This document shows positions 1-64,000 of a stretch of 64,000 nucleotides of DNA, one piece after another. Both the position numbers and the translations under genes were made by a program. Positions within the stretch are counted from its first letter, which is position 1. Each line of letters starts with the position of its first letter. The notes beneath the pieces were generated by a model. It was given only the letters and a program-made list of their open reading frames with translations. It was not told the DNA's origin and did no database searches. This DNA comes from Burkholderia sp. USMB20 (GTDB lineage Bacteria; Pseudomonadota; Gammaproteobacteria; Burkholderiales; Burkholderiaceae): assembly GCF_000949135.2 (NCBI RefSeq), contig NZ_JTAN02000018.1, positions 1 through 64,000 on the forward strand. The letters are read 5' to 3'.

Positions 1-1
1 C

Positions 2-211
2 GCGCCCGACATCGAAGTCGCGCTGAAGTCGAACACGCTCGTGCAGGCGTCGTCGAGCCAGGACCCGTGGGCGATGGCGCAGCAGGCCGTAAACGTCGGC
101 TACGGGATCATGAACGGCCAGAAGCCGGCCAACCCGATGATCCTGATCGAGCCGACGCTCGTCACGCGCGACAACGTGAAGGGCTACAAAGGCTGGAGCA
201 GCCCGCGCTGA
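2..211 (+). CDS. Sugar ABC importer periplasmic binding protein, C-terminal fragment
   Basis: The window opens inside this gene; the last 69 residues are present and end KGWSSPR-stop. The segment (ALKSNTLVQASSSQDPWAM, then AQQAVNVGYGIMNG and PTLVTRDNV) has the look of the last part of type I periplasmic sugar-binding proteins (ribose/xylose-type, Peripla_BP_4), where a QDPW-like stretch precedes the final helices. These proteins capture a sugar in the periplasm and hand it to an ABC permease. The permease and ATPase genes are not in the window and may lie to the left. Ligand cannot be told from this fragment. A lone binding protein at the end of its operon is also possible. Confidence 0.75.
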   Translation, partial: APDIEVALKSNTLVQASSSQDPWAMAQQAVNVGYGIMNGQKPANPMILIEPTLVTRDNVKGYKGWSSPR

Positions 212-545
212 TCGCGCGACGCGACCCGCGATTCCTGGCGGCGCCGGTCGGTGCGGGGTGCGGACACCGGCCCTGCCCGTCCGTTCACCCCAACCGCCGC
301 ACCGCCGCGCGACATGCCGCGGCACATGGTCTCGACCCAACGACGACGTTCCCCCGCCGGGCCGTATTCGGCGAAGCGCTGACCGACTTCATCCGTGATG
401 ACCCGCGGCATTGGCGCAGCGTCGCCGGCGGTTCATGCTGGAACGTGGCGCGCGGCTCGGCGTGCCGACCGCCTTCGCCGGCATGGTCAGCCGTGCCAAT
501 TTGGCAGCACGGGAAAACACCAGGCGAAGCATGCGCGCTGCCCGG
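212..545. other. Intergenic region without a convincing gene
   Basis: These 334 bases lie between the stop of the sugar-binding protein and the stop of the convergent anion transporter. I see no tRNA, terminator with a T-run, or promoter. A 75-codon minus-strand frame (184-411, beginning MPRVITDEVGQRF) has no ribosome-binding site and turns arginine-rich and featureless after about 40 codons, so it is not called. Confidence 0.5.
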
Positions 546-2264
546 TCACGCACCACGCTTCCCGCCGTTAACGCGCGCCTGCAGCAGTTGCAGGCTCTCG
601 TCGACACTCAGTTCGGACATCGCATCGTCGCGCAGCGTATCGTCGGTCGCGCGGCGCAGCGCATGCAACGCGTGCTCCTTGAGCCGCACGATCGCGAACT
701 GCAGCCCGCGTGCCGCGCATTCGGCGGCGAACGTGCGCAACGACTCGATCGTCGTGCCGTCGACGTCCGGCGTTTCCTCGAGACTCAGCATCACGGTATG
801 CGTGTCGGGCGCGGCCTTCATCAGCGCGCGCACGCGATTGAGCATCCGATCGGCGTTCGCGAAAAACAGCTGCGCCTCGGGCCGCACGATCAGCACACCG
901 GGGATCGGCTTCGCATCGGCGTGATTCGCGACGTCGACGAAATCGTGGCCGTCGCGCAGCCGGCCGAGTACGCTCACGTTCGGCTCCGACAACTTGCGCA
1001 GCGTCAGCAGCAGGTTCACGCCGATGGCCGCGAGCAGCCCGTGCAGCACGCCGAGCACGAGCACCGCGAGCAGCGCGGCGATCACGACGAGCCGGTCGCG
1101 ATGCCAGACCCAATACGGCCGGAACACCGACGGATGCAGCGAGTGGCTGACCGCGAAGATCACGATCGCCGCGAGCACGGGCTCCGGCGTGCGCGCGAGT
1201 TGCGGCAGCAGCAGCCACACGATCAGCGCGACCACGCCGGCCGCCCACAAGCCCGCGAAACGCGACTGCGCGCCGGCCGCCTCGTTCGCGGACGTCGCCG
1301 AATAGCCCGCGCCGACCGGCATTCCGTGCAGCAGCCCCGACACGAGGTTCGCGCAGCCGATCGCGACCAGGTCGCGGTTCGCCGACACGCTGTCGCCGTG
1401 CTTCAGCGCGAAGTTGCGAATCGATCCGTACGACTCCGCATACAGGATCAGCATCAGCGCGAACGCGAGCTCGACCGTCTGCATCCATGCGTTCCGGTCG
1501 AGATGCGGCAGCCCGAATTCGAGATGCCGGAAATCGATGTGTCCGACGATCGCGATCCCGTAATGCTGCCAGTCGAACACATAGCCGGCGGCGATCGACA
1601 GCACGATCACGACGAGCGTCGCGGGCACGCGCGAGCGCCGCCCGAGCACGAACAGCAGCGCGAGCGCGGTCGCGCCGAGCGCGACGCTCGCGAGGTTTGC
1701 ATGCGGTGCGCCGGTGACGAGGTCGAGTGCGACGCGCGGCGCATCGCTGTGCTGCACGGAGATCGCGAGAATCTTCGGCAGCTGCTTGATGACGATCGTC
1801 AGCGCCAGGCCGAACGTGAAACCGCGCAGGACCGGTCGCGCGACGAAATCCGACATGCCCCCGAGCCGCGCGACGCCAGCCAGGATGAACAGCACGCCGG
1901 TCATCGCGACGAGCGCGGCCGCGAGCGCGAGCTGCGCGGCAAGCGCCATTCCCGACTCGGCCAGCACGGTCGCGGCGAGCACGGCCGCCGACGACGACGT
2001 CGACGACACGATCGCAAAGCGACTGCTGCCGGTCAGCGCATAGACGACGAGCCCCGACAGCAGCGCGATCAGACCGGCCTGCGGCGGCAGGTTGGCGAGA
2101 CCCGCGTATGCGACCGCCTCGGGAATCAGCAACCCGGCGATCGACAGGCCGGCCAGCGCGTCGAGGCCGATGCGCTGCGTGGGCGGCGGTGGCGCCGCAT
2201 CGAGTGCAGCAAAATGCTCGGGATGCTGCAAGCCGGCATCCGGACGGGTCGGGGCAGTCGTCAT
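546..2264 (-). CDS. SulP family anion transporter with C-terminal STAS domain
   Basis: 572 residues. The first 400 or so form the SulP membrane domain: alternating hydrophobic helices, with an early segment containing GLLIPEAVAYAGLANLPPQ, which matches the conserved SulP signature after helix 1. Residues from about 440 (PIPGVLIVRPEAQLFFANAD) form a STAS domain, the cytoplasmic regulatory module of this family. SulP proteins import sulfate, bicarbonate or dicarboxylates across the inner membrane; the substrate is not evident here. I chose the ATG at 2264, 25 bp after the stop of the upstream ParB-like gene; a GTG at 2312 would overlap that gene. Neither start has a strong ribosome-binding site. 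Co-transcription with the ParB-like gene is likely. Confidence 0.88.
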   Translation of the reverse strand: MTTAPTRPDAGLQHPEHFAALDAAPPPPTQRIGLDALAGLSIAGLLIPEAVAYAGLANLPPQAGLIALLSGLVVYALTGSSRFAIVSSTSSSAAVLAATVLAESGMALAAQLALAAALVAMTGVLFILAGVARLGGMSDFVARPVLRGFTFGLALTIVIKQLPKILAISVQHSDAPRVALDLVTGAPHANLASVALGATALALLFVLGRRSRVPATLVVIVLSIAAGYVFDWQHYGIAIVGHIDFRHLEFGLPHLDRNAWMQTVELAFALMLILYAESYGSIRNFALKHGDSVSANRDLVAIGCANLVSGLLHGMPVGAGYSATSANEAAGAQSRFAGLWAAGVVALIVWLLLPQLARTPEPVLAAIVIFAVSHSLHPSVFRPYWVWHRDRLVVIAALLAVLVLGVLHGLLAAIGVNLLLTLRKLSEPNVSVLGRLRDGHDFVDVANHADAKPIPGVLIVRPEAQLFFANADRMLNRVRALMKAAPDTHTVMLSLEETPDVDGTTIESLRTFAAECAARGLQFAIVRLKEHALHALRRATDDTLRDDAMSELSVDESLQLLQARVNGGKRGA

Positions 2265-2289
2265 GAGGCGGTAGGCGCCGGGGGGCGGG

Positions 2290-2916
2290 TCAGGGTTTGA
2301 CGGCGATGACACCCGACCAGCCGGGCAGATAGCGCGCGTCCTGCTCGTGTGCGCGGCGCAGCGAGATGTCGAGCGCCTTCGCGAAGTTCTTGCGGATCTG
2401 GTCGAGCGTCACGTGCTGGCGCAGGTAGTCGGCCCACAGGAATTCGCTGAACGGCGTCGCATCCTTCGCGTAGCCGCCGGCCGTGCGCAACTCGCCCGCG
2501 AGGCTTCGGTACGGATCGTCCTCGAGCCCCGTCAGCGCCTTCGGCAGTTGTGCGTAGTCGCGACGCGAGCCGTCCACGCCGAACGGATGCACCCACTGGT
2601 TGTGTTCCATCATCCGCCAGAAGATCGTGTCGTCGAGCCAGGACAGATCCTTCAGCAGCATCGCGTTCACGCGCGCCTCCCCTTCCTCGATCAGCGCCAG
2701 GCCGAGATGGTGATGGTCGGTGATGTAGTGCAGCCCGCCCGGGCCGAGGACAGCCGGAAACCAGTGCGACTCGATCGCCGCCTTGCGGGCGCGCTTGTCG
2801 AGCGCCTTCCAGTGCTTGCGCTTCGCTTTCACTTCGCGATAGCCGACCGTCATTTGCGTCGGACGCAGTGCGTCGAGCCGGACGGGAATGAGATGAACGT
2901 CGTTGCCGAGTGCCAT
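2290..2916 (-). CDS. ParB-like nuclease-fold protein (ParBc_2 type)
   Basis: 208 residues. The order of features (IPVRLDALRPTQMTVGYREV, a lysine/arginine-rich helix, then a glycine-rich turn and HYITDHHHLGLAL) matches the ParB/sulfiredoxin fold in its stand-alone ParBc_2 form, where the DHHH stretch occupies the position of the nucleotide/phosphate-binding motif. It lacks the helix-turn-helix and dimer domain of chromosome-partitioning ParB, so a role in partition is unlikely. The biochemical activity of this subgroup is not established. ATG at 2916 is chosen because the conserved N-terminus begins there; an in-frame extension upstream overlaps the acetyltransferase. It is followed at once by the SulP gene. 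Confidence 0.75.
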   Translation of the reverse strand: MALGNDVHLIPVRLDALRPTQMTVGYREVKAKRKHWKALDKRARKAAIESHWFPAVLGPGGLHYITDHHHLGLALIEEGEARVNAMLLKDLSWLDDTIFWRMMEHNQWVHPFGVDGSRRDYAQLPKALTGLEDDPYRSLAGELRTAGGYAKDATPFSEFLWADYLRQHVTLDQIRKNFAKALDISLRRAHEQDARYLPGWSGVIAVKP

Positions 2917-3041
2917 GGTCGTACCCCATGTTACGAATTTCCGGCAACGATACTCCTGATCGTGCGAGCCGTTAATACGTCGCGACCTCGATGCGCGTGC
3001 GCTTGACCATCCCTGACATCCGGTCGCGTCCGCACGCGACG

Positions 3042-3584
3042 CTATGTACGCAGGTCGTCGCGCTCGAGACGATGGCGAACGTAAGGAATGCCATCGTGAA
3101 CGACGCTCACGCGCCGCATCCCGAGCTTGCGCGCGACGTTCAGCGAACCCGAATTCGCCTCCGCGATATCGGCGATCACGCGCGGCAGCCGCACGGTGTC
3201 GAACGCGTGACGCACGACGGCCGCGGCGGCCTCGCACGCGATGCCGCGCCCCCACGCCGCGCGCACGAGTCGCCAGCCGATCTCGACGTCGCGCGCGCCG
3301 CCCGCATAATCGGGAATCAGCAGGATCCAGCCGATGAACGCGTCGGGCGCGGCCTTCTCGAAGATCGACCAGTAACCGAGGCCCGGCGGATAGGCGCGCG
3401 TGATCCGGTGCGTGACGAAGCGGCGATGTTCGTCGGGGTCGTGCCACGGCCCCGCGATGTAGCGCGTGACCTCCGGATCGCGATCCATCGCGATGCTCGT
3501 GTCGAGGTCGGCCAGCACGCGCGGGCGCAGCCACAGCCGCGCGGTCTCCAGGGCGGGCAGCGCGGCAACGGACGGTTCGGTCAT
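3042..3584 (-). CDS. GNAT family N-acetyltransferase (RimJ/RimL-like)
   Basis: 180 residues. The N-terminal LETARLWLRPRVLADLD is the typical opening of the Acetyltransf_3 (RimJ/RimL, ribosomal-protein and small-molecule acetylating) branch. The central stretch DVEIGWRLVRAAWGRGIACEA carries the acetyl-CoA pyrophosphate-binding R/Q-x-x-G-x-G/A pattern (WGRGIA). The C-terminal ANSGSLNVARKLGMRR is the usual last helix and strand. The substrate is not predictable. The ATG at 3584 is preceded by AGGAG at good spacing, so the longer upstream reading is not used. It diverges from the MFS gene. Confidence 0.88.
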   Translation of the reverse strand: MTEPSVAALPALETARLWLRPRVLADLDTSIAMDRDPEVTRYIAGPWHDPDEHRRFVTHRITRAYPPGLGYWSIFEKAAPDAFIGWILLIPDYAGGARDVEIGWRLVRAAWGRGIACEAAAAVVRHAFDTVRLPRVIADIAEANSGSLNVARKLGMRRVSVVHDGIPYVRHRLERDDLRT

Positions 3585-3626
3585 CGGGGCTCCTGATTCG
3601 GTGGCGATGCGCATCGCGTGCATTAC

Positions 3627-3637
3627 GTATCTGATAC
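3627..3637. promoter_or_regulatory. Palindrome GTATCTGATAC in divergent intergenic region
   Basis: GTATC-T-GATAC is an exact 5-bp inverted repeat 43 bp upstream of the acetyltransferase ATG, in the region shared with the divergent MFS gene. Such short operators are typical of GntR-family repressors. No regulator gene lies next to it, so the assignment is only a suggestion. Confidence 0.25.
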
Positions 3638-3863
3638 AAAAAACCTTCCGGAATGATACAGACGACTGTCGCTCGTCACGCACACGCTCATTTCCGTTTT
3701 CTCAACAGTTCATTTCGTAGGGATTATTCCCGATGCGCGGTTATCGCGCCCCACATCGCACGGCGCGGCGGCCTACACTCGATCCATGCCCCCGCGCCGC
3801 GCGCCAGCCGGGCCGGCATCTGCCGGCAGAGTGTGCGCACAAGCCAACGAGGAGACCTCGGAC

Positions 3864-5084
3864 ATGAGCTGGACCCGCGAACAACGCAACGTCACGATCG
3901 CCGCCTACCTGGGCTGGACACTCGACGCGTTCGATTTTTTCCTGATGGTCTTCGTGCTGAAGGACATCGCCGCCGAATTCGCGTCGACGATTCCCGCCGT
4001 CGCGTTTGCGCTTACGCTCACGCTCGCGATGCGCCCGATCGGCGCGCTGATCTTCGGGCGGCTCGCCGATCGTTTCGGCCGCCGCCCGACGCTGATGGTC
4101 AACATCGCATGCTATTCGCTGCTCGAGCTCGCGTCGGGCTTCGCGCCGAGCCTCACCGCGCTGCTCGTGCTGCGCGCGCTGTTCGGCATCGCGATGGGCG
4201 GCGAATGGGGCGTCGGCTCCGCGCTGACGATGGAAACCGTGCCGACCCATGCGCGCGGCTTCGTGTCGGGCCTGCTGCAGGCCGGTTATCCGAGCGGCTA
4301 CCTGCTGGCGTCCGTCGTGTTCGGCCTGCTCTACCAGACCATCGGCTGGCGCGGGATGTTCATGGTCGGCGTGCTGCCTGCGCTGCTCGTGCTGTACGTG
4401 CGCACGCACGTGCCCGAATCGCCGGCCTGGAAGCAGATGGAAAAGCGCCCGCGCCCGAGCCTCGGCGCCACGCTGCAGCAGAACTGGAAGCTCACGATCT
4501 ACGCGATCGTGCTGATGACAGCGTTCAACTTCTTCTCGCACGGCACGCAGGATCTCTACCCGACCTTCCTGCGCGAACAGCATCACTTCGATCCGCACAC
4601 CGTGTCGTGGATCACGATCGTGCTGAACATCGGTGCGATCGTCGGCGGCCTGTCGTTCGGCGCGATCTCGGAGCGGATCGGCCGCCGCCGCGCGATCTTC
4701 ATCGCCGCGCTGATCGCGCTGCCGGTGCTGCCGCTGTGGGCTTTCTCGAGCGGCCAGCTCGCGCTCGCCGCCGGCGCGTTCCTGATGCAGATCTCGGTAC
4801 AGGGTGCGTGGGGCGTGATCCCCGTCCACCTGAACGAGATCTCGCCCGACGAGATCCGCGCGACCTTCCCCGGCGTCGTCTACCAGCTCGGCAACCTGCT
4901 CGCGTCGGGCAACGCGACGATGCAGGCATCGCTCGCGGTCTCCCAGGGCAACAACTACAGTTTCGCGCTGGCGCTCGTGGCCGGCATCGTCGCCGTCGTG
5001 ATCGCCGTGCTGATCCTGTTCAGCCGCGAACGGCGCGGCATCGACATGACGCAATCGGTCAATACGCGTACCACCGCCGGCTGA
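3864..5084 (+). CDS. MFS metabolite:proton symporter, sialate/SHS type
   Basis: 406 residues with 12 predicted membrane helices in two halves. The first helix contains the GWTLDAFDFFLM motif typical of the sialate:H+ symporter (SHS) and related aromatic-acid/carboxylate MFS carriers. The loop between helices 2 and 3 carries the MFS signature as GRLADRFGRRP, repeated in weaker form as GAISERIGRRRA in the second half. It acts in the inner membrane as a proton-coupled importer of an organic acid. The ATG at 3864 follows GAGGAG at 8-10 bp; a longer reading from 3786 has no such site. No catabolic genes adjoin it, so the substrate cannot be inferred. Confidence 0.88.
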   Translation: MSWTREQRNVTIAAYLGWTLDAFDFFLMVFVLKDIAAEFASTIPAVAFALTLTLAMRPIGALIFGRLADRFGRRPTLMVNIACYSLLELASGFAPSLTALLVLRALFGIAMGGEWGVGSALTMETVPTHARGFVSGLLQAGYPSGYLLASVVFGLLYQTIGWRGMFMVGVLPALLVLYVRTHVPESPAWKQMEKRPRPSLGATLQQNWKLTIYAIVLMTAFNFFSHGTQDLYPTFLREQHHFDPHTVSWITIVLNIGAIVGGLSFGAISERIGRRRAIFIAALIALPVLPLWAFSSGQLALAAGAFLMQISVQGAWGVIPVHLNEISPDEIRATFPGVVYQLGNLLASGNATMQASLAVSQGNNYSFALALVAGIVAVVIAVLILFSRERRGIDMTQSVNTRTTAG

Positions 5085-5229
5085 AGCCGCGCATTGCCGC
5101 GACGCACCATCGCGCGTGCCCCGTCCCGCCGGGGCCACGCGACAGACTTTCCGCATCCGCACATCGAACTAGAGGAATTTGTCCAGATTCCGCGCTTGCC
5201 CGCGCCGCACGCGTTTTTTTATCTTAATA

Positions 5230-5243
5230 AAAACGGCTGTTTG
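5230..5243. promoter_or_regulatory. PsrA-like operator AAAAC-N4-GTTTG
   Basis: AAAACGGCTGTTTG lies 58 bp before the TetR-family start. It fits the published type of PsrA operator, (G/C)AAAC-N2-4-GTTTG, except for the first base. Because the following gene encodes a PsrA-like protein, this is a plausible autoregulatory site. Confidence 0.4.
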
Positions 5244-5300
5244 AATCAGACAATCAAATCACCTGTTCGCGGCCGGGCAACCGGCATTGGGAGGCGGGAC

Positions 5301-6119
5301 ATGGCAGTCAGTCAGGAGGGGCGAGCGTCCGCGGGACGACCGTCCGGGACGCGGTCATCCGGCAATCGGCAGACCGGCGGGACGAAGGCGCGCATTCTCG
5401 ATGCGGCCGAGGACCTGTTCATCGAACATGGCTTCGAAGCGATGTCGATGCGGCAGATCACGTCGCGCGCGACGGTGAACCTCGCCGCGGTCAACTACCA
5501 CTTCGGCAGCAAGGAAGCGCTGATCCACGCGATGCTGTCGCGTCGGCTCGACCAGCTCAACCTGGAACGCCTCGGCATCCTCGACCGCTTCGATGCGCAG
5601 CTCGGTGCGCACATCACCTGCGAGCACGTACTCGGCGCGATGTTCATTCCCGCGCTGAAGGCGTCGCGCGACCCCGAGCGCGGCGGCCCCGCGTTCCTGC
5701 GGCTGATCGGCCGCGCGTACACCGATCCGTCGCCGTTCGTGCGCAACTTCCTGACCGCGCACTACGCGAGTGTCGCCGGCCGCTTCTTCGATGCGTTCCA
5801 GCGCGCGCTGCCGCATCTGCCGCGCACCGAGCTCGGCTGGCGGCTGCACTTCGCGATCGGCGCGCTGTCCGGCGCGCTGGCCGGTGCCGAAACCGAAAGC
5901 CTGATCGACGAATTCTCGCAAGGCCGCACGATGAACGACGTGCAGATGATCGCGCGGCTGTCCTCGCTGATCGTCGCCGCGCTGAAGGCACCGATGCCCG
6001 ACAGCGCGCAGTTGTCGATCTTCGCGGCCGTGCTCGACGATGCGGGCGCGAGCGAAGCGTTCGGGCTGTCGTCGAGCACGGCTGCTGCCGATACGGCGAC
6101 GGCGCCTTCGGCGAGCTGA
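5301..6119 (+). CDS. TetR-family regulator, PsrA-like (fatty-acid responsive candidate)
   Basis: 272 residues. After a Gly/Ser/Arg-rich leader, residues 29-75 form the TetR DNA-binding domain (ARILDAAEDLFIEHGFEAMS, then RQITSRATVNLAAVNYHFGS). The recognition-helix segment VNLAAVNYHFGSK with ALIHAM is nearly the same as that of Pseudomonas PsrA, a repressor of beta-oxidation genes that releases DNA on binding long-chain fatty acids. The remaining 190 residues are the ligand/dimer domain. The next gene on the same strand is a long-chain acyl-CoA ligase, which supports a role in fatty-acid uptake and degradation. ATG at 5301 follows GGGAGGCGGG. A PsrA-like box lies upstream. PsrA identity is from similarity only. 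Confidence 0.85.
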   Translation: MAVSQEGRASAGRPSGTRSSGNRQTGGTKARILDAAEDLFIEHGFEAMSMRQITSRATVNLAAVNYHFGSKEALIHAMLSRRLDQLNLERLGILDRFDAQLGAHITCEHVLGAMFIPALKASRDPERGGPAFLRLIGRAYTDPSPFVRNFLTAHYASVAGRFFDAFQRALPHLPRTELGWRLHFAIGALSGALAGAETESLIDEFSQGRTMNDVQMIARLSSLIVAALKAPMPDSAQLSIFAAVLDDAGASEAFGLSSSTAAADTATAPSAS

Positions 6120-6158
6120 TCGCACCAGGCCGCGCAGGCGGCGTTTCACGATTTGGGC

Positions 6159-6192
6159 GGCCCGGGCCGGCGTTGATGCGCCGGCCCGGGCC
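6159..6192. terminator. Perfect 14-bp GC hairpin after the TetR gene
   Basis: GGCCCGGGCCGGCG and its exact complement flank a 6-base loop (TTGATG) 40 bp after the TetR stop. It lacks a T-run, so it may be a Rho-assisted or weak intrinsic terminator or an mRNA 3'-end stabiliser that separates tetR from the repeat block and fadD. Confidence 0.4.
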
Positions 6193-6246
6193 GAACGAAT
6201 GTCATGCGGCGGGAGCCAAGGCAGGCTTGCTTTCGTCGACGAAAAA

Positions 6247-6480
6247 CATGGGTACGAGTAAGCGCTGGAGTGCTGACTCTCACTGACTGCGAAGCATGGG
6301 GCGGGAGTAAGCGCTGAAGTGCTAACTCTCACCGACCGCAAAGCATGGGGTGAGCGTAAGCGCTGAAACGCCAACTCTCACCGACCGCAAAGCATGGGGC
6401 GAGAGTAAGCGCTGAAGCGCTAACTCTCGCCGACCGCGAAGCATGGGGTACGAGTAAGCGCTAAAGCGCTAACTCGTACC
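6247..6480. repeat. Five tandem 49-bp repeats, each with a hairpin
   Basis: CATGGG begins units at 6247, 6295, 6344, 6393 and 6442 (spacing 48, 49, 49, 49). Each unit has a left arm, AAGCGCT, a short AA/GA spacer, AGCGCTA and a right arm, followed by a (C/T)GACCGC-type linker. Arms differ between units but tend to stay complementary: unit 4 pairs GAGAGT with ACTCTC and unit 5 pairs GGTACGAGT with ACTCGTACC. Units 1-3 carry one or more mismatches. The block fills the leader of the acyl-CoA ligase gene and ends 17 bp before its ATG. Function unknown; it could be a transcribed structured leader, an array of operator sites or an interspersed genomic repeat. Confidence 0.85.
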
Positions 6481-6497
6481 GACACCGGAGACACATC

Positions 6498-8252
6498 ATG
6501 GCCTCATCCGCAGCAACCGCAGCGGCCCAGCTCCCGCCGAACAGCGACGGCATCTGGTACGCGTCGTATCCGCCCGGCGTGCCGCACGAGATCGACGTCA
6601 CGCAATACGCATCGCTCGTGCAGTTCTTCGACGAATGCACGACGCGCTTCGCCGAGCGGGTCGCCTACGTGAGCGCCGGCGCATCGATGACCTACCGCAC
6701 GCTCGCGCAGAAAGTCGATGCGTTCGCGTCGTATCTGCAAAGCACCGGCGTAAAACCGGGCGACCGCGTCGCGATCATGCTGCCGAACACGTTCCAGTAC
6801 CCGGTCGCACTGTTCGGCACGCTGAAGGCCGGCGCGATCGTCGTCAACGTCAATCCGCTCTACACCGCGCGCGAACTCGCGCACCAGTTGAAGGACAGCG
6901 GCGCGCAGACGATCGTCGTGTTCGAGAACTTCGCGCGCACGCTGCAGGACGCGCTGCCGGAAACGCAGGTGAAGAACATCATCGTCACCGCGCTCGGCGA
7001 CCTGCTCGCCGACGGTTTCAATGCGAAGGGACGCCTGATCAATTTCGTGCTGAAGCACGTGAAGAAGCTCGTGCCGGCCTACAACCTGCCGCAGGCGATC
7101 CGGCTGCGCTCTGCCCTCGCACTCGGCGCACGCGGCAAACCGCAGCCGGTGCAGACGACCCGCGACGATCTCGCGTTCCTGCAGTACACCGGCGGCACGA
7201 CCGGCGTCGCGAAAGGCGCGATGCTCACGCACGGCAACCTGATCGCGAACCTGCTGCAAGCGAAGGCGTGGATCGCCGACCAGGTGTCGGGCGACGTCGA
7301 GACCGTGCTTACGCCGCTGCCGCTCTATCACATCTATTCGCTGACGGTGAACGCGTTCATCTTCATGGGGCTCGGCGGACGCAACATCCTGATCGCGAAC
7401 CCGCGCGACATGAACATGGTGATGAAGATCATCCGCAACGAAACGTTCACCGGGATCACCGGGATCAACACGCTGTACAACGCGTTCCTCGACAACGACG
7501 AATTCCGCAAGCGCGACTTCTCGAAGCTCAAGCTCGCGATGGCGGGCGGCATGGCGATGCAGCGCGCGGTCGCGGAGCGCTTTCAGCAAGTCACGGGCCG
7601 GCCGGTCATCGAGGGCTACGGGCTCACCGAATGCTCGCCGATCGTCACGATGAATCCGGTGAACCTGAGCGACATGGCCGGGTTCAGCGGCTCGATCGGC
7701 CTGCCGGCCCCGTCGACACTCGTGCGCTTTCGCCGCGAGGACGGCACCTGGGCCGCCGTCGGCGAGCCGGGCGAGCTGTGCGTGCACGGCCCGCAGGTGA
7801 TGCGCGGCTACTGGCAGCGGCCCGACGAAACCGCGAAGGTGATCGACGCCGACGGCTGGCTCGGCACCGGCGACATCGGCGTGATGGACGAGCGCGGCTT
7901 CATCCGCCTCATCGACCGCAAGAAGGACATGATCCTCGTGTCGGGTTTCAACGTGTATCCGAACGAGATCGAGGAAGTGCTGGTCATGCATCCGGGCATC
8001 AGCGAAGCCGCCGCGATCGGCATCCCGGACGAAGTACAGGGCGAACGGATCAAGGTCTTCGTCGTGCGCCGCGACCCGACGCTGACGGTCGACGACGTGC
8101 TCGCGCACTGCCGCAAGAACCTGACCGGCTACAAGATGCCGAAATTCGTCGAGTTCCGCGACGCACTGCCGCAGACCAACGTCGGCAAGATCCTGCGCCG
8201 CGCGCTGCGCGACGAGGAACTCGCCAGGATCAAGGCCGCGAAGCAAGGCTGA
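6498..8252 (+). CDS. fadD: Long-chain fatty acid--CoA ligase
   Basis: 584 residues, full length for FadD. ATP-dependent acyl-CoA synthesis begins beta-oxidation at the inner face of the membrane. Visible ANL-superfamily motifs: P-loop YTGGTTGVAKGAML (about residue 230), the adenine-binding GYGLTECSP (about 374), the hinge region GWLGTGDIGVMDERGF with IDRKKDMI, and the C-terminal catalytic lysine in TNVGKILRR. The linker GFNVYPNEIE between N- and C-domains is standard. The gene lies downstream of a PsrA-like regulator and the five-hairpin repeat block. Start is fixed by the N-terminal MASSAA and a GGAG about 9 bp upstream. Substrate chain length is not determinable here. Confidence 0.95.
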   Translation: MASSAATAAAQLPPNSDGIWYASYPPGVPHEIDVTQYASLVQFFDECTTRFAERVAYVSAGASMTYRTLAQKVDAFASYLQSTGVKPGDRVAIMLPNTFQYPVALFGTLKAGAIVVNVNPLYTARELAHQLKDSGAQTIVVFENFARTLQDALPETQVKNIIVTALGDLLADGFNAKGRLINFVLKHVKKLVPAYNLPQAIRLRSALALGARGKPQPVQTTRDDLAFLQYTGGTTGVAKGAMLTHGNLIANLLQAKAWIADQVSGDVETVLTPLPLYHIYSLTVNAFIFMGLGGRNILIANPRDMNMVMKIIRNETFTGITGINTLYNAFLDNDEFRKRDFSKLKLAMAGGMAMQRAVAERFQQVTGRPVIEGYGLTECSPIVTMNPVNLSDMAGFSGSIGLPAPSTLVRFRREDGTWAAVGEPGELCVHGPQVMRGYWQRPDETAKVIDADGWLGTGDIGVMDERGFIRLIDRKKDMILVSGFNVYPNEIEEVLVMHPGISEAAAIGIPDEVQGERIKVFVVRRDPTLTVDDVLAHCRKNLTGYKMPKFVEFRDALPQTNVGKILRRALRDEELARIKAAKQG

Positions 8253-8281
8253 ACGATCCAATGCGCCCGGAGACGCTGTCG

Positions 8282-9196
8282 ATGAACGAAGGAACGAAGC
8301 GCCGCGCGCGGTACGCCGCCGCGGCACTCGCGTGCGTGCTGTCGCTCGCGCAAGCCGGCCTGCACGCCGAGGAAACCGCCGATGCCGCGAGCGCGGTACA
8401 GGAGGCCGCACTGCCGGCGGAGCTGGCGAAGGTCACGCGCGAGCCGGTCGCGCAGCAGGCGCGCTGGCTGCGCACGGCCGCCCAGCGCGGCGCGCTCGCG
8501 CAACTCGACGACGCGACGCTCACGGCGCTGTTCAAGGCCCTCGATCCGCTCGCCGTACCGCTCTATATCCGCAATGGTCCCAACGGCTATCCGTCGTACC
8601 AGTTCACGATGGTGCGCCAGGAACGCATCAGCGGGAAATGGTCCGACACGCCCGACCGCATGCTCGTGAAGACGACCCGCGAACCGTTGCGCGTTTATGC
8701 GAAATGGCTGGCGAGCGGCGCGCATGCGGGACAGGAGACGATCTACGACACGACGCGGCGCAAGGACGAGATGTACGGCCATCTCGGCGGCCTGCTCGGC
8801 AAGATTCCGTTGTGGACGGCGCTCGACGGTGCACTCGCGCGTGCGCAGTCGAATCACCAGGTGCAGGATCTCGGCACCGAGTTCATCACGAACCTGTACC
8901 TGACCGAAGGAAGGAAATACCAGGAAGCCGGCGTGCAGCGGCCGACCCAGGTGGAGGCGAAGACGATCGGCGGCGTGCGCGTCGTCGCGCTCACCTACGA
9001 GACGCCGACCGGCCGGCCGCAGTTCTACGCGAAAAAGGAAATCCTCGGGCTCGACCTGCACGCGCCCTACTTCAGGACCATCGAGTCCTATGACAACGAC
9101 GGCAGGATCTTCGAACGGATCGTCATCGAGAAAATCGCGCCGGCGACGCTCGACGAATCCGCGTTCGACCCGAAGAACCCGGACTATGCGTTCTGA
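8282..9196 (+). CDS. DUF1571 domain secreted protein
   Basis: 304 residues. It begins with basic residues followed by a hydrophobic stretch and AGLHAEE, a likely Sec signal peptide cleaved near residue 30. The body resembles the DUF1571 family of periplasmic/outer-membrane-associated proteins: the stretch YQFTMVRQERISGKW, then MLVKTTREPLRVYAKW, and LGLDLHAPYF with the closing FDPKNPDYAF. The function of the family is not known to me. The ATG at 8282 has GGAG 10 bp before it; an in-frame ATG at 8261 has none. It starts 29 bp after fadD and is probably co-transcribed, so a role in the envelope linked to lipid metabolism is possible but unproven. Confidence 0.8.
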   Translation: MNEGTKRRARYAAAALACVLSLAQAGLHAEETADAASAVQEAALPAELAKVTREPVAQQARWLRTAAQRGALAQLDDATLTALFKALDPLAVPLYIRNGPNGYPSYQFTMVRQERISGKWSDTPDRMLVKTTREPLRVYAKWLASGAHAGQETIYDTTRRKDEMYGHLGGLLGKIPLWTALDGALARAQSNHQVQDLGTEFITNLYLTEGRKYQEAGVQRPTQVEAKTIGGVRVVALTYETPTGRPQFYAKKEILGLDLHAPYFRTIESYDNDGRIFERIVIEKIAPATLDESAFDPKNPDYAF

Positions 9197-9229
9197 TCGT
9201 CACCGGCGTCGGCGCCACGCACGTCGCGC

Positions 9230-9514
9230 TCAATCATCATCGTCGTCGTGATGATGCTTGTGCCAATGCTTGTAATAATGCTTGCGCCATTTCCGATAGC
9301 CGTCGTCGTCCTCGTCGCCGTAGTAGCCGTATCCGTAACCCGGATAAGCGACCACCGCAGGCTGCGGCGCCACATAGACCGGCGCCGGTTCGACATAGAC
9401 CGGTGCGACCGGCACGCCGATGCCCACCGACAGGTCGACGCGCCCCGCCATTGCACTGCCGGAAGCGAGCAACGCCACACTCCCGATCCACACCGCCAAT
9501 CCCCTCTTGTTCAT
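9230..9514 (-). CDS. Small secreted protein with His/Asp-rich C-terminus
   Basis: 94 residues. Residues 1-24 (KRGLAVWIGSVALLASGSAMA) form a clear Sec signal peptide with AMA cleavage site. The middle is a proline/valine/tyrosine stretch (VYVEPAPVYVAPQP, then GYGYGYYGDEDDDGY). The end is strongly charged (HYYKHWHKHHHDDDDD), a pattern able to bind divalent metals. Similar small proteins are common in Burkholderia, with no settled role. The ATG follows AAGGGG at good spacing. It is convergent with the DUF1571 gene and divergent from hfq, and CGTAACG sites lie in the shared upstream region. Confidence 0.75.
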   Translation of the reverse strand: MNKRGLAVWIGSVALLASGSAMAGRVDLSVGIGVPVAPVYVEPAPVYVAPQPAVVAYPGYGYGYYGDEDDDGYRKWRKHYYKHWHKHHHDDDDD

Positions 9515-9604
9515 GTTCCCCTTCCCGGATCCGCCGGCCTGCCCGGCATGCGCGTGGAATGTAATCCCGCCGCGCGCCGCCAGGTGCTACGCCATTGCGA
9601 GATT

Positions 9605-9628
9605 CGTAACGCGACGTAACGAAACGGC
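9605..9628. promoter_or_regulatory. CGTAACG direct repeat related to the sigma-54 upstream elements
   Basis: CGTAACG occurs at 9605-9611 and 9615-9621 and runs into AAACGGC. ACGAAACGGC is shared exactly with 24701-24710 upstream of the sigma-54 promoter of the lipoprotein operon. It lies between the divergent His-rich protein gene and hfq. Which gene it controls, if any, is unknown; no sigma-54 promoter is visible beside it. Confidence 0.35.
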
Positions 9629-9809
9629 ACTAGCCATTCGACCGAATCGCGAAAATGCACGGGAACGTCTATAGTGGGTTACGGTTCGACACAATCACGA
9701 CTGCGCGCTGGTGGAACGAACAGGGTAAAATCCCGCCAAACACTTGGTGGGCAACCACGCCACACACACGCACAACATATTCTCTGACGCAGGCTCCTGC
9801 CGCACCTCA

Positions 9810-10375
9810 ATGGCCAATCCCGCAGAATCCCATCCGCAAAACGACTTCATCAATTCGGCGCGCAAGGAACGTAAGCGTGTTGAAATCTATCTCGTCAACG
9901 GCATTCGTCTGACGGGATGTATCGAGTCGTTCGACCAGTACCTGGTGATGCTGCGCACCCCCGTGGGTCTGCAAGGCATCTACAAGCGTGCGATTTCCAC
10001 GATCCAGCTCGACACGGGCGGCTCGCGCCCGGGCGGCGGCGGTCCCCGCGGCCCGCGGCCGGCGGTCGGCCGGGCGGCCGCGAAGGCGGCGGCCACAGCC
10101 CGTACGGCTCGCATGGCGGCTCCCGCGAATCGCGTGGCGACGGCGGCGGCTACGGCTCGCGCGAGCCGCGTGAAGGTTACGGTTCCCGTGAACCGCGCGA
10201 GGGTTATGGCGCGCCGCGCGAGCCCCGCGAAGGCTATGGCGCCCCGCGCGAAAGCTACGGCGCACCGCGCGATGCCGGCGACGCATCGGGCAACACGTCG
10301 CCGTCCGACGCACGCGGCGGCAACGGGCCGGTGATCGTCACGCGCCGCCGGCGAATCGTGCCGGACGGCCAGTAA
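9810..10375 (+). CDS. hfq2: Hfq RNA chaperone with long Gly/Arg tail, frameshifted
   Basis: Residues 1-70 form the Sm-like Hfq core: Sm1 around [13 protein letters not shown] and Sm2 around YKRAISTIQ, the usual RNA-binding hexamer that helps small RNAs pair with mRNAs. In the open frame the core runs into an Ala/Arg-rich tail and stops at 10334. In the -1 frame the sequence reads [20 protein letters not shown], then repeated SREPREGYG, and ends at 10375. Adding one G near 10057-10059 joins the two into 188 residues, the length I recall for Hfq2 of B. cenocepacia. So this is a long-tailed Hfq2 with a single-base deletion, either real or a sequencing error. The core is intact in both cases. Confidence 0.9.
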
Positions 10376-10380
10376 AACAA

Positions 10381-10410
10381 AAGGGCAAGCCAGGCGGCTT
10401 GCCCTTTTTT
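10381..10410 (+). terminator. Intrinsic terminator of hfq
   Basis: An 11-bp perfect stem (AAGGGCAAGCC) with a 4-base loop is followed by a run of T, starting 6 bp after the intact-frame stop. Its position fits the 10375 stop better than 10334. Confidence 0.92.
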
Positions 10411-10458
10411 CTGGCGGATCGGCGCGGCATGTCGCCGCACCGGCCGTGCCGTGATCGC

Positions 10459-11166
10459 TCAGTGTGCCGTCGTCGGCAAACCTGCGTCGGCCTCCCGCTG
10501 CAGCGAACGCACCTGCTGCTGCAACGCGCGCAGTTGCGACTGAAGCGCCGCCTGTTGCGCCTGCAGCGCCGCCGTTTCGTTGCGGACGCTCTTCTGGCGA
10601 TCCGCGACCGCCGCCTGCTGCTCGCGGGCGATCGAGATATCGGCCTGCAGACGCCGCGCCCGCTCCTGCGCGACTTCGATCTGCCGATCCGTCTGCACCT
10701 TCTGCGACTCCAGCTTCGCCGCACGCAGCTCGTTGACGGACAGCCGTTCGGCCTGACGCGAGAAATCGCGATAGATCGCTTCCGCGCGCGATTCGTCGTA
10801 AGTCTTGATCACGCGCCAGAACGCCTTCTGCTGGAACAGCGCGACGAAATAGGAACCGTCCTTCACGCTGAACAGCTGGCTCGCGCCGTAGCTGCCGTTA
10901 TAGCTGGTGCGCATTTCCGTCAGCGAATGCGCCTGGATCTGGCGCTGCAGTTCGTCAACCGTGCTCTGCCCCGTCGTCTCGCCTGCCTGCGGCTGTATCG
11001 AGGTTTGAACCTGCTGATCAATCACCGGAATCGCCGCCACCGGTGCCGACGCCTGCTGTACCGCGGGCGATGCATTGCCCGCCAATCCCTGCGCGAACGC
11101 GCCCTGCATGCCTCCCATCATCGCGAGCAACACCCACGCCCGCCCCAACCCCGTCATATGGCTCAT
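10459..11166 (-). CDS. DUF2968 exported coiled-coil protein
   Basis: 235 residues. Residues 1-25 are a signal peptide ending GAFA-Q. The region 75-125 (EMRTSYNGSYGASQLFSVKDGSYFVALFQQKAFWRVIKTYDE) is the conserved core of DUF2968, seen mainly in Burkholderia. Residues 130-230 form a long heptad-type helix rich in Ala, Gln, Glu and Arg, almost certainly a coiled coil. The protein is therefore periplasmic or envelope-attached. Its function is unknown. It is the last gene in the direction of the Tad operon, 54 bp after the sigma-54 regulator, and could be co-transcribed. The ATG follows AGGAA; an ATG three codons later is an alternative. Confidence 0.75.
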   Translation of the reverse strand: MSHMTGLGRAWVLLAMMGGMQGAFAQGLAGNASPAVQQASAPVAAIPVIDQQVQTSIQPQAGETTGQSTVDELQRQIQAHSLTEMRTSYNGSYGASQLFSVKDGSYFVALFQQKAFWRVIKTYDESRAEAIYRDFSRQAERLSVNELRAAKLESQKVQTDRQIEVAQERARRLQADISIAREQQAAVADRQKSVRNETAALQAQQAALQSQLRALQQQVRSLQREADAGLPTTAH

Positions 11167-11220
11167 GAATTTTGATTCCTGCCCGTGTCGTTGTAATTCA
11201 GCGCGATTTTATCGCATTAA

Positions 11221-14660
<3,440 letters not shown>

Positions 14661-14665
14661 CTTGC

Positions 14666-14995
14666 TTACTGCGTGCTCTGCCCACTACCCGACATACCGC
14701 CGGACGAACTGCCCAGCTGCGTGCTCATCGACTCCGGAATCTTGTTCTTGAACGAATCGAGGTAGCGCTGGTAGACCAGCGACGCGACGTCGCCGAGCAT
14801 CGGCTGCACCGGTGCCGAAGCGCGGTTGTCCCGCTGGATCGAGAGCCATTGTTTCGTCGAATGGTCGACGTCGGATGCGGCCGGCGCTGTTGCGTCTTGC
14901 GCCTGTGCGGCTACGGCCCCCATCGCCATCGTCATGATCGTGCCCAGCACCACGATGCGGTGCGCAAACTCGTTTCGGTAATGTTTATTGTTCAT
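14666..14995 (-). CDS. DUF3613 small exported protein of the Tad operon
   Basis: 109 residues with a signal peptide (IVVLGTIMTMAMGAVAAQAQ) and a short mature part. The segment TKQWLSIQRDNRASA followed by LVYQRYLDSFK is the DUF3613 signature; members are found in Tad/Flp clusters of Burkholderia and relatives. The C-terminus is Ser/Gly-rich. Role unknown, presumably a periplasmic accessory of pilus assembly. ATG at 14995 follows GGGGGAA at the correct distance; an in-frame upstream ATG at 15019 overlaps tadD and is not preferred. It lies between tadD and tadG with near-zero spacing. Confidence 0.8.
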   Translation of the reverse strand: MNNKHYRNEFAHRIVVLGTIMTMAMGAVAAQAQDATAPAASDVDHSTKQWLSIQRDNRASAPVQPMLGDVASLVYQRYLDSFKNKIPESMSTQLGSSSGGMSGSGQSTQ

Positions 14996-15015
14996 GTCGT
15001 TCCCCCGCCTGTCGT

Positions 15016-15858
15016 TCATTGTGCAAACCGTTGCAGTAGCGGCACGGTCTGGTCATAGCCGAAATTGTTTGCCATCGGTGTAATGGGCGCGTTCGCAGCA
15101 CGCCGCGATACGACCGGCGGCGTCGCAACCGCACGCTGCTGCGCCCGTGCGGCGGCCACAATCCTTGCGGCATCGCTCGTGATGTCCTTGCGGATTTCTG
15201 CCGCCAGACGCTGCTGGCTCATCAGCCGCTGCGCGTCCTGTGTGCGCCCGGCCGCTAGGAGATACAGCGCGAGATTGCTGACGATCTTCGGATTACGTTG
15301 ATCCAGTTCCGCGGCCTTCATCAGCGGCACTCGCGCACCGACCACATCGCCGTTACGCAATTTCGCATAGGCGAGATCGGACAGCAGCGATGCGTCGGTC
15401 GGCGCAAGCTCGGACGCCTGCGTCAATGCCTGTACCGCCTGGCCGAAATCGCCGGCCGCACCGGCGATCAACCCGAGCCCGCGATAACCGCGCGCGGCGA
15501 GCGGCGTCTTCAGCAACTGCGTATAGGCCGCCGCGCTCGCGGCCGGCTGGTCGGTCATGCGCAGCGCGTCCGCGCGCAGCAGGATCGTGTCCGGTGACAC
15601 GCCGTACGCCTTGTCGTATGCGTCGATGTGCGCAAGCGACGCATAAAAGAGACCCTGCGCCTGCATCCGCTGGATCAAACCGAGATACATCGCGGGCGTA
15701 TCCGGCACCGCCTGCTTCTGGTCGGCCGCCTGAATCAGCGCCGCGCGCTCGACCTGCGCACCGACGCCGTACCCGCTTTCCTTGGTCGCGCAAGCGCCGA
15801 GCAGCAGCACCGCTGCCGCCATACTTGCCTGCGTCCCCATCCTGCCGATCCGCTTCAT
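15016..15858 (-). CDS. tadD: TadD tetratricopeptide lipoprotein
   Basis: 280 residues. A signal peptide ends with LLLGAC (Cys23), a lipobox, so the protein is lipid-anchored. Residues 60-220 contain tetratricopeptide repeats, for example the helix pairs around AAAYTQLLKTPLAARGYRGL and LSDLAYAKLRNGDVVGA. TadD lipoproteins of Flp systems are thought to be pilotins or scaffolds for the secretin RcpA. It lies between tadC (18 bp) and the DUF3613 gene. Confidence 0.88.
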   Translation of the reverse strand: MKRIGRMGTQASMAAAVLLLGACATKESGYGVGAQVERAALIQAADQKQAVPDTPAMYLGLIQRMQAQGLFYASLAHIDAYDKAYGVSPDTILLRADALRMTDQPAASAAAYTQLLKTPLAARGYRGLGLIAGAAGDFGQAVQALTQASELAPTDASLLSDLAYAKLRNGDVVGARVPLMKAAELDQRNPKIVSNLALYLLAAGRTQDAQRLMSQQRLAAEIRKDITSDAARIVAAARAQQRAVATPPVVSRRAANAPITPMANNFGYDQTVPLLQRFAQ

Positions 15859-15876
15859 CGTCTTTCCTTCCCCCCA

Positions 15877-16869
15877 TCAATGATGCGCCGACAGCGCATG
15901 CATCACTGCCAGAAAGCCGGGGCCCGCCGTCACGATCAACAGTGCGGGCAACAGCGTCAGGACCATGACACCCGTCATCTTCACGGTCAATCGACCGATG
16001 CGCTCGCGCAGCATCGCGCGGCGCGTCTCTCGCAGTCGGTCACCGAACTGCTTGAGCGGTTCCTGTACCGCGCCGCCATGCTTGTCGACCTGCACCATCA
16101 AGCGGGCAATCGCGCGCAAGTCCTCGTTGTCGAAGCCGCCCGACAACCTTTGCATCGACTGGTCGCGCGTGCGGCCCGCCGCAAACTGACGCTGCGCGAT
16201 TCCAACCTCGGACGACAGCACCGGCATCATCCCGCGGAAATCGTTCGTCACGACCTGCAGGCTTTGATCCAGCGACAGTCCGACGCCCTGCAACAAGCGC
16301 AGCATGTCGACGAACAGCGGTAGTTCGTCGACGACGCTTTGGCGACGGGCCGCAGCACGGCGTTGCACGACAAGCTTCGGTAACATGAAGCCAAGCGCGA
16401 GTGCGGCGAACATCCCGATCATCCAGTATCCGCCCTTCATTCGCCCACTGGCCAATATCGCGAACACAAGCGGCAACACGATCCCGCAAGCGATCCGCGC
16501 GCTCAGGAACAGTCCGCGCGTGCGTGCGTCGACGTATCCGCATTGCTCGAGCAGACGACGATCCTCTTCCGCGACGATGTGCTTGCCCAATCCGGTATCG
16601 AGCCAGCGCAGCCCCGCCGCAGACAATCGTGCGAGCATCCGCTCGATGCGCTGCTGGCCACGCGTGTCCGGTCTCGCTTCTGTACGTTCTTCCGTCGAGG
16701 TCCGTAGCCTGGCCGCTTCGAGTGCTGCCATGCGCTGGTCGAGCGCATCGGCCAGCGCGCGTTCGGCACGCGACGTGGCGCTCGCACGCAGCAACGCGAT
16801 CATGCCAAGCAAGAGCACGCCCACCGCGCCGAGCGCCAGGGCAATCGAGCCGATCTGAGTTGCCGTCAT
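15877..16869 (-). CDS. tadC: TadC inner-membrane platform protein
   Basis: 330 residues with one N-terminal and three or four further hydrophobic helices and a T2SSF (GspF-like) domain: the cytoplasmic stretch DELPLFVDMLRLLQGVGLSL and the repeat-like LSGGFDNEDLRAIARLMVQ. With TadB it forms the membrane platform on which the TadA ATPase works to assemble Flp pili. ATG at 16869 follows AGGTGA and begins 4 bp after the tadB stop. The order tadA-tadB-tadC is conserved in Tad systems. Confidence 0.92.
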   Translation of the reverse strand: MTATQIGSIALALGAVGVLLLGMIALLRASATSRAERALADALDQRMAALEAARLRTSTEERTEARPDTRGQQRIERMLARLSAAGLRWLDTGLGKHIVAEEDRRLLEQCGYVDARTRGLFLSARIACGIVLPLVFAILASGRMKGGYWMIGMFAALALGFMLPKLVVQRRAAARRQSVVDELPLFVDMLRLLQGVGLSLDQSLQVVTNDFRGMMPVLSSEVGIAQRQFAAGRTRDQSMQRLSGGFDNEDLRAIARLMVQVDKHGGAVQEPLKQFGDRLRETRRAMLRERIGRLTVKMTGVMVLTLLPALLIVTAGPGFLAVMHALSAHH

Positions 16870-16873
16870 CGCA

Positions 16874-17866
16874 TCACCTGAGTCGAGCCATTCGATACAA
16901 CCACACGCTCCCGGCAACCTGCATCAGGAACGCGAAAACGAGGAGCGTGCGCCCGTTCGGATCAATCCACATGCCTTCCAGATACTTCGGATTTGTCATC
17001 ACGACAAAACTGCCGATCGCGATCGGCAGCATCACGAGCACGAACGCGGACAGCCGCGTCTCCGCCGACATCGCCGTCAGTTCGCGCTCGGCCTGCTCGA
17101 GATCGCGCATGAACACAGCCATACGTTCGAGCATCACGTCCGCACGACCGCCATACTTGACCGACAGCCGCAGCACCGAGCCGAGCAGTTCGAATTCCTG
17201 CGTCCGGTATATCTTCGCGATATGGAGCATCGCGCGATCGATCTCGACACCTGTGCGCAACATCCGGGAGACGTGATCGAGACACCCCCGCAGCGGCTCC
17301 TCGGTCGTCAGCAGCGCTGCCTGAAATGCGGCCGGCACGCTGTTACCGAGCGTCACCAGTCGCACGATCCCGTCGAGAAACGACGGGATCTGCCGGACGA
17401 TCTTCAGTCGCCGACGCTGAATTCGCGAGGCGAGCCAGATGCCAAGAATCGCGCTTCCGCAGACGAGCGCCGCGAAACATGCGAGCGCGCCGCCGCGACT
17501 GCCCGCGATTGCCGCAATCGCGACGAGCGCGGTCAGTGCGCCGACCGCCTTGCCGCGCGCGCCTTCGATCCCGGCGCGGTTCACGAGGTTGGCCAAATAT
17601 TCCGCCGTCACCCCGTACCAGTGCGTCCAGAACGCATCCGACGACGCATTGCGTACGCCGCCGGATGAAGACACAGAGCGCGACGCAGCGGATGCCGCCG
17701 GTTTCGCGGCAGGTGCCGCCGCGCGCGCACCGGGCTCGAGCCGACTGTCGATGAAGCGCTTTGCATCGGTACGCACACGCCGGGTTTCCGCATGTCGCCA
17801 CAGCATCAATGCCGATGCCGCGCACAGCATCGCGACCGCGAGCACCCAGATCATCGCGCTATACAT
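16874..17866 (-). CDS. tadB: TadB inner-membrane platform protein
   Basis: 330 residues. An N-terminal helix (MIWVLAVAMLCAASALMLW) precedes a basic linker and a T2SSF domain: IPSFLDGIVRLVTLGNSVPAAF, then LLGSVLRLSVKYGGRADVMLERM, then two C-terminal helices. It pairs with TadC as the GspF-like platform. The ATG at 17866 overlaps the last 8 bp of tadA, a sign of translational coupling. An upstream in-frame extension would lie entirely within tadA's glycine-rich end and is rejected. Confidence 0.92.
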   Translation of the reverse strand: MYSAMIWVLAVAMLCAASALMLWRHAETRRVRTDAKRFIDSRLEPGARAAAPAAKPAASAASRSVSSSGGVRNASSDAFWTHWYGVTAEYLANLVNRAGIEGARGKAVGALTALVAIAAIAGSRGGALACFAALVCGSAILGIWLASRIQRRRLKIVRQIPSFLDGIVRLVTLGNSVPAAFQAALLTTEEPLRGCLDHVSRMLRTGVEIDRAMLHIAKIYRTQEFELLGSVLRLSVKYGGRADVMLERMAVFMRDLEQAERELTAMSAETRLSAFVLVMLPIAIGSFVVMTNPKYLEGMWIDPNGRTLLVFAFLMQVAGSVWLYRMARLR

Positions 17867-19214
17867 TGAAGCCCCCGCCGCGACCGAAGCCGCCGCCGCC
17901 GAACCCACCACCGCCCAGTCCGCTGTTCGTCAACGCCTGGCGAAAACGCGCGAGCTTCGGCGAATGCGGATGAATGCCCAGCGACTCCCAGTGATCGACT
18001 TCCTCGCCCTCCGGCGTGACGCGCGCTTCGTAGCGATACAGCTCCTGCGTCGCGATGATGTTGTCGGACAGCCCAGTCACCTCGGTGATCGACAGAATCC
18101 GGCGGCGCCCATTCGACAGGCGTCCGATCTGCACGATGAAGTCGATCGCGTTCGCGATCTGGCGACGCAGGCTCGATTCGGTTCCCTGGAAGCCCGCGAA
18201 GCCGGCGAGCATCTCGAGACGGTACAGGCACTCGCGCGGCGAACTCGCGTGCACGGTGCCCATCGAGCCGTCGTGGCCCGTGTTCATGGCCTGAAGCATT
18301 TCGAGCACTTCACCGCCGCGCACTTCGCCGACGATGATCCGGTCCGGACGCATCCGCAGCGTATTGCGCAACAGATCGCGAATCGTCACGACGCCACTAC
18401 CGTCGAACCCGCCCGGCCGGCTTTCGAGCCGCACGACGTGCGGATGGTTCAGCGACAGTTCCGCCGTATCCTCGATCGTCACGACACGCTCGGCCTCCGG
18501 AATGTGGAACGCGAGCGCATTGAGCAGCGACGTCTTGCCCGAGCTCGTGCCACCCGACACGAGCACGTTGCAGCGGGCCTCGACCGCCGCCTCGAGCAAT
18601 GCACCGATCTCTTCGTTGTACGTGCCGTTACCGAGCAGGTCCGAGGGCTTGAGCGGGTCCTTGCGGAATTTCCGGATCGACACGATCGGGCCGTCGATCG
18701 ACAGCGGCTCGATCACGACGTTCACGCGGCCGCCGTCGGGCAGTCGCGCGTCGACCATCGGGTTCGATTCATCGAGACGGCGCCCGATCGGCGCGAGGAT
18801 CCGGCGCACGATTCGCAGCAAATGCGCGTTGTCGGTGAAGCGCACCGGCAGCTTCGCTAGGATCCCGTGACGCGACACGTACACGTCGTTGTAGCCGTTG
18901 ATCAGGATGTCCTCGACCGCCGGATCCGCGAGCAGATCCTCGATCGGCCCGAAGCCCGCGAGTTCCTTCGTCAGCGCCTCGGCGATCGCACGCACCTCGT
19001 TCTCGTTGAGCGGAATGCGGCGCAGGCGCACGAAGCTGTCGATCTCGAGATCGACGAACTGATTGATCGCCTGGCGGGACCATCGGCCGAACTCGGCGCC
19101 CAGTTCCTCGATGCGCGTCAGCAAATGCTCGTGCGCGGCATTCTTGATGTCGTGGAATTGCTGCGTCTGGGAGAACGGCGCTGCGCCGTCGGCGAATTGA
19201 ATGTCGTGTGCCAT
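17859..19214 (-). CDS. tadA: TadA/CpaF pilus assembly ATPase
   Basis: 451 residues. A type II/IV secretion ATPase that powers Flp pilus assembly at the inner membrane. Walker A is GGTSSGKTS (221-229), the Asp box TIEDTAEL (246-253), Walker B RIIVGEVRGGE (292-302) and the His box HDGSMGTVHA (314-323). The N-terminal domain includes IEDLLADPAVEDILINGYNDV, typical of CpaF. The last 25 residues are a glycine/phenylalanine tail (GGGGFGGGGFGRGGG), unusual but harmless in location. It starts 3 bp after the tadZ stop and overlaps tadB. Confidence 0.95.
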   Translation of the reverse strand: MAHDIQFADGAAPFSQTQQFHDIKNAAHEHLLTRIEELGAEFGRWSRQAINQFVDLEIDSFVRLRRIPLNENEVRAIAEALTKELAGFGPIEDLLADPAVEDILINGYNDVYVSRHGILAKLPVRFTDNAHLLRIVRRILAPIGRRLDESNPMVDARLPDGGRVNVVIEPLSIDGPIVSIRKFRKDPLKPSDLLGNGTYNEEIGALLEAAVEARCNVLVSGGTSSGKTSLLNALAFHIPEAERVVTIEDTAELSLNHPHVVRLESRPGGFDGSGVVTIRDLLRNTLRMRPDRIIVGEVRGGEVLEMLQAMNTGHDGSMGTVHASSPRECLYRLEMLAGFAGFQGTESSLRRQIANAIDFIVQIGRLSNGRRRILSITEVTGLSDNIIATQELYRYEARVTPEGEEVDHWESLGIHPHSPKLARFRQALTNSGLGGGGFGGGGFGRGGGFNV

Positions 19215-19217
19215 CGG

Positions 19218-20492
19218 TTATGACCGCTTGGACGAGGGTTGAATGAAACGTTTGAGTGCGGACAGGCCGGGCGCCGCGCGCGACGCGCCCGCCATGCCAG
19301 ATACGCCGGGCAACCGCGTCGCGAGGGATTCGAGTGCGCGCACGTAAGGATCGCGCTCCGCCGCATCGACAACGAGCCGCCCCTGGTTCGCTGCGTGGCC
19401 AATCGCGACGCGACGCGCGGGCAAGGTGCCGACCAGCGCGACGCCAAGACGCTCCGCGATCTGTCCAGGCATCAGGTCCAGCGCGGGATCGTACTGGTTG
19501 ACCACAAGCTTCACACGGTCGGTATCGACGCCCGCATCGCGCAGTCCGGTAAGCAGATCGGCCGCCGACACGATCGATGCGACGCCCTGGTCGCACACGA
19601 GCCACGCCTCGTCGGCCGCTGCGGCGATCTGCGTGACGAACTCGCGATTCGAAAACCCGCCCAGATCCACGACCTGCTGGTCGAAGAACGCGCGAAAGCG
19701 GTTCAGCAAACCGATGCACGACGCATAGGACACGTCGCGCAACGCGCCGAGGTCCGGCGGCAGCGTCGTCAGCGCGACGCCGCTTTGGTGGCGCGTGAGC
19801 GCGGTGTTCACGAAAGTGCGATCGATGCGGCGCAGATTCTGCACGGCGTCGATGAAATGGAATTCGCAGCGCGTGTTCAGGAACAGCGCGCCGTCACCGG
19901 GCGGCAGCCCGAGATCGACCAGCGCGGTCTGGCGACCGGCCGGCGCGCCGCCGTCCGGGCCGCCAGCCGCACCGGGCCCGAGCGCGCGCTTTTGCAGCCA
20001 GACCGCGAGGTTCGCGGCGAGCGTGCTGACGCCCATGCCGGCACGTGCGCCGAGCAACGCGACGACCTTGCCGTGGCGGCTCGTCGGCTCGCCGACGTGG
20101 GACAGCAATCCGCGCGTCGTCCGCAGTGCATCCTCGGCCGACGCCGACACGTCGATGAAATCGCGCACGCCCGCGCGCAGTGCTGCGAGCGTGCTCTCCG
20201 GCTGGGCGAGCGAGCCCAGCGCGACAATCGGCAACCCCGGATGTGCCGCGCGTACCGCGGCCGCAGCGACGCTCGCTGCTTCGCTACGTTCGGAGAAATC
20301 GATGAACACGAGGGCCGGGTTGAGCCCCGTGATGCGCTGACCAAGCACGCCCGGCTCCAGCGACGCGGCCTCGACCGCACCGGCCGACACCAGCGTATCG
20401 GCCAGCCAGCGCACATGCGCTTCCTTTGTCGATGCGCAAACGAAGTAGTCGGTCACGGCGGGTTCACACAACGATTGGGTTCGTGCATTCAT
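19218..20492 (-). CDS. tadZ: TadZ/CpaE pilus localisation protein with degenerate P-loop
   Basis: 424 residues. Residues 15-135 form a receiver-like domain and 140-400 a ParA/MinD-like ATPase domain, the TadZ/CpaE architecture that places the Tad machine in the cell. The nucleotide loop reads GARAGMGVST (148-157). Relative to KGGxGKT of ParA, the signature lysine is Arg and the invariant lysine is Val, so ATP hydrolysis is doubtful, in line with the divergent loops known in this family. The later DLGGFSNREFV aligns with the ParA Walker B region. ATG at 20492 is preceded by GAGGG at 9 bp; a GTG 9 bp earlier is possible. Confidence 0.88.
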   Translation of the reverse strand: MNARTQSLCEPAVTDYFVCASTKEAHVRWLADTLVSAGAVEAASLEPGVLGQRITGLNPALVFIDFSERSEAASVAAAAVRAAHPGLPIVALGSLAQPESTLAALRAGVRDFIDVSASAEDALRTTRGLLSHVGEPTSRHGKVVALLGARAGMGVSTLAANLAVWLQKRALGPGAAGGPDGGAPAGRQTALVDLGLPPGDGALFLNTRCEFHFIDAVQNLRRIDRTFVNTALTRHQSGVALTTLPPDLGALRDVSYASCIGLLNRFRAFFDQQVVDLGGFSNREFVTQIAAAADEAWLVCDQGVASIVSAADLLTGLRDAGVDTDRVKLVVNQYDPALDLMPGQIAERLGVALVGTLPARRVAIGHAANQGRLVVDAAERDPYVRALESLATRLPGVSGMAGASRAAPGLSALKRFIQPSSKRS

Positions 20493-20552
20493 GTCGAACA
20501 CCCTCGATTACGCAAGGCGTAGCGGTGTGCCACGACGCGCAATGCCTCAAAT

Positions 20553-21884
20553 TCATTTCGAAAACCCCGGTGCCGCATCCGGCGATGCCGCACCGCCCAG
20601 GTAGGATCGCCATACCGGCCCGTCGCGCTGCTCGGACAATTCGCCGGGCGTCGCAGGCAGCACCGCCCCCTTCGCAATCGGTGCGACGAGATGCGGTGTC
20701 ACGATGATCAGCAATTCCTTGTCGTTCTGCTGGTAGTTCAGGTTCTTGAAGAACGTACCGATGATCGGCAGGTCACCGAGCAGCGGCACCTTGCTCACGT
20801 TCGACAGTGTCTGGCGGTCGATCAGGCCGCCGATCACGAAGCTCTCGCCGTCGCCGAGTTCGATCGTCGTATCGGCGCGGCGCGTCGTGATGCCCGGCAC
20901 GGCGACACCGCTGATCGTCACGCTGTTCACGAAATCGAGCTGGCTCGATTCCGGCGCGACCTTCAGCGCGATCCGGCTTGGGCTCAGCACCGTCGGAGTC
21001 AGCGACAGTCCCACACCGTATTGTTTCCACTGGATCGCTGTCGAGCCGAGCCCCTGCGGCGACGGCACCGGGATCTCGCCGCCCGCGAGGAAGCTGGCGC
21101 TCTGGCCGGACAGCGCGACGAGCGTCGGCTCCGCGAGCACGCGCGCCAGATTGTTCGCTTCGAGCAACGACAGGTCGGCGAAGATGCCGCGGCCTGCTGC
21201 ATTCACGACCAGGTTGAATGCAGACGCAACCGGTGCGCCGAGCGTCGGAATATACCCGGCCGTACCCGGGCCCGACGCGCCGTTATACGACTGCACGCCG
21301 CCCGGCGAAAACGAGCCGAACGAAAAGCCGTTGCTCTGCTTGAAGAAGTTGAAGCCGACCTGCTTGAGCACCGAGCGGCTGAATTCCACCACCCGCACGT
21401 CGACCTGCACGACATTCTTGCCGGCCAGCGTCGAACGATCGATCACCGTGCCCTTCGGGCTCATGTTCTTGGCGACCGCCACGGCACGTTCGTGTGCATC
21501 AAGCGATGCCGACGTTCCCCGCAGCACCGACGTCCCGCCGTATGCCTTCACCTGCGGCGTCGAACCGTCGAGCACCGCTTGCGCAGCAGCATCGACGACT
21601 TCGACACTCCACACCGTCGGCTCGTCGTGACCGCGCTCCCACAACATCACGTTCGTTGTACCCGGCGCTTTCGCGGTCAGCAGCACGGAACCGGTACGAC
21701 TGCCCTTCATGATCAACACGTCGGCGATCGCGGGATCGCCGACTGCGACACGCTGCAGCGCACGACCTGCAGAAATCTGCCGCTGCGCGCCGACCGCGAG
21801 TTCAATCGTGCCGCTCGCGCTTGCAGTGGATGCGAATGTCAAGGTCCAGAGAGCAATCGCGAATGCAGTCAGTATGTTTTTCAT
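20553..21884 (-). CDS. rcpA: RcpA/CpaC outer-membrane secretin of the Flp pilus
   Basis: 443 residues. A Sec signal peptide (ILTAFAIALWTLTFASTASA) precedes an N-terminal domain (GAQRQISAGRALQRVAVGDPAIADV) typical of the CpaC secretin N-domain. Residues 160-410 form the secretin domain, with VQVDVRVVEFSRSVLKQVGF, LAEPTLVALSGQSASFLAGGE and IELGDGESFVIGGLIDRQ followed by PLLGDLPIIGTFFK, the standard secretin end. It forms the ring through which the Flp pilus crosses the outer membrane. ATG at 21884 is chosen by the signal peptide; 25 upstream codons overlap the intergenic space. Confidence 0.93.
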   Translation of the reverse strand: MKNILTAFAIALWTLTFASTASASGTIELAVGAQRQISAGRALQRVAVGDPAIADVLIMKGSRTGSVLLTAKAPGTTNVMLWERGHDEPTVWSVEVVDAAAQAVLDGSTPQVKAYGGTSVLRGTSASLDAHERAVAVAKNMSPKGTVIDRSTLAGKNVVQVDVRVVEFSRSVLKQVGFNFFKQSNGFSFGSFSPGGVQSYNGASGPGTAGYIPTLGAPVASAFNLVVNAAGRGIFADLSLLEANNLARVLAEPTLVALSGQSASFLAGGEIPVPSPQGLGSTAIQWKQYGVGLSLTPTVLSPSRIALKVAPESSQLDFVNSVTISGVAVPGITTRRADTTIELGDGESFVIGGLIDRQTLSNVSKVPLLGDLPIIGTFFKNLNYQQNDKELLIIVTPHLVAPIAKGAVLPATPGELSEQRDGPVWRSYLGGAASPDAAPGFSK

Positions 21885-21948
21885 TGTTTGTTGGGCCGTC
21901 GCACGGCCTTTACTTGTCGTCGCAGATATCGATGGCCACCGATGTTGT

Positions 21949-22887
21949 TCAATATGCAACCGTTTCCGAGCGGCCGCCGCGGATCAGCTCGATGCCGCCG
22001 CCGCCGCTACCGCCTCCGACGGATCGCCCTGCCGGCGGCAAGCGCGATGGCAGCGGCGGCACATTTACGTTGGCCACCGCAGTCCTCGACGTACCGGACA
22101 GCTGTTGCAGCGATACGCCGACCGCGGCAAGCGCCGAGGGCGACAACTTGTTGTCCGTACGCACCGCCACCGTCTGCATCGCAAGCTCGTCGTCGCGCGG
22201 ATTGCGCAGTGCGAGCGTCAGCCGACCGCTCGCCTCGCCGAGCGTGAGTGCATCGACCTGCGCCGTCGGCACCGCGAGCACCGCGATGCGCGTATTGCTC
22301 GGCTGGCCGTTATTGCCGTTCGTGTTGCTGCCGCTGTCGCGCTCCGGCGTCGCGTCGCCGAACGACAGCACGCGCACCTTCGACATCAGGAGCCGCGCTT
22401 GTGTCTGCGAGACTTCGCCGTCGAGCATCCCGCTGCCCGCCTCACGCTTCAGGTTCACGAAGACGTCGACGAAGTTGCCGGGCCGCAGGCGATTGCCGAC
22501 CGCATTGGTCTCGTCGACACGAACCGCAATCGCGCGCTCGCCCGGCTGCACGTCCTCGGCAAGCCCCGACACCAGTGCGTCCGCCACAACCGGTGCCGAC
22601 GCCGGGATGTCTCTCACCGGAACGCGACCGACCAGGGCGGCCGGATCGGAAAACGCACCTGCCGGCGCAGGAGCAACTGGTTGAACCTTCAACGCATCGG
22701 CGGCAATCGGCTGCCCCATCGGCAGCGCGCGCGTCGCGATAACCACTGACACCGGGCTCGCAGCGACAGCCTGTTGCACGGGGATGGGACTAGGCGTACT
22801 GCGTCCAAGCATCCAAGCGTAGATTCCAAGCAGAACAGCGATCGCAATCAGCAACCCCGCGATGATTTTTGTCAGATTGTTGGCCAT
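21949..22887 (-). CDS. rcpC: RcpC/CpaB Flp pilus assembly protein
   Basis: 312 residues. A single N-terminal membrane helix (KIIAGLLIAIAVLLGIYAWML) is followed by a SAF domain (VVIATRALPMGQPIAADALK, residues 49-68) and the RcpC/CpaB domain with NRLRPGNFVDVFV. CpaB proteins work in the periplasm next to the secretin. The last 40 residues are Gly/Pro-rich. It precedes rcpA in the operon. Confidence 0.92.
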   Translation of the reverse strand: MANNLTKIIAGLLIAIAVLLGIYAWMLGRSTPSPIPVQQAVAASPVSVVIATRALPMGQPIAADALKVQPVAPAPAGAFSDPAALVGRVPVRDIPASAPVVADALVSGLAEDVQPGERAIAVRVDETNAVGNRLRPGNFVDVFVNLKREAGSGMLDGEVSQTQARLLMSKVRVLSFGDATPERDSGSNTNGNNGQPSNTRIAVLAVPTAQVDALTLGEASGRLTLALRNPRDDELAMQTVAVRTDNKLSPSALAAVGVSLQQLSGTSRTAVANVNVPPLPSRLPPAGRSVGGGSGGGGIELIRGGRSETVAY

Positions 22888-22962
22888 GTTGATATGGGAA
22901 TGCCGGAACCAGGTTCAGGAGCGTGATGACGATCGGGCGACTCGATTAAATAGGATTGCGAT

Positions 22963-23466
22963 TCAGAGCATGCTTGGCTGAACTTGCACGGTCGCACTAC
23001 TCTGCAGCTGCGGCGCAGTGAACAGGAATATCCACGGGATCAGCGGATTCGCCGCGTATGAATAGGTCGTTGTCACCATCACGTTGAATGCGGCGGTGGA
23101 CGTCGATGTGAATGTCCCGCCGCAGGTCACGCCGGGCGTCGACGTGGGCGACGGTACCGAAGTGGACACCTGCGCGGCGAAACTGACGTTCTTCGACCAC
23201 GGTGCGCCGCCCAACGCTTGCGTCACGGCGTTTCGCGCATTGACCTGCAGGCGGTCGCACGGCGCCGACGTGTAGTTCAACGCAGCGCGCGCGCCTTCGG
23301 ATGCCGCGAATGTCAGGCTTTGCTGGATGATAAAAACCATCCCGAACGTAACGATCGCGTAAAAGATCAAGAAGAACAACGGAAATACGAATGCGAACTC
23401 GATCGCTGCCACTCCCCGTTGCCGCCGCCACGCGGGCGACTGGCGCGCTTGCGCCCACCGAGCCAT
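22963..23466 (-). CDS. tadE: TadE pseudopilin
   Basis: 167 residues. A basic leader ends in RQRGVAAIEFAFVFPLFFLIFY, matching the TadE pseudopilin signature: a glycine, a glutamate five residues later and a hydrophobic helix. The prepilin peptidase encoded just before it presumably cleaves after Gly18. The remainder is a periplasmic domain with a Ser/Thr-rich centre. Its ATG overlaps the tadV stop by one base (TGATG), a coupled pair. Confidence 0.9.
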   Translation of the reverse strand: MARWAQARQSPAWRRQRGVAAIEFAFVFPLFFLIFYAIVTFGMVFIIQQSLTFAASEGARAALNYTSAPCDRLQVNARNAVTQALGGAPWSKNVSFAAQVSTSVPSPTSTPGVTCGGTFTSTSTAAFNVMVTTTYSYAANPLIPWIFLFTAPQLQSSATVQVQPSML

Positions 23467-23963
23467 CACACTCCCCTCACATGCATAAAATGCAGAAGCC
23501 ACACAGCAGCGGGTATCACAAGAAACGCTGCATAAGGCGTCGCTCGACGGCCACCGAGTGCCATCGCTGGCGTACTCCGTTTGCACAGCATGGCAATCGA
23601 AGTCCGTGACAGCACCATTAGCCAGAGCGCGTGGAGACCCGCAGCGATGCTCGCGATAATCCAGAACCACGGCAACGCCTGCACGCCACACCACGCACCA
23701 AGCACGCCGAATACCTTGACGTCTGCAGCACCCATTACACGTAACGCGAAGAGGGGAGAAAAGCAGACAACGCCCACCGACGCACCGGCCAGTGACTGAA
23801 GCGCCGTAACCCCGAACGGATTTCCACCGATGACCGCGCCGACCAATGCGCCTGCCAAACCCGCAATAACGAGTGAATTCGGAATACGCCGACACCGAAT
23901 ATCAGCGGTTCCGACAAGCGTCGCCCAAGCGAGGAAGATCCCGCCGCACAAAAGATGCGCCAT
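23466..23963 (-). CDS. tadV: TadV/CpaA prepilin peptidase
   Basis: 165 residues, all of it in five or six membrane helices, the size of the small A24-type aspartic peptidases of Tad loci. The two catalytic aspartates are visible: Asp21 in TADIRCRRIPN and Asp81 in GAADVK, the GxGD-type site. It cleaves and may methylate Flp, TadE and TadG leaders. The gene lies between flp and tadE. Confidence 0.93.
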   Translation of the reverse strand: MAHLLCGGIFLAWATLVGTADIRCRRIPNSLVIAGLAGALVGAVIGGNPFGVTALQSLAGASVGVVCFSPLFALRVMGAADVKVFGVLGAWCGVQALPWFWIIASIAAGLHALWLMVLSRTSIAMLCKRSTPAMALGGRRATPYAAFLVIPAAVWLLHFMHVRGV

Positions 23964-24042
23964 GACAACAACCGACTGTCCGCCGGACGAAGAGCGAACT
24001 GACTGCAGTGCGCTCGCCCGCCGCCCCGGCGGAACACGGAGA

Positions 24043-24231
24043 TCAACTGGCCTTACAGGTAGCAGGCGTTGTCACGCAACTGGAGATAGTGGAGAACATG
24101 GTTCCAAGATTCGAACCGATCGTCGAAACGCTCGCGATGATTGCCACCGCAATCAGACCCGCAATCAGCCCATACTCGATCGCGGTAACCCCGTCTTCTT
24201 CCTTGAGGAAGCGCTTGATGAGTGCTTTCAT
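24043..24231 (-). CDS. flp: Flp major pilin
   Basis: 62 residues. After a basic leader (KALIKRFLKEEDG) the peptidase site Gly14 is followed by VTAIEYGLIAGLIAVAIIASVS. Glu19-Tyr20 and the hydrophobic helix are the hallmark of Flp-type pilins. Cleavage gives a mature pilin of about 48 residues. Two cysteines near the C-terminus (CVTTPATC) could form a disulfide. Its ATG follows GAGGAATT at the right distance. First gene of the pilus operon; the region upstream is shared with the divergent lipoprotein operon. Confidence 0.95.
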   Translation of the reverse strand: MKALIKRFLKEEDGVTAIEYGLIAGLIAVAIIASVSTIGSNLGTMFSTISSCVTTPATCKAS

Positions 24232-24658
24232 TTTTTAATTCCTCGTGCCTGTATGTACGTTTTTTGGCCTTTTATACGTTGTAGTTCCCGTATATCTGGC
24301 CCTTGCCCCGCGTCGTTCGCTACAACTAAGTAACGACAACCGGATGCGCTTTCTTTATATGTCACCCCGAGGGGTATGTATCACAATTTGATGCAAGTTA
24401 ACATTCGCGATAGTGACCCTCCTCGAACGTCGTGTACCGAGCTGTACATTTCCTTACACCTGCTCCGGATTCTATATCCGATCGTATTTAACTTCCAACC
24501 TCTTTTAAGACCGGATCGAAAAAACTTTCCGGGAGCACAGCCGTATTTGTACGGCGTTTCGGTACGACTTACACATAGGACTTACGATAGGTTAGATGTG
24601 CACACCTAATCCACCAGTAAAACAGCCGGAGCGCCCGCCAGGCCTGCACGCCCGCCCA

Positions 24659-24702
24659 CGTTACGCCGCACGCGTAACGCCAATGTTGTGACGTTACGTT
24701 AC
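24659..24702. promoter_or_regulatory. Candidate upstream activating sequence for the sigma-54 activator
   Basis: CGTTACG (24659-24665), seven bases, then CGTAACG (24673-24679) form an exact inverted repeat. TTGTGACGTTACGTTAC follows at 24686-24702. The last element is found again, with one base changed, at 61784-61800 above the other sigma-54 promoter. Its distance of about 130 bp to the promoter is normal for sigma-54 enhancers. Binding protein inferred, not shown. Confidence 0.5.
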
Positions 24703-24832
24703 GAAACGGCCGAAACCGTTCTCATTCGACCGTTCTTAAACAGATTCAACAATCTTTCAGTTTGCCTAAATCCCTTTTCCGACAAGGAATTGCCCCGTTT
24801 AAAACCAATCGTCGAACCGTCGGCCATCGAAA

Positions 24833-24848
24833 TGGCACGACAGTTGCA
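24833..24848 (+). promoter_or_regulatory. Sigma-54 promoter, full consensus
   Basis: TGGCACGACAGTTGCA matches TGGCACG-N4-TTGCA at every fixed position, with GG at 24834-24835 and GC at 24846-24847. Transcription should start near 24859, about 40 bp before the lipoprotein ATG. It points away from flp, toward the lipoprotein/TpsB genes. Confidence 0.88.
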
Positions 24849-24899
24849 GAGTAATCCCCGCATCACTCAACACAACATCAGCTTCAATGCGAGGACGAA

Positions 24900-26578
24900 A
24901 TGGACATTAAGGTTATCCCTCATGGCACGCTCCGGACGACTATGATCGCGGCCACCGTGGCAGCCATGCTTTCCCTCTCCGCGTGCGGCGGCTCCGGTTC
25001 CATCAGCAAGGGGCTCAGCGGCGGCTCCAGCTCGGGCGGTGGCGACTCCGTCTCGACGTCGGGTGGCGGCACCTCGGGCGGCACGTCCGGTTCGACGAGC
25101 GGCAGCACGTCGGGCGGCACCAGTGGCTCGACCAGTGGCAGCACGAGCGGCTCGACGAGCGGCAGCACCAGCGGCACGACGAGCGGAACGTCCAGCGGAA
25201 CGAGCGGCACCTCCGGTGTGTCGTCGAACGCAGTGGGTCAGGTCCTCGCAAGCGGCAGCAATCTCGTCACCAATCTCGGTGGCACCGTGTCAAACCTCGG
25301 CGGCGTCGTCGCCGGCCAGTCGTTGCCCGGCGTCAACCCGGCCACGACGCAAGCGGCGGGCGGCATCATCCAGAACGTCGGCGGCGCGGTCACTGCACTC
25401 GGCAATGGCCTCGGCAACGGCCTCGGCCAGCTCGGCGCAACGAAAGACCCGGTCGGCGTCACGGTCGCCAGCACCGGCGGCGTGGTGAACCAGCTCGGCG
25501 GCGCAGTCACGCAGACCGGCAACCTGGTCACGAGCCTCGGCAGCGGCCCGTTGTCGCCACTCGCTCCCGTCACCGGCGCCGTCGGCGGCCTCGTGACGCA
25601 GGTCGGCAACGCGGTTTCGAACGGCGGCACCACGCTGTCCAACGTGCTGTCGACCGGCCCGATCCAGCAGGTCACGCAGACGGTCAGCTCGGCGATCACG
25701 CCGATCACGACGATGGTCGGTCAGACGACGCAGACGATCGGGACGGCCACCGGCCTCGGCGCCCCTGTCAACACGCTGCTCGGCACGATCGGCAACGGCC
25801 TGAACCAGGCCGGCGCGGTGATTGCGTCGACGGGCGGCAATCCCGTCACGACCGGCCTCGGCAGCACTGTCTCGTCGACCGGCAATACCGTGAAGGCCGT
25901 CGGCGGCCTGCTCACGGGCGCCACCGGCGGCGCGACCAACCCGCTCGCGCCGCTCACGGGCCTGCTCACGACCGTCACCGGCACGCTCGGCGGCGCAACG
26001 GGCGGTACGAGCGGCGGCCCGCTCGCTCCGGTCACCGGCCTCGTCTCCACCGTCACCGGCACACTCGGTGGCGCAGCCGGCGGTACGAGCGGCGGCCCGC
26101 TCGCTCCGGTCACCGGCCTCGTCTCCACCGTCACCGGCGCACTCGGCGGCGCAGCCGGCGGTACGAGCGGGCGCCCGCTCGCTCCAGTCACCGGCCTCGT
26201 CTCCACCGTCACCGGTGCACTCGCGGCGCCAACGGGTGGCACGAGCGGCGGTCCGCTCGCTCCGGTCACCGGCCTCGTCTCCACCGTCACCGGCGCGCTC
26301 GGCGGCGCAACGGGCGGCACGAGCGGCGGTCCGCTCGCTCCGGTCACCGGCCTCGTCTCCACCGTCACCGGCGCGCTCGGCGGCGCAACGGGCGGCGCGG
26401 GCGGCAGCACCCGCTCGCTCCCGTGACGGGCGTCGTGTCCGCGGTCACCAGCACGGTCGGTGCCCCGGCACTGAGCGGCAGCACCGGCACGGTCACGAAT
26501 TCGGGCTCGGGCTCGAACCCGCTCGCGCCTGTCACGTCGCTGCTCGGCGGCCTGCTCGGCGGCACGCACGGCAAGTAA
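24900..26578 (+). CDS. Repeat-rich lipoprotein A, C-terminus frameshifted
   Basis: A signal peptide ends MLSLSAC, a lipobox (Cys29), so the product is lipid-anchored. Residues 35-110 are a Ser/Gly/Thr array with four-residue period (xTSG). Residues 110-345 are Gly/Ala/Val/Thr-rich with repeated G-N-x-V and STGG-like phrases. From residue 348 a 26-residue unit (PLAPVTGLVSTVTG plus GGATGGTSGG) recurs six times in 78-bp steps. The open frame stops at 26426. One base missing near 26406-26410 explains this, because the next frame continues NPLAPVTGVVSAVTS and ends NPLAPVTSLLGGLLGGTHGK at 26578, as in the paralog. Intact length would be 559. Function unknown; likely surface or periplasmic. First gene of the sigma-54 operon. 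Confidence 0.85.
25941..26408 (+). repeat. Six 78-bp tandem repeats within lipoprotein A
   Basis: Units start at 25941, 26019, 26097, 26175, 26253 and 26331, each encoding PLAPVTGLVSTVTG and a Gly-rich linker; a partial seventh follows the frameshift. Near-identical DNA means the copy number could change by slippage or recombination. Confidence 0.9.
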
Positions 26579-26618
26579 TCGAACATCCATTCATCGACAA
26601 GACAGCGAGGAGTCCATC

Positions 26619-27968
26619 ATGTCCCAGCAACGTTCCATCACGACGGCCGCCCTGCGCCAATGGCGCGCGCCCCTCACCGCTTTCGCCGCAGCGTGCCTGC
26701 TGGCCGCCTGCGGCGGCAACAGCGTCAGCACGCCGCCGACGAGCAGCAATGCCGGCAGCAGCAGCGGCACGAGCGGCACCAGTGGTACGAGCGGCACCAG
26801 CGGCTCGTCCACCGGCACCAAGGGCGCTGTCAGCACGATCGGCCAGACGGCAACCGACCTCGGCAGCACGGTCGGCAACATCAGCGTGCCCGGCCTCGGC
26901 GACGGCGTGACGAAGGGTGTCGGCAGCACCGTCTCGAGCACCGGCACGATCATCAACGCGGCTGCCGATGCGTTGAGCAACGGGCTGGGACAGACCGGCT
27001 CGATCAAGGATCCCGTCGGCACGACGGTCGCCGGCCTCGGGAACGTCGTGGGCGCGACGAGCAACACCGTGTCCGGGCTGAGTTCGACGGTCAAGGCGCT
27101 CGGCACGGGTCAGCTCGCGCCGCTCGCCCCTGTCACGACGCCGGTCGGAACCGTGCTCGACACGGTTGCCAACGGCCTCTCGGCAGCCGGCACGACGATC
27201 GGTTCGACGCTGTCGTCGGGTGCCGTGCAGCAGGTTACGCAACCGCTCAGCTCGGCGATCACGCCGCTGGTGATCACCGCAGGCCAGGTCACGCAACAGG
27301 TCGGCACGACCACCGGCCTCGGGCAGCCCGTGTCGGGCCTGCTCGGTCAGGTCGGCGGTGCAATCAGCTCGGCGGGCACGAAGGTCGCAAGCACGTCTAA
27401 CCAGCCGCTCGTCGGCGACGTCGGCCAGCTCGTCACCGCGGTCGGCAACACCGTGACCAACGCGGGCGGCCTCGTGAACCCGAACGGTCCGAACGGCGCG
27501 GCACCGATCCCCGGCCTGCTCACCAGCCTCGTCGGCGGCTCGACGGCTACGGTCCAGAACGGCACGTCGTCGGGTTCCGGCTCGACGAACCCGCTCGGCG
27601 GCCTGCTGTCCGGCCTCGGTTCGACGCCGCTCGGTTCGCTCACGGGTGCGGTCGGCGGCGCAACGGGCAGCTCGGGCAGCAATCCGCTCGCGCCCGTCAC
27701 GGGCCTCGTGTCGACGGTCACGGGCACGCTGGGCGGCGCAACGGGTGGTGCAGGCGGGGCAAACCCTCTCGCGCCCGTCACCGGTTTGCTGAATACTGTC
27801 ACCGGAACAGTCGGCGGTGCAGCGGGAACCGGGGGTTCGTCGAGCCCGCTCGCACCAGTCACGTCGCTGGTCGGCAGCGTGACGGGTGCGGCATCGTCGG
27901 GCAGTTCGACGGGTCTGCTGGCACCGGTCACGGGGCTGCTGGGCACGCTGGGTAGCGTCGGCAAGTAA
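26619..27968 (+). CDS. Repeat-rich lipoprotein B, paralog of A
   Basis: 449 residues. Signal peptide with lipobox LLAAC (Cys31). A short GTSGTSG stretch (45-65) replaces the long array of A; the central part repeats the same phrases as A in the same order (GLGQTGSIKDPVGTTVAGLG against GLGQLGATKDPVGVTVASTG, and QQVTQPLSSAITPLV against QQVTQTVSSAITPIT). The C-terminal PLAPVTG units are fewer and more divergent, ending PLAPVTSLVGSVTG and LLAPVTGLLGTLGSVGK. So A and B arose by duplication. No TPS (haemagglutination) domain, collagen triplets or known adhesin domain is seen. ATG follows CGAGGAG. It starts 40 bp after A and precedes the TpsB-like gene. Confidence 0.85.
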   Translation: MSQQRSITTAALRQWRAPLTAFAAACLLAACGGNSVSTPPTSSNAGSSSGTSGTSGTSGTSGSSTGTKGAVSTIGQTATDLGSTVGNISVPGLGDGVTKGVGSTVSSTGTIINAAADALSNGLGQTGSIKDPVGTTVAGLGNVVGATSNTVSGLSSTVKALGTGQLAPLAPVTTPVGTVLDTVANGLSAAGTTIGSTLSSGAVQQVTQPLSSAITPLVITAGQVTQQVGTTTGLGQPVSGLLGQVGGAISSAGTKVASTSNQPLVGDVGQLVTAVGNTVTNAGGLVNPNGPNGAAPIPGLLTSLVGGSTATVQNGTSSGSGSTNPLGGLLSGLGSTPLGSLTGAVGGATGSSGSNPLAPVTGLVSTVTGTLGGATGGAGGANPLAPVTGLLNTVTGTVGGAAGTGGSSSPLAPVTSLVGSVTGAASSGSSTGLLAPVTGLLGTLGSVGK

Positions 27969-28036
27969 GGAGGACGATCGCGCCTTGCAGCGGAGCACGA
28001 GGCGCGGCCGTACCAATACAACCGGCAATGCGGCAC

Positions 28037-28067
28037 GCGGGCGCGACACCCTGGTGTCCGCGCCCGC
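28037..28067. other. Intercistronic hairpin between lipoprotein B and the TpsB-like gene
   Basis: GCGGGCGCGACACC pairs with GGTGTCCGCGCCCGC with one bulged base and a two-base gap. No T-run follows, so it is more likely a partial stop, processing or stability element that lowers expression of the outer-membrane protein relative to the lipoproteins. Confidence 0.55.
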
Positions 28068-28108
28068 ATTAGAAAGAAGACGAAAGCAAGGCCTACGAGG
28101 AAGAAACA

Positions 28109-29794
28109 ATGAAATCCAGACTCGACAGATGGATGATGCTGCTCGCTATCGCGGCAGCAGGCACGGCACATGCACAAACGCGCGCGGCTGGTAACCCGCT
28201 TGATTCCCTCCCCCAGATCAACGCACCGCAGAAAGGCCCGAGCGTCACCGTGCAGGTCGCGCCGCAGGCACCGCAACTGCAGGAACTGCTGTCGCGGCAC
28301 CTGACGCCGACGACGTTCCAGGTGGAAGGCGTGAAGTCGGTGCCGTTCGACGAAATCTCGCGTCGCTTCACGCCCCTCGTCGGCAAGGACATCACGATCG
28401 GCGAGCTGATCGAAACCGCCAACGGCGTGACCAAGCTGTACCAGGATCGCGGCTATGCGCTGTCGTTCGCGTTCATTCCCGCGCAGACGTTCGAGAACGG
28501 CGTCGTGCGCGTCACGGTCGTCGAAGGCTATGTGTCGGACGTCAAGGTGACCGGCAAGCCCGGCGCGATGGAATCGAAGATCCGCGCGATCGCCGCGCAC
28601 ATCACGGCCGATCGCCCGCTGCGCCGCGCGACGTTCGAACGCTACGTGAACACGTTCGGCCTCCTGCCCGGCGTGTCGGTGAAGGCCAACGTGCCACCGC
28701 CGCAGACGACCGACGGCGCAACGACGCTCGAACTGGCCGTCGACCGCAAGGCATTCAACATCAGCACCGGCATCGATTTCAATCACCCGGGCGTGCAGGG
28801 GCTCATCACCGCAACGGAGAACGGCCTCACGTCGTTCGGCGAGCAATTGAGCATTTCCGCGCTGGTGCCGCCCGGACGCGACAAGCAGACCTACGTCGCA
28901 TTCAGCGGCGCCGTGCCGGTCGGCAGCAGCGGCCTGGTCACGCGCCTCGACGCCAGCACGTATCGCGGCAAGCCGACCGACAACCCGGGCCTGCCGTCGA
29001 CCGTCGAGCGCACCGTCAAGAACGAGAAGCTCGGTCTTTCGGCATCCTATCCGTTGCTGCTGAACAACCAGCGCAGCCTGCTCGGCACCGTGTCGGGCTA
29101 TGCGTCGCACAACGAAGACCGCTACCAGAACAAGATCAGCGGCAACAGCATCGATACACGCTCGCAGGTCCGCGTGCTGCAGATGCAGCTCGACTATACG
29201 AGCGTATCGGCCAAGCAGGTACAGAAGCTGAGCGTGAACGTCGCGAAGGGCTTCAACATTCTCGGCGCGTCGAAATCGCAGGACATCACGATCGGCTCGA
29301 ACACGACGTCGGTGGACAGCCCGATCTCGCTGACGTTCGTGCGCACCGGCGCGACCTTCACGCAAACCAATGAATGGCCGTTCAAGATCGGCACGTCGGT
29401 CTCGCTGACCGGCCAGTACAGCCCCGACTCGCTGCCGACGTCGGAGCAGATCTCGTTCGGTTCGACGCGCTATGCGCTCGGCTACCAGCCCGGCGAAACG
29501 TCGGGCGACTCGGGCTGGGGGATGTCGCTGGAGGTCAACCGCGGATTCACGCCGGGCTGGACGTACATGAAATCGATCACGCCGTACATCGCGTACGACA
29601 TGGCGCGCGTGTACCTGCATACCGGCACGCCGTCGCCGAGCCGCCTGTCGTCGGTCGGTATCGGCGTGCGGTTTACCGACAGCCGCTACTACAGTCTCGA
29701 TCTGAATATCGCGAAGCCGGTCGGCGATGCACCGGTTGAAAGCGCATCGCGCAGCCCGCGCGTGAATGCCGCGTTCTCGTATCAGCTCAACTGA
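28109..29794 (+). CDS. TpsB-like (ShlB/FhaC/HecB family) outer-membrane transporter
   Basis: 561 residues. Signal peptide (residues 1-22, ending AHA-Q). Residues 65-145 form a POTRA domain: TPTTFQVEGVKSVPFDEI, then ITIGELIETANGVTKLYQDRGY and VRVTVVEGYVSDVKV. Residues 200-561 form the 16-strand barrel and end in an aromatic-poor strand YQLN. TpsB proteins export one partner protein across the outer membrane. The inward loop motif that normally reads VRGY/F appears as ALGY (456-459): Leu457 takes the place of the invariant arginine, while the following GDSGWG is kept. No TpsA partner is nearby, only lipoproteins A and B. The ATG follows GAGGAAG. Third gene of the sigma-54 operon. Confidence 0.88.
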   Translation: MKSRLDRWMMLLAIAAAGTAHAQTRAAGNPLDSLPQINAPQKGPSVTVQVAPQAPQLQELLSRHLTPTTFQVEGVKSVPFDEISRRFTPLVGKDITIGELIETANGVTKLYQDRGYALSFAFIPAQTFENGVVRVTVVEGYVSDVKVTGKPGAMESKIRAIAAHITADRPLRRATFERYVNTFGLLPGVSVKANVPPPQTTDGATTLELAVDRKAFNISTGIDFNHPGVQGLITATENGLTSFGEQLSISALVPPGRDKQTYVAFSGAVPVGSSGLVTRLDASTYRGKPTDNPGLPSTVERTVKNEKLGLSASYPLLLNNQRSLLGTVSGYASHNEDRYQNKISGNSIDTRSQVRVLQMQLDYTSVSAKQVQKLSVNVAKGFNILGASKSQDITIGSNTTSVDSPISLTFVRTGATFTQTNEWPFKIGTSVSLTGQYSPDSLPTSEQISFGSTRYALGYQPGETSGDSGWGMSLEVNRGFTPGWTYMKSITPYIAYDMARVYLHTGTPSPSRLSSVGIGVRFTDSRYYSLDLNIAKPVGDAPVESASRSPRVNAAFSYQLN

Positions 29795-29960
29795 TCGGTC
29801 ACCAGACAGCCTGCGTCTCGCGGGCCGTTTGGATTAGAACCCCCTCTATCAAACGCAGCGTGCGGTTTCACGTATTCTGGCAAAGCTCGCAACATGCCAC
29901 CGTCCCATGCAGACGGTCGTGCGGGCGCATCGAACACGACATGAAACAAGGAGGAAGACG

Positions 29961-30422
29961 ATGATTCAACTGACCCGCCCGTTGCGCGCACTGGCCATCG
30001 CGAGTGCCCTGCTCGCTTGCGCCGCCCCCACCTTCGCCCAGGCCGACAGCCCCGTCGGGATGTGGCAGACGATCGACGACAACACGCATCAGCCGAAGGC
30101 GCTCGTGCAGATCGCCGACGACGGCGAAGGCTCGCTGTCGGGCAAGGTCGTCAAGGGCCTCGGCGCCAATGACACGCCCGATCGCCGCTGCACCGCATGC
30201 ACGGACGAGCGCAAGGATCAGCTCATCAAGGGCATGACGATCATCAAGGCGATGAAGAAGGACGGCGATCACTGGGACGGCGGCAACATTCTCGACCCGG
30301 AGAACGGCAAGGTCTACAAGTGCAAGATGTCGCTCGAAGACGGCGGCCAGAAGCTCGTCGTGCGCGGCTATATCGGCGTATCGCTGCTCGGCCGGTCGCA
30401 GACCTGGGTTCGCGCACAATGA
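29961..30422 (+). CDS. DUF2147 periplasmic protein
   Basis: 153 residues. Signal peptide (LALASALLACAAPTFAQA-like, residues 1-28) and a mature beta-rich domain with SPVGMWQTIDDNTHQPKALV at its start and LVVRGYIGVSLLGRSQTW at its end, the DUF2147 pattern. Two cysteines in CTACTDER and a third in VYKCKMS are present. Function of the family is unknown; it resembles small lipocalin-like folds. AAGGAGGAAG precedes the ATG. It has its own terminator downstream and starts 166 bp after the TpsB-like gene, so it is likely a separate unit. Confidence 0.85.
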   Translation: MIQLTRPLRALAIASALLACAAPTFAQADSPVGMWQTIDDNTHQPKALVQIADDGEGSLSGKVVKGLGANDTPDRRCTACTDERKDQLIKGMTIIKAMKKDGDHWDGGNILDPENGKVYKCKMSLEDGGQKLVVRGYIGVSLLGRSQTWVRAQ

Positions 30423-30455
30423 CGCAACGCGCGTCGACACGCGCGACGCGATAAA

Positions 30456-30491
30456 AAAATCGGCCTGCGACGACGTCGTCAGGCCGATTTT
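30456..30491 (+). terminator. Terminator after the DUF2147 gene
   Basis: AAAATCGGCCTG and CAGGCCGATTTT form a 12-bp stem around a 12-base loop that is itself partly self-complementary; TGTTTTG follows. A and T runs on either side make it usable on both strands, for the converging DUF4096 gene as well. Confidence 0.88.
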
Positions 30492-30525
30492 GTTTTGACG
30501 CCGACGTGCATGAAACCGATCGACA

Positions 30526-30936
30526 TCACGCTGCGCGCTTCAGCGCATCCGCCGTGTAGCTGCGCGGCGTGCGATAAACCGGCGCCACGGCACTGCGTAC
30601 CGCCGCCGCCTTCGATTGCGCGTGCTTGCGCATCCGCGTGGCCAGCTGGTCGCACAGATTCGCGCCTGCGTCGCCATACAATGCGTGCATCACCTGCCGC
30701 AGCGTGCCGGTCTCGTGCCAGACCTTGAAACGGCGGTGGCAGGTTTGGTACGAAGGGTAACGACGCGGCATCGCGGACCAGGTCGCGCCGCTATAGATGA
30801 TCCACAGCACGCCGTTCAGGACGGCGCGTGTGTTGGCCAATGGTCGGCCGCGCAACTCGGTGCGCGGCTGCATTTCGGGCAAAAACGGCGCGACGCAGCG
30901 CCACTCATGGTCGGTCAGATCGCGATACGGTGTCAT
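30526..30936 (-). CDS. Orphan IS5-type transposase N-domain protein (DUF4096), copy 1
   Basis: 136 residues. The first 85 (YRDLTDHEWRCVAPFLPE, then RGRPLANTRAVLNGVLWIIYSGATWSAMPRRYPSYQTCHRRFKVW) are the DNA-binding N-terminal domain of IS5/IS1182-like transposases (DUF4096). The catalytic DDE domain is absent and replaced by 50 residues rich in Ala and Arg. No terminal inverted repeats or target duplications are visible. ATG at 30936 is preceded by GGAG. It follows zapE on the same strand. A second such gene, with a different tail, is at 58058. This looks like a kept host gene, perhaps a DNA-binding protein, and not an active element. Confidence 0.75.
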   Translation of the reverse strand: MTPYRDLTDHEWRCVAPFLPEMQPRTELRGRPLANTRAVLNGVLWIIYSGATWSAMPRRYPSYQTCHRRFKVWHETGTLRQVMHALYGDAGANLCDQLATRMRKHAQSKAAAVRSAVAPVYRTPRSYTADALKRAA

Positions 30937-31080
30937 GGATATCTCCAGCCTTGGGAACCATGACGCAACGATATCGGCTGACCTCAACCGTGAACATAAG
31001 ACAAGTCCGAAAATACCCGGAGATTGCGGGAATTTGACCGGAATTGACCTTTGAAACCCGCCGCTCGCCGGCAACCGCGA

Positions 31081-32178
31081 TCAGGTCAGCGAAGTATCGA
31101 CGATACGACGCGGCGTTTCGAGGTATTCCTTCGACTGCATCTCGACGATCCGCGACACCGTGCGCGTGAACTCGTTCGCCATCGGCCCTTCGACGTACAG
31201 CTGCTCCGCCGGCACCGCCGCGGACATCAGCAGCTTGACCTTGTGGTCGTACAGCACGTCGATGAGCCAGGTGAAGCGTCGCGCCTCGGACGCCATCCGC
31301 GGCGACATCTGCGGCACTTCCGACAGCACGATCGCATGGAAGCGGCTGGCAAGCTCGAGATAGTCGTTCTGTGAACGCGGGCCGCCGCACAGCGTCGCGA
31401 AGTCGAACCAGACGACCCCGTCGGCCTTGCGGAGCGCCTTCAACTCGCGCTTCTCGATATGCAGGATCGGGCTTTCGTCCGGCACCGCGGCGAGCTTCGC
31501 GAACGCATGACGCAGTTCGCGATCGGCGTCCGCGCCGAGCGGCGTGTGGTACATCTGCACCTGCGCCAGCGTGCGCTGGCGATAGTCGACGCCCGCGTCG
31601 ACGTTCAGCACGTCGAGCTTTTGCTTGATCAGCGCGATCGCCGGCAGCATGCGGTCGCGATGCAGGCCATCGGGATACAGATCGTCGGGATCGTAGTTGG
31701 ACGTCATCACGAACTGCACGCCGTTGTTGAAGAGGCGATCGAGCAGCCGATACAGGATCATCGCGTCGGCGATGTCCGACACGTGGAATTCGTCGAAACA
31801 GATCAGCCGGTAGCGTTTCGCGATGCGCCGCGCGAGCTCGTCGAGCGGATCGGCCTGCCCTTTCAGCTCCTCGAGTTCGCGGTGGACTTCACGCATGAAT
31901 TCGTGGAAATGCAGGCGCGTCTTGCGCTGCACGGGCACCACCGCATAGAAGCTGTCCATCAGGAAGCTCTTGCCGCGGCCGACGCCGCCCCACATGTAGA
32001 CGCCGCGCGGGAGGTCCGGATGATTGATGAGCTTCTTGAACGCGTTCGAGCGACGCGCCTTGTACTCGACCCACTCGTCGAAACAGCGCTGCAGGCGGTC
32101 GACGGCCGCGCGCTGGGCGGGATCGGACTGATAGCCGCGCGTGGTCAGTTCGCGCGTGTAGTATTCGGTGACGTTCAT
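31081..32178 (-). CDS. zapE: ZapE/AFG1-family ATPase
   Basis: 365 residues, normal length. Walker A is GGVGRGKSFLMD (about 64-75), Walker B LICFDEFHVSDIADAM (about 129-144). The C-terminal segment SEARRFTWLIDVLYDHKVKLLMSA is highly conserved in the AFG1 family. In E. coli, ZapE is a Z-ring-associated ATPase that affects FtsZ assembly during division under stress. It lies 99 bp after lpdA on the same strand, separated by a hairpin. Confidence 0.92.
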   Translation of the reverse strand: MNVTEYYTRELTTRGYQSDPAQRAAVDRLQRCFDEWVEYKARRSNAFKKLINHPDLPRGVYMWGGVGRGKSFLMDSFYAVVPVQRKTRLHFHEFMREVHRELEELKGQADPLDELARRIAKRYRLICFDEFHVSDIADAMILYRLLDRLFNNGVQFVMTSNYDPDDLYPDGLHRDRMLPAIALIKQKLDVLNVDAGVDYRQRTLAQVQMYHTPLGADADRELRHAFAKLAAVPDESPILHIEKRELKALRKADGVVWFDFATLCGGPRSQNDYLELASRFHAIVLSEVPQMSPRMASEARRFTWLIDVLYDHKVKLLMSAAVPAEQLYVEGPMANEFTRTVSRIVEMQSKEYLETPRRIVDTSLT

Positions 32179-32196
32179 CGGGCAAACCGGAAAGAA

Positions 32197-32229
32197 CGAA
32201 GGCGAGCGGGAAACCCCCGCCCGCCTTCG
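32197..32229 (-). terminator. Hairpin between lpdA and zapE
   Basis: CGAAGGCGAGCGGG pairs with CCCGCCCGCCTTCG (one mismatch), loop AAACC; on the minus strand TTCTTTCC follows. It may end or attenuate the sucAB-lpd transcript before zapE. Confidence 0.5.
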
Positions 32230-32277
32230 TCATGAGACGGCTGCACCGGCCAATGGCCGGCCGGCGCTATACCGCGC

Positions 32278-33708
32278 TCAGCTGTTCAGCGAGCGCTTGT
32301 CGACGGCGAGCGCCGCTTCGCGCATCACTTCCGACATCGACGGGTGCGGATGGCAGATGCGGGCGATGTCTTCCGACGCCGCCTTGAACTCCATCGCCAC
32401 CACGGCTTCCGCGATCAGGTCCGACGCGTTCGCGGCGATCACGTGCACGCCGAGCAGTTCGTCGGTCTTCGCGTCCGCGATCATCTTCACGAAGCCGTCC
32501 GGCGCGTTCATGCCGAGCGCACGGCCGTTGATCGAGAACGGGAACTTGCCCGACTTGATCTCGCGGCCTTCGGCCTTCAGCTGCTGTTCCGTCTTGCCGA
32601 CCCATGCGATTTCCGGGTACGTGTAGATCACCCACGGAATGCAGTTGTAGTCGATGTGCGGCTTCTGGCCGTCGATCACTTCCGCGACCAGCACGCCTTC
32701 GTCTTCCGCCTTGTGCGCGAGCATCGGGCCGCGCACCACGTCGCCGATCGCGTAGACGTTCGGCACCGCGGTACGGCAGTGGTCGTCCACGTCGATGAAG
32801 CCACGCTCGTTCGCCTTCAGGCCGATTGCCTCGAGGCCGAGGTTGTCGGTGTTCGGCACGCGGCCGACCGACACGATCAGGCGGTCGGCGTCGAGCGTCT
32901 GCGCGTTGCCGTCCTTGTCCGTGTAAGCGATCGACACGCCGTCGGCGGTCGTCTTCACTTCGCCGATCTTCACGCCGAGATGGATGTCGAGGCCCTGCTT
33001 CTTGAACAGCTTGGCCGCTTCCTTCGCGAGCGCTTCGTCGGCTGCGCCGAGGAATGCCGGCAGCGCTTCGAGCACCGTCACTTCGGCACCCAGGCGACGC
33101 CACACCGAGCCGAGCTCGAGGCCGATCACGCCTGCGCCGATCACGGCGAGCTTCTTCGGCACCGAGTCGAACGTCAGCGCACCTTCGTTGTCCGACACGA
33201 TCTTGTTGTCGACCGGGATACCCGGCAGGTGACGCGCCTTCGAGCCCGTCGCGATGATCACGTTCTTCGCGGTGACGACTTCGGTTTCACCCTCGCCGCT
33301 CACTTCGATCTGCACGCCGGCATCGGTCTTGCCGGTGAACTTGCCATGGCCCTTCAGCCAGGTGATCTTGTTCTTCTTGAACAGGAACTCGATCCCGCTC
33401 GTCATCTTCTCGACGATCGCATCCTTGCGGCCGAGCATCTTCGCGACGTCGATCTTCACGCCGTCGACCGTGATGCCGTGGTCGGCCAGGTGATGCGACG
33501 TGTTCTCGAACTCTTCCGACGAGGCGAGCAGCGCCTTCGACGGGATGCAGCCGACGTTCAGGCAGGTACCGCCGAGCTTCAGCGCGCCGGCCGGGTTCTT
33601 CCACTTCTCGATACAGGCAACGGTCTTGCCGAGCTGCGCGGCGCGAATCGCGGCGATGTAGCCGCCGGGGCCGGCGCCGATCACGACGACGTCAAATTCC
33701 TTGGACAT
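32278..33708 (-). CDS. lpdA: Dihydrolipoyl dehydrogenase (E3)
   Basis: 476 residues. FAD site GAGPGG (11-16), redox-active disulfide in [13 protein letters not shown] (Cys49, Cys54), second dinucleotide motif [20 protein letters not shown] and the C-terminal HPHPSMSEV with the catalytic His. It reoxidises the lipoyl group of the 2-oxoglutarate dehydrogenase complex with NAD+. ATG at 33708 follows GAAAGGA. It is the third gene of the sucA-sucB-lpdA run, the canonical order. Confidence 0.96.
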
Positions 33709-33730
33709 GACAATCCTTTCTACTTGTACG

Positions 33731-33764
33731 CCCGCACGCTCGCGCAAGTGCGCGAGCGTGCGGG
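33731..33764 (-). other. Perfect hairpin between sucB and lpdA
   Basis: CGCACGCTCGCGCA and TGCGCGAGCGTGCG form 14 perfect pairs, extended by two C-G pairs, round a two-base gap. No T-run. Likely a 3'-end stabiliser or processing site that sets E2:E3 ratio. Confidence 0.55.
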
Positions 33765-33789
33765 GCGGGTCAATGCAGTGAGACTCGGC

Positions 33790-35067
33790 TTACAGGTCGA
33801 GCAGCAGGCGTGCCGGATCTTCCAGCGCATCCTTCATCGCGACGAGCGACAGGACTGCTTCGCGGCCGTCGATGATGCGGTGGTCGTACGACAGGGCCAG
33901 GTAGTTGATCGGACGGATCACGATCTGGCCGTTTTCGACAACCGGGCGTTCCTTCGTCGCGTGCACGCCGAGGATGGCCGATTGCGGCGGGTTGATGATC
34001 GGGGTCGACAGCATCGAGCCGAACACGCCGCCGTTCGAGATCGAGAACGTACCGCCCGTCATTTCCTCGATCGACAGCTTGCCGTCCTTCGCCTTCTGGC
34101 CGAATTCGGCGATCTTCTTCTCGATCTCGGCGAGGCTCAGTTGATCGGCGTTGCGCAGGATCGGCACGACCAGGCCGCGCGGCGAACCGACCGCGATACC
34201 GATGTCGAAGTAGCCGTGGTAGACGATGTCGTTACCGTCGATCGACGCGTTCACCAGCGGGAACTTCTTCAGCGCGTGCACGGCCGCCTTCACGAAGAAC
34301 GACATGAAGCCGAGCTTCACGCCATGTTCCTTCTCGAACTTGTCCTTGTACTTGTTGCGCAGTTCCATGACCGGAGCCATGTTCACTTCGTTGAACGTCG
34401 TCAGGATCGCGTTGGTCTGCTGCGACTCGAGCAGGCGCTCGGCGATACGCGCACGCAGGCGCGACATCGGCACGCGCTGTTCCGGACGATCGTTCAGCCA
34501 CGTCGCTGCCGATGCCGGCACCTTCACTTCCGGCAGCGCCGGCTTCGCAGCAGCGGCCTTCGCCGGTGCGGCGGCCGGAGCAGCCTTCGGTGCGCTGCCT
34601 GCGGCCAGCGCGTCGCCCTTCGTGACACGGCCGTCACGGCCCGAACCTGCGACGTCGCCTGCCGACAGGCCCTTCTCGGCCAGCAGCTTCGCTGCGGCCG
34701 GCGATGCGGCGGCCGAGCTCGACGCGGTCGCGACAGCCGGCTGTGCTGCCGGTGCGGCTGCAGCAGGGGCTGCCGCCGGCTTCACTTCGGCGGCGCCTGC
34801 CGCTGCTTCGGCAGCACCTGCCTTCGCTTCGGTGTCGATCGTCGCGATGATCTGGTCGGCGACCACGGTGTCACCGTCGTTCTGCAGCACTTGCGCGAGC
34901 ACGCCCGCGGCCGGTGCCGGCACTTCGAGCACGACCTTGTCGGTCTCGAGTTCGATCAGGATTTCGTCCTGCGCGACTGCTTCGCCCGGCTTCTTCTTCC
35001 ACTGCAGCATGGTGGCTTCCGAAACCGACTCCGAAAGCTGGGGGACTTTGACTTCTACGATAGCCAT
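33790..35067 (-). CDS. sucB: 2-oxoglutarate dehydrogenase E2, dihydrolipoyl succinyltransferase
   Basis: 425 residues. Lipoyl domain 1-77 with the modified lysine in [10 protein letters not shown] (Lys44). An Ala/Pro-rich linker rich in AAPAAA follows, then the peripheral subunit-binding domain around 125-160 ([23 protein letters not shown]) and the catalytic domain from about 195, ending with the active-site [10 protein letters not shown]. It transfers the succinyl group to CoA. It starts 136 bp after sucA. Confidence 0.96.
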
Positions 35068-35161
35068 GTGATTTTCCTGGATGCTTAATCTGGGGTATGA
35101 CGAGGTTCGTGCGATTCCTTCGGCCGGTGCGGCGCGCGACGCGCCCGGCAGGCCAAAAGAG

Positions 35162-35187
35162 ACGGGAAAGCGCAGTGCGCCTTCCCG
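35162..35187 (-). other. Hairpin between sucA and sucB
   Basis: ACGGGAA and TTCCCGT enclose GCGC/GCGC pairing with one mismatch. Only weak T content follows on the minus strand, so a full stop is unlikely. It probably serves mRNA stability. Confidence 0.45.
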
Positions 35188-35203
35188 TTTCGCTTGACGT
35201 CGG

Positions 35204-38068
35204 TTATTTCGCGATCGATGCGCTCTTCAGGCGGCCGAATGCACCTTCGATGAGGGCCTTCTGCTGCTCGTAGTGCTTCGCGTAGTAGCCAACCGCCGGC
35301 GAGGCCGAAGCCGGACGGCCGCTGTATGCCAGCTTCTGCCCTTCCTTCATGCCTTCCTTCAGGTGGTGCTCGACGTAGAACCAGGGACCCTGGTTCTGCG
35401 GCTCGTCCTGCACCCAGACCACTTCAGTCGCGTTCTCGTACTTCTTCATTTCGGCTTCGAACTGCTTGTGCGCGAACGGATACAGCTGCTCGATACGGAT
35501 GATCGCGACGTCGTTCGCCTTCGCTTCGCGGCGATGCGCGACGAGGTCGTAGTACACGCGGCCCGAGCAAGCCAGCACGCGCTTGACCTTCTTCGCGTCG
35601 ATGCCGCCGTCGGTTTCGCCCAGCACCGGCTGGAACGAACCCTTCGCGAGTTCCGACAGGTCCGACACCGCTTCCTTGTGACGCAGCAGCGACTTCGGCG
35701 TGGCGACGATCAGCGGCTTGCGGAACAGGCGGATCATCTGGCGACGCAGCAGGTGGAAAATCTGCGCCGGCGTCGTCGGCTGGACGACCTGCATGTTGTG
35801 ATCGGCACACAGTTGCAGGAAACGCTCGATACGCGTCGACGAGTGTTCCGGACCCTGGCCTTCGTAGCCGTGCGGCAGCAGCATCGTGAGACCCGACACG
35901 CGGCCCCACTTCACTTCGCCCGACGAGATGAACTGGTCGATCACGACCTGCGCGCCGTTGACGAAGTCGCCGAACTGCGCTTCCCACAGCACGAGCGTGT
36001 TCGGCTCGGCGGTCGAGTAACCGTATTCGAAGCCCAGCACCGCCTCTTCCGACAGCACCGAGTCGATCACCGTGAACTTCGCCTGACCGTCGGCGATGTT
36101 CTGCAGCGGCACGTACGTGCCGTCGTTCCAGCGCTCGCGGTTCTGGTCGTGCAGCACCGCGTGACGGTGCGTGAACGTGCCGCGGCCCGAGTCCTGGCCC
36201 GTCAGGCGCACCGAGTAGCCCGATGCGACGAGCGACGCGAACGCGAGGTGTTCGCCCATGCCCCAGTCGAGCGGCTGGTCGCCGCGCGCCATGTTGCGGC
36301 GGTCGTTGATCACGCGCTCGACGAGCGGGTGGACCTTGAAGTTTTCCGGGACCGTCGTGATGCGTTCGCCGAGGCGCTTCAGTTCGGCGAGCGGCACGGC
36401 CGTATCGGCTGCGTCCGTCCACTTGCGGTTCAGGAACGGAACCCAGTCGACCGCGTACTTGCTCTTGTAGTTCGACAGGACCGGATCGACGGTGTGGTGG
36501 CCGTCGTCCATCGCCTTGCGGTACGCCTTCACGTAGTTGTCGGCGTCTTCCGCGGTGATCACGCCCTGCTGCACGAGCTTCTCGGCATACAGCGCACGGG
36601 TGCCCGGGTGCTGCGCGATCTTCTTGTACATCAGCGGCTGCGTGACCGCCGGCGTGTCCTGCTCGTTGTGACCCAGCTTGCGGAAGCAGACGATGTCGAT
36701 CACGACATCCTTGTGGAACTGCATCCGGTAGTCGATCGCGATCTGGATCGCGAGCACGACGGCTTCCGGATCGTCGCCGTTCACGTGCAGCACCGGCGCT
36801 TCGATCATCTTGACCACGTCGGTACAGTACAGCGTCGAGCGCGCATCGCGCGGGTCCGACGTCGTGAAGCCGATCTGGTTGTTGATGACGATGTGCAGCG
36901 TGCCGTGCGTGCCGTAACCGCGCGTCTGCGCGAGGTTCAGCGTTTCCATCACGACGCCCTGGCCGGCGAAGGCCGCGTCGCCGTGGATCTGCACCGGCAG
37001 CACTTGCAGGCCGTCTTCGTCGCCGCGACGGTCCATCCGCGCCTTCGCGGAACCTTCGACCACCGGGTTCACGATTTCGAGGTGCGACGGGTTGAACGCG
37101 AGCGACAGGTGGACCGGACCGCCTTCGGTCGACACGTCCGACGAGAAGCCCTTGTGGTACTTCACGTCACCGGCCGGCAGGTCGTCGACGTGCTTGCCTT
37201 CGAATTCGGCGAACAGGTCGGCCGGCATCTTGCCCAGCGTGTTGACCAGCACGTTCAGACGGCCGCGGTGGGCCATGCCGATGATGATTTCCTGCACGCC
37301 GCGCTTGCCCGCGTGCTGGACGACTTCGTCCATCGCCGCGATGAAGCTTTCGCCGCCTTCGAGCGAGAAGCGCTTCTGGCCGACGTACTTGGTGTGCAGA
37401 TAGCGCTCGAGGCCTTCCGCTGCCGTCAGGCGATTCAGGATGTGCTTCTTCTTGTCGATCGAGAAGGACGGCGTCGCGCGGGTCGATTCCAGGCGCTCCT
37501 GCCACCAGCGCTTCTGCTCCGGATCGCTGATGTACATGTATTCGGCGCCGATCGTGCCGCAATACGTGTCACGCAGGCCCTTGACGATGTCGCGCAGCGA
37601 AGCCTGGTCGAAGCCGAAATACAGGTTGCTTGCGCTGTACGTCTGGTCGAGGTCGCCTTCGGAGAAGTCGTAGAACGCGGGTTCGAGTTCGGGAATGGCG
37701 GGACGTTCGCGACGCTTCAGCGGATCCAGATTGGCCCATTGCGAGCCGAGGAAGCGATATGCGCTGATGAGGGACTGGACGTGGACCTGCTTGCGCGCGG
37801 TCGCCAGATTGCTGGTGCTTTCGCGCGGGATGAAGGCATTGGCCTTCGCGCGCTCGGCGAACGATTCGACGATCGGAAAATGAGCGACGTCATTGGCATT
37901 CGAGCCGTCGGTTGCAGGCACGTTCTGCAGCGCGTCGAAATACTCTCGCCAGTTCTCCGGCACCGATGCCGGATTGTTGAGGTATGCATCGTACAGTTCT
38001 TCAACGTACGAAGCATTGCCGCCGAACAGATAGGAGTTCAGCTGAAACTGCTTCATTACATCTGACAT
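35204..38068 (-). CDS. sucA: 2-oxoglutarate dehydrogenase E1
   Basis: 954 residues, usual length. The thiamin diphosphate domain has [13 protein letters not shown] and [19 protein letters not shown]; the second half contains the transketolase-like pyrimidine domain ([30 protein letters not shown]). The N-terminal [19 protein letters not shown] is the E1o-specific recruiting segment. It decarboxylates 2-oxoglutarate in the citric acid cycle. ATG at 38068 follows GGTGAG; Met5 is an alternative. First gene of its operon. Confidence 0.96.
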
Positions 38069-38332
38069 TTTACGCTCACCTTTCTTCGAGCTTCTCGAGA
38101 AATAGCGGGTTACTCAACCTTCCGCGACACGGCCTGACCGTTTAGCGGATTGCGAATCAAGTCTTGCTTGGAAGGACCTAAAACTTGCGTGCGCGCAGCA
38201 TATCACAGAACCGTTACCGAAGTTCACGACGAAATGTGCCCGAAAGCACCGCGCGACGGGGTTTTGCCGGATTGCCACGACCCGCGGGAACAGTGTTTTG
38301 CAGCCCGCCCGATTGCGCATCGCGCAGATGCA
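38069..38332 (-). promoter_or_regulatory. sucA upstream region
   Basis: The leader of the sucAB operon. A GATATGCT stretch (minus strand, 38199-38206) could be part of a -10 region, but I find no good -35. No regulator palindrome stands out. No gene is seen. Confidence 0.4.
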
Positions 38333-38360
38333 AAAAAGGCCGCCCGAAGGCAGCCTTTTT
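38333..38360 (-). terminator. Terminator of typA
   Basis: AAAAAGGCCGCC and GGCAGCCTTTTT pair with one mismatch and a CGAA loop. It starts 25 bp after the typA stop and is followed on that strand by six T. Confidence 0.88.
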
Positions 38361-38384
38361 CATCATGCAAGGGAACGATCGAAC

Positions 38385-40211
<1,827 letters not shown>

Positions 40212-40300
40212 AGAAACCTGGAAATCGTTGAACGCGCAAACGCGCACGCTCGTCAGTCACCGGGACACGTGCGTGCGCGTTGCAGCTTGGAAAGCCTCAA

Positions 40301-40309
40301 ATTATAGCA
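40301..40309 (-). promoter_or_regulatory. Extended -10 promoter of typA
   Basis: On the minus strand TGCTATAAT gives a perfect -10 with an upstream TGn extension, 90 bp before the ATG. No -35 match exists at 17 bp, which fits an extended -10 promoter. Confidence 0.6.
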
Positions 40310-40478
40310 CGTGAGAATGTCGAGAGCCGGACCGTGTGTTGCAACGCGAAAGATGATGCGCCCCGCCCTCGCCTCGCAGAGGACGATTCCGCCTGCCGAC
40401 ACACCGCCCACGAACGAAGACCCTGACGCCCGCAAGGGAATTTCGGGCCGCGCAGCGCCCGCCCGCTCGTTCGATTAA

Positions 40479-40500
40479 TATTTGCCGCGGCAAGCAAATA
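40479..40500. promoter_or_regulatory. Nested palindromes over the marR promoter
   Basis: TATTTGC and GCAAATA (8 bases apart) enclose the exact 12-bp palindrome TTGCCGCGGCAA. The site overlaps the -35 box of the marR promoter, a usual place for a MarR operator. Confidence 0.5.
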
Positions 40501-40510
40501 GCGCCTATAC
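40482..40510 (+). promoter_or_regulatory. Sigma-70 promoter of the marR-efflux unit
   Basis: TTGCCG, 17 bases, TATACT; a start near 40517 gives a 5' leader of about 30 bases before the marR ATG. Confidence 0.7.
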
Positions 40511-40545
40511 TGCTGCCTAGTCAACTATTGCAGCTTCAGGGTTTT

Positions 40546-41037
40546 ATGTCGGATTCTCCTTCCCAACCGCCCGTTTCGCCGCTGTCCTCGTATCAGATGA
40601 ACGACAGCGTCGGTTATCTGATGTCGCGTGTGAAGTCGGTGATGACCAACCTCGTCACGCAGCGCACGCAGGAAGAGCTCGGCATTACGGGCACGCAGGC
40701 GAGCATGCTGTTCATGATCGCCGTCGGAAAGTGCTCGACGGCCGCCGAACTCGCGCGGGAATACGGGATCGACGCGAGCGCGGTCACGCGCCTGCTCGAT
40801 CGCGTCGAGAAACGCGGCCTGCTGTCCCGCGTGCGCAGCATCGAGGATCGACGGGTCGTACGGCTCGAGCTGACCGATGAAGGCCGCGCGCTTGCCGAGC
40901 GTCTGCCGCCGGTGTTCCGTAGCGTGCTCGACGAGCTGCTGGACGGATTTACGCCGGAAGAAGTCGGGTTCCTGAAGAGCATGTTGCGCCGCATTCTCAG
41001 CAACTACTGCGAAACCGCGGGCGGCAGCATCACGTAA
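40546..41037 (+). CDS. MarR-family regulator of the efflux operon
   Basis: 163 residues. Winged-helix DNA-binding domain at 55-120: SMLFMIAVGKCSTAAELAREYGIDASAVTRLLDRVEKRGLLSR followed by the wing RSIEDRRVVRLELTDEGRAL, the MarR signature. Dimer helices at both ends. It stands directly before the tripartite efflux genes, with one palindrome at its own promoter and another over its stop codon, so it probably represses itself and the pump and is released by a pump substrate (salicylate or antibiotic-like compounds are common). ATG at 40546 follows CAGGG. Confidence 0.9.
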   Translation: MSDSPSQPPVSPLSSYQMNDSVGYLMSRVKSVMTNLVTQRTQEELGITGTQASMLFMIAVGKCSTAAELAREYGIDASAVTRLLDRVEKRGLLSRVRSIEDRRVVRLELTDEGRALAERLPPVFRSVLDELLDGFTPEEVGFLKSMLRRILSNYCETAGGSIT

Positions 41038-41055
41038 TAGTTGCCATAACAATTA
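41035..41055. promoter_or_regulatory. Imperfect palindrome between marR and the efflux genes
   Basis: TAATAGTT and AACAATTA, five bases apart, are complementary at seven of eight positions. The site covers the marR stop and lies 70 bp before the outer-membrane channel gene. AT-rich palindromes of this kind are typical MarR operators. Confidence 0.45.
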
Positions 41056-41124
41056 CTTTTGACAGATTAATGTAAGGAAATCCTTGCAGTGTCCATCATT
41101 CATTCCGAGTCAGGGAACAGCGCG

Positions 41125-42621
41125 ATGAAATCCTCCCCGTTGTCCGTGCGCGCCGGGTCGTGCCGCGCCGCCGTCGCCGCCGCGGTTGCCGCGCTGGCGC
41201 TGGCGGGCTGCGCAAACTACATCGGCATCAAGAGCGACAAGCAGATCGCACCCGCATCGCAATTCGAAACCGCCCAGAGCCTGCCGGCCCAGGGCGGCCA
41301 GTGGCCGGCGCTCGACTGGGCCAACCAGTTCGGCGATCCGCAGTTGCCGAAGCTGATCGACGAGGCGCTCCAGGGCAACCCGTCGATCGCGCAGGCACAG
41401 GCGCGCATCGCGAAGGCGTCGTCGTACATCGAGTCGTCGCGCTCGAACCTGATGCCGAAGGCCGAAGCCAGCTACTCGTGGACACGCGAGCTGTATTCGT
41501 CGAACGCGCTGTTCCCGCCCCCGTACGGCGGCCAGTGGTACAGCGAGAACAACGCACTCGCGAGCGCGTCGTGGGATCTCGACCTGTGGGGCAAGAACCG
41601 CGAGCGCCTGCACACCGCCGTGTCGCAGGAAAAGGCCGCCGAGGCCGACATGCAACAGGCGCGCATCACGCTCGCGTCGTCGGTGGCCCGCACCTACAAC
41701 TCGCTCGCCCAGCTGTATGCGCTGCGCGACATCGCGCAGCGCGAGATCGCCAACCGCCAGACGGTCGGCAAGATCACCGACGGCCGCGTGTCGGCCGGTC
41801 TCGACACCAACGTGGAACGCCAGACGGCGCGCGGCAACATCGCGACGACCCAGGCATCGCTGTCCGACCTCGACGGCCAGATCACGACCGTGCGCTACCA
41901 GCTCGCCGCGCTGCTCGGCAAGGGGCCGGATCGCGGACTGCAGATCGCCGCGCCGGTGATGAACCCGACCGGCGAAGTCGCACTGCCCGGCAACCTGCCG
42001 GCCGACCTCGTGTCGCGCCGCCCCGACATCGTCGCCGCGCGCTGGCAGGTCGAGGCCGCGATGCACGACGTGAAGGAAGCGAAGGCCGAATTCTTCCCCG
42101 ACGTGAACCTCGCGGCCGGCTTCGGCTTCGATGCGTTCGGCTGGGGCAAATTCCTGAATTTCGCGAGCCGCCAGGCGCAGTTCGGGCCGGCCATCCACCT
42201 GCCGATCTTCGATGCCGGTGCGTTGCGCGCGCAGCTCAAGGGCCGCTACGCGGACTTCGACCTGTCGGTCGCGAACTACAACCAGACGCTGATCAGCGCG
42301 CTGAACGACGTCGCGACGCAGGTCGCGTCGATCCGTGCGGTCGATCGCCAGATGGATGACGCGCAGCGTGCGCTCGATGCGTCGACGCGGGCGTACGACC
42401 TCGCCGTGATCCGCTACAAGGCCGGCCTGTCGCCGCAGCTCCAGGTGCTGACCGCGGACACCAACCGCCTCGCATCGGAACAGACGGTGACCAACCTGAA
42501 GATGCGCCGGCGCGACATGCAGCTCGCGCTGATCAAGGCGCTCGGCGGCGGGTTCGACGCGACCGGCACGCGGCTCGCCGCGCCCGACGCCGACAAGCAG
42601 ACAAGACAGGCCGCCAACTGA
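41125..42621 (+). CDS. Outer-membrane efflux lipoprotein, OprM/NodT type
   Basis: 498 residues. Signal peptide with lipobox ALAGC (about residue 29). Two homologous halves of the OEP fold with long helices; typical phrases are LPKLIDEALQGNPSIAQAQARI, SWDLDLWGKNRERLH, and LPADLVSRRPDIVAARWQVEAA. It forms the trimeric channel through the outer membrane for the EmrAB-like pump encoded next. ATG at 41125 follows AGGGA at 9 bp; a GTG at 41089 is possible but less likely. Confidence 0.92.
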   Translation: MKSSPLSVRAGSCRAAVAAAVAALALAGCANYIGIKSDKQIAPASQFETAQSLPAQGGQWPALDWANQFGDPQLPKLIDEALQGNPSIAQAQARIAKASSYIESSRSNLMPKAEASYSWTRELYSSNALFPPPYGGQWYSENNALASASWDLDLWGKNRERLHTAVSQEKAAEADMQQARITLASSVARTYNSLAQLYALRDIAQREIANRQTVGKITDGRVSAGLDTNVERQTARGNIATTQASLSDLDGQITTVRYQLAALLGKGPDRGLQIAAPVMNPTGEVALPGNLPADLVSRRPDIVAARWQVEAAMHDVKEAKAEFFPDVNLAAGFGFDAFGWGKFLNFASRQAQFGPAIHLPIFDAGALRAQLKGRYADFDLSVANYNQTLISALNDVATQVASIRAVDRQMDDAQRALDASTRAYDLAVIRYKAGLSPQLQVLTADTNRLASEQTVTNLKMRRRDMQLALIKALGGGFDATGTRLAAPDADKQTRQAAN

Positions 42622-42673
42622 TCCGGCGCCACCACTACGCAGACACTCGAAATAACGGACGGAGAAAATCGCC

Positions 42674-43891
42674 ATGAGCGACCCTCAACAAAACGCCGCC
42701 AGCGCACAGCCGCAGAACAACGGGAAGCGCAAACGGATGATGACGCTGCTGATCGCGGTCATCGTGATCGCGGCCATCGCGTACGGTCTGTACTACTTCC
42801 TCGTCGCGCGCTTCCATGAAGAGACGGACGACGCATACGTGAACGGCAACGTCGTGCAGATCACGCCGCAGGTCACGGGTACCGTGATCGCCGTGAAGGC
42901 CGACGATACGCAGACGGTCAAGGCCGGCGATCCGCTGGTCGTGCTCGACCCGGCCGACTCGCAGGTCGCGCTGCAGCAGGCCGAGGCCAACCTCGCGCAA
43001 ACGGTGCGCCAGGTGCGCGGCCTGTTCGTCAACGACGACCAGTACCGCGCGCAAGTCGCGCTGCGCCAGTCCGACCTGTCGAAGGCGCAGGACGACCTGC
43101 GCCGCCGGATGGCCGTCGCGCAGACGGGCGCCGTGTCGCAGGAAGAAATCTCCCATGCACGCGACGCGGTGCGCGCCGCGCAGGCGTCGGTCGACGCGGC
43201 GCAACAGCAGCTCGCATCGAACCGCGCACTGACCGCGAACACGACGATCGCGTCGCACCCGAACGTGATGGCCGCGGCAGCGAAGGTTCGCGACGCGTAC
43301 CTCGCGAACGCGCGCAACGTGTTGCCCGCACCGGTGACCGGCTATGTCGCAAAGCGCTCGGTTCAGGTCGGCCAGCGCGTGTCGCCGGGCAACCCGCTGA
43401 TGTCGGTCGTGCCGCTGAACGCGGTGTGGGTCGACGCGAACTTCAAGGAAGTCCAGCTCAAGCACATGCGTATCGGCCAGCCGGTCGAATTGACCGCCGA
43501 CATCTACGGCTCGTCGGCCGTCTACCACGGCAAGGTCGTCGGCTTCTCGGCCGGCACGGGTTCGGCATTCTCGCTGCTGCCGGCGCAGAACGCGACGGGC
43601 AACTGGATCAAGGTCGTGCAGCGCCTGCCGGTGCGTATCGAGATCGATCCGAAGGAACTCGAGAAGCATCCGCTGCGCATCGGCCTGTCGATGCAGGTCG
43701 ACGTCGACATCAAGGACGAGCGCGGCGACCAGCTCGCCAACGCGCAGAACACGGTCTACGAAACGAACGTGTTCGCGAAGTACGGCGACGAAGCCGACGC
43801 CGAGATCGCGCGCATCATCGCCGAGAACGCCGGCGGCAACGCGCCGGCACCGGCCGCGGCGAAGTCGAACGCCGCCGCCAAGATGATGTAA
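42674..43891 (+). CDS. emrA: EmrA/HlyD-type membrane fusion protein
   Basis: 405 residues. N-terminal membrane helix (MMTLLIAVIVIAAIAYGLYYFLV), then the fusion-protein opening ETDDAYVNGNVVQITPQVTGTV, a long coiled-coil hairpin (AEANLAQTVRQVRGL to ASVDAAQQQLAS), and the closing barrel-sandwich with PAPVTGYVAKRSVQVGQRVSPG. It links the EmrB carrier to the outer-membrane channel. It starts 52 bp after the channel gene. Confidence 0.94.
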   Translation: MSDPQQNAASAQPQNNGKRKRMMTLLIAVIVIAAIAYGLYYFLVARFHEETDDAYVNGNVVQITPQVTGTVIAVKADDTQTVKAGDPLVVLDPADSQVALQQAEANLAQTVRQVRGLFVNDDQYRAQVALRQSDLSKAQDDLRRRMAVAQTGAVSQEEISHARDAVRAAQASVDAAQQQLASNRALTANTTIASHPNVMAAAAKVRDAYLANARNVLPAPVTGYVAKRSVQVGQRVSPGNPLMSVVPLNAVWVDANFKEVQLKHMRIGQPVELTADIYGSSAVYHGKVVGFSAGTGSAFSLLPAQNATGNWIKVVQRLPVRIEIDPKELEKHPLRIGLSMQVDVDIKDERGDQLANAQNTVYETNVFAKYGDEADAEIARIIAENAGGNAPAPAAAKSNAAAKMM

Positions 43892-43918
43892 CGGTTCCGA
43901 CTCCGGAAAACTATCGAC

Positions 43919-45478
43919 ATGGCACAGGCTCCTGTCTCCCACCCGCCGCTGCAGGGCGGGCAACTCGTGCTCGGGACGATCGCGGTATCGCTCGCGGTGT
44001 TCATGAACGTGCTCGACACGTCCATCGCGAACGTCGCGATCCCGACCATCTCGGGCGACCTCGGCGTGTCGTCCGACCAGGGTACGTGGGTCATCACGTC
44101 GTTCGCCGTCGCGAACGCGATCTCCGTGCCGCTGACGGGCTGGCTGACCGACCGCTTCGGTCAGGTCCGCCTGTTCCTCGCGTCGATCATCCTGTTCGTC
44201 ATCTCGTCGTGGATGTGCGGGCTGTCGCCGAACCTGCCGTTCCTGCTCGGCTCGCGCGTGCTGCAGGGCGCGGTCGCGGGCCCGATGATTCCGCTGTCGC
44301 AAGCGCTGCTGCTGTCGAGCTATCCGCGCGCGAAGGCACCGATGGCGCTCGCACTATGGGCGATGACGACGCTGATCGCACCCGTCGCGGGCCCGATTCT
44401 CGGCGGCTGGATCTCGGACAACTATTCGTGGCCGTGGATCTTCTACGTCAACATCCCGGTCGGCATCGCCGCCGCCGCCGCGACGTGGGCGATCTATCGC
44501 AATCGGGAGTCGGCCGTGCGCCGCGCGCCGATCGACGGCGTGGGCCTCGCGCTGCTGGTCATCTGGGTCGGCTCGCTGCAGATCATGCTCGACAAGGGCA
44601 AGGATCTCGACTGGTTCGCGTCGACGACCATCATCGTGCTCGCGCTGACCGCTGTCATTGCGTTCGCGTTCTTCGTGATCTGGGAGCTGACCGCCGAGCA
44701 CCCGGTCGTCGACCTGTCGCTGTTCCGCATGCGGAACTTCACCGGCGGCACAGTCGCACTGTCGATCGGGTACGGCCTGTACTTCGGCAATCTCGTGCTG
44801 TTGCCGCTGTGGCTGCAGACGCAAATCGGCTACACCGCGACCGACGCCGGCCTCGTGATGGCGCCGGTCGGGTTGTTCGCGATCCTGTTGTCGCCACTCA
44901 CCGGGAAGTATCTGCCGCGTACCGATCCGCGCTTCATCTCGACGGCGTCGTTCCTGACGTTTGCGCTGTGCTTCTGGATGCGTTCGCGATACACGACGGG
45001 CGTCGACGAATGGTCGCTGACGCTGCCGACGCTCGTGCAGGGTATCGCGATGGCGGGCTTCTTCATCCCGCTCGTGTCGATCACGCTGTCCGGCCTGCCC
45101 GGCAACCGCATTCCCGCGGCGTCCGGCCTGTCGAACTTCGTGCGGATCATGTGCGGCGGCATCGGCACATCGATCTTCCAGACCGCGTGGGACCACCGCA
45201 ACAACTTCCATCACGCGCAGTTGGTCGAGCAGGCGAACCCGTACAACCCGACGTTCAACCAGGCCGTCACGCAGATGCGCAGCCTCGGGCTGACGCAGGA
45301 CCAGGCGCACGGCCTCATCAACAACATGGCCACGCAGCAGGCCGCGCAACTCGGCGTGAACGATCTGTTCTACATCTCGGCGGCGATCTTCGTGCTGCTG
45401 ATCGGACTGATCTGGATCACGAAGCCGGAGCGCGCGGGCGGCGGCGATGCGGGTGCGGCGGCGTCGGCTGCACACTGA
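43919..45478 (+). CDS. emrB: EmrB-type DHA2 MFS multidrug exporter
   Basis: 519 residues with 14 membrane helices. Helix 1 carries LDTSIANVAIPTI, the DHA2 family motif; the loop between helices 2 and 3 has GWLTDRFGQVRLF; motif C occurs around WAMTTLIAPVAGPILGGWI. It expels hydrophobic or amphiphilic drugs with proton antiport through EmrA and the outer-membrane channel. It starts 27 bp after emrA. Confidence 0.95.
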   Translation: MAQAPVSHPPLQGGQLVLGTIAVSLAVFMNVLDTSIANVAIPTISGDLGVSSDQGTWVITSFAVANAISVPLTGWLTDRFGQVRLFLASIILFVISSWMCGLSPNLPFLLGSRVLQGAVAGPMIPLSQALLLSSYPRAKAPMALALWAMTTLIAPVAGPILGGWISDNYSWPWIFYVNIPVGIAAAAATWAIYRNRESAVRRAPIDGVGLALLVIWVGSLQIMLDKGKDLDWFASTTIIVLALTAVIAFAFFVIWELTAEHPVVDLSLFRMRNFTGGTVALSIGYGLYFGNLVLLPLWLQTQIGYTATDAGLVMAPVGLFAILLSPLTGKYLPRTDPRFISTASFLTFALCFWMRSRYTTGVDEWSLTLPTLVQGIAMAGFFIPLVSITLSGLPGNRIPAASGLSNFVRIMCGGIGTSIFQTAWDHRNNFHHAQLVEQANPYNPTFNQAVTQMRSLGLTQDQAHGLINNMATQQAAQLGVNDLFYISAAIFVLLIGLIWITKPERAGGGDAGAAASAAH

Positions 45479-45506
45479 GCACCGCGCTCGAACGAGCGCG
45501 CCCAAC

Positions 45507-45539
45507 AAAAAACCCGGTCGAAATCGACCGGGTTTTTTT
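45507..45539. terminator. Bidirectional terminator between emrB and truB
   Basis: AACCCGGTCGA and TCGACCGGGTT form an 11-bp perfect stem, with A and T runs on the two sides, so it stops both the efflux operon and the converging truB transcript. Confidence 0.93.
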
Positions 45540-45570
45540 CGTTCCGACGACGGCGCTTGCGCGTCGCGCG

Positions 45571-46503
45571 TTACGCAGCCGTCACGACGAGGCGTTCGGG
45601 CGCGAGCACGCCGTTGGCCTTGCGCGCCACGCCGAGCAGTCGCTGCGCGTCGTACACGCGCACACGCTCGCCCTCGGCCGCATCGATCGGATCGACCGCC
45701 GACAGCGGCAGGCGCTGGCCGTGCAGGAATCGCTTCGCGCTGGTTTCGTCGAGACGTACCAGCGGAAACGTCGACAGCAACGCGTCGACCGGCTGAAGCC
45801 AGGCGTCGCGCGCCGCTTCGGCAGCGTCGGACAGCGCGTCGAGCGTCACCGCATGTTCGAGCGTCAGCGCGCCGACACCCGTGCGACGCAGCATCGTCAG
45901 ATGTGCGCCGCAGCCGAGCGCTTCGCCGATGTCTTCGGCCAGCGTGCGCACATACGTGCCCTTGCTGCAGGTCACGCGGAACGTCACGTCCGGCAATTCA
46001 CAGGCCAGCAGATCGAGCGCATGGATCGTCACGTTGCGGCCTTCCCGCTCGACGGTCTGGCCCGCACGCGCGTATTCGTACAGCGGCTTGCCGTCGCGCT
46101 TGAGCGCCGAATACATCGGCGGCACCTGCACGATCTCGCCGGTAAAGCGCGCGAGCGCCGCTTCGACCGCCGCACGGTCGCATTCGACGGCGCGCGTGTC
46201 GAGCACGTCGCCTTCCGCGTCGCCGGTGGTCGTGCGCACGCCGAGACGCATCGTCGCTTCGTAGGTCTTGTCCGCTTCCAGCAAGTCCTGCGAGAACTTC
46301 GTCGCTTCGCCGAAGCACAGCGGCAACAGGCCCGAGGCCAGCGGATCGAGCGTGCCGGTATGGCCGGCTTTCTTCGCGAGAAGCAGGCGCTTCGCGCGAA
46401 TCAGGGCGTCGTTGCTCGACAGGCCGACCGGCTTGTCGAGCAGAAGGACGCCGTCCAGCGCGCGCCGCGGCACGCGTGGACGCTGGGGAGCTGCAGTCGT
46501 CAT
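45571..46503 (-). CDS. truB: tRNA pseudouridine(55) synthase
   Basis: 310 residues. The catalytic motif GHTGTLDPLASG contains the essential Asp (about residue 53); the opening DGVLLLDKPVGLSSND and the RCSKGTYVRTLAEDIG-like segment (residues 180-195) are diagnostic. It makes pseudouridine 55 in the T-loop of tRNAs. It follows rbfA by 13 bp in the infB operon. Confidence 0.96.
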   Translation of the reverse strand: MTTAAPQRPRVPRRALDGVLLLDKPVGLSSNDALIRAKRLLLAKKAGHTGTLDPLASGLLPLCFGEATKFSQDLLEADKTYEATMRLGVRTTTGDAEGDVLDTRAVECDRAAVEAALARFTGEIVQVPPMYSALKRDGKPLYEYARAGQTVEREGRNVTIHALDLLACELPDVTFRVTCSKGTYVRTLAEDIGEALGCGAHLTMLRRTGVGALTLEHAVTLDALSDAAEAARDAWLQPVDALLSTFPLVRLDETSAKRFLHGQRLPLSAVDPIDAAEGERVRVYDAQRLLGVARKANGVLAPERLVVTAA

Positions 46504-46516
46504 GGGGCGTGCGCGC

Positions 46517-46915
46517 TCAATCGTCCTTCGCGGGCGCGTCGGCTTCGTCGTCGTCCTTCGCGCGCGTCGAGTTGGCTTCCTTGATCAGGCGCGACATTTC
46601 CACGGCCTTCTCGATCGTCTGGTCGTAATGGAAGTGCAGCGTCGGCACCGTATGAATGTGCAGGCGCTTGAACAGCAGGTTGTGCAGGTGGCCCGACGCG
46701 TGGTTCAGCGCTTCCTGCGTCTTGTCCGGATCGCCGGTCAGCGCCGTGAAATAGACCTTCGCGTGCGCGTAGTCCGGCGTGAGCTCGACGCTCTGGATGG
46801 TCACGATACCGATGCGCGGGTCTTTGACCTCGCGCATGATGAGTTCGGACAGATCGCGCTGAATCTGGTCGGCGATCTGAACGTTGCGATTGGGGGAAGT
46901 ACGTTTCCTGGACAT
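46517..46915 (-). CDS. rbfA: Ribosome-binding factor A
   Basis: 132 residues. KH-like fold with [28 protein letters not shown] at the start and [21 protein letters not shown] near the end. It helps maturation of the 30S subunit. The C-terminal tail is acidic ([13 protein letters not shown]). Located between infB and truB. Confidence 0.95.
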
Positions 46916-47028
46916 GATCGATCCGTGATCCGTTTATCAGGATAAAGCGACGCGCCGTTGGCGCGCCACCATGAAAATGGGCGGGACAGGCCCAAGCCTG
47001 CCCCGCCCCATGAGCCGATACGCGACGA

Positions 47029-49950
47029 TTACAGCGTCCGTGCGACTTCGGTCACTTCGAAGACTTCGAACTGGTCGCCTTCGATGATGTCGTTGAAGTT
47101 CTTCACCGACATACCGCACTCGAAGCCTTGCTTGACTTCCTTCACGTCGTCCTTGAAGCGCTTCAGCGATTCGAGTTCGCCCGTGAAGATCACGACGTTG
47201 TTGCGCAGCACGCGAACCGACGACGAGCGCTTGACGATACCGTCGGTGACCATACAGCCGGCAACCGTACCGACCTTCGGCACCTTGAACACCTGGCGCA
47301 CCTCGACCATGCCGGTCACGACTTCGCGCTTCTCCGGCGCCAGCATGCCCGACATCGCGGCCTTCACCTCATCCACTGCGTCGTAGATGATGTTGTAGTA
47401 GCGGATGTCGATACCGTTCGCTTCGGCCAGCTTGCGCGCCTGTGCATCCGCACGCGTATTGAAGCCGATGATGACCGCCTTCGATGCCGTTGCCAGGTTG
47501 ACGTCGTTCTCGCTGATGCCGCCCACCGCGCTGTGCACGATCTGCACGCGCACTTCGTCGGTCGACAGCTTGAGCAGCGACTGCACGAGCGCTTCCTGCG
47601 AGCCCTGCACGTCTGCCTTGATGATGAGCGGCAGGTTCTGCACTTCGCCTTCGCCCATCTGCTCGAGCATGCTTTCCAGCTTCGCGGCCTGCTGCTTCGC
47701 CAGCTTGACGTCGCGGAACTTGCCCTGACGGAACAGCGCGATTTCGCGCGCCTTGCGCTCGTCCGGCAGCACGATCACTTCCTCGCCTGCACCCGGCACT
47801 TCCGACAGACCCTGGATTTCGACCGGGATCGACGGGCCGGCTTCCTTCGTCGGCTTGCCGTTCTCGTCGAGCATCGCACGCACGCGGCCGTAAGCCGTGC
47901 CTGCGAGCACGATGTCGCCGCGATTCAGCGTACCCGACTGCACCAGGATCGTCGCGACCGGGCCCTTGCCCTTGTCCAGCTTCGCTTCGATCACGATGCC
48001 CTTCGCCGGCGCCTCGACCGGTGCCTTCAGTTCCAGCACTTCGGCCTGCAGCAGCACGTTCTCGAGCAGGTCGTCGATACCGACGCCCGTCTTGGCCGAC
48101 ACCGGCACGAACGGCGAATCGCCACCGTATTCTTCCGGCACGACGCCTTCCGCGACCAGTTCCTGCTTGACGCGGTCCGGGTTCGCTTCCGGCTTGTCGA
48201 TCTTGTTGATCGCCACGACGATCGGCACGCCACCCGCCTTCGCGTGCGCGATGGCTTCCTTCGTCTGCGGCATCACGCCGTCGTCGGCTGCCACCACCAG
48301 CACCACGATGTCGGTCGCCTTCGCGCCGCGTGCACGCATTGCCGTGAACGCTTCGTGACCCGGCGTATCGAGGAACGTGATGACGCCGCGCGGCGTTTCG
48401 ACGTGGTATGCGCCGATGTGCTGCGTAATGCCGCCCGCTTCGCCCGCTGCAACCTTCGCGCGGCGGATGTGGTCGAGCAGCGAGGTCTTGCCGTGGTCGA
48501 CGTGACCCATCACGGTGACGACCGGCGGACGCGGCAGCTGTTCCGCATCGGTACCGGTCTCGCCTTCGACGAGCAGTGCTTCCGGATCGTCCAGCTTCGC
48601 GGCAACCGCGCGGTGGCCCAGTTCCTCGACGACGATCATCGCCGTTTCCTGGTCCAGCACCTGGTTGATCGTGACCATCTGGCCCATCTTCATCATCACC
48701 TTGATGACTTCGGAGGCCTTGATCGACATCTTGTGCGCGAGATCGGCAACCGAGATGGTTTCCGGCACGTGCACTTCACGCACGATCGGTTCGGTCGGTG
48801 CCTGGAACGTCGATGCGCTGTCCTGGTGACGGCCGCGACCCTTCGGGCCGCCGCGCCAGCCGCGGTCGACGCCGCCGCTCGAATCGCCGCGCGTCTTGAT
48901 GCCGCGGCGCTTCGCTGCGTCGTCCTGCCAGCCGCCCTTGCCGCCGCCCGGCTTCTTGTTGCGGTCGCCCGCGCCTGCCGGTGCCGTCGTGGCCGCCGGC
49001 GCTGCACCGGCCGGCTTCTTCACGGCCGGGCGTGCTTGCGCAGCTGCGCCCGCCGGCTTTGCCGGCTTGTGCAGCGTGCCCTTCGCTTCGGCCGGCTTCG
49101 GCGGTTCCACCGGCTTCGGCGGCTCGACTGCCTTGACCACGGCCTTGCGCGGCGTGTTCATCATTTCGCGGATCGCGCGTGCTTCGGCTTCTGCCGCCGC
49201 GCGACGCTTGCTGATCTCTTCCTGCTCGGCGCGCGCCTTGTCCGCCGCCTCGCGGGCAGCATCCTCGGCCTTCTTCGCCGCTTCGCGCTGGGCCGCACGT
49301 TCGGCGGCCGCGCGTGCTTCATCCTGCGCGGACTGCGCACCGGCTGCTTCCTGCTGAGCCTCGGCGGCCTGCTGGGCAGCCGCCTGCTGTGCCGCTGCGG
49401 CTTCGGCCGCGGCACGCTTCGCCGCCGCTTCTTCCTCGGCACGGCGGCGCTCGGCTTCGGCCGCTTCCTCACGGGCACGGCGCTCGGCTTCCTCGCGCTC
49501 GAGGCGCTCCTGACGCTCGCGCAGTTCCTGCGCCTGCTTCTCGAGCAGCTCGGCCTCGCGGCGCGCTTCTTCCTCGCGACGCTTCAGCTCCGCATCGTCG
49601 TCCGCTTCGGCGACCTGCGCCTGACCCTGTTCCGCACCCTCGGCCACGTCGTCGCGCTTGACGAACGTACGCTTCTTGCGGACCTCGACCTGAATGGTGC
49701 GAGCCTTGCCCGTCGCGTCAGATTGCTTGATCTCCGACGTATGCTTGCGGGTCAGCGTGATCTTGCGCTTGTCGCCGTCGGTTGCGCCGTGTGACTTGCG
49801 CAAATGATCGAGCAGACGCGCCTTGTCCGCTTCGGACAGCGCATCGTCTTCACTCGCTTTCTGGACGCCCGCTGCCTGCAGCTGTTCGAGCAGCACACCA
49901 GCAGGCATTTTCAGTTCCGCGGCAAATTGGGCTACGTTGTTACTCGCCAT
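47029..49950 (-). CDS. infB: Translation initiation factor IF-2
   Basis: 973 residues. N-terminal IF2N-type domain ([20 protein letters not shown]), a charged, Ala/Glu/Arg-rich coiled segment (residues 130-330), then a second IF2N domain, the GTPase with [30 protein letters not shown] and NKIDKPEAN, and C-terminal domains that bind fMet-tRNA. The charged middle is longer than in E. coli, as is usual in Burkholderia. Fourth gene direction-wise after rimP and nusA. Confidence 0.97.
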
Positions 49951-50041
49951 TCATTCCTCTTAGTGCAAGGACCGATTCCTTGCGGTTAGCATCGGGTCAG
50001 GCCATACGGCCGCCATCAAATCAGTGCGCCATGGTCATTTC

Positions 50042-51517
50042 TCACTGGAACCAGTGTTCACGTGCTTTCATGATCAACGCCTTAGCGGCATCCTCTTCCA
50101 TCCCGGTCATATCGACCAGTTCATCCACGGCCAGCTCGGCGACATCGTCGCGCGTCTGCATGCCGTGTTCGGCCAGCTTCGCGAGCAACTCCGGCGTGAT
50201 GCCGTCGAGGCCCTTCAAATCCAGCGCTGCATTTTCAACCTTTTCTTCGTTCGCGATCGCCATCGTCAACAGAGCGTCGCGTGCGCGGTTGCGCAGTTCG
50301 TGCACGGTGTCCTCGTCGAACGCCTCGATTTCGAGCATTTCGTTGAGCGGCACGTACGCGATCTCTTCGAGGCTCGTGAAGCCTTCGTCGATCAGGATGT
50401 CGGCAACTTCTTCGTCGACGTCGAGACGCGCCATGAACAGCGAACGCAGTCGGTCGCGCTCTTCACCCTGCTTCAGGGCGGATTCGTCCGGCGTCATGAT
50501 GTTGATCTGCCAGCCGGTCAGTTCGCTGGCAAGGCGAACGTTCTGACCGCTGCGGCCGATCGCGACAGCCAGCTCGTTCTCGTCGACGACGACGTCCATC
50601 GAGTGCTTTTCTTCATCGACGACGATCGACTGGACGGCTGCCGGCGCGAGCGCGCCGATCACGAACTGGGCGGGATCCTCGGACCATAGCACGATGTCGA
50701 TGTTTTCGCCACCGAGCTCGTTGCGCACGGCCTGCACGCGGGAGCCGCGGATGCCGACGCAGGTGCCGATCGGATCGATCCGCTTGTCGTAGGCGATCAC
50801 GCCGATCTTCGCGCGCACGCCCGGATCGCGAGCGGCTGCCTTGATCTCGAGCAGGCCCTGCTCGATTTCCGGCACTTCCATCTCGAACAGCTTCATCAGG
50901 AACTCGGGCGCAGTGCGCGAGAGTTCGATCTGCGGGCCGCGCGCGGTGCGGTCGACCTTCGCGATGTAGGCACGCACGCGGTCGCCCACGCGCAGGTTTT
51001 CCTTCGGGATCAGCTGGTCGCGGCGCAGCAGCGCTTCGACACGGCCCGATTCGACGATGAAGTTGCCCTTGTCGAGGCGCTTCACCGTGCCGGTCATGAT
51101 CTTTTCGCCGCGCTCGAGGTAGTCGTTCAGGATCTGCTCGCGTTCGGCATCGCGCACCTTCTGCAGGATCACCTGCTTCGCGGCCTGCGCGCCGATACGG
51201 CCGAACTCGATCGACGGCACCGGCTCCTCGATGAATTCGCCGACTTCGACGTCGGGCTTCTGCTCACGTGCTTCGAACAGCAGGATCTCGCGATCCGGCT
51301 CCTGCAAGCCTGCCTCGTCGGGCACGACGAGCCAGCGACGGAAGGTTTCGTGCTCGCCGCTTTCGCGATCGATATGGACGCGGATTTCGGCGCCTTCGTC
51401 GAACAGCTTCTTGGAAGCGGAAGCGAGCGCGGCCTCGAGGGCGCCCAGCACCACATCCTTGTCGACGTTTTTCTCGCGCGCCAGCGCATCCACCAGCATC
51501 AACACTTCGCGACTCAT
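50042..51517 (-). CDS. nusA: Transcription termination/antitermination factor NusA
   Basis: 491 residues. NusA N-domain ([23 protein letters not shown]), S1 domain ([20 protein letters not shown]), two KH domains ([24 protein letters not shown] and [20 protein letters not shown]) and two C-terminal acidic repeats (from about 360), as in gamma/beta-proteobacteria. ATG overlaps the rimP stop by one base. The leader terminator upstream suggests self-control. Confidence 0.96.
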
Positions 51518-51975
51518 TATTTGCGGCTCCTAAAGTCAACTTGCGGAATCAGGCGGGCTTTGTCGATATCGGCCAGCGTGAAATCCAGCATGGCTGCCTC
51601 GCCCTTCTTCCTCTCAAATTCCAAACCGATCGTTTCGCCATTCGGCGCGTGCAGAATGCCCCGGTACGTCTTGCGCCCGTCCAGCGGCTTTTTCAAGGTC
51701 ACGGAAACTTCGCTGCCGGCGAAGCGCTCGAAGTCGGCCAGCTTCTTCAACGGGCGGTCGAGCCCCGGGGACGAGACTTCGAGCCGTTCGTAATCGATGT
51801 TTTCGACCGTCAAGACGTGCTGGAGCTGACGCGTGACCTTTTCGCAATCTTCGAGCGAGATGCCGGCAGGCTGATCGATGTAGATGCAAAGCATGCCGCG
51901 CCCGGTGCGCTCGAGATCCACCAGCTCGTAGCCGAGCCCGGTGACCGTGGTTTCTATCAGTTCCGTCAGTTGCAC
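51517..51975 (-). CDS. rimP: Ribosome maturation factor RimP
   Basis: 152 residues with the RimP N-domain ([36 protein letters not shown]) and SM-like C-domain ([13 protein letters not shown]). Needed for 30S assembly. The start is GTG at 51975 with AGAGGA six bases before it; no ATG fits the family start. First gene of the rimP-nusA-infB-rbfA-truB unit. Confidence 0.94.
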
Positions 51976-52077
51976 AGTGTCCTCTCAGGTGTTCGCGCCC
52001 GCCGCTCGCGATTCACCCGCGGGCGCGCGCCTTAGCCGGCGCAGGAAGCGCTACCCGAGATGCCTAACCGTTTCAGC

Positions 52078-52157
52078 AAAAAAAAATGGGCGGAACGCCC
52101 ATCTTCTTACTGGTGGTCGCACCTGAGCCGCACATTGAATCCGTACGCCCAGCGACT
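52078..52157 (-). ncRNA. Leader RNA of rimP-nusA operon with terminator (attenuator or small RNA)
   Basis: From the predicted start near 52157 the minus-strand RNA runs about 55 bases to ATGGGCG-TTC-CGCCCAT, a perfect 7-bp stem, followed by nine T (52078-52086). The rimP GTG is a further 100 bases on. So most transcripts should end at about 80 nt unless read-through occurs. In Bacillus, NusA is known to stop transcription in the leader of its own operon; the same logic is inferred here. A free-standing sRNA is the alternative. Confidence 0.6.
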
Positions 52158-52162
52158 CCGCG

Positions 52163-52191
52163 ATTATAGCGATTTTTGGCGCAAACGCCAA
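52163..52191 (-). promoter_or_regulatory. Sigma-70 promoter of the rimP-nusA-infB operon
   Basis: On the minus strand TTGGCG, 17 bases and a perfect TATAAT. The -35 region is part of the hairpin TTGGCG-TTTG-CGCCAA. Confidence 0.8.
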
Positions 52192-52393
52192 GCCAGCCGG
52201 TAAAAGCAGCGTCCAGCCCGCCTTTACCGACCAAAAATGCGAAACCGGACTGTCCGACCAGGCGGCACAATCCGGCAGCGCGATATATATACAGTCAAAA
52301 GCAAACCACGCAGGGCGAGGTGCCGACCCAACCGGACTCATGCCGATTTCGCCGGCACACCGGCGGCTTCATGCCGCCGGACGCCACAAACGC

Positions 52394-54103
52394 TCAGCGG
52401 CCCCGCGAGCGATTGCGCTGCGGACGCTGACCGCCGCGCGCACCGCCGCCGCCGTTGCCGGCGCCTTCGGCGCGATTGCCGTTGGGATTGCGGTTGCCGC
52501 CCTTGCCGCCGCCGCGCTTGCCGCCAGCGCCTTCACGCTTGGGGCCCGCGCCATACGACGCACGATTGCCGTCGACATCGCGACCGCCACCCGAGCGGTT
52601 GCCATAACCCGACGGCGAAACCGGCAAGCTGCCGTAACCGCTCAGGCCGGGCAGGCCCGGGGCGCCGCGCCGGCCGCCACCGCGACGCGGCTGGTCGAGC
52701 TGACCATGCGTCGTCAGCACCGGCTCGCGGCCGATGAAGCCCATCGACGTCTGCATCGGATCCGGCTGGCGGCGCTCAGCCTGCCCGCCACCACCGCGCT
52801 TGCCCTTTTCCTCGGACGGCGCCTTCAGGCCGACAGTCGCCATCAGCTTGCGCACCTGCGCCTCGTCAAGCTCTTCCCAGCGACCGCGCTTCAGGCCGCG
52901 CGGCAGCGGGATCGGACCGTGACGCGTACGGATCAGGCGGCTCACCATCAGGCCGGCCGCCTCGAACATCCGGCGCACTTCGCGGTTGCGGCCTTCGGCC
53001 AGCGCAACGTGATACCAGTGGTTCGTGCCTTCGCCGCCACCGTCGCGGATGCGCAGGAAGTTCGCCGGGCCGTCATCGAGCTCGACGCCATGCAGCAGCT
53101 TCTGCCGCATCCCTTCGGACAGTTCGCCGACGACGCGCACCGCGTACTCGCGTTCGACGCTGTAGCGCGGATGCATGAAGCGGTTCGCGAGATCGCCCGA
53201 CGTCGTCAGCATCAGCAGGCCTTCGGTGTTGAAGTCGAGACGGCCCACCGCGAGCCATTTCGCCGTCTTCATCGGCGGCAGGCGGTCGAACACCGACGGA
53301 CGACCTTCCGGGTCCGCGTGGCTGACGATCTCGCCGGTCGGCTTGTGGTACAGCAGCACGCGCGGCGGCTTGTTCGGCAGCTTGCGCTTGACCGGCTTGC
53401 CGTTGATGCGAACCTGGTCGGTCGGCATGATGCGCTGGCCGATATGCGCGGGCTCACCGTTCACCGACACGCGGCCGGCGACGATCAGCTCTTCCATTTC
53501 GCGGCGCGAACCCATGCCGGCTTCCGCGAGCACCTTGTGGAGCTTCGGTGCGTCGTCGTCCGGCGACAGCACGCGCTTGTTCGCCGGCTGGCTGCGGCCG
53601 CGACGCAGCATCGGCGCACGTACGCCGCTGCCGCCCGCCGAATTGTCCGCGTCGAATGCCGGCGACGTCACATAGGCGAACAGATCGTCCTGCGACGCTG
53701 CGTCGCCTTCGGCCTTCGCCGCGCCGCCCTCGGCCTTCGCCGAACCGCCGCGTCGCCCCTGGCCGCCTTGCCCGCCCTGGGCACCCTTGGCTGCGCCTTC
53801 GCGCTTGCCGGCCGGCTTGCGGCCACCCTTGGCCGCACCTTCCTTGCGCGGCGCGCGTGCGGGCTGCGCTTCCGCCGCGTCGGCCGGCTGCGCTTCCGCG
53901 CCCTCGCCGCCCTGCGACTCGCCATCGCCCTTCGACTTGGCTGCCGCGCGGCGACGCGCGATCAGGCTGCGCGGGCCGCGCCGCAGGCCGCGGCGGGGAC
54001 GCTCGTCACCACCCGCGGCCGGAGCGTCCTGCTCCGGCGCATCGTCGGCACGCGCGGCCTGCACGGCAGGCGCGGACGATTCAATATCGTGGATATCAGT
54101 CAA
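52394..54103 (-). CDS. rluB: 23S rRNA pseudouridine(2605) synthase, long-tailed
   Basis: 569 residues. The enzyme core lies at about 185-425: an S4 RNA-binding domain ([30 protein letters not shown]) and the RsuA/RluB catalytic motif [13 protein letters not shown] with the active-site Asp. It is flanked by an N-terminal 180-residue Ala/Gly/Arg/Lys region and a C-terminal 130-residue Gly/Arg/Asn tail, both likely disordered and RNA-binding. E. coli RluB is about 290 residues. It is 60 bp after scpB. Confidence 0.93.
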
Positions 54104-54163
54104 AACAACCTCAAAATGTCAGGTCTCGCGCCCGACTCGGGCGCGGCAAGAAGTCGGCCGCGA

Positions 54164-55186
54164 TCAGGCGCGGCGCTGTTCGGGTTCTGCTTCGTCGTCC
54201 GGCAGTGCGTCGGCGCCGATGGGCGCGCTGGCACTGCGTACGGCGTCGGCGAGGCTGTCGGACGTATCGTCCAGCAACTCGCCGTCCGCGGGACGGGAGC
54301 GTGAGGCGTCGGCCTGGCCAGCCTCGCCCGGTATGTCGCCGGCCGCTTCCGCTCCGTCTCCGGCAACCGCGTCGGCAGCCGGCTTGCGATCTTCCTCGTT
54401 CCACACCGCGTGCAGCGGCTCGGGCTGCCCGCCGGCCGGCGCTGCTTCGGCGCCGCCCTGTTCGCTCTGAACGCGATCCGCTTCCAGCGTATCGCGGTTC
54501 GGCATTTCCTGCGTCGGCGCGCCTTCCGTTGCGGCGTCGCCCGGCAATTCATCCGGCTGAACGTGCGGCTCGTCGGCCGCCGCTTCGCCGGCTTCCGGCA
54601 CCGCGTCCGCCGCCGGCGCATCGCCGTCGAAGTCCATCGCCTGCTGCGCGAGCAGCGCGGCTTCGATGTTCGCTGCCGGCTCCTCGAGCGCCGGCAGGTC
54701 GTCGAGCGCCTTCAGGCCGAGATCGTCGAGGAACTGCTTGGTCGTCGCGTACAGCGCCGGGCGGCCCGGCACGTCGCGATGCCCGATCACCTCGATCCAG
54801 CCGCGATCCTCGAGCTGCTTGACCACCTGCGTATTGACCGTGACGCCGCGAATCTCTTCGATGTCGCCGCGCGTGACGGGTTGCCGATACGCAATGATCG
54901 CGAGCGTCTCGAGCACCGCACGCGAATATTTCGGCGGCTTCTCGGGATGCAGTCGGTCCAGGTAATGGCGCATCGCCGGCTTGCTCTGGAAGCGCCATCC
55001 GGTTGCCAGCGCCACCAGTTCGACACCGCGGCCGGACCAATCCTGTTTCAGATCTTCGAGCAACGTGCGGACCGTGTCAGCCGACACGCCGTCGGCAAAG
55101 AGCTTGCGCAAATCGCCGAGCTTCAGCGGTTCCTGCGCACAGATCAAAGCAGTCTCGAGGACGATCTTCGCCTCTTGGGTATTCAT
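54164..55186 (-). CDS. scpB: Chromosome segregation and condensation protein ScpB
   Basis: 340 residues. The first 195 form the ScpB double winged helix ([23 protein letters not shown], then [28 protein letters not shown] and [18 protein letters not shown]), the kite subunit of SMC-ScpAB condensin. Residues 200-340 are an acidic Ala/Glu/Asp tail not found in short homologs. scpA is not adjacent. It precedes rluB, the usual pairing. Confidence 0.92.
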
Positions 55187-55458
55187 GCAGCTAGGCCAGA
55201 CCCTGTGGTCAAACGAACCGGATCAACAAACAGACGAAAGGAACGGAAGACGCGCTCGCCCGATTCTGATCGGTCATATTGATGGGAGCACGAACCGGGG
55301 GCGGCGAACCAACTTCAAGCCAGGCCCAAACCGGACGGAACAGCACGGTTCAACGACGGAACCGCGTGACTGAGCGCCATCTTACGCAAAATTGCCCGGT
55401 GCGTAAAGATGAGCCGAAAGGCCCGCCGCCCGCACGCCGCACCCGCTCCGTCCCCGCT

Positions 55459-56661
55459 TCAACGCAGGCCTGCGCCGCGCGCGAGGAACGCCCGCAAGCG
55501 CTCGACGCCTGCCTCGAGCCGCACCGGATCGCACGCGTAGCACCAGCGCACGAACCCTTCCCCCTCCGGGCCGAACGCGCGGCCGGGCGCCAGCCCGAGC
55601 CCCGCCTCGCGCACCAGCGACTTGCAGAACGCAAGACTGTCGTCCGCGCCCGGCAACCGCAGGAACAGGGACATCGCACCCGGCGGAGGCGGCACGTCGA
55701 CGCCCGGCAACGTGCGCAGCGCGGCGACCAGGTGGTCACGCGCACCGCGCAGCGCCGCGACGAACGACTGCACGAACGGCTCGCCGTCACGCAGCGCGAC
55801 TTCTCCCGCGGCCTGGATGAAACCCGGCGCGCACGACGTGTTGTACTCGACCAGCTTCGACAGATCGCCCATCACCGACGCCGGCGCGACCAGCCATCCG
55901 AGCCGCCAGCCCGTCATCGCCCAGGCCTTCGAGAACGAATTCACGACGATTACCCGCTCGTCGCGCGATGCGATGTCCAGGAACGACGCCGCGCCGTCCG
56001 TGCCGAACACGAGCCGTTCGTACACCTCGTCGGCGACCACCCAGATGCCGTGGCGCCGGCAATGCGCGAGCACGGCCTGCTGGTCGTCGCGGGACATCAC
56101 CCAGCCGGTCGGATTGTTCGGCGAGTTGACGAACAGCATCCGCGTGCCGGGCGTCAGCGCCGCGATCAGCCGGTCGACGTCGAGCCGCCAGCCCGCATCG
56201 CCATGGCGGAGCGACACGCACTCGACCTGTGCACCGAGGATCTTCGGGATCTCGACGAGATTCGGCCAGAGCGGCGTGACGGCGACGACGCGGTCGCCCG
56301 GGCCGACCAGCAACTGCGCAGCCAGCATCAGCGCGCTCACGCCCGAACTCGTCACGGCGATCGTATCGGCCGCCGTCGCACCGTGACGCGCACCAACATA
56401 GGTCGCAATCGCGTTGCGCAGAGGCACGGTGCCGAGGTTGTGCGTGTAGAAGGTCGCACCGTCGCGCAGTGCGGCGGCAGCCGCGTCGCGAATGAATGCG
56501 GGCGTCACGCGATCGGACTCGCCGAACCAGAACGGCAGCACGTCGGGTACGCCGAAGCCGGCGTTCGCCACTTCCCGGATCAGCGACGGACGCAGCGCCT
56601 GAACTGCGCTGCGCGCCGCCGGCTCGCCCGTCGCCGGGCCGACATCTGCGGAATGCGTCAT
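55459..56661 (-). CDS. Class I/II pyridoxal-phosphate aminotransferase
   Basis: 400 residues. PLP lysine lies in VNSFSKAWAMTGWRLGW (about 235); other fold type I marks are FVNSPNNPTGWVMS and VVADEVYERLVFG. N-terminal FGESDRVTPAFI resembles aspartate/aromatic aminotransferase-like enzymes. It moves an amino group between an amino acid and a keto acid; substrate unknown. The LysR gene lies 66 bp upstream on the same strand, so the two may be co-transcribed. Confidence 0.9.
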   Translation of the reverse strand: MTHSADVGPATGEPAARSAVQALRPSLIREVANAGFGVPDVLPFWFGESDRVTPAFIRDAAAAALRDGATFYTHNLGTVPLRNAIATYVGARHGATAADTIAVTSSGVSALMLAAQLLVGPGDRVVAVTPLWPNLVEIPKILGAQVECVSLRHGDAGWRLDVDRLIAALTPGTRMLFVNSPNNPTGWVMSRDDQQAVLAHCRRHGIWVVADEVYERLVFGTDGAASFLDIASRDERVIVVNSFSKAWAMTGWRLGWLVAPASVMGDLSKLVEYNTSCAPGFIQAAGEVALRDGEPFVQSFVAALRGARDHLVAALRTLPGVDVPPPPGAMSLFLRLPGADDSLAFCKSLVREAGLGLAPGRAFGPEGEGFVRWCYACDPVRLEAGVERLRAFLARGAGLR

Positions 56662-56727
56662 CGAGAACCGCCACCGAGGAACACGATCCGCGTAGTGTAC
56701 CGGCGTGCGCGCCCGATCCGCACCCTT

Positions 56728-57630
56728 TCAGTCGAGATCCTCCGCCCGCGCCGGCATCTGGCGCACGAGTTCCCAGATCGCCTGCGCGGCCGGCGACAGC
56801 GAGCGGTCGCGGCGGCGCACCAGTTCGACGGTGCGCTCGGTACGCGGCGTCAGCGGCCGCGCGACCAGCGTCGATCCGGCCGGCAGCGGCAGCGACAGCC
56901 ACGGCTGCACGCTCACGCCGACGCCGGCCTCGACGAGCCCGAACACCGTCGCCGAATGCCCGAGCTCCTGCATGACCGTCGCATTGACCCGATGGGCGGC
57001 CAGCGCAGCGTCGATCAGCGGCCGGCTTCCGGACGCATGGTCGAGCAGCACGAGACGCTCGCCGTCGAGCGCCGTCCACGGCACCTCGGCCCGCGCCGCG
57101 AGCGGATGATCGGCGCGCGCGACCAGGCAGAACGAGTCGGTCATCAACGGTTCGCACACGAGATCGGCAACGGTGAGCGGCCCGATGACGACGCCGAAAT
57201 CGACTTCGCTCGACTTCACCTTGCGCAGGACGTCGCTCTGCACGTCGTCACGCAGGCCGAGCGTGACGAACGGGAACTGGCGCTCGCACGACGCGACGAC
57301 GCGCGGCATCAGCCGGCACGCGATCGTCGGGCTCGCAGCGACGATCACGCGCCCCCGCCGCTGCTCGCCGATCTCGCGAATCTCGCGCAGCGTGTCGTCG
57401 AGATCGGCGATCAGGCGGGACACGCTCGCGATCAGGTTCGTCCCGACGTCGGTCAACTGCACGTCGCGCGTCGTCCGGTCGATCAGCTTCAGTCCGAGCT
57501 CGGTCTCGAGTTCGCGCACGCAACGGCTAACCGCGGACTGCGTGAGCCCGATCTCGTCGCCCGCGCGACTGAAGCTCCGGAGCCGCGCAACCTCGATGAA
57601 TACGCGAAGCTGGCGCAGCGTAACGTTCAT
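56728..57630 (-). CDS. LysR-family transcriptional regulator
   Basis: 300 residues. N-terminal helix-turn-helix (LRQLRVFIEVARLRSFSRAGDEIGLTQSAVSRCVRELETELGL; only the first 60 residues bind DNA) and a periplasmic-binding-like effector domain from about 92 (RVIVAASPTIACRLMPRVVASCERQFP). It may control the aminotransferase that follows on the same strand; most LysR regulators are divergent from their target, so this is less sure. The ATG follows GAGAGGGG. Confidence 0.92.
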   Translation of the reverse strand: MNVTLRQLRVFIEVARLRSFSRAGDEIGLTQSAVSRCVRELETELGLKLIDRTTRDVQLTDVGTNLIASVSRLIADLDDTLREIREIGEQRRGRVIVAASPTIACRLMPRVVASCERQFPFVTLGLRDDVQSDVLRKVKSSEVDFGVVIGPLTVADLVCEPLMTDSFCLVARADHPLAARAEVPWTALDGERLVLLDHASGSRPLIDAALAAHRVNATVMQELGHSATVFGLVEAGVGVSVQPWLSLPLPAGSTLVARPLTPRTERTVELVRRRDRSLSPAAQAIWELVRQMPARAEDLD

Positions 57631-58057
57631 CCCCTCTCCTCATCAATCGTCGATACCGATGCGCGATTTTAATGCGCGCCATCGTCTTCGATGTGCGAAT
57701 CCGGCACCGGCAGCACATGTTTCGCTGCGGTGCAATATCGACGCAAACGCACGTAGCACGGGCGACTTGCACAAGATTGGTGATTGTCCTGATTTGCTGG
57801 CGGGTTATTTTGGCGTCTTATACGCCCCTAGCTGACTTAGCCGTCAGCCCGCTGCCAAGCGGCTCTCGCGGGAATCGCCTCAGACATGGCACACATCGTG
57901 CTTTATCTGACGTACAGGGCGCAGGTCGAGTCGGACAGAGGGCAGAAACGCCGCTGCCGGCCAACCGGAAGCCCCCACCCGGCACTCGACGCTCGAGTGC
58001 TTGAAGAGTGCGCGGCGCAGGGCAGCGCACCGGAGTTAGCTTCGCTGAGGTGAGGAC
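57631..58057. promoter_or_regulatory. Structured intergenic region upstream of the second DUF4096 gene
   Basis: 427 bp without a convincing coding frame. It holds GCTGAC...GTCAGC (57829-57846) and CCGCT...AGCGG hairpins, a sigma-54-like box at 57887 and the perfect 8-bp hairpin GCACTCGA-CGC-TCGAGTGC (57982-58000). A transcribed structured leader or an unrecognised RNA gene is possible. Confidence 0.45.
57887..57902 (+). promoter_or_regulatory. Weak sigma-54-like promoter
   Basis: TGGCACACATCGTGCT keeps the GG and GC at the correct 12-bp interval and TGGCAC, but differs at two other consensus positions. Transcription would start near 57913 toward the DUF4096 gene. No CGTAACG element is found upstream. 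Confidence 0.3.
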
Positions 58058-58459
58058 ATGATGCTGTTCGACGATTTGAGAGATAACGAGTGGGCGCTGG
58101 TCGAAGGTCTGTTTTGCTCGGAACCCGCACGCAGTGAACGGCGCGGCCGTCCCCGCGTGGAGGCCCGTTCGGTGGTAAACGCCGTGCTGTGGGTACTGTC
58201 GACGGGTGAAGGCTGGTCGAAGCTGCCGGGCCGCTATCCGTCGCCGCCGACCTGCCGCCGTCGCTTCGACGAATGGCAGGCAGACGGCACGCTCGCCGAA
58301 ATCGTCAAGCGACTCGGCACGAGCGGCCGCCAGATCTCGCTGCGCGGGCGCATCGGGGCGAGCGCGACGAAGCCGCCAGCACCGCCGAGCCGCGACCGGC
58401 TGCGCGGCGCCTTCTGGACCAACCCGGAATCCTGGCGCGCCCCCGTGAAGATGGCGTAA
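58058..58459 (+). CDS. Orphan IS5-type transposase N-domain protein (DUF4096), copy 2
   Basis: 133 residues. LRDNEWALVEGLFCSE, RRGRPRVEARSVVNAVLWVLSTGEGWSKLPGRYPSPPTCRRRFDEW is the DUF4096 domain, homologous to the gene at 30526 but clearly diverged. The DDE catalytic part is absent; a basic Pro/Arg tail follows. It has a good ribosome-binding site (GAGGTGAGGAC) and its own terminator, features of a normal host gene. No IS ends are visible. Confidence 0.78.
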   Translation: MMLFDDLRDNEWALVEGLFCSEPARSERRGRPRVEARSVVNAVLWVLSTGEGWSKLPGRYPSPPTCRRRFDEWQADGTLAEIVKRLGTSGRQISLRGRIGASATKPPAPPSRDRLRGAFWTNPESWRAPVKMA

Positions 58460-58471
58460 CGCATGCTCGAT

Positions 58472-58498
58472 CGGGCGGCTTCGGCCGCCCGGTTTCTT
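58472..58498 (+). terminator. Terminator of the second DUF4096 gene
   Basis: CGGGCGGC-TTCG-GCCGCCCG, an 8-bp stem with a stable UUCG loop, followed by GTTTCTTT. Confidence 0.85.
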
Positions 58499-58658
58499 TC
58501 AGTGCCACGCGCTTTTGCGCGGCGCTCGCGTCGCCGTCGATTACGCCTGTCGTGCGGCGATACATCTATTTACGATTATTTACAGCAAGCCTGCACTCCC
58601 ACGCTTACCTTAGCGAAATATCAACAGGCCGCGCCGGTGGCTTGAAGGGAGCCCCGCC

Positions 58659-58910
58659 ATGAAACCAATGTCACTGCTCGTCGCATGCGGCATTGTCATT
58701 TCGCTGGCGCTGACCGCCCCCGCTCGCGCGGACGATCGCGCGAAGCCGCCTCACCACCAGCAGGATCATCGGAACACCCTTCGCCAGCAACCGCCCGCCG
58801 CGCCGCCCAATCGGCAGACCGTGCCGCGCGGCGATTTGCGCGGCGACATCGCCAGCAACGCGCGCGCGCGCACTGGCTCGCAGCCGTCCGACCTGCCGCG
58901 TCATCCGTAG
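58659..58910 (+). CDS. Small secreted Pro/Gln/His-rich protein
   Basis: 83 residues. Signal peptide (LLVACGIVISLALTAPARA, cleavage near residue 24) and a mature part of 59 residues that is polar and Pro/Gln/His/Arg-rich (KPPHHQQDHRN). No family recognised. AGGGAG precedes the ATG at good distance. Likely periplasmic. A terminator lies 111 bp downstream. Confidence 0.65.
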   Translation: MKPMSLLVACGIVISLALTAPARADDRAKPPHHQQDHRNTLRQQPPAAPPNRQTVPRGDLRGDIASNARARTGSQPSDLPRHP

Positions 58911-59020
58911 TCCGCAGGAATTCGTCAAAGAAAATTACCGGATTCGGGAACTGCCCGACATGCGACGAGTCACATTCGTTGCCATGAGCACAGCGTGGCA
59001 ACAGCAAAAGTATCCGGTAC

Positions 59021-59051
59021 GCCCGTATCCTCGCGATACGGGCTTTTTTTT
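59021..59051 (+). terminator. Terminator
   Basis: GCCCGTATC and GATACGGGC form a 9-bp stem with a 5-base loop followed by eight T. It ends the unit containing the small secreted protein. Confidence 0.92.
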
Positions 59052-59091
59052 GCGTCGCCGGTGGACGGCGCGCGAGAACGGGAGTGCGCCG

Positions 59092-59409
59092 CTACAGGCG
59101 GCTTTCGAGAATCGCCACGGCGCTCGCTTCGCTCAATGCGTAGTCGTCCATACGGCGATCGGTCCAGGAAAGCAGTTTCTCGTCACGCTCGAGGCGCGCG
59201 CATTCGGCACGACCGTTGTCGGTCAGCACCGCGATGTCGACCGGCGCATGGAAACCCGGTGCGGGAGCAACGGTCTTCTGCCTGACCGTGTCCATCAGCC
59301 CCAGCGACCGGAGATACTCGAACACGCCCGGGCGGCGCGCCCACGGTACCTGGCGGTACTGCACTCGTCTCAATGCGTCGAGCACCGCTTCGTTGGAATA
59401 CGTGGTCAT
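59092..59409 (-). CDS. Conserved hypothetical protein
   Basis: 105 residues, no signal or membrane segment. TYSNEAVLDALRRVQYRQVPWARR and a central IAVLTDNGRAECARLER read like a small helical domain, possibly a winged helix (DNGRA resembles the wing start of MarR/PadR-like proteins). GAAAGA before the ATG supports translation. I do not recognise a family. Confidence 0.6.
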   Translation of the reverse strand: MTTYSNEAVLDALRRVQYRQVPWARRPGVFEYLRSLGLMDTVRQKTVAPAPGFHAPVDIAVLTDNGRAECARLERDEKLLSWTDRRMDDYALSEASAVAILESRL

Positions 59410-59566
59410 CTCGATTCTTTCTTAAAGTGCAGCGACAATGCGAAGCGGCGCGCCGGGCGGGAGCTCCGCCCGCCGATACCGCCACCGATTCTGGGGGCCG
59501 ACGTTCGGCGTCGCGTCAGGGCCGGATCGTCAGCCGTCCATAAAAAGACACCATACCCCAATCAAA

Positions 59567-60283
59567 TTGATTCTGTTCGATTCATTTGTACTTCTCTTCA
59601 TCGGTTTCATGCTCTGCCGCAAGCGGCGGCGACTCACCGCGATCGCGAGCGTCGCGCTGTTCTGGCTGCTCGCGACAGGCTGGCTCGCCGCGCCGCTCAT
59701 CGCGTGGACCGAGGCGGGCGTGACGCCGGTCGAGCGCCCCGACATGCATGGCCGGACCACACTGATCATCATCGGCGCCGGCACGCGGCGCAGCGACACC
59801 GGCCTTCGACCGCCTCCCGACGGGGAAGCACGCATCCGCGAGACCGCGGCGCTCTACCGCATGTGCCGGCAGCAGGCCGCCCGCTGCACCGTGGTGATGT
59901 CGGGCGGCGACCCGCAACGTCACGGCGAAACCGAGGCGGCCGTCTACGGGCGCCTGCTGGTCGCGGCGGGTGTCGCTTCCAGCGACCTCGTCCTCGAGCC
60001 GAACAGCCGTACCACCTACGAAAATGCGAAATTCACTGCATCTATACTACGCTCACAACATGACGACACGCGCATTCTCGTCACGTCGTCCTATCAGATG
60101 CGCCGCGCATTGCTCGATTTCCGCCGCTTCGGCATCGATCCGCAACCCGTTTATGCGAACCGCCGGCGCGCGCAAACGGGCTGGCTGCCCCGCTGGCACA
60201 ACCTGGAAGACGCGAATCAGGCATTGCACGAACTGATCGGCATCGCACAGTTCCACGTCTACCGATGGCTCGGCTGGTTTTGA
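59567..60283 (+). CDS. YdcF-like (DUF218) membrane protein
   Basis: 238 residues from a TTG start. Two N-terminal hydrophobic segments (LILFDSFVLLFIGFML and IASVALFWLLATGWLAA) are followed by the DUF218 domain: TLIIIGAGTRRSDTGLR, CTVVMSGGDPQRHGETEA, LVLEPNSRTTYENAKF and RILVTSSYQMRRAL. DUF218 proteins such as SanA and ElyC act at the envelope in peptidoglycan or undecaprenyl-carrier upkeep. The start is uncertain: ATG 59609 would cut the first helix and ATG 59438 adds 43 codons without family character. Confidence 0.8.
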   Translation: MILFDSFVLLFIGFMLCRKRRRLTAIASVALFWLLATGWLAAPLIAWTEAGVTPVERPDMHGRTTLIIIGAGTRRSDTGLRPPPDGEARIRETAALYRMCRQQAARCTVVMSGGDPQRHGETEAAVYGRLLVAAGVASSDLVLEPNSRTTYENAKFTASILRSQHDDTRILVTSSYQMRRALLDFRRFGIDPQPVYANRRRAQTGWLPRWHNLEDANQALHELIGIAQFHVYRWLGWF

Positions 60284-60506
60284 TGGCGACGCTTGCACCG
60301 GCGGCGAACGCGACGGTGCCGCCCCGGGATGGCATGCGCATGACGGAATGCACGAAGTGTTGCGCGACTTCAACGGGGCCTTGCGCTGTGCCTCGATCCG
60401 GTGCACATTGATCCGTCACTTTTGTTACACTCGACACGCACTCGATTGCAGTCGCCAGACAAAACGGCAACATTCGGGTTCATCACCACTTAGCGGAGGT
60501 AAAGCA

Positions 60507-60797
60507 ATGAAGAAGACGTCCCTGGCTATTCTGGTCGCGATGTCGGCGCTGACTGGCGCAGCGTATGCGCAAGAGAGCACGCAAATCCAGACCATCACCG
60601 ACCCGGCGAAGATCGCCGAGATCGAGCAGCGCGCACAGGCACTGCAACAGCAGCAAGCAGCCGAGGCTGCACAGCCGGCGGCGCAGGAAGAGCACCACGG
60701 CAAGAAGGCTGCTCACCACAAGGCAGCGAAGAAGGCTGGCAAGAAGGCTGGCAAGAAGGCCGCCAAGGCCGCTCCGGCAGACGCTGCCAGCCAGTAA
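60507..60797 (+). CDS. Small exported protein with Lys/Ala-rich, histone H1-like tail
   Basis: 96 residues. Signal peptide (SLAILVAMSALTGAAYAQ). Residues 25-65 are a charged, Gln/Ala/Glu-rich helix (PAKIAEIEQRAQALQQQQ). Residues 70-92 are KKAAHHKAAKKAGKKAGKK-like repeats, similar in composition to histone H1 and Burkholderia H1-like proteins, but here behind an export signal. GGAGGT precedes the ATG. Function unknown; binding to anionic polymers (LPS, teichoic-like, DNA) is possible. Confidence 0.75.
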   Translation: MKKTSLAILVAMSALTGAAYAQESTQIQTITDPAKIAEIEQRAQALQQQQAAEAAQPAAQEEHHGKKAAHHKAAKKAGKKAGKKAAKAAPADAASQ

Positions 60798-60819
60798 GTT
60801 CGGCGGCACCGCACAAGCG

Positions 60820-60855
60820 AAAAGCCGAATCCGGGCAACCGGGTTCGGCTTTTTT
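60820..60855 (+). terminator. Terminator after the Lys-rich protein
   Basis: AAAAGCCGAA-type arm pairs with TTCGGCTTTT with an inner CCGG/CCGG pairing and a four-base loop, then a T run. Confidence 0.88.
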
Positions 60856-60933
60856 GGTTGCGGCGCCTGCGCGCTGTGCTAAAGTCGCGCACCGAAATTT
60901 TCCACCCGTGCGCACCCCGGTGCGGAGGACAGC

Positions 60934-61191
60934 ATGAGCAACATTCAACTCGACATCGAGTGGACCGAAGCAGCCACTCGCAAGATCAAGCAACTGATGC
61001 CGCGCGGCTCGGACGACGCCTTTCTCGCGCTGCCGCCGATCGAGTGCCTGCCGATGGAGGGCGACGTGCTTTTCCTCGGCCCGCAAGGCAAGCAGCAACC
61101 GTTCATCGTCGCCGAACGCCAGTATCACCACGACGGCGATGCCGACTGGACGATCATCCTGATCCTCGACGTACCCAGCGCGTCGCACTGA
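60934..61191 (+). CDS. Conserved hypothetical small protein
   Basis: 85 residues, soluble, no signal peptide. It opens IQLDIEWTEAATRKIKQLMP and ends WTIILILDVPSAS. The centre (LPPIECLPMEGDVLFLGPQGKQQPFIVAERQYHH) looks beta-rich. GGAGGA precedes the ATG. No family recognised. Confidence 0.7.
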   Translation: MSNIQLDIEWTEAATRKIKQLMPRGSDDAFLALPPIECLPMEGDVLFLGPQGKQQPFIVAERQYHHDGDADWTIILILDVPSASH

Positions 61192-61454
61192 CGCGTCGCG
61201 GCGGCCGGCAACGCGTCCGGCCGCACCGCCCTGCTCGCACGCGCTGCGACGGCACGCGAATCCCGGGCCGATCGAGCCGGTCCGCGTCCGTTTCGCGATT
61301 GAGCGGCGTGTGAGCGGAACGCTCGCACGCGGCCAACGCGACCTCGCCCTACCGGCGCTCGCCGGATGCGAACCACGCCGCCCCCACTCGAATTGATTGC
61401 GAATCACCGAATCCCGCACAGGCCGGATCGGCGCCCTCGCATTGCGGCCCCACC

Positions 61455-61489
61455 AAAAAAATTGCCCGCGCTTCATACGAAGCGCGGGC
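61455..61489 (-). terminator. Strong terminator of the candidate sRNA
   Basis: On the minus strand GCCCGCGCTTC, loop GTAT, GAAGCGCGGGC (11 perfect pairs), two bases and seven T. No minus-strand gene ends nearby, so it must end a non-coding transcript. Confidence 0.93.
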
Positions 61490-61665
61490 GAAACCGTCGC
61501 CCTACGAGGATAGGCGACGGGGCCACCGGGACCCGCGCGCGGCGCGGATCATCATCGGTTGTGCCCGCGCTCGCAGCGCCGGCATCTGGGGACGTCGAAA
61601 CCGTTGGTCGGGCGTTCTCGACGCCTGCCCGGTCTCTGGCACCACCCTCCCTGTCCTAACGATTC
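61455..61665 (-). ncRNA. Candidate sigma-54-dependent small RNA
   Basis: About 210 nt from the predicted start (61665) to the terminator. Internal structure: a hairpin with arms CCGTCGCC/GGCGACGG just before the terminator whose loop reads UCCUCG on the RNA, an anti-Shine-Dalgarno sequence exposed as in target-binding loops of many sRNAs. A frame of 45-50 codons starting at GTG next to GGGAGG is possible but its spacing is too short. Located between a small conserved gene and bamC. Confidence 0.6.
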
Positions 61666-61675
61666 GAACTAGTAA

Positions 61676-61691
61676 AGCAGTTTGCGTGCCA
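61676..61691 (-). promoter_or_regulatory. Sigma-54 promoter of the candidate sRNA
   Basis: On the minus strand TGGCACGCAAACTGCT: TGGCACG-N4-TTGCW with one change (C for the first T). GG and GC are at the exact required distance. Confidence 0.75.
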
Positions 61692-61769
61692 GGTGCATTT
61701 TCGAAAGCACGTCATTGATCCATAAGGATATTTTCTGGGACCATGACGATGTAACACCCGTTCCGCCGC

Positions 61770-61800
61770 CGTAACGCGCGGATGTTACGTAACGTCACAA
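61770..61800. promoter_or_regulatory. Candidate upstream activating sequence, second copy
   Basis: Read on the minus strand, TTGTGACGTTACGTAAC (61800-61784) matches 24686-24702 at 16 of 17 bases and contains the palindrome GTTACGTAAC. A CGTTACG half-site follows at 61776-61770. Distance to the promoter is about 80-95 bp. Confidence 0.5.
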
Positions 61801-61850
61801 GGCGGAGCAGCCGAACGTCCCGCACACGCCGACGTCACGGCGCGCGACCA

Positions 61851-61878
61851 TAAAAAAAGCCCGCCGGGCGGCGGGCTT
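61851..61878 (-). terminator. Terminator of bamC
   Basis: AAGCCCGCC and GGCGGGCTT with a 4-base loop; seven T follow on the minus strand. Confidence 0.93.
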
Positions 61879-61904
61879 GTTCGACGAGCGGGATCGTACC
61901 GCGA

Positions 61905-63113
61905 TCAGCGCAGCTGATTCACGAGCAGCCCCATGATCTGCCGGGCCGGCGACGACGAATCGATCGCACCCGAATCGTCGACGACTGCCACACGCGTCTG
62001 GTCGGCCGTCAGCGCCTTCACGTTGACGCGATACTGCTTCGCCTGCTTTTCCTTCTTGCCGTGGAACAGTTGGCTCCAGAAGCCCTGCTCGGCCGCGCTC
62101 AGATCCTTCGGATCGACATAACGCACGAAATACAGACCCTTCGTGCGATCGCGATCGTCGACCGTGAAGTTCGCGCGATCGAGTGCGAGGCCGACGTGCA
62201 GCCACGACCGGTCGTACGGCTCGCCGAGCGTGACTTCGGACGGCACCGCGCTCGTGTCGACGTCGTTCGCTTGCGACGACGTACGCGCGACGTTCTGCGC
62301 AGCGATCGCCGCGGCGGCCGCCTTCGACGCGTCGGTATCGGCCTTCTTGTCCTTCGGCACCGTGTTGTCGTTGATGTTCGCGACCGGCGGCTCGCCGTTC
62401 TTCGCACGCTGCTCGTTCTGCGCGAGCACCGCCATCAGCCGCTTCAGGTATTCCGTCTCGAGCGCCGGATCGTTCGGCTTCGCTTCCCACTTGCTCGAAT
62501 CGTTGTTCGCGCCGGTGATCGCCTCGCGCATGCCCTTCTGGCTGACGAACACATAGGTACCGCCGTTCGGCGCCGAATCGAGGCGCGTGCGGTACTTGTT
62601 GCGCTCGGCCGTCACGTACGAATTGCCCATCGCTTTCGAGATCACGCTGCGGATCAGGCCGTCGTTGATCTGCGGATGGGTCTCGTTCCAGTCGGTTTCC
62701 ATCACGCCCTTGTCGCGCTGGTCGACGACCAGCAGGAAGCCCTGCTCCTGCCAGAAGCGGCGCACTTGCGGCCAGATGTCGGCGGGCTTCTTGCCGTCGA
62801 TCACGAGCCAGCTCTCGGTGCCGTCGCGCTGGATATGCATGCCGGCCACGGCGGGCGCGACGGTATCCGTCGCGGGCGCCGTGTGCTGGACCTGCTGAAG
62901 CGCGGACAGGGAAGTCGCACCGCCCTGCGGCGGCAGCGAACGCTGATCGGCCGTCTCGTCGAGCATGTTGGGCGGCACTGCGAGCGACGCTTCCTTCGAT
63001 TTCGAATCGCTCTTGTAGTCCACTTTCGTGGGCGACGACGTACCGCAACCGGCGACGAGCGCGCCGGTGGCGAGCACTGCAGCGAACCGCATGGTAAGAC
63101 GAAGATCAGTCAT
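61905..63113 (-). CDS. bamC: BamC outer-membrane assembly lipoprotein
   Basis: 402 residues. Signal peptide with lipobox LVAGC (about residue 23). The NlpB/BamC features are a flexible N-terminal part containing [10 protein letters not shown], then two helix-grip domains ([26 protein letters not shown] and [33 protein letters not shown]). BamC is a lipoprotein of the beta-barrel assembly machine. ATG at 63113 is chosen by the signal peptide and AGAGGA at 10 bp. It may follow dapA in other genomes; dapA is not seen here. Confidence 0.9.
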
Positions 63114-63212
63114 GTTCGGGGAATCCTCTTCCGCTAAATCACGGCGCTTTCCGTGGATCAACCTTGCATTTTACCGGGGCCGCGCCGGGATGTGCAAAAA
63201 AGCGACGGGCAA

Positions 63213-63247
63213 GAAAAAACCCGCGTCAGCCTGAGCTGACGCGGGTT
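63213..63247. terminator. Terminator of tRNA-Pro
   Basis: AACCCGCGTCAG and CTGACGCGGGTT (12 bp) with a six-base loop. On the minus strand it is followed by TTTTTT and lies just after the tRNA. Confidence 0.92.
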
Positions 63248-63253
63248 CTTATC

Positions 63254-63330
<77 letters not shown>

Positions 63331-63503
63331 AAAGAAAAAAATTATAACAGAGAGTTGGCCGATTTAGAACGGGTCGCATGCATTTTGTGCATGTCCCTGC
63401 CGAAATTTTTTGTGGCGCACCGTGGCGTGACGGATTCGACACGAACGGCGACGCACATGACGCCCCGCCGGTCCGTCGTCCGTCCACACGATCCGCCTGA
63501 CGC

Positions 63504-64000
63504 TCACGCGCTGCGCGCGACACAGATCACCGTGAGCCCCGCCAACCGGTTGAACCGGAACATCGGCAGCTCGGCGCGGCAGATCAGCTTGAGCAAACCA
63601 TTGACTACCGGATGGTGCCGACGCAGTTGCGACGCGGGTTCGCGTGGCTGGCGACGCGCCCGCTCGCTCAGTCGCAATGCCGCCGCGAGCGGAAACGTGA
63701 AGCCGAAGTAGTAAGCGCCGCGCTCGACCTCGAGCCCCGCACGGCGCACGACGTCTTCGAGGCCGTCGAGCGTATACCTGCGCTTGTGTTCAAGAAAGTC
63801 GTCGTGCGCGCTCCAGAGGAACTGAAACGCGGGAACGGTGATCAGGAAGCGGCTGCCCTTCGGCACGCCGGCCACATATTGTGCAAGCAGCCCGACATCG
63901 TCGTCGACGTGCTCGAGCACGTCCATCAGCAACACGAGATCGGCATCGAGCCGATTGACGGCGCGGCGAAAATGGACGGGCTTGCCTGCCGCCTCGCCGT
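63504..64000 (-). CDS. Class I SAM-dependent methyltransferase, partial
   Basis: The C-terminal 165 residues; the start lies beyond the window. The segment DLVLLMDVLEHVDDD is the motif after the SAM-binding loop, and GSRFLITVPAFQFLWSAHDDFLEHKRRYTLDGLEDVVRRAG is typical of UbiG/Methyltransf_11-type enzymes near sugar or lipid biosynthesis genes. Substrate unknown. Confidence 0.85.
   Translation of the reverse strand, partial: GEAAGKPVHFRRAVNRLDADLVLLMDVLEHVDDDVGLLAQYVAGVPKGSRFLITVPAFQFLWSAHDDFLEHKRRYTLDGLEDVVRRAGLEVERGAYYFGFTFPLAAALRLSERARRQPREPASQLRRHHPVVNGLLKLICRAELPMFRFNRLAGLTVICVARSA

Follow-up and report, generated by a model that had tools for sequence, protein, structure and literature searches.

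Our analysis points to a surface-adhesin locus of Burkholderia in which an operon for two Collagen_mid lipoproteins (CLPs) and a TpsB-like outer-membrane protein, divergent from a Tad/Flp pilus operon, carries a predicted sigma-54 promoter preceded by GTTACG/CGTAAC half-sites that are very probably bound by GtrR, the activator encoded at the end of the Tad operon. A second promoter of the same kind lies 37 kb away from the CLP operon, in front of a predicted small RNA. The explanation that links these elements, a GtrR-controlled export unit for surface adhesins with a small-RNA feed-forward loop, is the one that we favour, with fair rather than high confidence; the candidate promoters and half-sites, their conservation, their association with the activator, and the structure and complementarity of the RNA can be read from the sequences themselves. 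The genes of the locus are already known: clp1-clp2-tpsB, the Tad operon and the activator match by orthology B. cenocepacia BCAL1520-1537, and the activator is GtrR. The window, i.e. the whole stretch of DNA that was analysed, consists of 64,000 nt of Burkholderia sp. USMB20 (contig NZ_JTAN02000018.1, positions 1-64,000, forward strand; Table 1). Statements on published work refer to the portions of each paper that were available.

Table 1. Features of the locus and of the proposed second target, in window coordinates.
Feature	Position	Strand	Basis
DUF2968 gene after the activator	10459..11166	-	Pfam
Sigma-54 activator (GtrR ortholog), 463 aa	11221..12612	-	Pfam, orthologs
cpaA, tadE, cpaB, cpaC, cpaE, cpaF, tadB, tadC, tadD, DUF3613, tadG	12624..23963	-	Pfam
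flp pilin, first gene of the divergent Tad operon	24043..24231	-	Pfam
Palindrome CGTTACGC-N5-GCGTAACG, proposed activator site 1	24659..24679		sequence
Two further GTTACG half-sites, proposed activator site 2	24693..24703		sequence
Predicted sigma-54 promoter (-24/-12) of clp1-clp2-tpsB, exactly TGGCACGACAGTTGCA	24833..24848	+	consensus scan, conservation
clp1, Collagen_mid lipoprotein, BCAL1524 ortholog	24900..26426	+	Pfam
clp2, Collagen_mid lipoprotein, BCAL1523 ortholog	26619..27968	+	Pfam
tpsB, TpsB-like outer-membrane protein, BCAL1522 ortholog	28109..29794	+	Pfam, model
DUF2147 gene (BCAL1520-like), possible last operon gene	29961..30422	+	Pfam, putative operon (PMC2753556, available part)
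Predicted small RNA, ~210 nt, three hairpins, near-invariant loop UAUCCUCGUA, terminator	61456..61665	-	conservation
Sigma-54 site TGGCACGCAAACTGCT, 1 mismatch, second target	61676..61691	-	sequence
Three GTTACG half-sites, second target	61770..61793		sequence

Results

The Tad/Flp gene set includes the pilin, prepilin peptidase, TadE, RcpC, secretin, TadZ, T2SSE ATPase and two T2SSF proteins (Pfam Flp_Fap, Peptidase_A24, TadE, RcpC, Secretin, TadZ_N, T2SSE and T2SSF twice); the name tadG is our assumption, from its position. A first, sequence-only reading of this DNA had placed a sigma-54 activator at the end of the operon, and the protein encoded there does combine Sigma54_activat (208.9 bits) with HTH_8 (43.1 bits), a C-terminal Fis-type helix-turn-helix, and has Walker A and B motifs and a GAFTGA-type loop in its AAA+ domain (19-residue stretch read). 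A 14-residue stretch of the helix-turn-helix does not vary among the orthologs listed, the most distant of which has 56% overall identity. No close paralog was found in Burkholderia, nothing else scoring above 198.1 bits in four genomes.

The same reading had proposed a full-consensus sigma-54 promoter leading into clp1, clp2 and tpsB, which our scan bears out. The site has the GG and GC dinucleotides 10 bp apart and is the sole match to TGGCAYRN4TTGCW in 64 kb, where shuffling gives a mean of 0.04 and 4 of 100 shuffles contain one. Sites with up to two mismatches are at chance level (11 in the window versus 11.8 expected), and therefore only the full match is informative. Sigma-54 promoters start about 12 bp after the GC, and by this spacing rule we take transcription to begin near 24859. 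The promoter is kept with at most one mismatch in 59 of the 62 loci with flp, and 68 of the 71 named loci have a sigma-54 site together with at least two hexamers; these 71, taken from 80 for having 5 kb or more of sequence before tpsB, partly overlap the 76-locus set described below.

The hexamers in question, GTTACG/CGTAAC, lie 130-174 bp upstream of the 24833 site, and the pattern CGTTACG-N7-CGTAACG has one zero-mismatch fit in the whole window. Between -320 and -60, they occur in 60/60 scorable loci, at least twice in 59, with a mean of 3.62 per locus against a background of 0.053 from the rest of each locus. These 60 come from the 62 flp-bearing loci, minus one without a site (L063) and one whose site misses the last letter of the pattern (L067); L050 and L070-L082, with no flp in the piece, were unscored. 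Hexamers accompany none of 39 distinct other sigma-54-like sites from 7 Burkholderia genomes, a control that includes 20 of 30 non-CLP sites (10 of G111 being left out) and 6 of 17 others of G103; one G012 site belongs to both sets, and several of the sites are orthologs of one another in different genomes. The stricter pattern TGGCAYRN4TTGCA is enriched (38 matches versus 16 for the reversed control in 8 genomes) and the looser one is not (16 in G012 versus 32 reversed), so that chance, rather than promoter function, may account for many of the 39 control sites. Within G012, exactly 2 of 16 TGGCAYRN4YTGCW sites have hexamers, namely those of the CLP operon and of the small RNA. The palindrome was rejected as a genome-wide marker (CGTTACGN{3,9}CGTAAC, 76 matches in 20 genomes versus 85 for the reversed control); it is its position that is telling, not its abundance. 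A second activator, 61% identical and with the same helix, is encoded in genome G115, and its contig carries three clusters of hexamers, of which two lie upstream of sigma-54 sites. We consider binding of the half-sites by GtrR to be very probable.

Full or split TpsB orthologs were found in 76/150 genomes, all 76 with the activator, which is present in 77 genomes in total; the remaining one, G007, keeps the activator without TpsB. A divergent flp adjoins tpsB in 61 of the 76 loci. The operon goes with this Tad lineage and its activator, and the co-occurrence envisaged by the sequence-only reading holds, the genes not being mostly away from tad. In 13 genomes of genus g11, TpsB is kept with no Tad genes within 18 kb, and in the three of them examined the CLP genes stay beside Tad, with a sigma-54 site and hexamers, apart from tpsB. 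Upstream of the lone tpsB of these 13 genomes there is no consistent sigma-54 site, and tpsB therefore need not be under the activator. A genome without the activator (G125) has a 109-residue TpsB fragment with a stop.

Both lipoproteins match Collagen_mid (225 and 217.6 bits, cut-off 31.1), their lipobox cysteine is invariant in 35/35 aligned CLPs, and Pfam detects no TPS domain in them. The clp1 frame stops at 26426, the family C-terminus being encoded in another frame to 26578, and it continues to this C-terminus in 17/17 relatives compared (L031-L047); the early stop is either a real mutation or a sequencing error in a 78-bp tandem repeat. The clp2 model, of low confidence (mean pLDDT 59.4), has helices at 64-286 with disordered flanks and no PDB fold match at E <= 0.001. 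CLP genes are also present beyond this locus. The DUF2147 gene, close after tpsB, may be a fourth member of the operon.

The TpsB-like protein carries POTRA_2 (71.7 bits, cut-off 24) and ShlB (72.6 bits, cut-off 22.7) domains. Its model (pLDDT 74.9, pTM 0.69) has two POTRA-like domains and a barrel in an FhaC-like fold, with CdiB and FhaC as best PDB matches (TM by query 0.55-0.67). TpsB proteins typically have an arginine in a VRG(Y/F) motif of loop L6. The window protein has RYALGY at L6, without this arginine, aligned with VRGY of FhaC (R450A in 3njt), and the residue is replaced in 75/76 readable sequences checked by eye, that of the window among them, the truncated TpsB of L082 being left out and L056 alone having arginine. 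A Pfam search of the operon's own genes found no TpsA partner with a TPS domain.

TpsB could export the CLPs, a reading to which we give slightly less than even chances. Alternatively, its substrate may be another, unlinked exoprotein, with the CLPs reaching the outer membrane by the Lol route alone, an explanation of real weight: the CLPs have lipoboxes and no TPS domain, tpsB is apart from Tad in the 13 g11 genomes and from the CLP genes in the three examined, and there are CLP genes beyond the locus. It fits less well with the presence of the activator in every genome with a TpsB ortholog, with the lack of a TpsA among the operon's own genes, or with the Gly/Ser/Thr-rich ORF, picked by composition, that precedes tpsB on the same strand in 62/62 flp-bearing loci.

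The predicted small RNA of the second target is unannotated. Of 51 genomes with a match to it, 50 were examined for its promoter (G091 was left out), and hexamers with a sigma-54 site are found upstream in 33 of 35 activator-bearing genomes versus 1 of 15 others. The exceptions are G031 and G062, with the activator but no promoter, and G052, the reverse; in G038, also without the activator, five hexamers are present and a sigma-54 site is lacking. Within genus g10 the promoter occurs in 2/4 genomes with the activator versus 0/10 without (p 0.07). In the predicted structure, 9/26 base pairs show changes on both sides. Each of 43 genomes has one copy of the core pattern, and genomes that lack the activator retain the RNA core as well, behind a different upstream sequence. 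The RNA was undetected in activator-bearing relatives of g24, g3 and g11. No Rfam family reaches its gathering score at this place of the window, the only matches being sub-threshold: RF02278 (24.2-27.1 bits, gathering 50) and RF02837 anti-hemB (32.1-33.3 bits, gathering 49.5), each in the loci of 3/3 relatives. Nor is it among the 15 sRNAs in Table 1 of PMC5688073, none of which lies near 1.65 Mb of J2315 chromosome 1, a position estimated from the place of BCAL1525 and the 37-kb spacing. Transcription of the RNA from the sigma-54 promoter is probable.

As a partner of the RNA loop, clp1, tpsB, clp2 and flp rank 1-4 of 37 gene starts, which were hand-chosen and are in part probably wrong; one of the sources of this choice, a set of gene picks, lacks flp, clp1 and clp2. 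The loop looks like any common anti-Shine-Dalgarno sequence. G012 contains 123 matches to ACGAGGA-N4-9-ATG, the 7-nt partner of the loop, and such pairing is therefore not peculiar to the locus. We suggest only tentatively that the RNA pairs with these four messages in cells. These 123 matches, and the persistence of the RNA core without the activator, would suit an ordinary sigma-54 adhesin operon under its local activator, with an unrelated housekeeping RNA and no circuit. This seems unlikely to us given how closely the upstream elements of the RNA track the activator (33/35 versus 1/15) and the ranking of the four locus genes at the top of the 37 starts.

The sequence-only reading had also put pilus and lipoproteins under one activator. 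The CLP-TpsB side of this claim is upheld by the conserved sigma-54 site and its tracking of the activator; joint control of the pilus is partly supported by the sequences. A sigma-54 promoter for flp was rejected in the window, where the flp-clp1 gap contains no minus-strand site within two mismatches, and none with intact GG and GC was found in this gap in 15 Burkholderia relatives (L031-L045). In 23/23 loci of another group (L083-L105), however, joint control is supported: a second, divergent sigma-54 site with at most one mismatch points into a further Gly/Ser/Thr-rich gene that lies upstream of flp, and this gene has a Collagen_mid match in 3/3 genomes searched (G146, G025, G145). That the activator mainly controls the pilus, through a direct sigma-54 link in all species and with CLP-TpsB as a by-product, is improbable: these Tad-side sites and the retention of Tad and activator without TpsB in G007 would agree with it, but the window and the 15 relatives have no flp-side site, and G007 has no sigma-54 site in the surrounding 20 kb and only single scattered hexamers upstream of flp.

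Discussion

In the model that we propose, GtrR would bind the half-sites at 24659-24703 and drive sigma-54 RNA polymerase at 24833 into clp1-clp2-tpsB and probably the DUF2147 gene. The CLPs would be made as lipoproteins, with TpsB as the most likely carrier to the cell face, where they would promote cell-cell contact beside the pilus. Through the same type of half-site GtrR would also drive the small RNA; by its loop, complementary to the Shine-Dalgarno stretches of clp1, tpsB, clp2 and flp, the RNA may limit or time translation of the GtrR-activated genes, in an incoherent feed-forward loop that would reach the pilin too. If true, an adhesion locus that was known but unexplained would become a testable control circuit, the small RNA would join the quorum-sensing and c-di-GMP pathway, and the wiring would explain the joint change of CLP and Flp pilus genes in published transcriptomes. 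BDSF and c-di-GMP would then set pilus and adhesin output, via RpfR-GtrR, by a feed-forward loop of transcription plus RNA, and a TpsB without the usual loop arginine would carry surface lipoproteins rather than TpsA proteins; such an export route is a proposal that arises from this locus. We rather doubt the most complete version, with GtrR as a dedicated sigma-54 activator of two direct targets instead of mainly a global regulator, feedback by the RNA, output set by BDSF and c-di-GMP, and TpsB as a lipoprotein transporter.

Two studies outside the scope of our literature search, Lardi 2015 on the sigma-54 regulon of H111 and Yang 2017 on GtrR, may bear on these promoters. The sequence-only reading knew of no named system with this combination of genes; publications in fact exist on the locus, on the lipoprotein family and on the activator, while the literature search found no report of the promoter-enhancer link and, supplementary sRNA lists being outside its scope, no earlier description of the small RNA in the available parts. 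The half-sites and the two sigma-54 promoters offer a candidate DNA site for the much-studied GtrR/RpfR/BDSF system, for which the available parts of the literature covered give none. Besides the papers cited elsewhere, the search covered PMC5295037, PMC12838280, PMC10117139 and PMC4371752 in part, and PMC10175445, PMC4603805 and PMC5979394, which held no match for the terms sought.

The window has the same genes, order and divergent layout as B. cenocepacia BCAL1520-1524 and BCAL1525-1537, described as two putative operons (PMC2753556), the former containing Bcc-CLPs with Collagen_mid (PMC10224339); no sigma-54 promoter, enhancer or small RNA is mentioned for it in the available parts of these accounts. 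In cepR mutants several genes from both operons are down, with BCAL1520 in the table for the CLP side (PMC2753556), and the flp genes and BCAL1520, 1523 and 1524 are up on contact with host membranes (PMC7970998). Outer membrane vesicles contain BCAL1524, and autoaggregation is reduced when it is lost (PMC10303873).

GtrR (BCAL1536) has 463 aa like the window activator, and a cloning primer (PMC8174753) encodes the same C-terminus, by eye. It is described as the partner of the BDSF/c-di-GMP receptor RpfR and as a global regulator acting on other promoters, whereas for the window ortholog the sequences support two sigma-54 promoters as targets, both with the same type of half-site. The published bclACB fragment (506 bp by its gel-shift primers, B. 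cenocepacia NCTC13227) was rejected as a half-site target: it contains no GTTACG hexamer, no sigma-54 site within three mismatches and one with four, and GtrR therefore has a second mode of action or its effects there are indirect. BerB-RpoN-berA of B. cenocepacia is likewise a c-di-GMP-linked, RpfR-tied sigma-54 activator system for a biofilm component (PMC5552954, PMC9684580), but its target is exopolysaccharide via berA, and its activator appears to be a different one: the other activators of four Burkholderia genomes score at most 198 bits, BerB not being singled out among them. The betaproteobacterial double-hairpin sRNAs (RF02278) and the anti-hemB RNAs (RF02837) share with the window RNA a hairpin, a terminator and a CU-rich loop that can mask ribosome sites (PMC5688073), and the window RNA differs by its sub-gathering scores, its extra 5' hairpin, and its upstream sigma-54 site and half-sites.

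The window TpsB has the ShlB and POTRA_2 domains, the two POTRA-like domains and the barrel in common with two-partner TpsB proteins (FhaC, CdiB, ShlB), but is encoded with lipoproteins and no TpsA in the operon, and its loop arginine is replaced. The Qrr RNAs of Vibrio are small RNAs driven by a sigma-54 activator, under LuxO-sigma-54. Their likeness to the window RNA would be one of working only, with no homology claimed, and the latter differs in being single-copy, in the family of its activator and in its likely targets.

Sigma-54 promoter and half-sites of the CLP operon

The sequence TGGCACGACAGTTGCA is the sole match to TGGCAYRN4TTGCW in the 64-kb window (0.04 expected), and on its 3' side lie the genes of two lipoproteins with the Pfam Collagen_mid domain (the CLPs, clp1 and clp2) and of a protein with POTRA_2 and ShlB domains (tpsB). 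The sequence-only reading of a full-consensus sigma-54 site leading into lipoprotein and TpsB-like genes is thus borne out, and Pfam domain matches agree with its placing of a Tad operon, ending in a sigma-54 activator gene, on the opposite side of the gap. Since a scan allowing two mismatches finds sigma-54 sites in the window at chance level, the weight rests on the full match and its conservation: a site with at most one mismatch is present in 59 of the 62 loci that carry the divergent pilin gene flp, among 76 TpsB loci (bits >450) fetched from 150 genomes of the family.

A perfect palindrome, CGTTACGC-N5-GCGTAACG, lies 174 bp before the -24 element and is followed by two further GTTACG/CGTAAC half-sites, the hexamers that we propose as activator sites. 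Scoring was possible between -320 and -60 in 60 of the 62 flp-bearing loci; all 60 have at least one hexamer and 59 at least two, with a mean of 3.62 per locus versus 0.053 expected from the remainder of each locus. Named Burkholderia, Paraburkholderia and Caballeronia loci number 80, of which 71 include 5 kb before tpsB; flp is divergent in 68, the same 68 have the sigma-54 site and at least two hexamers, and the other three have no flp in the fetched piece. Paraburkholderia xenovorans LB400, a laboratory relative that is not a pathogen, also carries the locus (L207). Hexamers are absent from other sigma-54 sites (0/20 full-consensus and 0/20 near-consensus, 39 distinct). The strict sigma-54 pattern outnumbers its reversed control (38 versus 16, eight genomes), but the looser one is no commoner than its control (16 versus 32 in genome G012), so many of these comparison sites may be chance matches and the hexamer-free controls are weaker than they appear. 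The hexamer palindrome shows no genome-wide enrichment (76 versus 85 for the reversed control, 20 genomes); what is conserved is therefore its place. A 14-residue helix-turn-helix stretch of the activator is identical in every listed ortholog, from 99% down to 56% overall identity.

The flp-clp1 gap holds a second conserved palindrome, within a block that 15 Burkholderia relatives largely share; this palindrome may be the site of another flp regulator. A second activator in genome G115 is 61% identical and has the same DNA-recognition helix; its contig (C15, L143-L145) bears three clusters of hexamers. Two of these are followed by sigma-54 sites, and one such site faces a gene resembling, by eye, a sugar-nucleotide enzyme. 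The surrounding genes have, again by eye, the look of sugar-polymer synthesis, and the whole is possibly a sister regulon.

Features of the window and their coordinates
Feature	Position	Strand	Remark
Three GTTACG hexamers	9605-9683		
h2cR sRNA	9652-9788	-	RF02369
Activator gene	11221-12612	-	last in Tad operon
Conserved block in flp-clp1 gap	around 24570-24625		
Second palindrome, TTAGATGTG-CACACCTAA	24592-24609		one mismatch
Hexamer palindrome	24659-24679		exact
Sigma-54 site of CLP operon	24833-24848	+	full match
Tandem repeat in clp1	25940-26460		78 bp, 6.7 copies
sucA motif	38073-38155	-	Rfam match
Bp1_162 sRNA	52079-52175	+	Rfam match
Predicted small RNA	~61665 to 61456	-	
Sigma-54 site of small RNA	61691-61676	-	one mismatch
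Second hexamer cluster	61770-61793		

A predicted small RNA as a probable second target

GTTACG occurs 25 times in the window versus 15.7 expected, and a second cluster lies 79-102 bp before a sigma-54 site that has one mismatch. The ORF at this place has no Pfam match; the predicted transcript has a folding energy of -105.9 kcal/mol over 215 nt (z -2.6) and terminates in a strong terminator. Its DNA is matched in 51 of the 150 genomes, outside Burkholderia mostly in the 3' part, and it is single-copy in each of 43 core-pattern genomes. Across 44 sequences it forms three hairpins, with both-sided changes in at least one sequence at 9 of 26 pairs, and the middle hairpin, with the loop UAUCCUCGUA, hardly varies.

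We defined the small-RNA promoter as a sigma-54 site with up to two mismatches that has one or more hexamers 40-220 bp before it. Among the 50 genomes examined out of these 51, it is present in 33 of the 35 that have the activator and in 1 of the 15 that lack it (Fisher p 2e-9, uncorrected for kinship). Within genus g10 the figures are 2/4 versus 0/10 (p 0.07). The exceptions are G031, G062 and G052; in G038 hexamers precede the small RNA and the sigma-54 site is absent. Only 2 of the 16 TGGCAYRN4YTGCW sites of G012 have hexamers, and these are the sites of the CLP operon and the small RNA.

The h2cR sRNA of the window precedes a gene resembling, by eye, a second Hfq, and the three hexamers beside it have no sigma-54 site within two mismatches nearby.

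The reverse complement of the loop is TACGAGGATA, and the Shine-Dalgarno regions read CUACGAGGAA (tpsB), CACGAGGAA (flp) and GCGAGGA (clp1 and clp2). By loop duplex energy, these four rank best among 37 gene starts of the window (-11.9 to -11.3 kcal/mol), followed by cpaE (-10.8 kcal/mol); random ranks would give exactly this top four once in 66,045, for a gene list and some starts that we chose ourselves. In loci L031-L067 (minus L050), from genera with the small RNA, CGAGG was seen by eye before flp in 32/36 and before clp1 in 30/36, versus 0/26 in L068, L069 and L083-L106, a contrast that may reflect mere kinship. The 123 matches to ACGAGGA-N4-9-ATG in G012, where the reversed pattern has 7, count against target specificity; two of those listed are flp and tpsB, and another (C1:2417968) is followed, some 290 bp further on, by the Collagen_mid domain of a CLP that is not linked to the locus (C1:2418270). 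It is plausible that the activator and the small RNA would form an incoherent feed-forward loop on flp, clp1, clp2 and tpsB.

Association with one Tad lineage

TpsB orthologs (bits >450; G069 and G138 count by their split copies) occur in 76 of the 150 genomes and activator orthologs (E <= 1e-100) in 77, 76 of them shared. Genomic linkage accounts for much of this co-occurrence. G125, which lacks the activator, retains a 109-residue TpsB fragment, 62% identical and with a stop (C3:103571-103891), which may be a trace of joint loss; G007 has the activator and Tad without TpsB. CpaF splits into two Tad lineages, both present in many genomes of the family. The lineage scoring above 640 bits (75 genomes) nearly coincides with the activator, so the module marks one Tad lineage; its exceptions are G007 and G037, both without TpsB, G037 also without the activator. 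In 27 further genomes every CpaF relative (E <= 1e-60) lies outside this lineage; 24 of these have neither activator nor TpsB, and the three with both (G062, G070, G118) are fragmented assemblies.

That the three genes go with tad loci, as first proposed, holds for 68 of the 71 named loci. Linkage does not account for all of the co-occurrence, since 13 genomes of genus g11 keep TpsB with no Tad gene within 18 kb of it. In the three examined (G110, G102, G073), CLPs, hexamers, sigma-54 site, Tad and activator lie together elsewhere than tpsB. Two things count against a tie beyond linkage: the lone tpsB genes of g11 have no consistent sigma-54 site before them, and G007 lacks TpsB.

The proposal that one activator governs both pilus and lipoprotein module fares unevenly. 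No sigma-54 site reads toward flp in the gap of the window or of 15 Burkholderia relatives; in the window, the tie between pilus and CLP operon is the place of the activator gene inside the Tad operon. In all 23 loci L083-L105, a second, oppositely directed site reads into a further gene rich in Gly, Ser and Thr that precedes flp (Collagen_mid in the three genomes searched), which makes direct sigma-54 control of the pilus side plausible in that group.

Possible CLP export and known counterparts

The window TpsB, encoded at 28109-29794, has the domains and predicted fold of TpsB proteins and is 98-99% identical to that of B. ambifaria and strains Bp9142/Bp9143; the operon has no TpsA. From operon structure and co-occurrence, our best guess, held with slightly less than even confidence, is that TpsB carries the CLPs to the cell surface, and both the lone tpsB of g11 and the presence of CLP genes outside the locus counsel caution. 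The window clp1 frame stops early, which may be a true frameshift or an error of the assembly, and the number of its PLAPVTG units varies among relatives.

The window genes are counterparts of B. cenocepacia BCAL1520-1524 and BCAL1525-1537 (PMC10224339, PMC2753556), the two lipoproteins are the published Bcc-CLPs (PMC10224339), and the activator is identified as GtrR by its 463 residues and a C-terminus that agrees, by eye, with the one encoded by the published cloning primer (PMC8174753). The parts list is therefore already known. BCAL1524 is described as present in outer membrane vesicles and as favouring autoaggregation; a strain that has lost it is weaker in wax-moth larvae (PMC10303873). 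The flp genes and BCAL1520, 1523 and 1524 are reported to go up when the bacteria meet host membrane vesicles (PMC7970998), several genes of both operons are down in cepR mutants, the tabulated CLP-side gene being BCAL1520 (PMC2753556), and GtrR reportedly acts with RpfR under BDSF and c-di-GMP (PMC12838280). The bclACB promoter fragment of the published GtrR gel shifts (L267, B. cenocepacia NCTC13227) has neither a hexamer nor a sigma-54 site within three mismatches. A solved structure (PDB 7vbs, 7vbw) is near-identical to the window activator over its full length; our literature search found no paper describing it.

The earlier statement that no named system has this combination is not upheld for the genes and the activator, which are in print. 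Our search found no description of the small RNA or of the link between promoter and enhancer, which earlier studies outside that search could contain. The residue aligned with the L6 arginine of the FhaC VRGY motif is, by eye, not Arg in 75 of 76 readable TpsB sequences, the window's included (mostly L or Q; Arg only in L056), and the published FhaC R450A structure (3njt) carries its change at the same place. With genes and activator already known, what we judge to be new is the proposed sigma-54 circuit dedicated to this Tad-linked adhesin locus, with the small RNA as one of its parts.
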